This document shows, one piece after another, positions 1 through 29,675 of a stretch of 29,675 nt of DNA. The notes beneath the pieces are model-generated. The model had not been told where the DNA came from, did no database searches, and worked only from the letters and a program-made list of their open reading frames with translations. The translations under genes and the position numbers were made by a program. Each line of letters starts with the position of its first letter. Positions within the stretch are counted from its first letter, which is position 1. The stretch comes from a virus. Location: positions 1-29,675 of the IMG/VR virus record IMGVR_UViG_3300033150_000997. The stretch is one strand, 5' to 3'.

Positions 1-96
1 GCGGCCATGCCAATACAAAGCGTTTTCCACCGCTCTCTTAAAAGCCTCTTCAGGCGTCTTTCCAGTTGCTTCCGTTTCAAACTCTAAAGCACCCAT
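1..96 (-). CDS. Partial small conserved hypothetical protein, N-terminus only
   Basis: The reverse strand reads ATG at 96 and stays open to the window edge, giving the first 32 residues (MGALEFETEA, then GKTPEEAFKRAVENA). The C-terminus lies outside the window. The start is supported by a GGTGATC Shine-Dalgarno site just upstream and a TATA-like box about 32 nt upstream. The 'EA.GKTPEEAF..AVE.A' pattern resembles short proteins I recall from haloarchaeal and methanogen viruses, which have no known function. That similarity is from memory and is not a database result. It is the most distal visible member of the leftward small-gene cluster. Confidence 0.7.
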   Translation of the reverse strand, partial: MGALEFETEATGKTPEEAFKRAVENALYWHGR

Positions 97-97
97 C

Positions 98-262
98 TTA
101 GATCACCATATCATACACACCACCCCTATATAACATTAACGATATACAAAACCCAAACAACACAACCAACGCAAACAAACCACAAACCCCAAAACACCCC
201 CCAAAAACACACAAAAACACAAACAACCACAAGGAACACAACACCCCAGAACCACACAGCAT
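98..262 (-). CDS. Putative small two-span membrane protein
   Basis: This is a 54-residue reading frame from ATG at 262, preceded by a strong GGAGGGGG purine tract about 4 nt away; an upstream ATG at 313 lacks such a site. The product is almost entirely hydrophobic, with two probable membrane segments (around residues 8-27 and 30-46) and several Cys and Gly, ending in GGVYDMVI. The coding strand is strongly G/T-rich, which by itself favours Leu, Val, Phe, Gly and Cys codons, so the hydrophobicity could be a by-product of composition. It overlaps the promoter-like TATA sequence of the next gene. If real, a membrane accessory role such as a holin is possible, but nothing specific is recognised. 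Confidence 0.4.
   Translation of the reverse strand: MLCGSGVLCSLWLFVFLCVFGGCFGVCGLFALVVLFGFCISLMLYRGGVYDMVI
128..133 (-). promoter_or_regulatory. TATA-like box of the gene starting at 96
   Basis: The reverse strand reads TTATAT, about 32 nt before the ATG at 96. The spacing matches two other leftward genes (881-886 and 1113-1118), which is the expected geometry for an archaeal promoter giving a leaderless or very short-leader mRNA. Confidence 0.5.
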
Positions 263-332
263 ATAACCCCCTCCACACGGCAACATACATAGAGAAACAA
301 ACAAAGAAGCCATGATAGGAAAAAAGAAGGGG

Positions 333-467
333 TTACTCTCTAACAAGCGTAACACGGGGGCAACGGGTGCAGAAGTAAACAGCTCTAGACACCCCATTCT
401 TCCCCGTTATCCGGTACCCACGCTTCACAGTGGGGCCGCCGCAGTGTTTACACTTCACATTCTTCAC
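333..467 (-). CDS. Small zinc-ribbon protein
   Basis: This 44-residue protein starts at GTG (467) and ends at TAA. It carries CKHC near the N-terminus and CTRC near the C-terminus, separated by a basic stretch with KRGYR and TGKNGVSR. That is a typical CxxC...CxxC zinc ribbon and resembles the short ribbon at the N-terminus of IS1-type InsA proteins (zf-IS1), although no transposase follows. The start codon lies 2 nt after the stop of the upstream gene and shares its AGG-type ribosome site, so the two are probably co-transcribed. A DNA-binding or transcriptional accessory role is possible. The function is not known. Confidence 0.65.
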   Translation of the reverse strand: MKNVKCKHCGGPTVKRGYRITGKNGVSRAVYFCTRCPRVTLVRE

Positions 468-468
468 C

Positions 469-564
469 TTAGGGACTCCTCTTATCCGTGTATATGGTCA
501 CGCATACTGTGAATAAGCCAAGCGTCAACACAATGGCGACGTACAGGGTTAAGTAATCCATCAT
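469..564 (-). CDS. 31-residue single-span membrane microprotein
   Basis: It starts at ATG (564, with a second ATG at 561) and ends with TAA. The protein is MMDYLTLYVAIVLTLG followed by more hydrophobic residues, then a short polar tail ending TDKRSP, so one membrane helix spans about residues 5-24. It begins 2 nt after the stop of the preceding 35-residue membrane protein and shares its small size and topology. The two look like a tandem pair of tiny membrane proteins in one operon. No family is recognised. A role in host-membrane targeting or regulation of lysis would be speculation. Confidence 0.55.
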   Translation of the reverse strand: MMDYLTLYVAIVLTLGLFTVCVTIYTDKRSP

Positions 565-565
565 C

Positions 566-673
566 TTAGAAACGTCTCCTCATTAACTTTTTACCGAGAA
601 TTATAAGGCTTACCGCGAACAGACCAAACACCAATACTATGAATGTGTATACTGTGGCTAAGTCAACAGTCAT
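566..673 (-). CDS. 35-residue single-span membrane microprotein
   Basis: The start ATG at 673 overlaps the stop of the upstream gene (ATGA-type overlap), which supports translational coupling. The product begins MTVDLATVYTFIVLVFGLF, has one strongly hydrophobic helix (about residues 8-28), and ends in the basic tail GKKLMRRRF. By the positive-inside rule the C-terminus should be cytoplasmic. GGGAGACG lies upstream as a ribosome site inside the previous gene. It resembles the 31-residue protein encoded immediately downstream in size and layout. No function can be assigned from sequence. Confidence 0.6.
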   Translation of the reverse strand: MTVDLATVYTFIVLVFGLFAVSLIILGKKLMRRRF

Positions 674-849
674 AGAAGCGTCTCCCTGATCATCCTAGTT
701 TCAGTGTAGTTACCGGGGCCCCCGTTCATGAATATACATATATCCTTATGGTGACACCTTTCACCGCTGCATAGATTCACACGGTATCCGCGTAGTATGC
801 ACCTGTATCCTTCATCTAGTAGATGTTGTATTTCTTTCTGTGTCTTCAT
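670..849 (-). CDS. 59-residue Cys/His-rich protein
   Basis: It starts at ATG (849) after GTGATCTAAG, the same leader as the gene starting at 96, with a TATA-like box about 32 nt upstream. The protein begins MKTQKEIQHLLDEGYRC. It carries four cysteines and a CHHKDIC cluster over residues 17-38, which suggests a small metal-binding knuckle. The start 'MKTQKEIQ.LLDEG' is helical and polar, and the C-terminal third is basic. It is the second gene from the promoter side of the leftward cluster and overlaps the next gene by 4 nt. No family is recognised; a nucleic-acid-binding regulator is possible. Confidence 0.65.
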   Translation of the reverse strand: MKTQKEIQHLLDEGYRCILRGYRVNLCSGERCHHKDICIFMNGGPGNYTETRMIRETLL

Positions 850-880
850 CTTAGATCACTATAACCTATACAGTCACTAG

Positions 881-886
881 ATATAA
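881..886 (-). promoter_or_regulatory. TATA-like box of the gene starting at 849
   Basis: The reverse strand reads TTATAT, 32 nt before the ATG at 849. With a transcription start about 25 nt downstream, the mRNA would carry only a few nucleotides before the start codon, although a GTGATC ribosome site is present. Confidence 0.5.
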
Positions 887-905
887 GCATATCGCCATAG
901 AGAGA

Positions 906-1082
906 CTAGAGAGTTTCCGCTAGAACCACGTCTCGGAGCGTCTCCCTACTATACCGCACCCCATCAACATAGTACCTCCCCACAGAGAAACCATACAGCC
1001 ACCTACAAGCATCCACAAAATCGTAGAAGACCCTACTCTGCTTAGCTGCGCCAAACCTCACCACAGCATGATACACCAACAT
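906..1082 (-). CDS. 58-residue hypothetical protein
   Basis: The reverse strand is open from ATG (1082) to TAG (906-908). The protein is MLVYHAVVRFGAAKQ, then SRVFYDFVDACRWL and a C-terminal YVDGVRYSRETLRDVV. The mix of charged and aromatic residues looks like a folded globular microprotein rather than a chance frame. There is no clear Shine-Dalgarno site. A TATA-like box sits 31 nt upstream, so a leaderless transcript is plausible. It is the first gene of the leftward cluster, nearest the divergent region. No homologous family is recognised. Confidence 0.55.
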   Translation of the reverse strand: MLVYHAVVRFGAAKQSRVFYDFVDACRWLYGFSVGRYYVDGVRYSRETLRDVVLAETL

Positions 1083-1265
1083 CTCTATTCACCCATACAG
1101 ACACACTCACACATATAAGATTATCCCCACACCAAGCCCCAAAGGCACACACAACTAACCACACAAACAGCGAACCGGAATAGTTGTGTTGTCTGTTTTG
1201 GGGTTTTTTTTGGGGGGGTGTTTTGTGGGGTAAGGTTTTTATTGTTTGGTTGTGTTTGTTTGTGT
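1083..1265. other. Divergent intergenic region with composition switch and G-runs
   Basis: This stretch separates the leftward cluster from all rightward genes. The + strand is A/C-rich up to about 1175 and G/T-rich after about 1185. It includes G-runs at 1200-1203, 1212-1218 and 1227-1230 with T-rich spacers, which could form a G-quadruplex. It is a natural place for divergent promoters and perhaps an origin. No iterons are visible. Confidence 0.45.
1113..1118 (-). promoter_or_regulatory. TATA-like box of the leftward cluster
   Basis: The reverse strand reads TTATAT, 31 nt before the ATG at 1082. This is probably the main promoter of the leftward small-gene cluster. Confidence 0.5.
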
Positions 1266-1553
1266 ATGGTTGATCGTTATAGGGGGTTTCGTGATGGTTG
1301 TGGTAGGTTTGTTGTGGGTAATCCGGGTAGGGTTGTGGGTAGTTATTCTTGGTTGAGTGGTGGGGAGTTTGCTAGGCGGTATCCTTTTTTGTGTGTGGTT
1401 GCTCCGGGTGTTTGTCCTATGTGTGGGGGTCGGGTGTTTAGGTTTAAGGTTCGTTTTGATGGTAATAGGGCTTATAGTGTCTGTGCTAGGTGTAATAGCT
1501 GTGATCATCGTAGGTGGTATAGGCCCTATAGGGATTCATGGGGTTCTATATAG
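1266..1553 (+). CDS. Zinc-ribbon protein (95 aa)
   Basis: The frame is open from 1218. ATG at 1266 (MVDRYRGFRDGCGRFVVGN) is the more natural start, because the upstream extension is only G/T-rich hydrophobic translation. The C-terminal half holds CPMC, then CARC and CDHRRW, which make a CxxC...CxxC zinc ribbon around residues 57-85 with basic and aromatic residues between. The coding strand is strikingly G/T-rich, unlike the structural genes further right. It overlaps a possible membrane-protein frame at 1459-1641. It could be a nucleic-acid-binding accessory protein. No more specific family is recognised. Confidence 0.55.
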   Translation: MVDRYRGFRDGCGRFVVGNPGRVVGSYSWLSGGEFARRYPFLCVVAPGVCPMCGGRVFRFKVRFDGNRAYSVCARCNSCDHRRWYRPYRDSWGSI

Positions 1554-1641
1554 TTTGTTTGCCCCCGCTATAGTTTTGGTGGTTTCTATTGTTCAGCTAT
1601 ATAAGTGTTTCTGTTTTCACCGTTATTTCGGAGTAGGGTGA
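1459..1641 (+). CDS. Possible small two-span membrane protein overlapping the zinc-ribbon gene
   Basis: ATG at 1459 opens a 60-residue frame, MVIGLIVSVLGVIAVIIVGG, then IGPIGIHGVLY, a second hydrophobic stretch and a Cys/Phe-rich tail. It overlaps the zinc-ribbon gene by about 95 nt in another frame and runs 88 nt beyond it. The extension past 1553 is otherwise unassigned. Two membrane helices are predicted, but G/T-rich DNA favours hydrophobic codons in several frames. Its reality is uncertain, and it may be a shadow of the neighbouring gene. Confidence 0.28.
   Translation: MVIGLIVSVLGVIAVIIVGGIGPIGIHGVLYSLFAPAIVLVVSIVQLYKCFCFHRYFGVG
1597..1605 (+). promoter_or_regulatory. Candidate TATA box upstream of the zinc-ribbon gene at 1654
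   Basis: CTATATAAG is a good match to the archaeal TATA consensus and lies about 50 nt before the proposed start at 1654. That would give a leader of roughly 20-30 nt containing the GGTGAT ribosome site at 1637-1642. Confidence 0.3.
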
Positions 1642-1653
1642 TAGAGTAGGGGT

Positions 1654-1896
1654 ATTCATATAGAGCAACTTAAAAAATGTCATAGATGTCATAGACCCAT
1701 GACGTTGATAGATAACAATCCTGTTAGGGGTGAATGGTACTGGGTGTGCAGTAGCTGTGGCGTGGACTATAAATACAGTGAAGGACACGGGGATAGGAAA
1801 AACTATGACGTGTACTGGGATAAAGGCATGGAGCATATAGTCTACGTTGAACTTGATAACTACTTCTACAGGAAGTACCCTGAGTATAGGCGGTAA
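1654..1896 (+). CDS. Zinc-ribbon protein with an apparent non-AUG start
   Basis: The frame is open from just after TAG at 1642-1644 to TAA at 1894-1896. The first ATG (1699) would delete the first half of a zinc ribbon: CHRCHRP lies upstream in frame, followed after about 16 residues by CSSCGVDY. The CxxC...CxxC pair implies that translation begins upstream, where the only candidates are ATT at 1654 or ATA at 1660, 11-17 nt after a GGTGAT site. The C-terminal half is polar and aromatic (YSEGHGDRKNYDVYWDK) and ends EYRR. It is a third small metal-binding protein in this corner. The function is unknown. Confidence 0.55.
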   Translation: MHIEQLKKCHRCHRPMTLIDNNPVRGEWYWVCSSCGVDYKYSEGHGDRKNYDVYWDKGMEHIVYVELDNYFYRKYPEYRR

Positions 1897-1979
1897 AGGT
1901 AAGGTAGTGTAGGGCTTCAAGCCGTCGCCCATTGTTTGGGTGAAGATTAGGGAAGAGCGGCGCATAGGGGATGGTATGG

Positions 1980-2294
1980 ATGACACCACAGACAATGGCG
2001 TATTTATTGGGGATATTCGTGGCGGCGATGTTTACAGCGATAGCGCCGTATATACGTAAATTCGGTACAGAGTTCAGTGAATGGGATAACGCTTACACGT
2101 TAACGTTTCTTGTGAGTTACGTTGTCGCTATGTTAGCTACTTTGATAATATATGATATGAACCCGCTTGACGTGGTTATAGTTGACCGCTTTGACGCGTT
2201 CGTGAAGGGCGTGGTTTTAGGTTTCCTGAACCCGGTTGTCACTGAGGTGAGTAAACACATTATGCCCAAGCTGTTTAACGGTGAAACAGGGTGA
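1980..2294 (+). CDS. Small integral membrane protein, possibly holin-like
   Basis: ATG at 1980 is preferred over ATG at 1971 because the AGGGG site at 1966-1970 sits 9 nt before it and directly abuts the earlier ATG. The 104-residue product has three probable membrane segments: around residues 6-25 (MAYLLGIFVAAMFTAIAPYI), 40-60 (TLTFLVSYVVAMLATLIIY) and 80-95 (GVVLGFLNPVV). The tail is charged. Its stop overlaps the GTG of the metalloprotease-like gene, which suggests co-translation. Holin or membrane-remodelling is one possibility from size and topology. No motif proves it. Confidence 0.6.
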   Translation: MTPQTMAYLLGIFVAAMFTAIAPYIRKFGTEFSEWDNAYTLTFLVSYVVAMLATLIIYDMNPLDVVIVDRFDAFVKGVVLGFLNPVVTEVSKHIMPKLFNGETG

Positions 2295-2722
2295 AGCTGA
2301 GTTTAACCGAGTTCACTGTAAAGCTTGTGGTGATATTCTATTTATTGAATACGGCGGTGCATGAATACGGGCACATTATAGCGGCTCGGCTGCTTGGGCA
2401 CTATGGGGAGATAAGGAGCACGGCGTTGAACCACGCCCATATAACGTATAATGGCTCGGCTCCACTGTGGCACCACTGGGTGATATATGGGGCTGGTGGG
2501 GTGAGTGTGTTCCTGTTGTTCATTGTTTTAGTGTGGAAAAACATAGATAACGAGCATAGAACAATATACGTGATGTCCGCTGTAAGCAACCTGATATACG
2601 CTTTCTTTGAGGCGTTGTTCCCGTCAACGTTTTGGGAACTAGGATCAATATTAGGGATATTCATTGGTTTAATATACTTCATGTATCTCTTGTTAATAAA
2701 ACGTGTTGAGGTGACGCTTTGA
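2291..2722 (+). CDS. Intramembrane metalloprotease-like protein (M50/S2P-like HExGH)
   Basis: The GTG start (2291) overlaps the preceding stop. The 143-residue protein has four hydrophobic segments. The first contains VHEYGHIIAARLLG (about residues 23-36), which fits the HExGHxxxAxxxG signature of site-2-protease zinc enzymes (M50), with the two His as zinc ligands and Glu as catalytic base. A later segment, SNLIYAFFEALFP, could provide the third ligand, but the canonical NxxPxxxLDG motif is not evident. The protein is therefore a minimal or divergent M50B-like enzyme, or an inactive relative. It sits in the membrane. The substrate is unknown; cleavage of a viral or host membrane protein during infection is possible. 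Confidence 0.6.
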   Translation: MKLSLTEFTVKLVVIFYLLNTAVHEYGHIIAARLLGHYGEIRSTALNHAHITYNGSAPLWHHWVIYGAGGVSVFLLFIVLVWKNIDNEHRTIYVMSAVSNLIYAFFEALFPSTFWELGSILGIFIGLIYFMYLLLIKRVEVTL

Positions 2723-2979
2723 CTAGGCGGTATCGTCCACGTAGCATGGCGTCTAGGCAGCGTAGATATATAAATCATTTGGTGAGCAGAAACTCGTATC
2801 ATGATGTTGACGCAGGTGAATCAATAAACGTTTTAAACCCTATTGATATAGAGCGTAGCATCATCAAGGAGTTCGGCTCGGTGCGCACAGGTTTTCATCT
2901 TCAGTTCGAGAGAGGCGAGGTGACGTCAGACGCACGGGGAGAAGGTAGTTTACAGAGTATACAAAACGACGAGGAATAA
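2719..2979 (+). CDS. Hypothetical protein with basic N-terminus (86 aa)
   Basis: The TTG start at 2719 overlaps the stop of the metalloprotease-like gene. The N-terminus is Arg-rich (TRRYRPRSMASRQRRY), the middle has a helical DIERSIIKEFGSVRTG, and the C-terminus is acidic (ending QNDEE). No membrane segment or Cys pair is present. Its position between membrane-protein genes and the terminase genes, and its tight coupling to both neighbours, suggest an early-assembly or lysis-module accessory role. No family is recognised. Confidence 0.55.
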   Translation: MTRRYRPRSMASRQRRYINHLVSRNSYHDVDAGESINVLNPIDIERSIIKEFGSVRTGFHLQFERGEVTSDARGEGSLQSIQNDEE

Positions 2980-2982
2980 AAA

Positions 2983-3243
2983 ATGGATGACGATTTACCG
3001 GCTGGCTTTAACTCAAGTGGCTTCACGAAATATGTTGAGAAGAAAGAGTTTATAAAGTTCTGCGACAAGGTTGAAACAACTTTTCACGGCGAGGATGGGC
3101 GTAACGGAATAGTGAATGACATACAGGTGCTTAAAACAGAGTGGAACACAGCTAAGAAGCTTCTAGGGTGGCTGGTTGGAGGTAGCTTACTAACATTCAT
3201 AATGGGTATACTGAACTTATTAAAAATGTATGGTGTGATATAA
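2983..3243 (+). CDS. XhlA-like membrane-anchored protein
   Basis: ATG at 2983 follows the previous stop by 3 nt. The 86-residue protein has a polar, probably helical N-terminal two-thirds (EKKEFIKFCDKVETTF, then IQVLKTEWNTAKK) and one C-terminal membrane helix (LLGWLVGGSLLTFIMGI, about residues 60-78). This topology, a coiled-coil-like region ahead of a single C-terminal span, matches hemolysin XhlA and other phage lysis-accessory proteins. The match is by architecture only. The gene is coupled directly to the terminase small-subunit gene (stop and start overlap at 3243). Confidence 0.5.
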   Translation: MDDDLPAGFNSSGFTKYVEKKEFIKFCDKVETTFHGEDGRNGIVNDIQVLKTEWNTAKKLLGWLVGGSLLTFIMGILNLLKMYGVI

Positions 3244-3740
3244 TGCGTAAAAAGGTTCCAAGATACGGCGTAGATGTGCCGATGTACGGAGAGGGAAAAA
3301 AGAAGCCATGGGGTACAGGCATAATGAAGGGAACAGAGCTTGAACGAACAAAATATCACTGCATGGATGAAATGAGTGAAAAAGCAAGCCTATACATCCC
3401 CTACATAGTGGAACGCGTCATAGAAGGAGCGTCCTACAGCGAAATAGCTAAAGAGCTTGGAATAGACCGTAACACGTTATACAAGTACCGCAAAACCGTT
3501 GCTTTCCAAGAGTTCAAGGAAAGAATGATAGATGAGCAACTAGAGGACATAATGGCTGTACGAAGCCAAGGCGACTTAGCCACAGCCATGAGGTACCGTG
3601 AAGGATTAATAAAGATAGCGGTTCCACGGAAAAGCGAGTTAAAGGTAGACAACGAGGGCGAAATAGTCCACAGATTCATAATAGTACCGCCGAGCGAGGA
3701 GCATATTGAGCACGCGAAAGATAAAGTGGAGGAACATTGA
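3243..3740 (+). CDS. terS: Terminase small subunit (probable)
   Basis: This 165-residue protein lies directly before the large terminase gene, with which it overlaps. Around residues 62-86 there is a helix-turn-helix of the terminase/Hin type (GASYSEIAKELGIDRNTLY). It is followed by a helical region (about 95-125) suited to oligomerisation and a C-terminal strand-rich tail (HRFIIVPPSEEH). Such proteins recognise viral DNA at the packaging site and present it to TerL. The length fits the usual 120-180 residue range. The assignment rests on the HTH plus position, not on a diagnostic family signature. Confidence 0.75.
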   Translation: MRKKVPRYGVDVPMYGEGKKKPWGTGIMKGTELERTKYHCMDEMSEKASLYIPYIVERVIEGASYSEIAKELGIDRNTLYKYRKTVAFQEFKERMIDEQLEDIMAVRSQGDLATAMRYREGLIKIAVPRKSELKVDNEGEIVHRFIIVPPSEEHIEHAKDKVEEH

Positions 3741-5025
3741 CGACGATGAGTTCGTCTTCAAACCCCACCCGAAACAATGGGAGATAATACAAGACACCCA
3801 CAGGTTCCAGCTAGTAAGCGCAGGCAGACGATTCGGGAAAACCCGTCTCGGCTGGGCTAAGATAATAATGGACGCCATAAACCCTGATACCAGACTATAC
3901 TGGTGGGTAGCGTCGATAAACAAGGAACTCGCCCCAGCCACAGAGACAGTAAAAGAGATGACCCCCACGGACTTCATATACGATGTCCGTGAAAGAAACA
4001 AAGTAATATGGTATCTACAGCTACAAGACGGAACAGAAATATACTTCCACAGCGGAAACACAGAGGACAGCCTAAGAGGACACGGCTTAGATGGACTCGT
4101 AATAGATGAAGCCGGAAGCTTCCCCGGTGAAAGATACACAGAGGAGCTAGCGCCGAGCCTAATCGACAGAGACGGCTGGCTACTGGCGATAGGCACGCCG
4201 AAAGGCCGTGGCTGGTTCTACCAGATGTGTCTACGTGGACAAGACCCCGTGAACTGGGCTAACTATAAAAGCTGGCAGTTCAGCAGCTACGAGAACACGA
4301 TAGAACGAGGCGGCTACCTGAAGAAAAGCAGCATAGACGACATCGCGAAAGGCATGGACTACCTCACAAAGAGACAGGAAATATACGCCCACTTCCTTAA
4401 AGGAGAAGGACAAGTATTCAGAAACATATACCAATGCCTAAACCCAGACATACAGCTAGGACCCGCAGACCCAGACGAGTTCTACGTAATCGGATGCGAC
4501 GTAGCGAAAACACAGGACTGGAACGTGCTAACCGCCATGAATCAAAGTGGAAACATACGTGGCTTCGACAGATTCAACAACCTTAACTGGGAAGACATAG
4601 AAACCCGTATCTACAACTTCACTAAAGCATACCCCGGCGTACTGGTAACAGACGCAACAGGCATAGGCGCGTCAAGCTACGATCACCTTGTAAGAAGACA
4701 GCTTCTAATACGTGACTACAAGTTCACAAACCAGAGTAAATTCAACATGGTGAACATACTTAACATAGCACTCGACCAAGGGCAAATAGGCATACCAGCC
4801 ACACGACTAGGCGAGGAAATAACCCCCGTACCGCAGCTAAAACCATTAATAGACGAACTTGAAGCCTTCGAATACGATATACTACCCTCAGGGAGAATAC
4901 GTTACAACGCCCCAACAGGCATCCACGACGACTGCGTGACAAGCCTCGGCTTAGCCACATGGGGAGTATTCAGCGGAAAAATAACAGGGGGACCATCAGC
5001 CGAAACAGGTAGGAGACCTAGATAA
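3706..5025 (+). CDS. terL: Terminase large subunit
   Basis: This 439-residue protein is the ATPase and nuclease that packages DNA into the prohead. The ATPase domain has Walker A GRRFGKT (residues 40-46), Walker B LVIDEAG (131-137) and the coupling motif AIGTPKGRG (161-169). The RNase H-like nuclease domain shows acidic residues at D265 and D271 (VIGCDVAKTQDWN), D316 (LVTDATG) and D408/D409 (HDDCVTSLGLA). The protein is therefore complete and probably active. The start is TTG at 3706, overlapping terS by 35 nt, with GAGGAG 4 nt upstream. A later in-frame ATT at 3736 follows GGAGG and is an alternative. Confidence 0.95.
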   Translation: MSTRKIKWRNIDDDEFVFKPHPKQWEIIQDTHRFQLVSAGRRFGKTRLGWAKIIMDAINPDTRLYWWVASINKELAPATETVKEMTPTDFIYDVRERNKVIWYLQLQDGTEIYFHSGNTEDSLRGHGLDGLVIDEAGSFPGERYTEELAPSLIDRDGWLLAIGTPKGRGWFYQMCLRGQDPVNWANYKSWQFSSYENTIERGGYLKKSSIDDIAKGMDYLTKRQEIYAHFLKGEGQVFRNIYQCLNPDIQLGPADPDEFYVIGCDVAKTQDWNVLTAMNQSGNIRGFDRFNNLNWEDIETRIYNFTKAYPGVLVTDATGIGASSYDHLVRRQLLIRDYKFTNQSKFNMVNILNIALDQGQIGIPATRLGEEITPVPQLKPLIDELEAFEYDILPSGRIRYNAPTGIHDDCVTSLGLATWGVFSGKITGGPSAETGRRPR

Positions 5026-5235
5026 ATGACATACAACCCACCATTCATATGTTGCCCCGGATCAACGTACAAGGGGAAACACTACCCATGCGGTGAAGTG
5101 ATTCACATTGAACGAATAGGACCAGTCGGCGTTAAAGGCAAACCCGAGAGCGACTTATTCCACTGCGAGGCATGCGGAGCCTATTTTCACTCTGATGGAG
5201 AGACTTGGCGAGAGGCACATGGGCATCTTGAATAG
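5026..5235 (+). CDS. Small Cys-rich putative zinc protein (69 aa)
   Basis: The ATG follows the terL stop with no gap. The protein has CCPG near the N-terminus, a second region with HYPCGEV, and CEACGAYFHSDGETW near the C-terminus (about residues 47-60), consistent with one zinc ribbon. The C-terminus EAHGHLE overlaps a further small gene. Short zinc-finger genes between terminase and portal are frequent in tailed viruses of archaea, and their functions are mostly unknown. It is probably co-translated with terL. Confidence 0.65.
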   Translation: MTYNPPFICCPGSTYKGKHYPCGEVIHIERIGPVGVKGKPESDLFHCEACGAYFHSDGETWREAHGHLE

Positions 5236-5353
5236 AAAACAGTGTAAAAAGAGGAAATACGTCGAGAAAAAACGTTTTTTTGATGGAAAAGTAAGGAAAA
5301 TGATTAAAAAAAGCGATAAAACAAGCGGTTTCTGGGGGGAAAACGGTGCCTAG
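5219..5353 (+). CDS. 44-residue Lys-rich basic microprotein
   Basis: ATG at 5219 lies 3 nt after a GAGAGG ribosome site and overlaps the previous gene by 17 nt. The frame ends at TAG (5351-5353), overlapping the next gene by 8 nt. The product MGILNRKQCKKRKYVEKKRF continues with more Lys, then ends SGFWGENGA. It is very basic and could bind nucleic acid. The frame contains the A6CGT7 palindrome at 5267-5281, so an alternative reading is that this stretch is a transcription terminator and the frame is chance. Overlap on both sides and the ribosome site favour a real gene, moderately. Confidence 0.42.
   Translation: MGILNRKQCKKRKYVEKKRFFDGKVRKMIKKSDKTSGFWGENGA
5267..5281 (+). terminator. A6-CG-T7 palindrome, possible T-run terminator
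   Basis: AAAAAACGTTTTTTT is a perfect inverted repeat ending in seven T. T-runs alone can terminate archaeal transcription. It lies after terL and the zinc microprotein, inside a possible 44-residue gene, so its role is uncertain. Confidence 0.3.
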
Positions 5354-5537
5354 ATGCCCTAAATGTGGACGGGTTTTACCTTTAGCGTGCCCCACATGTC
5401 CCCCTCAACCCTTCCAATGCCTATGCGGAAAACAGGTGATGCTGCAACCAGCACCGATGAATGAACACTTAGAGTTAATGAAGGAAATAGAGGAAAGGAG
5501 AAAAAACAGAAATGAGCAGCACAAACAGATTCATTAA
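5346..5537 (+). CDS. Zinc-ribbon microprotein ahead of the portal gene
   Basis: The GTG start at 5346 gives 63 residues beginning MPRCPKCGRVLPLACPTC and then FQCLCGKQV, so three CxC/CxxC-type pairs lie in the first 30 residues. Two would suffice for a zinc ribbon of the rubredoxin-knuckle type. The C-terminal half is a charged helix (HLELMKEIEERRKN). It overlaps the portal gene start by 26 nt, so its expression is tied to portal synthesis. The role is unknown; an assembly cofactor or regulator is possible. Confidence 0.65.
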   Translation: MPRCPKCGRVLPLACPTCPPQPFQCLCGKQVMLQPAPMNEHLELMKEIEERRKNRNEQHKQIH

Positions 5538-6777
5538 CGCTATAGAGCGCTTCAGCACAAGAATGCTTGGACCAGCGCCGATGCAGGAGAAGCTGAAGTC
5601 AGTGTCGGCTTCAACAGGCAAGGGGTTATATAGCCGTGGCTATGGGCAGCAGCCTAGAAGTATCAGAGGATACTATGACTGGTATAACTCAGACGGCGCC
5701 GTGTACGCTGGGATTAACAGTATAACAGAGATGGCGGTTGGTAACGGCTTCGAGACAGCGTTACCGGGGCTTGCCCCGAGTGACATGGAGGATGAGGATA
5801 GCCCTGAGAAGAAGCTGGTTGACGAGTTTAACGAGTATATAAACGCTGATGATTTGAACGCGAATATATGTCGTAACGTCTTGATCGCTGGGTATTGTCC
5901 GGTTGAGGTGAAGATGAATAAATACCCTAGCAGATGTGAGGTTGGTATTATTCACCCTAAGACAGTTGTCCACATTGAGATAGGTGGAGCAGAGTACCAT
6001 GGCATCAAGTATATTATCCAGAAGGTTGGGCATAATAAAGCTAAAATCATGGGGCGGAACCTAGCGTGGTTCGACCATAACGCCATCGGTAACGATAAAC
6101 GTGGGACAAGCATAATTAAACCAGTGGAAACACTACTATCAACGAAGCTTAACACGATAAACCAGATAGAGAAAATCATAGATAAACGCCTAGCACCAAT
6201 GATAATCTGGAAAAGCACACGCAACATAGAATCATTAAAAGAAGCAGTCACAGGGATAAAACCAGACGAAGACATCTTCCTCGGAAACCTAACACAGGAA
6301 GAGCTAAAAGACATCGCCCAACCAATCGACATAGGTGAAAGCGGGAAACTATGGGAATACATAGAGTACATAGATCGCCTCATATATAAGAGTCTATTCA
6401 CAGGCGACCTTGACTACTGGCGCCAAGCAACACAGGCATCAGCGACTATACTACAGGAACTAGTAGACTACAACGTAAGAGGAATAAGGAGAAGCATAAA
6501 AAGGGGAAACGAGGCAGGGTTCTACGCGAGGCTGATGAAGCTAAACGGATACAAAACCGTGCCACGTGTAAACTGGACAACGGAGAACGCGAAGTTCCGA
6601 GGAATACAGCTAGAACGATTCCTGCAGACAGGGGTAAACGCTGGATTCGTACAGCTACCGCAATACTACGAGATACTGCAGAGAAGCGGACTCGACCTAC
6701 ACCCACCTGACAAACCAATGCTCCCACCTCAACCAGTAAACCCAATCATAAAGAAAACACCAGACATAGAGAAATAG
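5512..6777 (+). CDS. Portal protein
   Basis: This 421-residue protein follows terL by about 500 nt and precedes the protease and capsid genes, which is the usual portal position. The N-terminal region has a phage-portal-like pattern (YYDWYNSDGAVYAGINSITE around residues 52-71), a middle domain with KIMGRNLAWFDHNAIG, and a long helical C-terminal half with LIYKSLFTGDL. The length fits the 400-500 residue norm. Portals form the dodecameric vertex ring through which DNA enters. ATG 5512 overlaps the previous gene. Codon use changes inside the gene near 6080, from GAG/GTT/CGT-rich to GAA/ATA/ACA-rich. The Pro-rich C-terminus ends with KKTPDIEK. Confidence 0.82.
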   Translation: MSSTNRFINAIERFSTRMLGPAPMQEKLKSVSASTGKGLYSRGYGQQPRSIRGYYDWYNSDGAVYAGINSITEMAVGNGFETALPGLAPSDMEDEDSPEKKLVDEFNEYINADDLNANICRNVLIAGYCPVEVKMNKYPSRCEVGIIHPKTVVHIEIGGAEYHGIKYIIQKVGHNKAKIMGRNLAWFDHNAIGNDKRGTSIIKPVETLLSTKLNTINQIEKIIDKRLAPMIIWKSTRNIESLKEAVTGIKPDEDIFLGNLTQEELKDIAQPIDIGESGKLWEYIEYIDRLIYKSLFTGDLDYWRQATQASATILQELVDYNVRGIRRSIKRGNEAGFYARLMKLNGYKTVPRVNWTTENAKFRGIQLERFLQTGVNAGFVQLPQYYEILQRSGLDLHPPDKPMLPPQPVNPIIKKTPDIEK

Positions 6778-6794
6778 AAAGGAGAAAAAAGAGT

Positions 6795-7367
6795 TTGAAG
6801 ATAGCAGCAGTTATACTCACATTAAACGAGCAAAAACATATAAAAGACTGCATAAAACACCATGGACCACACGTAGACTACGTTATAGTAGTAGACGGCG
6901 GAAGCACAGACGGGACGCTTGAAATAGCGAACATATTAGCTGACAGAGTGGAGCAGAGGCCTAAGATAACGGACTTCGGTGAGGAACGGCAATACGCTTG
7001 GGGACTCGTGCCTGAGGACACCGAGTGGACGCTGTTCATAGACGCTGATGAACGATTCCACGACCTGCTTCTCCCGAACATAGAGGAGATAATAACAGGC
7101 GTCGTGGAACAGTACCCTGAGACGATAGCGTTCAGGTTCCCACGAGCCAATCTACCGAAGTGCAGCGACTACCCTGACTACCAGACACGTTTACTGAAGA
7201 ACAACGAGAACATAGTATGGGTGAATAAAGTAGACGAGGTGCCGACGCTGGACGGTGAACTACTGGATGGGATACCGGGGAAATGTATGACGGTGCTCGA
7301 TAAACCGATATGGCACTTCATGGAGAAGCGTCCACGCTGGTACCGAGAAGGTAGAGCAGATAACTAA
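6795..7367 (+). CDS. GT2-family glycosyltransferase (GT-A fold)
   Basis: The TTG start at 6795 gives 190 residues. The N-terminus IAAVILTLNEQKHIKDCI, the nucleotide-binding VVDGGSTDGTLEIA (about residues 32-45) and the metal-binding DADE (about 83-86) are hallmarks of GT2 enzymes that transfer a sugar from a nucleotide donor. The C-terminal acceptor part is short (W-H-F-M-E-K-R near the end), so it is smaller than the typical 230-300 residues and lacks membrane helices, implying a soluble enzyme. It lies between the portal gene and accessory structural genes, away from the main glycan cassette. It probably modifies a virion component, though the target is not visible. Confidence 0.88.
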   Translation: MKIAAVILTLNEQKHIKDCIKHHGPHVDYVIVVDGGSTDGTLEIANILADRVEQRPKITDFGEERQYAWGLVPEDTEWTLFIDADERFHDLLLPNIEEIITGVVEQYPETIAFRFPRANLPKCSDYPDYQTRLLKNNENIVWVNKVDEVPTLDGELLDGIPGKCMTVLDKPIWHFMEKRPRWYREGRADN

Positions 7368-7382
7368 AAAAAGGTGAATAAA

Positions 7383-7532
7383 ATGAGTGACAGAGGAATA
7401 CCTAGAAGAGACGGATCAGGCAGAGGCGTAAGGGCGAACCGTGGACGAGGCGGATGCACAATAACACGTCTAAATAGTTATAGACTGAATAACCGCAGAC
7501 CGCGCCGAGGCTGGCGTGAAATAAAACCATAG
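7383..7532 (+). CDS. 49-residue Arg/Gly-rich microprotein
   Basis: ATG at 7383 follows AAAGGTGAATAAA, a good ribosome site. The product begins MSDRGIPRRDGSGRGVRANR, continues GRGGC, then a polar middle and an Arg-rich end (RPRRGWREIKP). Roughly a quarter of the residues are Arg, and Gly is also abundant. The 'PRRDGSGRG...RGRGGC' pattern resembles short proteins of the DUF5320 type seen in prokaryotes and phages, although that likeness is from memory. It could bind nucleic acid or be a virion DNA-associated peptide. There is no direct evidence of function. Confidence 0.55.
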   Translation: MSDRGIPRRDGSGRGVRANRGRGGCTITRLNSYRLNNRRPRRGWREIKP

Positions 7533-7542
7533 CGGCGACTAT

Positions 7543-7692
7543 ATGAACATTAAAGAACTGGCTGACACAATCGTAACAACCTTCGCGTCACACGGTGTGC
7601 CGAAGGGAAACATGTCAGGGACGCAGCCAGATAACAGGGAGAACATTCAACGGACTAACGATATAATAATATGGGCGTTTAAAAACAAGTGA
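7543..7692 (+). CDS. 49-residue protein related to the N-terminus of its downstream neighbour
   Basis: ATG at 7543 to TGA at 7690-7692. The N-terminal half MNIKELADTIVTTFASHGVP is helical. The C-terminal half has QPDNRENIQRTNDIIIWAF, which matches the first residues of the next gene (RPENRENLQSLQDTIVWAA). The DNA is also similar there (CCAGATAACAGGGAGAACAT against CCAGAAAACAGGGAAAACCT). The gene ends 6 nt before its neighbour begins. It probably arose by partial duplication, or both carry a shared interaction motif. No known family. Confidence 0.55.
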   Translation: MNIKELADTIVTTFASHGVPKGNMSGTQPDNRENIQRTNDIIIWAFKNK

Positions 7693-7698
7693 TCAAAC

Positions 7699-8274
7699 AT
7701 GAGTAGACCAGAAAACAGGGAAAACCTACAGAGCCTTCAAGATACAATAGTCTGGGCTGCGTCAGAGTACGGCGTAGCAACTGGGACAGTTACGGAGAAC
7801 ATCGACGTAACGTCGCTCGGTAAGAACCCCACAAACCCACCGGTAGAAGGCTTCATCGACAACGTGTACGTGATGATATTCACCGTCGGAACAGATAAGG
7901 TTCATAAAAACCTATTTAAGCCATCAACCTACCAAGGAACAGATGGGCTGAAGTTCTGCTACGTCTGGACTAATGACGGTGGGGTTGATGATGAGGATAC
8001 AAACGTGAAGGGGCAGATAACATACAAAACAACCACAATAGGTGAATCATTATCTGGAAACACTGGCACGTTAAGCGTTGAGGACACATACACTAGCGCC
8101 GCCGGTTACATCGAGCATAAAAGCGGGCAAATGACTATACCGCACGCAGACCTCGTTGACAAGGAATGCATCTTCATCCAGTTCAGCTTCGAGACACCGT
8201 CGGGGGCTGCGTTAACCTGTGAGCCGCGGCTCATAGGAATATGTATATCATATGAGGGGAGAACCCTCGCTTAG
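7699..8274 (+). CDS. Beta-rich putative virion protein (191 aa)
   Basis: ATG at 7699. The N-terminus carries the PENRENLQ...D.IVWA motif shared with the preceding 49-residue protein. The rest is rich in Thr, Gly, Val and aromatic residues, alternating in beta-strand fashion (FIDNVYVMIFTVGTD, QITYKTTTIGESLSG, ECIFIQFSFETPSGA). There is no signal peptide or membrane helix. The position between portal and protease genes and the beta-rich composition suggest a minor capsid, decoration or spike protein. That is inference; no family signature was recognised. Confidence 0.6.
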   Translation: MSRPENRENLQSLQDTIVWAASEYGVATGTVTENIDVTSLGKNPTNPPVEGFIDNVYVMIFTVGTDKVHKNLFKPSTYQGTDGLKFCYVWTNDGGVDDEDTNVKGQITYKTTTIGESLSGNTGTLSVEDTYTSAAGYIEHKSGQMTIPHADLVDKECIFIQFSFETPSGAALTCEPRLIGICISYEGRTLA

Positions 8275-8288
8275 AGAGGAAAACAGTG

Positions 8289-8804
8289 ATGAGTGAAGAA
8301 AACGTTAACTGCCCATACCTAATATATAAGACGAGTAAAAGCTGTGTATCATGCACAGGGTATCGTTGTACTAGCGCTGGGCGAGAGAAGAAAATAGATG
8401 AGAAACAGTTAGATACATGCAGAGACATCAACGAGTACGTGCTATGCACACGCTACATAGAGACACTGCCAAAGCAACTAGAAGAAGCTGAGCCTTACGA
8501 GGAAGAGCCGGCACCTGAACCAGAAACATCCCCCCAAACACTAGTACCTGCAACGGAAACAATAGAAGAACCTATAACCCCAGCGGTGAAACCAAACACA
8601 CCATGCGGATGTGGACACCCAGATGTACGCGAAAGCAGTTGCCCATACCAAGGACCACCACCAGAGGGAGCTAGTAGCTGTCTAGGAATATGGTGCTACG
8701 CCGCCAACAAGAACATACGGGTGGATAAGAACTGCGTGAACCATGAAATCTGCACAGTGTTCCTGATGAATAAATACAAGGGGGTGCCATACTATAACGC
8801 TTAA
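8289..8804 (+). CDS. Protein with two duplicated Cys-rich domains
   Basis: ATG at 8289 (GTG at 8286 is in frame) follows a GAGAGG site. The 171-residue protein has an N-terminal Cys domain (NCPYLIYKTSKSCVSC, then CTSAGREKKI, then later C at DTC and LC) and a C-terminal domain of the same plan (SCPYQGPPPEGASSC, then CYAANKNIRVDKNC, EICTVFL). The two are joined by an acidic Pro-rich linker (EEEPAPEPETSP). Both share CPY, C, C, K/R-x-I and C, C, which suggests two metal sites from an internal duplication. It lies between the beta-rich protein and the prohead protease. An assembly role is likely but not shown. Confidence 0.6.
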   Translation: MSEENVNCPYLIYKTSKSCVSCTGYRCTSAGREKKIDEKQLDTCRDINEYVLCTRYIETLPKQLEEAEPYEEEPAPEPETSPQTLVPATETIEEPITPAVKPNTPCGCGHPDVRESSCPYQGPPPEGASSCLGIWCYAANKNIRVDKNCVNHEICTVFLMNKYKGVPYYNA

Positions 8805-8811
8805 CGAACCA

Positions 8812-10566
8812 ATGCACCCAGACTTCGCCGCGATATACAGGAAATTCATTAAACAATACGGCAAAGAGAAGGGGAAAAAATACTACTACGCGTGGCTGAA
8901 TAAACACAACCTCGACGACACGAAACCATATAGAAACAGCGACCAATTACAGGAATGCACCACAGGACTCTGCGAATCATTCAGATGGATAGATGAACCG
9001 TTAATGCAGTTCTATAAACACGAAGAAGACGCAACACTATGGAAAACAGTCGCCCTAACAGCGAACGTGTCACAGAACAACAACGACTACTCGGCTAACA
9101 TGGATGAGTTCAGAAACACAGCGTCAAGCCTAAGCTGGCGACCCCTCAACTGGAACCATGACCACAGCCTACAGCTACCGTTCCCAGAGAACCGCACAGA
9201 GCTTGCACGATACGAGGATAACGCTGTTGAGACAATCATAAGAATAGATAACAATCAACGTCACTACGAGACAGGTAAACTCGTAAACGACATGATAAAG
9301 GATGGAGACATACTTCACGTATCCATAGAGGGTACACCACGTGGAGCAGAGAAAACAGAACACGGGGTAGCACCACGGTACTGGCATTTCACTGGATTAG
9401 CATTACTGGAGAAAGACGTAACCCTACCGGGTGATCCGTTAACACGGATTGAGCCATTGTTCCTCAACGAGTCAATGGGGCGAACCCTAGTAGAGTCGCT
9501 AATGGAGAATGGGAGGGAAGAAGAAGATATGACAGAGAATAAACAGAAGAAAAAAGACGAGGATACACCAGACCCGTTAGCGAATCTAAGCGAAGAATAC
9601 ACTGGGGTAAACGGTATCGACCAATGCGGTCAATGCAGATACTTCATAGACTTAGAGAACACAACAGTAAAGATAACGGACGTAGGTGAACAAGACTCCT
9701 CAGTCATAACCAGAACAAGCGGAGGAATAGGTGCAGGAGTAGGAATCTGTCAAGTAGCAACACAGCTAGAGGGTAAAACCAAATACGTTCGCAAGAACGA
9801 CGCTGTATGCACAGACGGTAGACCCCGAGACGCGCCAACCGACGCAGATCGAATAAAAGAGGAAAAAACCTTGGAAGAAATAGAGAAAGAAACCATGAAG
9901 AATGACTACGAGAAACAGTTGAATGAAAAAGAGATACTTCTATTCGAGGAGACTAAGAAAGCTAACAGTGAACGTGAAGAGAAGCTGAAGGCACTTGGAC
10001 GAGTATCTGAACAGGCAAACACTCTGAAGAAGAAGGAAGCAGAGATAGCTAACCTAACCGCTGAGAACACTCGGCTTAAAAACGAGAGAGCAGAGCTACG
10101 GGTTGAACTCGATAAACTCAGAGAAGAAATCAGCGGATTAAAGGTGAAGATAGACGCCAAAGACGCTGACATAAAACACTATAAAGATAGATACGATTCC
10201 TACGAGAGAACACATAGAGAACTCTCAAACGAAGTAATAATGCTGAAAGAACAATTATCAAAAACAATCGCACAGAAAAACGAGGAATCAAACAACAGAG
10301 CAGAGGCAAACCAGCGCGCACGAAACGCTGAAGAGGAGAGAGCAAGATACGCGGTTGAAAACGCCGCGTTAACAGAGAAAGTCTCAACGCTACAACGGGA
10401 AATCTATGATAGCGCAAAACTCAGGGCGGAGACAAGCAAAGCACAGATGAGGGACTACCAGAAACTACAGGAAGCACTAGAGGATAACAAACGATACATC
10501 GAAGAGATACGCGTCCTTAAACAGAGGATAAACAAACGCCCAAGCAAAATAAAGGTAAAAGGATGA
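8812..10566 (+). CDS. Prohead protease fused to Cys-cluster and coiled-coil scaffold
   Basis: This 584-residue protein has four parts. Residues 1-40 resemble a phage head module (FIKQYGKEKGKKYYYAWLN). Residues about 55-220 look like an HK97-type serine protease, with candidate catalytic H116/H118 (NWNHDHSLQLPF) and S171 (LHVSIEGTPRG). Residues 265-340 contain C272, C275, C313 and C333, a probable metal cluster. Residues about 345-575 form a long charged coiled coil, as in delta-domains and scaffolds. The gene sits upstream of the capsid genes, where maturation proteases are usual. ATG 8812 lacks a close ribosome site; ATA at 8794, 7 nt after GGGGTG, is an in-frame alternative. An internal start at 9529 may give free scaffold. 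Confidence 0.75.
   Translation: MHPDFAAIYRKFIKQYGKEKGKKYYYAWLNKHNLDDTKPYRNSDQLQECTTGLCESFRWIDEPLMQFYKHEEDATLWKTVALTANVSQNNNDYSANMDEFRNTASSLSWRPLNWNHDHSLQLPFPENRTELARYEDNAVETIIRIDNNQRHYETGKLVNDMIKDGDILHVSIEGTPRGAEKTEHGVAPRYWHFTGLALLEKDVTLPGDPLTRIEPLFLNESMGRTLVESLMENGREEEDMTENKQKKKDEDTPDPLANLSEEYTGVNGIDQCGQCRYFIDLENTTVKITDVGEQDSSVITRTSGGIGAGVGICQVATQLEGKTKYVRKNDAVCTDGRPRDAPTDADRIKEEKTLEEIEKETMKNDYEKQLNEKEILLFEETKKANSEREEKLKALGRVSEQANTLKKKEAEIANLTAENTRLKNERAELRVELDKLREEISGLKVKIDAKDADIKHYKDRYDSYERTHRELSNEVIMLKEQLSKTIAQKNEESNNRAEANQRARNAEEERARYAVENAALTEKVSTLQREIYDSAKLRAETSKAQMRDYQKLQEALEDNKRYIEEIRVLKQRINKRPSKIKVKG
9511..9531 (+). promoter_or_regulatory. Possible internal ribosome site and start for a nested scaffold
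   Basis: GGGAGG at 9511-9516 lies 12 nt before an in-frame ATG at 9529 (codon 240 of the protease-scaffold gene), exactly between the protease domain and the Cys/coiled-coil part. Initiation here would give a 345-residue scaffold, analogous to the lambda C/Nu3 arrangement. Confidence 0.4.
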
Positions 10567-10583
10567 CAGGAGGAAAATAAACA

Positions 10584-11003
10584 ATGGCAGACCCAACCAC
10601 AGCAATAGAAGGACTCGTAGCAGAGCTAAGCATCGGCGGAACCCTAATAAGCCTACTGACTGGAATAAGCCTCAGCGGAGACAGATCACAGACCCCATGG
10701 AGACCCATGGGCGAATACGACGCAACACAGATACTTAAAGGACGACGCAACTTCGAGGGAACAGCCGAAAAAGCATACGTATGCGGAGACTGGCTTGACC
10801 TATTCCTAAATAACTGCACAGACTACGCGGCTACAATCTACCCACGTGGACAAACCATATGCCCCGGAACAATAGCGGCATGCGGAACCATAGCGGGAAG
10901 CATCGCCATAAAGAGTTGGCGGCTAAGCGGAATGGAAAAGGAGTCAGAGGCAGCGGTTTTAGCGGAAATCACCTTCGACGTCTACTCTGTAACCACACCC
11001 TAA
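10584..11003 (+). CDS. Probable major tail tube protein
   Basis: ATG at 10584 is preceded by a strong AGGAGG and a 15-nt leader identical to that of the major capsid gene, implying high expression. The 139-residue product begins MADPTTAIEGLVAELSIGG, has LKGRRNFEGTAEKAYV around residues 49-64, YAATIYPRGQTICPG, and ends with SWRLSGMEKESEAAVL and EITFDVYS. The pattern of a beta-sandwich with '.G......F.GT...Y' and a terminal 'S.....E...E..F' strand resembles siphovirus tail tube proteins. It lies before rather than after the capsid gene, where a decoration protein would also fit. No other tail tube candidate is seen near the neck genes, which supports this call. Confidence 0.5.
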   Translation: MADPTTAIEGLVAELSIGGTLISLLTGISLSGDRSQTPWRPMGEYDATQILKGRRNFEGTAEKAYVCGDWLDLFLNNCTDYAATIYPRGQTICPGTIAACGTIAGSIAIKSWRLSGMEKESEAAVLAEITFDVYSVTTP

Positions 11004-11044
11004 GCGTAGCATAACTTACACCTATACGTGAAACCTAACCCACG

Positions 11045-11050
11045 TTTTTT
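11045..11050 (+). terminator. T-run terminator candidate before the capsid gene
   Basis: Six T (CACGTTTTTTCAT) lie 42 nt after the stop of the tail-tube-like gene and ahead of a TATA box. This suits an archaeal T-run terminator isolating the capsid gene's own transcription. Confidence 0.35.
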
Positions 11051-11065
11051 CATACTCCAAAAGAG

Positions 11066-11086
11066 ACCGCAAAGTATGGCTGCGGT
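11066..11086. repeat. Inverted repeat ACCGCA-N9-TGCGGT
   Basis: Perfect 6-bp arms (11066-11071 and 11081-11086) with a 9-nt spacer lie about 47 nt upstream of the capsid TATA box. It could be an operator or an RNA hairpin with the adjacent T-run. The role is not shown. Confidence 0.4.
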
Positions 11087-11132
11087 ATACAAATTATGGC
11101 ATATAGACAGACTAGAAACGGGAAACGTTGTC

Positions 11133-11138
11133 TATAAA
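11133..11138 (+). promoter_or_regulatory. Candidate TATA box of the major capsid gene
   Basis: TATAAA, about 35 nt before the ATG at 11173, lies in a 169-nt gap following a T-run. The spacing suits a short-leader archaeal transcript, although transcription starting about 25 nt downstream would begin inside the 11148-11162 hairpin. Confidence 0.45.
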
Positions 11139-11147
11139 CTCAGCCCA

Positions 11148-11162
11148 CCTCCAAAAAGGAGG
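11148..11162 (+). promoter_or_regulatory. RBS of capsid gene inside CCTCC-A5-GGAGG hairpin
   Basis: The GGAGG site (11158-11162), 10 nt from the ATG, is the 3' arm of a perfect 5-bp hairpin with CCTCC (11148-11152) and an AAAAA loop. On a longer read-through transcript the site would be masked. On a transcript from the nearby TATA box the 5' arm could be missing and the site free. Confidence 0.5.
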
Positions 11163-11172
11163 AAAATAAACT

Positions 11173-12321
11173 ATGAGCGAAACAATCGTAGAACTAGACC
11201 TAAGCGACTTCAAGAAAGAGATGCGTGACAACATGGCGGAGCATTTCCGAAGCCTAGAAGAAAAACTAGTGCCAAGGGAAACACTTGACAGCATAAACGA
11301 GGCTATAAACCAGCCTAAACCACAGCCATTCGACTACACGATAGGAGTAGACAAACTACTTCACACCGTGCACAGAAAAATCGGCATAGATGACTACAAG
11401 TACAGACTCGACGGCAAAGACGTCGAAGACATAGCCATCACGTCAATGAATGAAGCGTTAAAGGAAACAGAGTACTCGTTAACAGAGGCAATCGGATCAC
11501 TAAACCCAGACTGCTGCATCCCAGAGATATGGGCAGACAAAGTTGAAAGAGACCACGTCTACCCCGGAAGCGTGTTCCTCGGAGCATGGTTCATGAACTG
11601 GTATGACGACATACAGGGAAGACCCGGAGACAAAGTGCATATATGCAGGGTAGGACCAGCAGTATGCACAGACCTCGCATGTGAAGAACCTACAACCGCA
11701 GCGGCTACATTAGAGTGTCCATACATCACCCTTGAGCATGACACATGTGCATATTATATATGCCGTGAGGACATCGAGGACGTGCAGTATGGACTAGTAG
11801 ACGCGTTGAACGAGGGACTCGGAGCATGCCTAGCGGTATGCGTTGACAACTACTTCTTTAACGTAGCTCTCAGCTGCACTAACGGCGGAACACTGTCAAG
11901 CGCAGGCGCCATGACTGGAAGCCTCATCCTAGAGGCTATGGGCTCGATGATGGCTGGTACATACACCCCGGCTAAAATCATCATGCACCCAGTAGTCTGG
12001 ACGTCGCTAATGCAGGACACGAACTTCACCTATGCTAACCGTTTCGGCGCACGAGACGTTATCAGCGGCGGAAGACTTGAACAAGCATACGGACTAGAGA
12101 TCAGCGTAACCCCGAAGGGGACTCTGCACGTCGGTGGCGGAACCTACAGGACTCTCCTACTAGCTAAGGGAGCCTTGGCGGGAGCCATTAAACACGGCGT
12201 AACCATTGAGACAGAGTACAGCCCACGCCTACAGAAGCGCTGGGTTATAGCGGACATCCGCTACGGCGGAGTATGCCTGCACCCTGACGGCATCTACTGG
12301 ATACAAAGCGTAGAGGCTTAA
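11173..12321 (+). CDS. Major capsid protein (HK97 fold), Cys-rich
   Basis: This 382-residue protein follows the protease-scaffold gene. A charged helical N-terminus (about residues 5-45) precedes a domain with DYTIGVDKLLHTVHRKIG. The later part has the HK97-like stretch YTPAKIIMHPVVWTSLMQD, RFGARDVISGGRLEQAYG and LLLAKGALAGAIKHGVTIE, then the E-x-S strand and terminal beta-strands (SPRLQKRW...DIRYGG). The order and length are typical of capsid subunits. Unusually it has 12 Cys (CC in NPDCC, CRVGPAVC, CAYYIC, ACLAVC and others), which could make disulfides or bind metal. It appears to have its own promoter, and a T-run follows. No N-terminal protease site can be called by eye. Confidence 0.85.
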   Translation: MSETIVELDLSDFKKEMRDNMAEHFRSLEEKLVPRETLDSINEAINQPKPQPFDYTIGVDKLLHTVHRKIGIDDYKYRLDGKDVEDIAITSMNEALKETEYSLTEAIGSLNPDCCIPEIWADKVERDHVYPGSVFLGAWFMNWYDDIQGRPGDKVHICRVGPAVCTDLACEEPTTAAATLECPYITLEHDTCAYYICREDIEDVQYGLVDALNEGLGACLAVCVDNYFFNVALSCTNGGTLSSAGAMTGSLILEAMGSMMAGTYTPAKIIMHPVVWTSLMQDTNFTYANRFGARDVISGGRLEQAYGLEISVTPKGTLHVGGGTYRTLLLAKGALAGAIKHGVTIETEYSPRLQKRWVIADIRYGGVCLHPDGIYWIQSVEA

Positions 12322-12360
12322 ACGCCTAACGCGTAGTCCCCGTAGAGTATTAGCACCCCA

Positions 12361-12367
12361 TTTTTTT
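12361..12367 (+). terminator. T7 terminator downstream of the capsid gene
   Basis: CCCCATTTTTTT lies 40 nt after the capsid stop and before the next TATA box, which is the expected place for an archaeal T-rich terminator. Confidence 0.5.
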
Positions 12368-12379
12368 AACCAGTTAAAC

Positions 12380-12395
12380 CCATAGAAGCCTATGG
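12380..12395. repeat. Palindrome CCATAG-AAGC-CTATGG upstream of cassette promoter
   Basis: Perfect 6-bp arms with a 4-nt spacer end 12 nt before the TTTATATA box. The geometry fits an operator for an activator or repressor of the glycan cassette, or alternatively a terminator hairpin on the 3' side of the T7. Confidence 0.4.
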
Positions 12396-12407
12396 TGAAT
12401 AGATACG

Positions 12408-12415
12408 TTTATATA
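12408..12415 (+). promoter_or_regulatory. TATA box of the glycan cassette (TTTATATA)
   Basis: TTTATATA matches the archaeal TATA consensus. It sits in a gene-free gap of 151 nt, 58 nt before the TTG of the first cassette gene, leaving a leader of about 35 nt that contains GTGGAG. Confidence 0.6.
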
Positions 12416-12472
12416 CATCTATTCTATATATCATTATTAACATCAACACGTCTAGCGTGGAGAATATAGGAT

Positions 12473-14488
12473 TTGAGTAAAGTAAAGCGAAGCAGTGATA
12501 AAACCTTCACTGGAAGCATGCCATCATCAACATACGGTGAAGGCTATTTTCTGAGAGGCGAAGGATCAAGCTACGGGAAAACAGATAACGGAGTCGAATC
12601 AGAGGCAACCGCATACATAGAGGAAGTGTATCTTCCCCGAGACAGAAAAGTGGTTGACGTTTTTCTATCAGTAATACCCAACGTGAAAAAGGCGATTGTT
12701 CTAGGATGCGCCCGTGGATACATGGTGCAAGCCTTCCATGAAAAAGGGGTACAAGCAGTCGGAGTAGACATCAGTGAATGGGCTATCACACACGGCGCTG
12801 AGAAAGTGAAAGACAGCCTATACTGTGGAGACGTATGCGACCTAAGCATGTGGGGTGACAAAGAGTTCGACCTAGTAGTAGCACTAGACGTGCTCGAACA
12901 TATACGAGTCCCAGACCTATACACAGCTATAAGTGAAGCTGTGCGGGTTGGGAGAAACATAGTCCTCGATGTGCCGATACGCCCAGATGACAGTGAACCA
13001 GATCAGAGCCACGGCGTAGATAAGACACATGTAAGCATATACAGTAAAGAGTGGTGGATAAACGAGTTCCTGATAAGAGGCGTGGAGCCAGTAAACATAC
13101 AGGAATACCTATACCCCAAGATAAGAGAAGACAGCCCATGGGAGGATAAACACGACCACGCAGTCACAATATACTTCAAAACACCCAAACCGCCGCCAAC
13201 CGTAGAGAACACAGTAGAGTACCCAGTGAAACCAGACAGCAAAGACTTCAAAATACTCTGGTGGAGCAACGCACACTGGTCTTCGACGGGCTATGGCCTT
13301 GGAACGAAGCACGTGGTATACAAGCTTCACGAGTACTACGACATCGCGTGTCTAGCGAGCTACGGTCTTGAAGGGGCTGCGCTTAGCTTCAACGGGATGA
13401 AGGTGTTCCCTAAGAAATTCGACCCGTATGGAATAGACGCAGCGGAGATGATCTGCCGTAACTGGAAACCTGATATACTTATCACGTTATTCGATATATG
13501 GATAGGAAGCAGCGGTTTATATAAGGGGCAACGTGACTGGTTCACGAAAATACATCCATATTGGTGTCCTTACTTCCCGGTGGATCATGATCCGATACCT
13601 ATTCCTACGCTGGAGCAAGCCCGTCTAGCGTATCACTGTATATCAATGAGCATGTTCGGCAGAAACCAGTTAAGGCGACAGGGCATAGAATCAACATACA
13701 TACCGCATGGAGTAGACACTAAGACATTCAAACCCATGGATAAACAGGAGAACAAACAGTGGCTATATGAACGGGTAAGCACACCGATAACGGGGAAAGA
13801 AGGGAAACCATGGGATGACAACATATTCCTAATAGGGAAAAACGCCGCCAACAAGGACACGAAGCGGAAAAACTATGACAGAGACTTAAAAGCCATAAGC
13901 CTATTCCTGCAACAGAACCCTGACGCGAAGAAAGACACGCGAATATACTTCCACACAAACCCAGATTTCCCTAACGCCTTCCCGTTAAGAGACATGGCGC
14001 AGATGACTGGTTTAGGGGAATATATACGCGTCACCCACCCGTTCCAAATGTACTGTGGTATGAGTGAGGGAAACATGGCGAAGATGTATAATGCGTTCGA
14101 CGTTTACCTAGGGACAGCGCGGAACGAGGGATTCGGAATCCCGTTAATAGAAGCACAAGCATGCGGGGTGCCAACTATATCAACGGCGTTCACCTCAATG
14201 ACTGAGCTCGTGGGTGAAACAGGTTGGCTTGTAACCCCGATAACAACGGATACAACCATGCTTCTCAGCGAACAGGCTATACCTAACGAGTGGGAGATAG
14301 CGGAGTACCTAGAGAAAGCGTATAACAGTGACCCAGCTGAGCTTAAGAGGATAGGGGATAAGGCGCGGAGGTTTACGTTAAACTATGACTGGGAGAAAGT
14401 CGTGCAGCCACTGTGGGTGAATCTGATAGAGAGACTAAGAGAGGATATGCACCCAAAGAGCGTGGAGGAGAGGAGGATAAATCTATGA
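12473..14488 (+). CDS. SAM methyltransferase fused to GT4-family glycosyltransferase
   Basis: The TTG start at 12473 gives 671 residues. Residues about 70-215 form a class I methyltransferase: motif I VLGCARG (76-82), GVDISEW (97-103) and VALDVLEH (136-143). A Pro-rich linker follows, and residues about 249-660 are a GT-B glycosyltransferase with the GT4 signature NEGFGIPLIEAQACGVP around residue 551 and a donor-domain YFHTNPDF. The GT part begins KILWWSNAHWSSTGYGLG, as in GT4 enzymes. The fusion suggests methylation coupled to sugar transfer, perhaps capping a glycan. It opens the cassette behind its own TATA box and overlaps the next gene at ATGA. Confidence 0.85.
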   Translation: MSKVKRSSDKTFTGSMPSSTYGEGYFLRGEGSSYGKTDNGVESEATAYIEEVYLPRDRKVVDVFLSVIPNVKKAIVLGCARGYMVQAFHEKGVQAVGVDISEWAITHGAEKVKDSLYCGDVCDLSMWGDKEFDLVVALDVLEHIRVPDLYTAISEAVRVGRNIVLDVPIRPDDSEPDQSHGVDKTHVSIYSKEWWINEFLIRGVEPVNIQEYLYPKIREDSPWEDKHDHAVTIYFKTPKPPPTVENTVEYPVKPDSKDFKILWWSNAHWSSTGYGLGTKHVVYKLHEYYDIACLASYGLEGAALSFNGMKVFPKKFDPYGIDAAEMICRNWKPDILITLFDIWIGSSGLYKGQRDWFTKIHPYWCPYFPVDHDPIPIPTLEQARLAYHCISMSMFGRNQLRRQGIESTYIPHGVDTKTFKPMDKQENKQWLYERVSTPITGKEGKPWDDNIFLIGKNAANKDTKRKNYDRDLKAISLFLQQNPDAKKDTRIYFHTNPDFPNAFPLRDMAQMTGLGEYIRVTHPFQMYCGMSEGNMAKMYNAFDVYLGTARNEGFGIPLIEAQACGVPTISTAFTSMTELVGETGWLVTPITTDTTMLLSEQAIPNEWEIAEYLEKAYNSDPAELKRIGDKARRFTLNYDWEKVVQPLWVNLIERLREDMHPKSVEERRINL

Positions 14489-15300
14489 CAAAATCAAAGG
14501 TAGCGTTATGCATGCCTGTTAAGAACGGTGAACCTTGGCTGCCTAAAAACCTTGAAATAATAGAAAGCTTCGGCAAAGAGATAAACAGGGTTATCATAAG
14601 CTACGGACACAGCGTGGACGACACGTTAAACATATTGATTAAGTGGATAAAACAGTCAAAACATAGAGTAGAGCTAATACGTGAACCTAAACCAAAAAAC
14701 ACGGTGAACAGCAGCGCAGAGATAGCGTTCCTATACCACGATTTCCAGCAACTCGTAAAAACAGGTGACGACACACATGCCTTACTATGGGACAGCGACA
14801 TAGTTGATGCACCTAAGAACCTCGTTAAGAAGCTTCTTAAACACGATAAACCAATAATAGCACCATATGTATACATTAAATACCATGAGCCGGGGAAACG
14901 GTTCTATGACACAATGGTGTATAGATACAAAGGGTACAGGTATCATGCCTTCGACCCACCTATGCATGGGCATAAACTAGCGCAGATAGATAGCGTGGGA
15001 TGCGTGTTCCTAGTTAAACGAGAGCCTTTCACAGAGCACCCGTATCGTGATCCTTACCCACATCTACTGTTCTGTAACGATTGCCGTGAAAGCGGGTACG
15101 GAGTATGGGTTGATCCGAATATAGAAATCTATCACGTGGACTTGGAGAGAATCGGTGGAGGAAACAACCCGATTGAGACAAACCCGAATAGCAGATTCTA
15201 TAACCCCACATATAAACCACCCCCACTGATAACTGACTCAGGTGAAATAGTTGAGAACAACGACTTCGCCTTAGAGTTTATTCAAAAATACGTGATGTGA
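14485..15300 (+). CDS. GT2/Anp1-like GT-A glycosyltransferase
   Basis: ATG at 14485 overlaps the previous stop and follows AGGAGG (14471-14476). An upstream ATG at 14413 is in frame but lies in the previous gene. The 271-residue protein has [19 protein letters not shown] at the N-terminus and [11 protein letters not shown] (DxD motif) near residue 105. It also has [19 protein letters not shown], the [10 protein letters not shown] motif and a C-terminal [15 protein letters not shown]. These features are shared with the gene at 15943-16719, so the two are paralogs. Enzymes of this type add mannose or related sugars to nascent glycans. The substrate is unknown. Confidence 0.75.
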
Positions 15301-15301
15301 G

Positions 15302-15949
15302 ATGAACCCAGTAATCGTGTTAGGGGCTGGGGTGAAGACACAACACCTATGCGACTTATTTAACCTATGGAGTAGCATAATACAACTATACGAAGAACCC
15401 TATACCAGATCAGAGACAAAACGAGGCAAACCAGTAAAAGACACCATAATCGTAATAGATCAACCGTTAACCGTATACTCCGCCGTAGGAGACACACGTG
15501 ACAAAAGAACACTGATAAAACGCTTCACAGAAGACGCAACTAGACATAACGTCCAATACACATGGGGAACACTAACACATCAAACAACAGTGATAACAAA
15601 CCCACAACACATAGGCGTAGACTTCATAATAAGAGAACAAAGCAGCATAGGATCACAGTGCAACATAGGAAACCACGTAAGCATCGGACCACTCGCTAAC
15701 GTTAGCCACAACACAGTTATAGGCGACTACTCAACGATATGTGGGCAAGCAGCAATAAGCGGGGGGGTTACACTCGGTGAAGGCGTGTTCATCGGGCAAG
15801 GGGCATCCGTTAAACCCAAAGTTAAGATAGGGGACGGCGCTGTTGTCGGAACAGGCGCGGTTGTGACACGGGATGTCCCACCGAACATGGTTGTAGCGGG
15901 AAACCCTGCACGCAGTAACATAAAGTTCAGGAAGCTCCCGCATTGGTAG
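15302..15949 (+). CDS. PglD/NeuD-like sugar acyltransferase (left-handed beta-helix)
   Basis: This 215-residue protein has an N-terminal Rossmann-like strand ([16 protein letters not shown]) and a C-terminal hexapeptide-repeat domain (about residues 105-205) in which I/V-G-x-x-x-x repeats are obvious ([52 protein letters not shown]). SHNTVIGDY supplies the conserved His seen in PglD-type enzymes, and the ending GNPAR is the usual family end. The family acetylates 4-amino sugars on nucleotide carriers, or sialic acid for NeuD. With the aminotransferase and SDR genes downstream, an N-acetylated amino sugar product is likely. Confidence 0.85.
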
Positions 15950-16719
15950 AGCCACTGGTTCTCATAGGATTCGTCGCGCGTGACGCCGAGAATACGCTCC
16001 CACGTTTCCTAGAGCAGATAGATAATCTTGACTACCCTAAAGATAGGCTGAGATACGCGTGCGTAGAGGGTGGAAGCAAAGATAACACACGCGGAATCAT
16101 ACTTGACTGGATGAAGCCTAAGAAGAACACGTTCTTCATACAACATGACATGGATGACGCTAAGTTCCGCCACAGGGAACGCATGTTCTACAGCAGCAAC
16201 CTATGGAGACACTACGTGAAGACACATTTCAAAGGAGTAGAACCAGTAGACTATGTGTTCCAATGCGACGCAGACGTTGTGAAGATACCACAGGAAACAC
16301 TGAAAACACTCATAGACTTAGACGTAGACATAGTTGCGCCATACATATACATAGACCCAGAGAACAACTATAAAAACCCGTACAGAAACACACACACGTT
16401 CTACGACGTATGGGGATACAGACACCTATACGGACCACACCCCGGGCTTCAGTTTAACCCGAATATACATATGTATTATAAACGCCGTATGCTTAACGAT
16501 GACACGATAAAAGCGGATAAAGAGAAACACCTATTACCGATGATATGCGTTGGGGCTAACCCGGTTCTCGCGAAGCGTGAAGTATATGAAAAAGTATGGT
16601 ACACGGGGGATAAGGCTACGCCGGGTTGGTGTATGGCGGCGCGTGAACAAGGCTTCAAGGTTTGGGCGTACCCTGAGCTTGAATGCCTTCATGATTGGAG
16701 AGTGCTAATAGAAAGATGA
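15943..16719 (+). CDS. GT-A glycosyltransferase, paralog of the enzyme at 14485
   Basis: The TTG start at 15943 overlaps the preceding stop; 258 residues. The N-terminus [20 protein letters not shown] is a GT-A start. Residues about 106-113 are FQCDADVV (DxD metal site), followed by [43 protein letters not shown] and a C-terminal [16 protein letters not shown]. These elements align with the gene at 14485-15300, which supports paralogy by duplication. The fold and context indicate a nucleotide-sugar-dependent transferase. It probably acts on the same glycan at a different linkage. The stop and the ATG of the next small gene overlap. Confidence 0.75.
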
Positions 16720-16862
16720 GTAAACATATTTACAGACTTATAGCGTATAAGGATGGACGTAAAGTAACGTTAGCGGAGTACCGTGGAGACGACACAGGTT
16801 TACATGGATTCAAGATAGAGCGAGTGGAGAAAAAGAGTGAAACACGGGAAACGCCGATGTAA
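16716..16862 (+). CDS. 48-residue hypothetical protein within the glycan cassette
   Basis: ATG at 16716 overlaps the TGA of the glycosyltransferase gene. The protein [20 protein letters not shown] continues EYRGDDTGLHGFKIERVEKK and ends ETRETPM. It is short, charged, with no membrane segment and no Cys. The next gene starts inside it at GTG 16837, another tight overlap. The lack of sequence similarity to carbohydrate enzymes suggests a structural or regulatory microprotein carried with the cassette, or part of an earlier gene order. Confidence 0.55.
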   Translation: MSKHIYRLIAYKDGRKVTLAEYRGDDTGLHGFKIERVEKKSETRETPM

Positions 16863-17007
16863 ACACGACGGAGAAGAAGTGCCGGTGATGTTATCAGCTA
16901 ACGTGAACCGAAACGTGGGGCTAATATGCTTCTGCGTAAAAGGAGAAGGCAGATGCCCGAAGAACGGCGGACATAGATGCCTATTCCAGTTAACAGAAGA
17001 ACAGTGA
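16837..17007 (+). CDS. 56-residue Cys-rich putative zinc protein
   Basis: The GTG at 16837 follows GGAGA by 6 nt and overlaps the preceding gene by 26 nt. The 56-residue product has KRRCKH near the start, then LICFCVKGEGRCPKNGGHRC in the second half, so five Cys in total. That cluster can coordinate zinc. It is basic and shorter than a typical zinc-ribbon domain. It is flanked by hypothetical genes inside the glycan cassette and has no recognisable enzymatic role. Confidence 0.55.
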   Translation: MKHGKRRCKHDGEEVPVMLSANVNRNVGLICFCVKGEGRCPKNGGHRCLFQLTEEQ

Positions 17008-17029
17008 AGATAGATTGGAGAAAACGTAG

Positions 17030-17275
17030 ATGAGGAAAACACTCATAAGAATACTCGGAGGATACACCGAACCCGGAAAAATCACGGTAAAACCAACCGA
17101 GATGACGAGCAGCACAGTAAACAGAAACTTCACCAACATAGAGTTAGAGCTAAAAGCCGGAAACCTAAACGTGAAAGTATCCGCATGGGACGACGCACAG
17201 GCGATGAAAATGTTCAACGCAGTTATGGAGAAGGTTAACATTATCCCAGAAGAGGATAACCCACTGGTGGGTTAG
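17030..17275 (+). CDS. Hypothetical protein (81 aa)
   Basis: ATG at 17030, with GGAG about 9 nt upstream. The protein has MRKTLIRILGGYTEPGKITV at the N-terminus and a beta-alpha pattern with FTNIELELKAGNLNVKVSAW, then a helix AQAMKMFNAVMEKVNII. It is 81 residues, globular in composition, without membrane segment or Cys. Its stop abuts the ATG of the aminotransferase gene (TAGATG). A regulatory or carrier role for the cassette is possible. No known family is recognised. Confidence 0.6.
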   Translation: MRKTLIRILGGYTEPGKITVKPTEMTSSTVNRNFTNIELELKAGNLNVKVSAWDDAQAMKMFNAVMEKVNIIPEEDNPLVG

Positions 17276-18301
17276 ATGAATATACCGTGGGCAGCCCCAG
17301 ACTTCGGGGAACAGGAGAAGAAGGCAGCTAAACGCGTAGTAGACAGCGGGTGGATGACGATGGGTGAAGAAACCCAGCGCTTGGAGACTGAGTTAGCGGC
17401 GGTTACAGGGAAGAAGCATAACATAGTGTTCAACAGCGGAACAAACGCTATACTAGCATCCCTTCTCGCAATAGGGGCATATCATGAAGGATACACGGTG
17501 CGTATACCAAGCTACACGTTTAAGGCGACTGAAAACGCTGTGTACGCGTCAGGGCTACGCCGCGTAAAATACGGTGACGTAAACCCGTCAACTGTTTTAA
17601 TGAAACCTAAAGACAGTGGTAAAAGATATGAGATACAGATACCAGTACACTACGCTGGGTTACCTATTAACCAACAAGTCTGGGGAGAAACACGTCTCGT
17701 GGTGGAGGACGCGGCGGAGTCTTTTGGCGCAACTACTCGCTATACTGGTGATGTTAGCGGCGATAGGATTCTGTGCTATAGTTTCCATGCTGCTAAAGTA
17801 GTCACAATGATAGAGGGAGGATGCGCCTCAACAGATAACCCAGAGTACGCGTATAAACTGAGGGCGGTGCGTTGCCACGGGGAAAACCCAGATGAGAAAG
17901 GAGCATTCATCACCCGTGGGTTAAACATGAAACCTCTTGACATATGCAGCGCGGTTGGGAGAGTTCAGTTAAAGAAGCTTAAAACCTATCTAAGTAACCG
18001 TGAACGTATCGCGAAGCTATACCGCGAGGAGCTTGACGGCGTAGTAGGGTTTCAGCTTATCCCAGACTATGTGAAGCAACACGCCAACATGATGTTCCCC
18101 ATATTCGTTAAGAACCCAGTGAAGCTGGCTACGTGTTTGATGCGGAAAGGAGTAGGCTATCGTCTAGGATGGAAGCCGTTGAAACATATGCTTGGAGCGG
18201 ACTTCGTGTACCGACACGTCATATGCATCCCGATGTATAACACGTTAACACCTGATGAAGCATTATACGTGACGGAGGTAGTTAAAGAATATCTAACCTA
18301 G
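17276..18301 (+). CDS. DegT/DnrJ/EryC1/StrS-family PLP aminotransferase
   Basis: This 341-residue protein starts at ATG 17276. It begins MNIPWAAPDFGEQEKKAAKR, has the phosphate-binding NSGTNA (residues 53-58), VVEDAAESFG with Asp145 for the PLP ring, and CYSFHAAKVVTMIEGG with the Schiff-base Lys164. It ends near VICIPMYNTLTPDEA. All key family residues are present. These enzymes transfer an amino group to a keto-sugar nucleotide. Neighbouring SDR (18330) and acyltransferase (15302) genes complete a plausible route to an N-acylated amino sugar. The length is slightly short of the usual 370-390 residues. Confidence 0.9.
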   Translation: MNIPWAAPDFGEQEKKAAKRVVDSGWMTMGEETQRLETELAAVTGKKHNIVFNSGTNAILASLLAIGAYHEGYTVRIPSYTFKATENAVYASGLRRVKYGDVNPSTVLMKPKDSGKRYEIQIPVHYAGLPINQQVWGETRLVVEDAAESFGATTRYTGDVSGDRILCYSFHAAKVVTMIEGGCASTDNPEYAYKLRAVRCHGENPDEKGAFITRGLNMKPLDICSAVGRVQLKKLKTYLSNRERIAKLYREELDGVVGFQLIPDYVKQHANMMFPIFVKNPVKLATCLMRKGVGYRLGWKPLKHMLGADFVYRHVICIPMYNTLTPDEALYVTEVVKEYLT

Positions 18302-18329
18302 TTATGATGAAAGTTAGGAGAACCTAAAA

Positions 18330-19277
18330 ATGGAGAAAGTTTTATTAACGGGAAGCGACGGCTTCATAGCGAGCCACGTATCAGATGAGTTAAAACGTAG
18401 AGGATACACAGTAATACCTTTCGATAACTACAGCAACATAGAACAAGATATAAGAAACCCTAGAATGGTGGAAGCATACATGGAAAACGCTGACTACTGC
18501 CTGCACATGGCCGCATGCCCATACATCCCATTCGGTTACAGTCACCCAAACGAGTTCTTCGAGACAAACGCCAACGGAACACAGAACGTACTGAACGCCG
18601 CGAAGAAAACAGGGACACGAGTAATATACACTTCAACAAGCGAAGTCTACGGCACAGCCGAAGACCCAAACCTACCTATGAGTGAAACCCATAGAATAAA
18701 CCCACACAGCACATACGCAGTCGCCAAATACGCGGGAGACGGATTATGCAGAACATACCACCATGAACACAGAGTAGACGTAACAGTCGTACGAATGTTC
18801 AACAACTTTGGGCCAAAAGAGACTTGGCGATACGTTATCCCCGAGATAATTGAGCAGCTAAGCAGGGGCCCTGTGTTAAGCCTCGGTAACGTGTACTCTG
18901 AGCGTGATTTCACCTACGTGGTTGATGGGGCTCGTGCCTTAGTTGATGTGATGGAGTGCAGTGAGTTAGACGGCGAAGTCGTGAACTGCGGCACAGGTGA
19001 AACGTGGAGCATATTAACTATAGCTGAGATGCTTGGCGAGATAATGCGCCCCGGTGAGGATGTTAAGATTAAAATAGATGAAAAAAGGTTGAGGCCGTTT
19101 GACGTGGATAGGCTCATATGTGACGCGTCTAAGCTGCGTCAATACACTGGGTGGGAGCCTAAAGTCTGCTTCAGGGATGGTTTGGAGAGGACTGTGGAGT
19201 GGTTTAAAGGTAATGGCGGGAAATGGGATTTCAGAGAGATGAATAAGATGAATGAAAATAGAGGTGGTTACAAGTGA
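18330..19277 (+). CDS. Extended SDR sugar-nucleotide epimerase/dehydratase
   Basis: ATG at 18330 follows AGGAGA. The 315-residue protein begins with the NAD-binding VLLTGSDGFIASHVSDEL, where the last Gly of the GxxGxxG motif is Ala. The catalytic Thr/Ser lie at STSEVYG (102-108), and YAVAK (Tyr129, Lys133) is the conserved pair. The substrate-binding half has RPFDVDRLICDASKL. The family includes 4,6-dehydratases and 4-epimerases of nucleotide sugars. With the aminotransferase upstream, a keto-sugar intermediate is expected. The first and second halves differ in codon flavour. The stop overlaps the next GTG (TACAAGTGACG). Confidence 0.88.
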   Translation: MEKVLLTGSDGFIASHVSDELKRRGYTVIPFDNYSNIEQDIRNPRMVEAYMENADYCLHMAACPYIPFGYSHPNEFFETNANGTQNVLNAAKKTGTRVIYTSTSEVYGTAEDPNLPMSETHRINPHSTYAVAKYAGDGLCRTYHHEHRVDVTVVRMFNNFGPKETWRYVIPEIIEQLSRGPVLSLGNVYSERDFTYVVDGARALVDVMECSELDGEVVNCGTGETWSILTIAEMLGEIMRPGEDVKIKIDEKRLRPFDVDRLICDASKLRQYTGWEPKVCFRDGLERTVEWFKGNGGKWDFREMNKMNENRGGYK

Positions 19278-19948
19278 CGCTGTACTGTGGAACCTTTGAC
19301 GTGATAATGTTCAGCCAGATTAACTATAAGCAAGTGCATTTTGACTCAGACGCTGATTACCGTGGATGGATTCAGGGAACACTTATACCTAAAGCACAGG
19401 ATATGGTTGACAACTATGTTGGACACAACTTCTACGAGAACCGTGGCACGATAAGACTGGATGGCTCAGGGAAAGAAGTGGAACACATCAGCCCACATGG
19501 CTTAACAGTGTTCAGCAACCAAAGGGTAACAGACACAACAGGAACCCCACGCCCAAGCATGCTACTCCCCCTACCGTTAATAGCGGTAACAGGTGTAACG
19601 ATAGACGACGTAGCGCAGACAGCGACAGATTTCCAAGTCTACGAAACCTACGTAGCGTACCATAACAACACCTTCAACTCTGGGAGACAGAACGTTGACA
19701 TCATAGGAACATGGGGATACGGAACATACCCGCATGACATACAATACGTCACCGCCCAGCTATGCAGTAACGCACTCAGGGAGATGATACGAAGCGAGAT
19801 GATGCCAGACCTCATCACACCAATCCTTGAAACGGGGCAGGGAAGCGTAGGCGGGTTATCCTCACTGTTCAGAAGCCCCCGTGTGTTAACTAAGAACGAG
19901 AAAGACATACTAGACAAATATAGACTATACAGCATAGAGGTAGGATAG
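19274..19948 (+). CDS. Head-tail connector (HK97 gp6-like)
   Basis: The GTG start at 19274 overlaps the SDR stop. The 224-residue protein has an early helical region (YRGWIQGTLIPKAQDMVDNY), central beta-strands with PLPLIAVTGVTIDD, IIGTWGYGTYPHDI, and a C-terminal helix (QLCSNALREMIRSEMMPDL). This is the pattern of gp6/Ad1-type connectors, which cap the portal at the neck. It is the first gene after the glycan cassette, in the order connector, completion protein, chaperones, tape measure. The call rests on pattern and position. Confidence 0.6.
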   Translation: MTLYCGTFDVIMFSQINYKQVHFDSDADYRGWIQGTLIPKAQDMVDNYVGHNFYENRGTIRLDGSGKEVEHISPHGLTVFSNQRVTDTTGTPRPSMLLPLPLIAVTGVTIDDVAQTATDFQVYETYVAYHNNTFNSGRQNVDIIGTWGYGTYPHDIQYVTAQLCSNALREMIRSEMMPDLITPILETGQGSVGGLSSLFRSPRVLTKNEKDILDKYRLYSIEVG

Positions 19949-19950
19949 AC

Positions 19951-20412
19951 GTGGTTCTTGAGACAGTGGCTAAACAGATACGTGACATGCTTGAGAACAA
20001 CTGGAGCATACTCAACCCCGCCCTAGGTGACGTATACTTCACCACAGGCTGGTATGAGAAAGACGAGATAAAGCATCAGGTTACAGTCAGCCACATGTAC
20101 AGCCCTAATATAAGATGGTTCGGGGCAGGATACGATGCAAGCCTACATACACTCACAAACGAGATATACCAAGTGGATTGCTGGTACCGTGTAGACAGAG
20201 GCGAAGACCCCAGCCCAGACGGTGAACTCACCGTCTGGAATATGAAGGAGGAGGTTATACGGATTCTTAACACCCAGCGTAAAAACTTTGTTCCACCCGT
20301 TGGACTCGTCATACCTCTTGACAGGGGGATGCTTTTGAATGAGCGGGGTAGAAACCGTCAACCACGTATGCTACGGTGGAGTATACGTGTTCAGGCAAAC
20401 TATAAGACATAA
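19951..20412 (+). CDS. Neck / tail-completion protein
   Basis: GTG at 19951 follows the previous stop by 2 nt. The 153-residue protein begins with a helix (VLETVAKQIRDMLENNWS) and continues in mixed beta fashion (DVYFTTGWYEKDE, NEIYQVDCWYRVDRGED). It ends with MLRWSIRVQANYKT, typical of tail-terminator or connector Ad2-type proteins that join the neck to the tail tube. The assignment is by position after the gp6-like gene and by size. No decisive motif is visible. Confidence 0.5.
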   Translation: MVLETVAKQIRDMLENNWSILNPALGDVYFTTGWYEKDEIKHQVTVSHMYSPNIRWFGAGYDASLHTLTNEIYQVDCWYRVDRGEDPSPDGELTVWNMKEEVIRILNTQRKNFVPPVGLVIPLDRGMLLNERGRNRQPRMLRWSIRVQANYKT

Positions 20413-20425
20413 GGAGATAATAAAA

Positions 20426-20674
20426 TTGAGTAAAGACATGGAGTACAGGAGATACAGTATAGATGAGCTTAAGATAGAGGATGAAGACCTTCAGATTTTG
20501 ATGACGATGGGGGTTGTCCTCTCAGGGACTTGGCTTGATTTACTTAGCTTAAAGAATTATCTAAGAGACAGGGCGGAGTTCCGTTTAATATATAACACTA
20601 TCAGTAACAACCATCTACGGGTAGTGAAGAAGGATGAATACGAGGAGTATTTAGAATGGAAGAACAGCAAGTAG
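20426..20674 (+). CDS. 82-residue hypothetical upstream of the tail chaperone
   Basis: TTG at 20426 follows AAGGAG (20411-20416) with 9-nt spacing. An ATG upstream at 20339 is in frame but overlaps the previous gene and lacks this site. The product begins MSKDMEYRRYSIDELKIEDE, continues with a helical LMTMGVVLSGTWLDLLSLKN and ends EYLEWKNSK. It overlaps the chaperone gene start by 19 nt. The position and helical composition suggest a tail-assembly accessory or part of the chaperone set, but no family is recognised. Confidence 0.5.
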   Translation: MSKDMEYRRYSIDELKIEDEDLQILMTMGVVLSGTWLDLLSLKNYLRDRAEFRLIYNTISNNHLRVVKKDEYEEYLEWKNSK

Positions 20675-21165
20675 AGAGAAGCCTAGATGAACGTAACGAG
20701 GAGACTCGTAACCGTTTAATGAAGCCAGTTGAAGAGGCTAAGAAAAGAGAATACATGGAATACGTTGAGTCACGTGACTTAGCTGACGCCTACGAGATGA
20801 TTAACTACGCTAACCTGAAGAAGCGGTTAATCCTGTCAACTATAACGGATGACAACGGTAAACCATACTACGTTGAGTATTGCCCGCTACGTATAAAAGA
20901 TAGAACAGAGATAGCGTCAATAAAACACGAAGACGAGGAAATACAGACCAACAACCGTAACCGACACGCAGTATACCTACTGTTAAACAGGGCGAACCCC
21001 GAGAAATGGAGCAAAGACACAGTGTATAACCTACCAGCGAGCTTCATAGACACCATACTGATAGAGTATGGACGCGAGGAGTCGGAACGTTTTTTAATGC
21101 CAGTCTTAAAACAAAGTCTCGATGGATACAGAACAATAGTTACGCAAAGACAGTCATCCTCATAG
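20656..21165 (+). CDS. Tail assembly chaperone, zero-frame product
   Basis: This 169-residue protein lies upstream of the tape measure, where tail assembly chaperones are expected. It is mostly helical, beginning MEEQQVERSLDERNEE, with a middle GKPYYVEYCPLRIKDR and HAVYLLLNRANPEKWSKD. At 21090-21096 the frame passes a T TTT TTA heptamer. Continuing in frame 0 gives an unremarkable tail that stops at 21165, whereas a -1 shift opens a 60-residue extension with chaperone-like sequence. This is the G/GT arrangement of lambda. ATG at 20656 overlaps the preceding gene. Confidence 0.7.
   Translation: MEEQQVERSLDERNEETRNRLMKPVEEAKKREYMEYVESRDLADAYEMINYANLKKRLILSTITDDNGKPYYVEYCPLRIKDRTEIASIKHEDEEIQTNNRNRHAVYLLLNRANPEKWSKDTVYNLPASFIDTILIEYGREESERFLMPVLKQSLDGYRTIVTQRQSSS
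21090..21096 (+). other. -1 ribosomal frameshift site T TTT TTA
   Basis: The zero-frame codons are CGT TTT TTA ATG, so the heptamer T TTT TTA sits in the correct phase for a -1 slip, the same heptamer as HIV-1 gag-pol. The -1 frame is open upstream and runs to TAA at 21276-21278. A weak downstream pairing of GTCTT (21103-21107) with AAGAC (21147-21151) is visible but not convincing. Confidence 0.7.
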
Positions 21166-21278
21166 CGCAGCACTACGGGTACACTCTTGAAGAGATAGCG
21201 TGTTTAACGTTAGAGCAGGTTGACATGTTACTAGCTGGGTTGCTGTGGAGCGGTAAAATAGAGATACAAGGAGGTTAA
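21096..21278 (+). CDS. Frameshift extension of the tail assembly chaperone (T domain)
   Basis: Read in the -1 frame after the heptamer, this part encodes 60 residues, with WIQNNSYAKTVILIAQHYG and TLEEIACLTLEQVDMLLAGL near the end, typical of the T-domain of tail chaperones that recruits tail tube protein to the tape measure. The fused product would be about 207 residues (147 plus 60). There is no start codon early enough to make it a free gene. It ends at TAA 21276-21278, next to the ribosome site of the following gene. Confidence 0.65.
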   Translation, partial: NASLKTKSRWIQNNSYAKTVILIAQHYGYTLEEIACLTLEQVDMLLAGLLWSGKIEIQGG

Positions 21279-21282
21279 GTTT

Positions 21283-21705
21283 CTGAGCGTCACAGGCGTT
21301 GAACAGGTTAACAACAAGTTAACCAAGATAATAAATCAAATAATACTAGAAACAGAAAAAGCAGCCGTATTGACACAGGATCAGGTTGTAAGAGAAGCGA
21401 AGAAACGCGCCCCAATAGGAACCCCTAAAACCACTGGAATACCAGACTACATTGTAGCACACTCCTATCAGAAGAGCATAAGACGTGAACCCCCGACAAA
21501 ACAGGGGGGAAAATTCACCGCACCAGTAGTAGCAGGCAGATGGATAATAAACCCCAACACAGGGAGAGAAGTTGACTACGCGTTACCGTTAGAGCGTGGA
21601 AAAAGCGGGCAGGCGCCAGAAGGCGTCATGGAGGTATCATTAATGTCACAGATAAAATATTTCAGAAACCAGATAAGAAAAGGCGTAAGGAGAGCACTTA
21701 AATGA
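21283..21705 (+). CDS. HK97 gp10-like neck/tail protein with apparent CTG start
   Basis: The frame is open through the region, with no ATG, GTG or TTG before 21370. GGAGG at 21270-21274 lies 8 nt before an in-frame CTG at 21283 that would begin LSVTGVEQVNNKLTKII. Starting at TTG 21370 would delete this gp10-like N-terminal helix. The 140-residue product continues with EAKKRAPIGTPKTTG, where the 'A.kRAPi.T.' pattern is characteristic of HK97 gp10 proteins, then the aromatic GRWIINPNTGREVDYAL. It likely acts in tail completion or the neck. The gene overlaps the tape measure start by 4 nt. Confidence 0.65.
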   Translation: MSVTGVEQVNNKLTKIINQIILETEKAAVLTQDQVVREAKKRAPIGTPKTTGIPDYIVAHSYQKSIRREPPTKQGGKFTAPVVAGRWIINPNTGREVDYALPLERGKSGQAPEGVMEVSLMSQIKYFRNQIRKGVRRALK

Positions 21706-24080
21706 GCACAGTAACAGCTGGCGAAATAGCGGTCAACGTAATAGTACGAACCGGTGAAATGGAGAAAGGGCTCAGCAAAGCCACCAGCACCATGAACATC
21801 TTCAAACGTAGCGCAAGCATCGCAGCCGGGGTGATGGCGCGTGACTTATTCTACGCTATAAGCGACACCACCCGTGAAGCCATCACGTTAGGTGCAAGCA
21901 TGGAAACCCTTGAACGCAGCTTCAACGCACTCGCGGGGGTGGGAGACGAGTCAACCGTAAGCATAGAGGCGCTTGAGGAAGCCACCATGGGTATGATTAG
22001 CCGAGTAGATTTGCTTACACAGGCAAACAGAGCACTAGCACTCGGCTTACCGACGGAGGACTTGGATGAATTATTCGTCGGCGCTATTAAACTAGGGAAA
22101 GCCATGGGGTTAGACGCCACGACAGCGGTTGAGAAACTGACACTAGGGTTAGGGCGACAGAGTTACAGACTACTAGATGACCTAGGGATAATCATCCGCG
22201 CAGGGGACGCCAACGAGATATACGCGAAACGCATAGGTAAAACCGTTGACGAGTTAACAGCGTCAGAGCGTCAAACAGCGTTCCACACAGTCGCCATAGA
22301 GCGTCTTAACGAGAAAGTTGCGACACTAGGAGACAACATCGGCGACACGGATAAATCACTCTCACAATGGGACGCAACGATAAGAAACGTCACCGTAAGC
22401 ATAGGGGAACTCATAACGCCACTAGGGACACTAGCGCCAATACTTAGCACACTTTCACCTGTAATCACAGGCGTAACAATGGCGGCGTTCAGCGACCTAG
22501 GTGCAGCAATCGGGGTAACACGGTTCGCTGTGAAGGGTCTTATATTCGACTTAATACATCTAGGAGACGTATTCGGCGTATCCGCGTACGTCATGGGCGG
22601 CGTAGCTGGGCTGCTGATAGCGACACTACCATACGCGATACGTGGATACATTAAACTAATAAAAGACCTCACAGCCAACAAACGGTTCGACACCCAGACC
22701 ACAGAGGAACTAATAGAGGCAGAGCAAGCGTTCGCCGACGCCATGATAGAATCCACGCAGGCGGCGTCAGGCTATACACGCGCCTTAGAGCAGTATAACT
22801 CAGCGACGGAGAAGACACCTGATTTACTTGACGCGTGGATGGACGCTGAGAATAAGCTAGCTAAGGCTCAGGAGAAGGAAGCCGATGCGTTAGAGCGGCT
22901 GAATGAGGCTAAGGAGAATCAACGTAAGGTAGACGCTGAGTATACGCGGGTAGCTGGGAACCTCGTGAACCTGATTAAATACGTCACAGGCGAAGCACGT
23001 AGCTACGATGAGGTGTTAAAGGATACAACCTACCACGTGGAGGGAACAGCGGAGGCGTTAACGGAGCTAGAGAAGAACCTATCCATGACGCAGACAGCGT
23101 ACAGCCGCGCTACGGCGAGGGTGAATAAGCTAACACAGGCGATGGAGAAGAACAACCGCACCCTAAGCAAGCAGAGCATAGAACAGATGAAGATACGTGA
23201 CGCCATACAGGACAGAGAAGACGCTGCACAGGCGCAGATAGCTGGCGTTGACAACGAGATAAGCAAACTAGAGAAACTAGCGCAGACACAGGGATTCCTC
23301 ACCTTCACCCAGAGGAAACAACTTGAAGCATACAGGGAGCAACGTAGAGAACTTGAAGACGCTGGGCAAGCCACACAGGAGGAAGATGCGCGGCTAAGAG
23401 AACTCGCTGACAAGGAAAGGGAGCTAGAGATAAGAAACGCTGAGCTTGCACTCAAACTAGAGAAAGCAACCGATAAACAGGATGAGAAAAACAGGAAAAT
23501 GAGTGAAGCACAGGCGCTTGTCGATCAGTTAACCAGCCTTAACGAGAACCTGAACAACATCTACGTCTCCCAGCGGGACGCGGAGGATGATGTCAACGAC
23601 GCCCAAGAGAACTATAATGAAGCAAAACGTGAAGCGAATACCTTAACCACTGAGGCTGAGGTAGCGGAGACAAAGTACAGGAACGCAGTGGAAGCCATAG
23701 AGGACGCGTATATACGTGCAGCTGAGAAACTTGGGTTATATAACGATAAAATAAAGGAAAGAATAACGTTACAGAAGAAGCTTGACGAGTTAAAGAAGAC
23801 TGAGAAAGAGAAAACGGAGACACGTGAAGAAGCGTGGACACCTCCACAGTGGACACCGCCACAATGGGTTGAGCCTTTATCAGAAGACCCTTGGATGAAT
23901 CAAGCTAAACCAGATACAAGAGGATGGAAAAACACTACACCTATTCAGCCAACCAATAGCGCTATGGAGAGAGGGTTCACGAATAACGTTAACGTCACCA
24001 TAGAGAACATATACAGTGATAACGCGGATTTCCTAGCGGAGAACCTTAAACTAGAGCTTGAAAGAAGAGGGCTAAAGTAG
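21702..24080 (+). CDS. Tail tape measure protein
   Basis: This 792-residue protein is the longest structural component before the tail tip, placed after the tail chaperone, which is diagnostic. The N-terminus begins VTAGEIAVNVIVRTGEMEKG, as in many tape measures. A hydrophobic region (about residues 240-320, with VMGGVAGLLIATLPYAIRGY) could insert in the host membrane. Residues about 340-730 are predominantly coiled coil rich in Ala, Glu, Lys and Gln. Near the end is a short repeat (TPPQWTPPQW). By the usual 0.15 nm per residue the tail would be about 120 nm. The start overlaps the preceding gene (ATGA). Confidence 0.88.
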   Translation: MSTVTAGEIAVNVIVRTGEMEKGLSKATSTMNIFKRSASIAAGVMARDLFYAISDTTREAITLGASMETLERSFNALAGVGDESTVSIEALEEATMGMISRVDLLTQANRALALGLPTEDLDELFVGAIKLGKAMGLDATTAVEKLTLGLGRQSYRLLDDLGIIIRAGDANEIYAKRIGKTVDELTASERQTAFHTVAIERLNEKVATLGDNIGDTDKSLSQWDATIRNVTVSIGELITPLGTLAPILSTLSPVITGVTMAAFSDLGAAIGVTRFAVKGLIFDLIHLGDVFGVSAYVMGGVAGLLIATLPYAIRGYIKLIKDLTANKRFDTQTTEELIEAEQAFADAMIESTQAASGYTRALEQYNSATEKTPDLLDAWMDAENKLAKAQEKEADALERLNEAKENQRKVDAEYTRVAGNLVNLIKYVTGEARSYDEVLKDTTYHVEGTAEALTELEKNLSMTQTAYSRATARVNKLTQAMEKNNRTLSKQSIEQMKIRDAIQDREDAAQAQIAGVDNEISKLEKLAQTQGFLTFTQRKQLEAYREQRRELEDAGQATQEEDARLRELADKERELEIRNAELALKLEKATDKQDEKNRKMSEAQALVDQLTSLNENLNNIYVSQRDAEDDVNDAQENYNEAKREANTLTTEAEVAETKYRNAVEAIEDAYIRAAEKLGLYNDKIKERITLQKKLDELKKTEKEKTETREEAWTPPQWTPPQWVEPLSEDPWMNQAKPDTRGWKNTTPIQPTNSAMERGFTNNVNVTIENIYSDNADFLAENLKLELERRGLK

Positions 24081-26533
24081 TGGCAACCAAGTTAAACATA
24101 GACGGCGAGGAATGGGAGTATAAAAGCCTCACCATAAGTGAAGCGGTGTCAAAGATAGGCACATGGAACGCCACACTACCACGTGTGCGTGACATCACCG
24201 CCTTCGCGGGTATGACTGTAGAGAAGAACGATGTAACTATATTCGGTGGACGCATACAGGAGCCGACTCACATCTTCAGCAGGAACGGTAGCGTGAATAA
24301 GGTGAGGGGCTTCGATTACAGCATTAAACTCACGGACTACATCACCCCATATAGTAGCATAGTGGACAGCGACACGGATACAACGATAGACACGATACTC
24401 ACTAACACGCCATTCACGTACACAATAGAGGACACCTTCGGGTATGAGGCTCCCCTCGTGTTCATTGACACGAGTCTTGAAATGTTAACTGATATAGAGG
24501 TTTACACCAATACATGTATCAAATACTCTCTTGAAGAAGCCTTCGAGTTAGAATCCGAACACGCAGACAGTAAAACCATCGCTGACTACGGTGCAGGAGG
24601 AGGACATAACGCCTTCTGGTATAACGGCACAACAAAAAGATTCTACATATTCACCCGTGAAGGAAACGATATTTATTATTACCACTCAGAGGATTTTGAC
24701 ACATGGACACGGGTTGACAGCGGAGTCAACTCATCCAGCGACGCATGGGGTATAGCGTGGCACGACGCAACCGTATTCCTATTCATATACGATGGAGCAA
24801 ACGTAGACCTACACACGGGCACAGTAAACGATGGCACAGGCACAATACCCTTTGCTTTGAAGAAGGGAAACATCGACGCAGGTTCGTTCCATCAAGGACC
24901 TGTATGGGATGATGATGGACATATATGGATCGTGGTAGATGATGGGGGCACTGGCGCTGCGTGGGAAAGCACCGACGGTGGCGCAAACTGGACTAACCGC
25001 TTCAACGGTCCTGCTGGTATGATGCTTCACGCGGTTTCACCGACTGGATCAAACGGCGACATGTATGCATTCATAGATGATATACCTAATGAGGACTTTG
25101 ACCAATATCTCTGGGACGCTGGTGGTGCATCCTTATCGTATGCACGTAAAGTAGAGGATACCGGCGGGTATGATGTGTTCTGGTGTCAAGTTGGTTACTC
25201 ATTAAAATATGACACCTATTTACTAGTCAACTATGACGAGGATGTCTGGGGGGTACATTATATGGAGAATGGGGGCTCCTCTTGGAAGTCTTGGAGTTGG
25301 AGCCACGTTATCGCATTCACGGGGTCAATGTACGTAGGCACAGATAACACGGCGTATGTGTTCACGCAATCTTCCGTTGGCGCCTTCTGCGATGTGTTCG
25401 AGGACGGAACCCGCACCGTAAACGCGTACCAAAACGAGGACTGGGCTTTCTACGCTACTCATCCTCTATGGACTGCAGGCAGATGGGGTGAACAGTTAGA
25501 AGGCTTCTTCTACGGAGGCATGGATGGCGCCGATGATGGATGGGCATATCTCCCCGCCCCCCATGGAATCGTTCTAAACACCGAAGAAGCATCTGGTTCA
25601 ATACGTACAGAGACAATCACAGCATCGGGACCCATGCAACACTGGGGCTCCATGGTAGCCACAGGGACACAGCTAGAGGACACCGAGTGGAGCATACTTA
25701 AAGCAGGGGATAACAGCGTCTTAGTTGACGGGCAACCATATGCGTTTGACATGAATGAAGCGGGTGTCCCGTCAACCGAGACAAGCATCAAAGTGTTCGC
25801 CGACATAACGGATGGCGACGTACTTATATCAAGCATACTGGTGAACGAGGTATTAGATATATTATCCATGGAGCTTGACTATGAGGAAGTCTACACAGCG
25901 TTAACCAAGTGGCAGGCAATCAGCGGCGGAGATTTCTGGCTCGACGAAGATGACGTACTCCACCTAGCAGCCGCGCGTGGAAGCGATAAAAGCAGCTACG
26001 TTATCTTAAAGAACAGCCGCACAGATAAACACCCAACAATAGAGCCTAACATTAAAGTAGTTGACGTGAAGACGGATTGGACAAGCTACGTAAACTGCAT
26101 ACGCGTACTCGGAGCAGGGACACCCCCCACGCGGGCGGAGGCATCCCTAATCAACCAGACGCAGGTAGACCTCTACGGTGAACACTGGGGCGTCCTACGG
26201 AACAAGGACTTAGAAACCGTTGAGATGGCTCTCACAGCAGCCTCCAATGAGCTTAATCAACGATCCACCATTATTCAACGAATTAAGTTAAGGTTCCTCG
26301 ACACATATGACTCAGGCGTGGTTGAGATAGGTGACACCGTGGCGCTCGCGGCGGTGTACGGTGACGACGTGGACACCGAGATTGACGCGGATGTACGTAT
26401 CGTCAGCCTATCCCGTAGCTTCACCCCTAACGGTGAAAGGGTTGACGCTGAGGCTGTGAACTATGTGAAGGCGAATGAGTTCTATAACTATCTTGGAAGC
26501 GTGAATGAGTTACTTAGATGGATTGTAACATGA
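24080..26533 (+). CDS. Baseplate hub / tail-tip protein with an inserted beta-propeller-like domain
   Basis: The GTG start at 24080 abuts the tape measure stop. The 817-residue protein begins like a hub protein (AVSKIGTWNATLPRVRDITA, then IFGGRIQEPTHIF and VRGFDYSIKLTDYI). From about residue 165 to 500 there is an Asp-box-containing region with STDGGANWTNRF, plus repeated WxxxG and FxxDD strands, as in sialidase/BNR propellers. The hub part resumes with LDYEEVYTALTKWQAISG and IKVVDVKTDWTSYVNCIRVL. The insertion could bind carbohydrate on the host. It is followed by tail-tip genes. Confidence 0.68.
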   Translation: MATKLNIDGEEWEYKSLTISEAVSKIGTWNATLPRVRDITAFAGMTVEKNDVTIFGGRIQEPTHIFSRNGSVNKVRGFDYSIKLTDYITPYSSIVDSDTDTTIDTILTNTPFTYTIEDTFGYEAPLVFIDTSLEMLTDIEVYTNTCIKYSLEEAFELESEHADSKTIADYGAGGGHNAFWYNGTTKRFYIFTREGNDIYYYHSEDFDTWTRVDSGVNSSSDAWGIAWHDATVFLFIYDGANVDLHTGTVNDGTGTIPFALKKGNIDAGSFHQGPVWDDDGHIWIVVDDGGTGAAWESTDGGANWTNRFNGPAGMMLHAVSPTGSNGDMYAFIDDIPNEDFDQYLWDAGGASLSYARKVEDTGGYDVFWCQVGYSLKYDTYLLVNYDEDVWGVHYMENGGSSWKSWSWSHVIAFTGSMYVGTDNTAYVFTQSSVGAFCDVFEDGTRTVNAYQNEDWAFYATHPLWTAGRWGEQLEGFFYGGMDGADDGWAYLPAPHGIVLNTEEASGSIRTETITASGPMQHWGSMVATGTQLEDTEWSILKAGDNSVLVDGQPYAFDMNEAGVPSTETSIKVFADITDGDVLISSILVNEVLDILSMELDYEEVYTALTKWQAISGGDFWLDEDDVLHLAAARGSDKSSYVILKNSRTDKHPTIEPNIKVVDVKTDWTSYVNCIRVLGAGTPPTRAEASLINQTQVDLYGEHWGVLRNKDLETVEMALTAASNELNQRSTIIQRIKLRFLDTYDSGVVEIGDTVALAAVYGDDVDTEIDADVRIVSLSRSFTPNGERVDAEAVNYVKANEFYNYLGSVNELLRWIVT

Positions 26534-26775
26534 TGAAACAGAGGCATAAATATAAGTATATGGGTGACGGTAAACTACTGCTTGTAGTAGATAACGTAAA
26601 ATATGACGTAAAACGCGGCGACGTCGTGACACTACCCATGGGTAAGGTTAAGACACGTAAACTCCGTCAACTATTCAGGAAACAAGGCGTCAAACACGCT
26701 GTCGATGAACAACCGCTTAGCGTAGAGGAGCTTAAACAGTTGAGAAGAATCCTACGGAGAGAGAACCCTAGATGA
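26530..26775 (+). CDS. Basic small protein at the tail tip (81 aa)
   Basis: ATG at 26530 overlaps the preceding stop; an in-frame ATG at 26518 lies further upstream in the hub gene. The protein MMKQRHKYKYMGDGKLLLVV continues with a beta-like YDVKRGDVVTLPMG, then a basic helix LSVEELKQLRRILRRE. Its high Lys/Arg content suggests interaction with acidic partners, probably other tail-tip proteins. No family is recognised. It is tightly packed with both neighbours, as its stop overlaps the next ATG. Confidence 0.58.
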   Translation: MMKQRHKYKYMGDGKLLLVVDNVKYDVKRGDVVTLPMGKVKTRKLRQLFRKQGVKHAVDEQPLSVEELKQLRRILRRENPR

Positions 26776-27185
26776 CGCAGATAGACGCACTTACAATAGA
26801 CACCCCGGTATCATACACGTTCCAAGACTATAACGTGGAACTAGTGGGAACCATGGATAACCTCACCAGCCTCACAGAGCTAAGGGAGAAATTCGCCAAA
26901 GCACCATACGGAACAGCAGTACACGCAGTAGTAGGCGCACGCCCACGGGGAGAGGATATGACTGAGGATAACGTGTTAACCGCGTACTGCCAATTCACGG
27001 ACGGCGACCGCCCCTTGGACGGGTGGTATCTTCTCAGAGGGTTTAACATGTACCAGAATGAGACTCCCCTCGGGTTCGCGTATAATTGGAGAGTCAACCT
27101 CTTCTACCTTGGGGGCAACGCGTACTACACCGCGTGTTACCTCTGCACGGGGATGGGGACAATATCATCGGATTGGGGGATATAA
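26772..27185 (+). CDS. Tail-tip protein, first of a tandem paralogous pair (137 aa)
   Basis: ATG at 26772 overlaps the preceding stop. The beta-rich 137-residue protein starts MTQIDALTIDTPVSYTFQDY, has VELVGTMDNLTSLTELREKF and ends with YYTACYLCTGMGTISSDWGI. This C-terminus parallels that of the next gene (THVACYLVEGVETIESDWNI), and both share a L-x-x-L-x-E-x-K/R helix, so they are probably divergent duplicates. Lack of membrane or signal segments suggests a virion component at the tail tip. No known family. Confidence 0.6.
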   Translation: MTQIDALTIDTPVSYTFQDYNVELVGTMDNLTSLTELREKFAKAPYGTAVHAVVGARPRGEDMTEDNVLTAYCQFTDGDRPLDGWYLLRGFNMYQNETPLGFAYNWRVNLFYLGGNAYYTACYLCTGMGTISSDWGI

Positions 27186-27188
27186 GGG

Positions 27189-27638
27189 ATGAGCGGATAC
27201 TATGAGACAATACCATTAGACGACACAACGGTGTTTAAGTGGACTCGTCAAGATATGCGACCCTACACGGAAACCATAGCAGATGACATAGAGATAGCTG
27301 AATGGGATGTATACGGCGTAGTCATCACAGGGGAGTATAAGTTATCCACCTTAGCGGAGACAAAGGCACGACTCACACAGTTAGCTGAAATAGCTGAGAG
27401 CCAAGCGAAGACGTTCAGCCTATGGGGTGACATATGGCGCCCATACGCGTATATTCGCCACAGCGTGGTGGGAACGTACTGGGTTAATCCTGACAGCCAC
27501 CCGACTATAAGGCTCAGTGAAGAGGATAATAAGGCGTATGTATGTTTTTATATGAGGTACATCGGCGACGCATCTACCCATGTTGCCTGTTACCTAGTTG
27601 AAGGGGTAGAGACAATAGAATCAGACTGGAACATATAA
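27189..27638 (+). CDS. Tail-tip protein, second of a tandem paralogous pair (149 aa)
   Basis: ATG at 27189, 3 nt after the previous stop. The protein begins MSGYYETIPLDDTTVFKWTR, has VVITGEYKLSTLAETKARL in the centre and ends THVACYLVEGVETIESDWNI, paralleling the preceding protein. It is slightly longer, with an extra helix rich in Glu and Ala. The retained pair suggests two subunits of one tail-tip complex or a diversified receptor-binding component. Function is not determined by sequence. Confidence 0.6.
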   Translation: MSGYYETIPLDDTTVFKWTRQDMRPYTETIADDIEIAEWDVYGVVITGEYKLSTLAETKARLTQLAEIAESQAKTFSLWGDIWRPYAYIRHSVVGTYWVNPDSHPTIRLSEEDNKAYVCFYMRYIGDASTHVACYLVEGVETIESDWNI

Positions 27639-27652
27639 GAGATGAATGAAGG

Positions 27653-27904
27653 ATGATTAAAGTAAAGAGTATAGGATACCAGAAGGACAACGTAGCGGTG
27701 ACAGTGGAGTACAGCCTAGAGAACGAGACACACAGCTTCACAGTATACGCTAAACTATCGCAGATATACAAGATGAGTGAAAAGGATGTCAAGGAATACA
27801 TAACTGAGCGCGTGGACTCTGAGCGTAGGAATAAACTACGTGACATGGTTGAGGCGAAGCTAGACACCTTGATAGACGTAGACATAGAGGAGGAGGCTGT
27901 CTGA
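27653..27904 (+). CDS. Small charged protein ahead of the fibre gene (83 aa)
   Basis: ATG at 27653, after AAGG. The 83-residue protein has alternating strands (MIKVKSIGYQKDNVAVTVEY, SFTVYAKLSQIYKM) and a helix (KEYITERVDSERRNKLRDMV), ending acidic (DVDIEEEAV). It is compact with no Cys or membrane segment. It lies between the tandem pair and the fibre-like gene, with its stop overlapping the ATG of the fibre. It could be a fibre chaperone or a tail-tip adaptor; neither is proven. Confidence 0.6.
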   Translation: MIKVKSIGYQKDNVAVTVEYSLENETHSFTVYAKLSQIYKMSEKDVKEYITERVDSERRNKLRDMVEAKLDTLIDVDIEEEAV

Positions 27905-29675
27905 TGCCAGCCCACATTCACACCTTCCCCGTCTCCGCTACGAACATCATGTTGAAGGATAGTAAGGGGGAAACCTACCCGATCACCCTCGACACAGATA
28001 CGTTTAACCGTACAGGTGAGGATGGTGATATACCTGTTCTTCCTCTGAACGGTGGAGACGAGTTCTCAACTGACATCCTCAGTGGGTCATGGCATAAGGG
28101 CTGGGATAGTGACATCGACACCTTCACCGCCTCTATTGATAGCGGTATTCTACGGTTGACGGGTGTAGCGAAGGTAGCTGGTACTGGTAGTTTTGGTTGG
28201 ATTAATAATCATCACCCACTTCCTTTAATTGACGAATTAGAATTAACAGTTTCTATGGAGTCTCCTGTGGATGATACGGGTGCAACCGCAGATAGAGATA
28301 TTCGTACTTATTTCATTCTTAGAGGGGATAACGCGGAGGATGATCCAGTTAATGATGCTGATAATCAATTAAGAATGGCAATTAATGTAGACGAAACAGG
28401 GTTATTATTACAGATACAGAAAAGAATAGGGGGGGCATCAGCATCTACCCTCGCTTCAGGTTATGACTACACAATGGATACTAATCGTGGCACAGGTGAC
28501 TTAGAGGCAACAATATGGCGACTAGTGTTCAACGGTAAACCCGGCACAACGGGGGCAACTATGAGCGTCTACCTGAAGCAAAGTGATACACTTGCTAACG
28601 CTGAGAGTGCCACCGAGCATGAGGTAACTGGAAGTCCTTTTGATGTAAGTGACTTGGCGTTTAATATTGCATACCCATCATATGAGATATACACACAGAA
28701 CACCACCTATTTTGGCACCGCCTATGACAGTGCGAACCGAGCGGCATCAGGCTACCTACGGGTAACATACCCACCGCAGTTTAAAACCTGCTACGACTTC
28801 ACACCCAGCGACTACGGGAAAGGCGATGTGTGTTTGTTCGATGGTGATCCGGATAGTGATGGTGTACGTGTCTACGACAAGGATCATACATTCACTAACA
28901 ATGAGATATACCTTCAAAATGGGTTAATTCGGTTTAAATTAGATGAAATGGCTCAATACAGTAGCCGTACTTATGGATATACTGATTCAGCGTGGGTAGA
29001 GGCTAATAGTTTCAGACCACAATTGGTTGACAGTTCTAAATTTTTAGATTATCACAAACTGTTAAGTATTGAGGTTTTATCACCCGAAAAAATAAAACTA
29101 AAAATAAGAGTCCACGATACAGCTACGGAAGATACTGATTATTACATGGATTATTACATAACGGTATATAGGGGTGGTTATGTTTTTGAGATAGAGCCAA
29201 TAACTGTTTATCCAATACAGGAATATAAGTTATTTGTTGATTGTGGTTTTTCAGGTGGAGATTACGGGTATGCTGGAAATAATAAAATATCCGATAATAT
29301 GCTAAATATCAGTGCTACAAACAGTATCATGTCTGATAATTATATGATTATCTTTAATACTGCTGATAAACAACTTATGGCAGTTGCAATAAATGAAAAA
29401 CCTGATGATTATTTCTATATACATGATGGTAAATATTTCAGACCAGAGAACTCACAAACCTCACAGCTTGGTTCTTTAAAGTATTGGATCATAATAGTGC
29501 CTTTTGCTAACGTCGCTAATCTCTTCAAAGAGGCTGAGGACGCCACCATAAGCGCATCCGCACGACTGTACCTTGATGGAGCAGGAGAGGATACCGTCAC
29601 AGAGAATGACGGGGTGTGGGCAAACACAACTAACTGCGCCGTAATCGAGAACCAAGCAGGAGGAGAAGAATCCGT
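27904..29675 (+). CDS. Large fibre / adhesin-like tail protein, 3'-truncated by window end
   Basis: ATG at 27904 overlaps the preceding stop, and the frame is open for 590 complete codons to the end of the window, so the gene continues. The start is MPAHIHTFPVSATNIMLKDS. A beta-sandwich (lectin or laminin-G type) may follow near residues 55-260 (GSWHKGWDSDIDTF, ILRLTGVAKV, EATIWRLVFNGK). A second domain has NNEIYLQNGLIRFKLDEMAQ and many Tyr and Asp. The middle (about 28905-29500, and weakly 28190-28420) is markedly AT-rich, and the flanks match the neighbours. It resembles receptor-binding tail fibres. No enzyme motif was seen. Confidence 0.68.
   Translation, partial: MPAHIHTFPVSATNIMLKDSKGETYPITLDTDTFNRTGEDGDIPVLPLNGGDEFSTDILSGSWHKGWDSDIDTFTASIDSGILRLTGVAKVAGTGSFGWINNHHPLPLIDELELTVSMESPVDDTGATADRDIRTYFILRGDNAEDDPVNDADNQLRMAINVDETGLLLQIQKRIGGASASTLASGYDYTMDTNRGTGDLEATIWRLVFNGKPGTTGATMSVYLKQSDTLANAESATEHEVTGSPFDVSDLAFNIAYPSYEIYTQNTTYFGTAYDSANRAASGYLRVTYPPQFKTCYDFTPSDYGKGDVCLFDGDPDSDGVRVYDKDHTFTNNEIYLQNGLIRFKLDEMAQYSSRTYGYTDSAWVEANSFRPQLVDSSKFLDYHKLLSIEVLSPEKIKLKIRVHDTATEDTDYYMDYYITVYRGGYVFEIEPITVYPIQEYKLFVDCGFSGGDYGYAGNNKISDNMLNISATNSIMSDNYMIIFNTADKQLMAVAINEKPDDYFYIHDGKYFRPENSQTSQLGSLKYWIIIVPFANVANLFKEAEDATISASARLYLDGAGEDTVTENDGVWANTTNCAVIENQAGGEES

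Follow-up and report, generated by a model that had tools for sequence, protein, structure and literature searches.

Why does a virus carry a run of amino-sugar and glycosyltransferase genes between the gene for its capsid and the gene for its neck? The question arises from a 29,675-nucleotide stretch of DNA, here called the window, that represents positions 1 to 29,675 of the IMG/VR record IMGVR_UViG_3300033150_000997 and belongs to a group of tailed viruses for which we know of no isolate and whose hosts are probably archaea, as suggested by PCNA, MCM and terminase. A preliminary description of the window proposed that the virus makes its own sugar and uses it either to adorn the virion or to alter host glycans, and took the position of the genes as pointing to the virion. 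Our analysis favors, at a probability of roughly 0.6, a virion-glycosylation island through which a virus-made 4-acylamino-deoxy sugar would be put on a virion protein in the cytoplasm.

Relatives were selected for comparison by capsid similarity (59-80%; L003, L004, L005, L007, L008, L020 and L021) or by glycosyltransferase similarity (L096, L098, L118, L119/L120 and L121). All features of the window considered here lie on the plus strand, and open reading frames (ORFs) and family profiles place six enzyme genes at 12473-19277, sharing one direction from the capsid gene to the head-tail adaptor. Each component named in the preliminary description, comprising a methyltransferase-glycosyltransferase fusion, two GT-A paralogs, a PglD/NeuD-like acyltransferase, a DegT aminotransferase and an SDR, was recovered in its place in a co-directional, mostly overlapping cassette between capsid and neck genes. 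The putative major capsid protein gene that anchors the cassette (11173..12321) has a weak match to phrog_267 (major head protein, 3.1e-6) and, by tblastn, weak matches to genes annotated as capsid in a Nitrososphaera provirus and in Microbacterium phages (E 1e-3 to 1e-2); the 3' border is the head-tail adaptor gene (19274..19948; phrog_442, 2.5e-14), the start of which overlaps the SDR stop. Most cassette genes overlap or abut, the exceptions being a 28-base gap 5' of the SDR gene and the region at 16719-17030, which holds two small ORFs: one of 48 aa and unassigned role (16716..16862; 56% identical in L003) and a Cys-rich one of 56 aa with a GTG start (16837..17007; ORF listing) that is possibly a metal-binding protein. 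A third small ORF (17030..17275; 81 aa) is 75% identical in L003, matches no PHROG family, and has a single Pfam match far below the cut-off. An outlying GT2-family glycosyltransferase gene (6795..7367; Pfam 33.4 bits; phrog_13126, 2.5e-17), overlooked in the preliminary description, sits 3' of the portal-position gene and has a counterpart of 75% identity at the identical position in L003; its homologue in L020 (54%) lies ahead of the g8286 homologue, the portal gene being outside the stretch of L020 shown. None of the genes recognized in the window encodes a nucleotidyltransferase.

A TATA box had also been described upstream of the cassette. The TATA-like word TTTATATA does exist at 12408, but it occurs four times in the window versus 1.45 expected (four was reached in 7/100 shuffles), and the exact word is missing, by eye, from the corresponding gap in nine relatives, with looser TATA-like words in L005 and L020. 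On both counts, promoter status for this word is not established, and it is not supported as a conserved element. Downstream of the capsid gene and ahead of this word, a C-run and T-run (12356..12367) appeared terminator-like by eye, and a C-rich stretch plus a run of at least five T followed the capsid gene in seven of the ten viruses printed (unclear in L005, L008 and L020); a scan for bacterial terminators did not call it.

Three of the cassette enzymes could make the sugar. The first, a hexapeptide-repeat N-acyltransferase of the VioB/PglD/NeuD type (15302..15949), scored 56.2 bits against Hexapep PF00132 (cut-off 27) and 133.6 bits (6e-39) against NeuD_NnaD TIGR03570, which is below the cut-off of 160.8 and thus places it near, not inside, the curated NeuD/PglD/VioB subfamily. 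Its best solved relative is VioB (7txp, 3.7e-21); it has hexapeptide repeats, and its His that aligns with VioB, presumably catalytic, is kept in 4/4 sequences. The DegT/DnrJ/EryC1/StrS aminotransferase (17276..18301; PF01041, 184.9 bits, cut-off 19.8) has the SF(H/Q)xxK motif in the form SFHAAK, with the PLP Lys174 kept in 6/6 sequences, and its matches include ArnB as the best solved relative (1mdo, 2.4e-30) and a perosamine synthase; it fell below the NCBIfam equivalogs for PseC (146.9 bits against 423.5), ArnB/PRK11658 (130 against 631) and LegC (112 against 420). The extended nucleotide-sugar SDR (18330..19277) exceeded the cut-offs of GDP_Man_Dehyd PF16363 (180.2 bits) and PF01370 (167.5 bits) and carries TSTSEVYG and YAVAK, thus both the S/T-x-E-VYG Glu and the YxxxK of extended SDRs. 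By profile it is most like the LegB 4,6-dehydratase, although below the NCBIfam cut-offs for LegB (TIGR04180, 233.2 versus 475 bits) and RmlB (TIGR01181, 143.6 versus 365.1 bits), and its top solved relatives are a UDP-glucuronate decarboxylase (4m55, 9.2e-33) and a TDP-glucose 4,6-dehydratase (1r66, 1.9e-32). As S/T-x-E-VYG also occurs in the aligned UDP-glucuronate decarboxylase, the motif does not separate dehydratase from decarboxylase, and the nearness of the SDR to UDP-glucuronate decarboxylases and of the aminotransferase to ArnB makes a 4-amino-pentose possible. All three enzymes score below the cut-off of the NCBIfam model that fits each best, which leaves more than one sugar possible; across the virus group the active-site Glu is missing in three of 13 SDRs, so the type of cargo sugar is not uniform. 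To the extent that profiles and motifs can tell, the window enzymes belong to families that a single amino-sugar pathway could accommodate, and their catalytic residues are conserved in orthologues. Together with the capsid-side place of the core in the relatives and two membrane families that were looked for and not found, both described below, this strengthens the best-supported reading, namely sugar synthesis followed by decoration of the virion or remodelling of host glycans, with position pointing to the virion.

The transfer of such a sugar would fall to the glycosyltransferases, two of which head the cassette. Core gene 1 (12473..14488), assigned from Pfam, PHROG and NCBIfam, encodes an MT-GT4 fusion with a class I SAM methyltransferase at residues ~63-168 (Methyltransf_11, 47.2 bits) and a GT4 part at residues ~260-655 (Glyco_trans_1_4 PF13692, 48.3 bits; PF00534, 47.6 bits), all scores being above the Pfam cut-offs. 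In the GT4 part, E552 and E560 are invariant across the six aligned rows and form the E-x7-E pair that we take to be the GT4 motif, with its usual meaning. Orthologues of the fusion, 51-75% identical, lie 3' of the capsid gene in nine relatives, two of which (L096 and L098) were chosen for this gene. Core gene 2 (14485..15300), GTA_1, and the second GT-A gene (15943..16719), GTA_2, are paralogues with 27% identity that match Anp1/PF03452 over a stretch of only ~45 residues at 40.1 and 36.4 bits, respectively (cut-off 28.8). In GTA_1 the DxD motif spans residues 103-105, D103 and D105 are invariant in 12 rows, and the AF2 model (pLDDT 86.5) has a GT-A fold, in keeping with the Anp1/GT62 family. 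The nearest structures to this model are Mnn9, the best match (Z 22.1, rmsd 3.0, 215 aligned, TMq 0.66), and LH3 and COLGALT1 (TMq 0.55-0.62), with other sugar-acceptor enzymes scoring close behind. LH3 and COLGALT1 modify proteins, glycosylating collagen lysines, and Mnn9 extends a mannan; as modelled, GTA_1 resembles the former pair in fold, which does not amount to a shared function. A separate GTA_2 orthologue was found in L003 only.

The relatives divide the locus into a resident and an exchanged part. The order capsid, MT-GT4, GTA_1 recurs in all seven other viruses selected by capsid, whereas cassette or cargo homologues were found at none of 43 remote-capsid control loci having at least 1.5 kb downstream, which ties the virus glycosyltransferases to virion genes. 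The core also lies 3' of the capsid gene in L096 and L098, which were selected by glycosyltransferase, and in L118, L119/L120 and L121, where the GT4 lacks the methyltransferase part. The interval terminates at the head-tail adaptor in 9/9 contigs that could be followed, and the material in between (3.3-15.2 kb) is exchanged among viruses, bringing in other SDRs, aminotransferases, methyltransferases, a pyruvyl transferase (in L005), LicD, radical SAM, a formyltransferase and many glycosyltransferases. This answers in part the question of a mobile insert raised in the preliminary description: the core stays resident while cargo passes between viruses. The cassette is also not a chance assembly, as all six enzyme genes are open in L003 (protein identity 51-75%) with dN far under dS: between the window and L003, none of the 12 genes compared has internal stops, and dN is 0.14-0.45 and dS, which is saturated, 1.4-3.2 in the 10/12 genes where these are defined. 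The preliminary description had held that relatives lacking the cassette, with decayed genes, would count against it; the relatives carry the locus and the compared genes are intact, except that two short deletions disrupt the MT-GT4 frame in the near-identical contig L002. Judged from gene content and order, the locus is a fixed two-glycosyltransferase core with interchangeable sugar cargo, resembling a capsule locus, inside the virion-assembly module.

Within the favored virion-glycosylation island, the SDR, most likely as a 4,6-dehydratase, would act on an NDP-hexose supplied by the host, whether UDP-GlcNAc or the dTDP or UDP form of glucose, to give a 4-keto-6-deoxy sugar; amination at C4 by the DegT enzyme would follow, and the VioB/PglD-like enzyme would acylate the product to an NDP-4-acylamido-4,6-dideoxyhexose of the Qui4NAc/viosamine or Fuc4NAc type; were the SDR instead a decarboxylase, a 4-acylamido-4-deoxypentose would result. 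Either sugar may also be O-methylated by the methyltransferase domain. In the cytoplasm, and with neither lipid carrier nor membrane step, the capsid-side GT4 and GTA_1 would initiate and elongate a short glycan attached to a protein of the capsid or neck/tail; GTA_2 and the remaining glycosyltransferases would attach virus-specific sugars to it, and trade in sugar-making and additional glycosyltransferase genes between viruses would give each lineage a different coat. That the acceptor is a virion protein is inferred from the position of the cassette within the capsid-to-neck run; the substrates and the order of transfer are likewise inferred, as is a purpose such as adsorption choice, shielding or particle stability, and a route via host lipid-carrier machinery is possible. 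A fixed glycosyltransferase pair after the shell gene, with a sugar-making set that varies by virus, suggests that each virus bears its own sugar coat, changeable in evolution. At slightly under even odds, we further propose a polymorphic coat locus in which the old, fixed pair links to virion protein, the sugar genes are exchanged wholesale, and serotype-like surface change sets which hosts and defences are met.

The same enzymes might instead extend or replace S-layer or dolichol-linked glycans of the host, blocking superinfection or altering the receptor as in serotype conversion by temperate phages, and host-surface remodelling is discussed, in the available portion of PMC9723712, for methanogen and methanotroph viruses with glycosyltransferase and O-antigen-type sugar genes. 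Soluble glycosyltransferases could act on lipid-linked glycans, and tyrosine-integrase genes on the L096 and L008 contigs mean that some viruses of the group may be temperate. Serotype conversion of the gtrABC-like kind uses a membrane flippase together with a membrane-bound glycosyltransferase, and serotype-conversion genes usually adjoin an integrase; here the locus keeps a constant position inside the head-to-neck run of the relatives read. In addition, flippase (PF01943; control positive in 13/14 genomes) and oligosaccharyltransferase STT3/AglB (PF02516; control positive in 4/14) profiles matched none of nine partial contigs, and no 19-residue mean hydropathy in the window's cassette proteins exceeds 1.53, that is, none has a strongly hydrophobic segment. 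The failure to find these two membrane families in the partial contigs and the core beside the capsid gene strengthen the virion reading drawn from placement, and we consider host remodelling unlikely. That the genes are metabolic cargo feeding host glycan synthesis during infection, with no virus-specific acceptor, is quite improbable: sugar genes are common in phages, an SDR relative occurring in 334 of 50,697 phage records, but the two-glycosyltransferase core holds its position among viruses whose capsids are 40-80% identical, which is unexpected of loose cargo, and GTA_1 has zero matches at E 1e-5 in the same records. Sugar transfer to modified bases of the viral DNA is very improbable, although virus glycosyltransferases that act on DNA exist (cited as Pyle 2024), as a variable amino-sugar pathway and capsid-side position fit it poorly and the thymidylate-synthase/hydroxymethylase family PF00303 was found in 0/9 partial contigs (control positive in 9/14), the Tet/JBP profile (0/9) being uninformative with a control positive nowhere.

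Virus-made rare-sugar glycans are already known on the virions of giant viruses of amoebae, as are glycans on capsid and tail proteins of some actinobacterial phages. Mycobacteriophages resemble the present group in being tailed, and their capsid and tail tube subunits are glycosylated (Freeman 2023, as cited in PMC12619734). To our knowledge, these phages have glycosyltransferases but lack an exchangeable set of amino-sugar synthesis genes next to the capsid gene. The same enzyme types occur in Mimivirus, the fibril cluster of which makes UDP-2OMe-Vio4NAc using the 4,6-dehydratase R141, the PLP aminotransferase L136 and the N-acetyltransferase N-part of L142, together with the candidate methyltransferase R132 (in silico), the pyruvyltransferase L143, a type also present in L005, and several glycosyltransferases, with cluster content again clade-specific (sections of PMC10117803). 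Mimivirus is a eukaryotic giant virus with an unrelated virion, however, and in those sections its cluster has a transcription factor gene on one side and an orfan gene on the other, in place of capsid and neck genes, and it has an acetyltransferase-glycosyltransferase fusion in place of methyltransferase-GT4 (PMC10117803). Among archaeal spindle-shaped viruses, the SSV1 capsid is glycosylated and capsid glycosylation by a virus-encoded glycosyltransferase is proposed for Huangdivirus, but these have another virion type, one glycosyltransferase and N-X-S/T sequons, and the excerpted text mentions no sugar-making locus (PMC10848311). The viruses of methanogens and methanotrophs are likewise archaeal and carry 4-epimerase, 4,6-dehydratase and GT2/GT4 genes, although the portion of PMC9723712 at hand discusses host adaptation and serotype conversion and describes no fixed capsid-side locus. 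The bacterial VioA-VioB, PglF-E-D, Per and ArnA-ArnB pathways (viosamine, diNAcBac, perosamine and Ara4N) similarly join an SDR, a DegT aminotransferase and a left-handed beta-helix N-acyltransferase as one set, from the best models of which the window enzymes stand apart by the NCBIfam scores given above. If our reading is true, surface-sugar polymorphism evolves on prokaryotic virus particles as well, and the locus supplies soluble enzymes for in vitro work and a natural variant series of the same core with different cargo. In its architecture the locus can be compared with bacterial capsule and O-antigen loci, where sugar-synthesis and glycosyltransferase genes are likewise exchanged within constant flanks, whereas the viral locus, besides the missing flippase family in the partial contigs, is set inside a virion-assembly run.

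The window, a linear IMG/VR record of 29,675 bases, carries tailed-virus assembly genes on the plus strand: the small terminase (3243-3740), the large terminase (3706-5025), a portal-position gene (5512-6777) that was named from its position only, its protein being without a PHROG match, the capsid gene (11173-12321), whose assignment draws on a PHROG match and a resemblance to annotated capsid genes that are both weak, the head-tail adaptor (19274-19948), and the tape measure (21702-24080). Between the capsid and adaptor genes, in the cassette at 12473-19277, we found a methyltransferase-GT4 fusion (MT-GT4), a GT-A glycosyltransferase (GTA_1), a VioB/PglD-like acyltransferase, a second GT-A paralogue (GTA_2), three small ORFs, a DegT aminotransferase, and a nucleotide-sugar dehydrogenase/reductase (SDR); ORF and family searches thereby recovered every sugar-enzyme gene that the preliminary description had placed between the capsid and neck genes. 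One of the small ORFs is Cys-rich (16837-17007), and another (17030-17275) shares 75% identity with its counterpart in the related contig L003 and matched no family over cut-off. A short GT2 glycosyltransferase gene is also present outside the main locus (window 6795-7367, L003 5418-6017, L020 3970-4584); it sits after the portal-position gene in the window and L003, and in L020 it precedes the g8286 homologue and immediately follows two larger genes that appear GT-like by eye. The capsid protein, for which the AF2 model had a pLDDT of 36.8, is Cys-rich, with ten cysteines invariant across six family members, none of which stayed invariant after adding four more members and the remote loci L022 and L023; disulphides or metal sites are possible roles for these residues.

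Capsid scans of IMG/VR identified seven other viruses whose capsids are 59-80% identical over the best segment (L003, L004, L005, L007, L008, L020, and L021), and in all seven the capsid gene is followed by MT-GT4 and then GTA_1, with a 77-residue ORF separating the latter two in L008. Contigs of the window's own virus (L002, with a 100% identical capsid, and L009) were set apart, the duplicates L006 (of L005), L097 (of L098, ending before the adaptor and without an adaptor match), and L120 (of L119) were dropped, and repeat copies of the same contigs (L091-L095, L099, L100, L109-L111, L113-L117, L122, and L187-L190) were excluded. Further relatives came from scans that selected for the core genes themselves, namely L096 and L098 from MT-GT4 and L118, L119/L120, and L121 from GTA_1 (best 80 of 133 matches). 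The GTA_1-selected contigs represent deeper branches, with capsid identities of 40-59% where comparable; their core gene encodes GT4 and lacks the methyltransferase domain, which suggests that the fusion arose later within the group. In L119 (3415-5733) and L120 the GT4 gene contains an in-frame insert of ~350 residues that starts CFDVETEVLTEDG, bears a TPDH motif, and is intein-like by eye; a Pfam search at E 0.001 returned no intein match. L123 holds GT4- and GTA-like genes and had no capsid or adaptor match within the stretch read, L112 begins inside MT-GT4 and so cannot show its capsid neighbour, L124 and L125 gave partial matches only, and the weak GTA_1-scan rows L126-L186 were kept outside the counts.

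As a control, 69 loci with remote capsids (~22-25% identity) were searched, and none held a cassette gene match at E 1e-4; likewise, 62 cassette and cargo proteins found no match in the 43 such loci where 1.5 kb or more of sequence follows the capsid match (for 21 of them, at least 3 kb). Among 50,697 phage records, 12 matched MT-GT4, none covering 80% of the protein, and none matched GTA_1, the portal-position protein, or the adaptor.

On its right side the interval ends at the adaptor gene in each of the nine contigs that could be followed (L003, L004, L005 with L015, L008, L020, L021, L096, L098, and L121), with L007, L118, L119, and L112 standing outside this count. Measured by hand from coordinates, about 4.0 kb separate the GTA_1 stop from the adaptor start in the window, and the corresponding values are about 4.8 kb in L003, 3.7 in L004, 10.9 in L005, 3.9 in L008, 3.3 in L020, 7.1 in L021, 15.2 in L096, where several kb consist of other genes (one fibre-like by eye), 5.7 in L098, and 4.7 in L121. 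Close relatives of the window SDR occur in L003 (73%), L004 (68%), and L020 (64%), and when these four SDRs were used in a pattern scan of IMG/VR, no other exceeded 30%. Otherwise the contents differ, and the interval variously contains different SDRs (23-32%), different DegT genes (26-41%), and, among the matches listed, FkbM and other methyltransferases and GT2/GT4 genes (the Pfam summary of set A4 lists matches for 25 of 48 families), together with a pyruvyl transferase and a MurB-like protein in L005, LicD in L021, a B12-radical SAM protein in L021 and L096, a formyltransferase in L096, a cytidylyltransferase-like protein in L003, and a UDP-glucose dehydrogenase-like protein in L121. The MurB-like FAD protein (L005 20223-21041; FAD_binding_4 and MurB_C over cut-off) is encoded within the cargo of a virus for which archaeal hosts are indicated by its relatives. 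Directly upstream of the capsid gene in L020, a cupin-like ORF and a sugar C-methyltransferase (8163-9802) form a second entry point for sugar genes.

The window enzymes resemble those of amino-sugar synthesis. The closest solved structure to the acyltransferase is VioB (7txp, 3.7e-21), with the aligned His kept, and that to the aminotransferase is ArnB (2.4e-30), with the PLP Lys kept; the SDR carries S/T-S-E and YxxxK motifs and scores best against the LegB 4,6-dehydratase profile, but among solved structures UDP-glucuronate decarboxylases rank first for it (9.2e-33), narrowly ahead of a TDP-glucose 4,6-dehydratase (1.9e-32). From these sequences the likeliest predicted product is an NDP-4-acylamido-4,6-dideoxyhexose, with a 4-acylamido-pentose as the alternative candidate; since all three enzymes fall below the NCBIfam cut-offs of their best models, the assignment of the sugar is tentative. 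The active-site Glu is absent in three of the 13 SDRs aligned from the group, which would fit different sugars in different viruses. The predicted structure of GTA_1 (pLDDT 86.5) best matched Mnn9 (Z 22.1, rmsd 3.0, 215 aligned), LH3 (19.8), and COLGALT1 (19.6), with sugar- and teichoic-acid-modifying enzymes within a few Z units behind; the model thus shows a GT-A fold and is no proof of a protein acceptor.

Comparison of 12 cassette and structural genes with L003 revealed no internal stops in any, and NG86 estimates gave dN of 0.14-0.45 and dS of 1.4-3.2 in the 10 genes where dS was defined; because dS is saturated, the values support no more than general purifying selection on these genes. 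DegT (51%) and GTA_2 (59%) were the least conserved of the set. Decay, which the preliminary description had raised as a count against the cassette, was rejected in comparisons of its genes against L003, L004, and L020, the exception being the near-identical contig L002, which lacks short stretches within window 13725-14232 and 21508-21600: two short deletions break the MT-GT4 frame, and more short deletions affect other genes. These may be assembly errors or real loss. Neither repeats nor composition support a repeat-bounded insert: window 11900-20200 contains only short, imperfect repeats, and GC is 46-49% against 45-51% in the rest of the window.

The cassette had been proposed to decorate the virion or to remodel host surface glycans, and of these readings the virion is the better supported. 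In each virus read, the core remains beside the capsid gene. The start of the adaptor gene lies within the end of the last cassette gene, so the cassette is probably co-expressed with the neck genes. Sugar genes of archaeal viruses have been linked to O-antigen-type changes of the host (PMC9723712). Neither the PF01943 flippase nor STT3/AglB was found in nine partial contigs (window, L003, L004, L005, L008, L020, L021, L096, and L098), in searches whose controls worked, and no window cassette protein has a 19-residue segment with mean hydropathy above 1.53, a value of 1.6 being reached by two of 55 cargo proteins of relatives. DNA glycosylation by the viral glycosyltransferases is argued against by the lack of thymidylate-synthase-type base modifiers in the nine partial contigs, a Tet/JBP search being uninformative on this point. 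Since the contigs are partial, these results are suggestive only.

The TATA box reported upstream of the cassette did not hold up as a conserved promoter, given word counts against shuffles and the gap in relatives. A conserved RNA hairpin lies at 11066-11103 in the capsid-gene leader (11004-11172) and recurs at this position in nine relatives; its loop can pair with a downstream strand to form an H-type pseudoknot, and by eye a further hairpin follows. Covariation was assessed in 10 viruses using hand-cut pieces and 5000 shuffles: the first stem was paired in 60 of 60 cells, showed 8 additional pair types, and had 5 pairs in which both sides changed, values reached by 0, 12, and 185 shuffles, respectively, and the loop pairing had 54 of 60 cells paired (0 of 5000 shuffles; L005 pairs just 3 of 6), with unexceptional pair types and double changes (646 and 1174 of 5000). 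A pattern scan of both strands of 21 loci found the element only before capsid genes, missing L005, and L021 apparently has more than one copy (by eye). At gathering score, Rfam returned no family for the leader or for the window as a whole (0 families), and the leader is a candidate new structured RNA.

On balance, the sequences point to archaeal hosts. The L008 contig encodes PCNA and the L098 contig an MCM helicase, and the terminase has its closest match in Halorubrum phage Hardycor1 (32%), an isolated archaeal virus with no glycosyltransferase annotated between the capsid and neck genes; weak capsid matches include one Nitrososphaera provirus, the others being Microbacterium and Mastigocladus phages. 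Two pattern scans of genome contigs found no provirus, although distant proviruses could be missed by them: the capsid alignment gave 29 pattern stretches and no relative, and the MT-GT4 alignment found a single relative, in a Chlorogloea MAG, that matches in GT4 only. Bathyarchaeia were considered as a host, and nothing read in PMC10848311 ties them to these contigs.

Glycosylated virions are known from other viruses: mycobacteriophages bear glycans on the capsid and tail tube (as cited in PMC12619734), and SSV1 capsids are glycosylated, with a viral glycosyltransferase proposed in a spindle-shaped Huangdivirus (PMC10848311). The main text of an archaeal tailed-virus survey (PMC8651126) does not contain 'glycosyl', 'sugar', or 'polysaccharide', and the open-access literature searched yielded no description of a comparable capsid-side locus. 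The kind of system is thus known; the combination of a fixed core beside the capsid gene and exchanged sugar cargo is undescribed within the reach of the open-access searches. Its nearest functional parallel is the Mimivirus fibril cluster, where the genes for 2OMe-Vio4NAc comprise, according to PMC10117803, a 4,6-dehydratase, a PLP aminotransferase, and an acetyltransferase-GT, along with a candidate methyltransferase, a pyruvyltransferase, and several glycosyltransferases.
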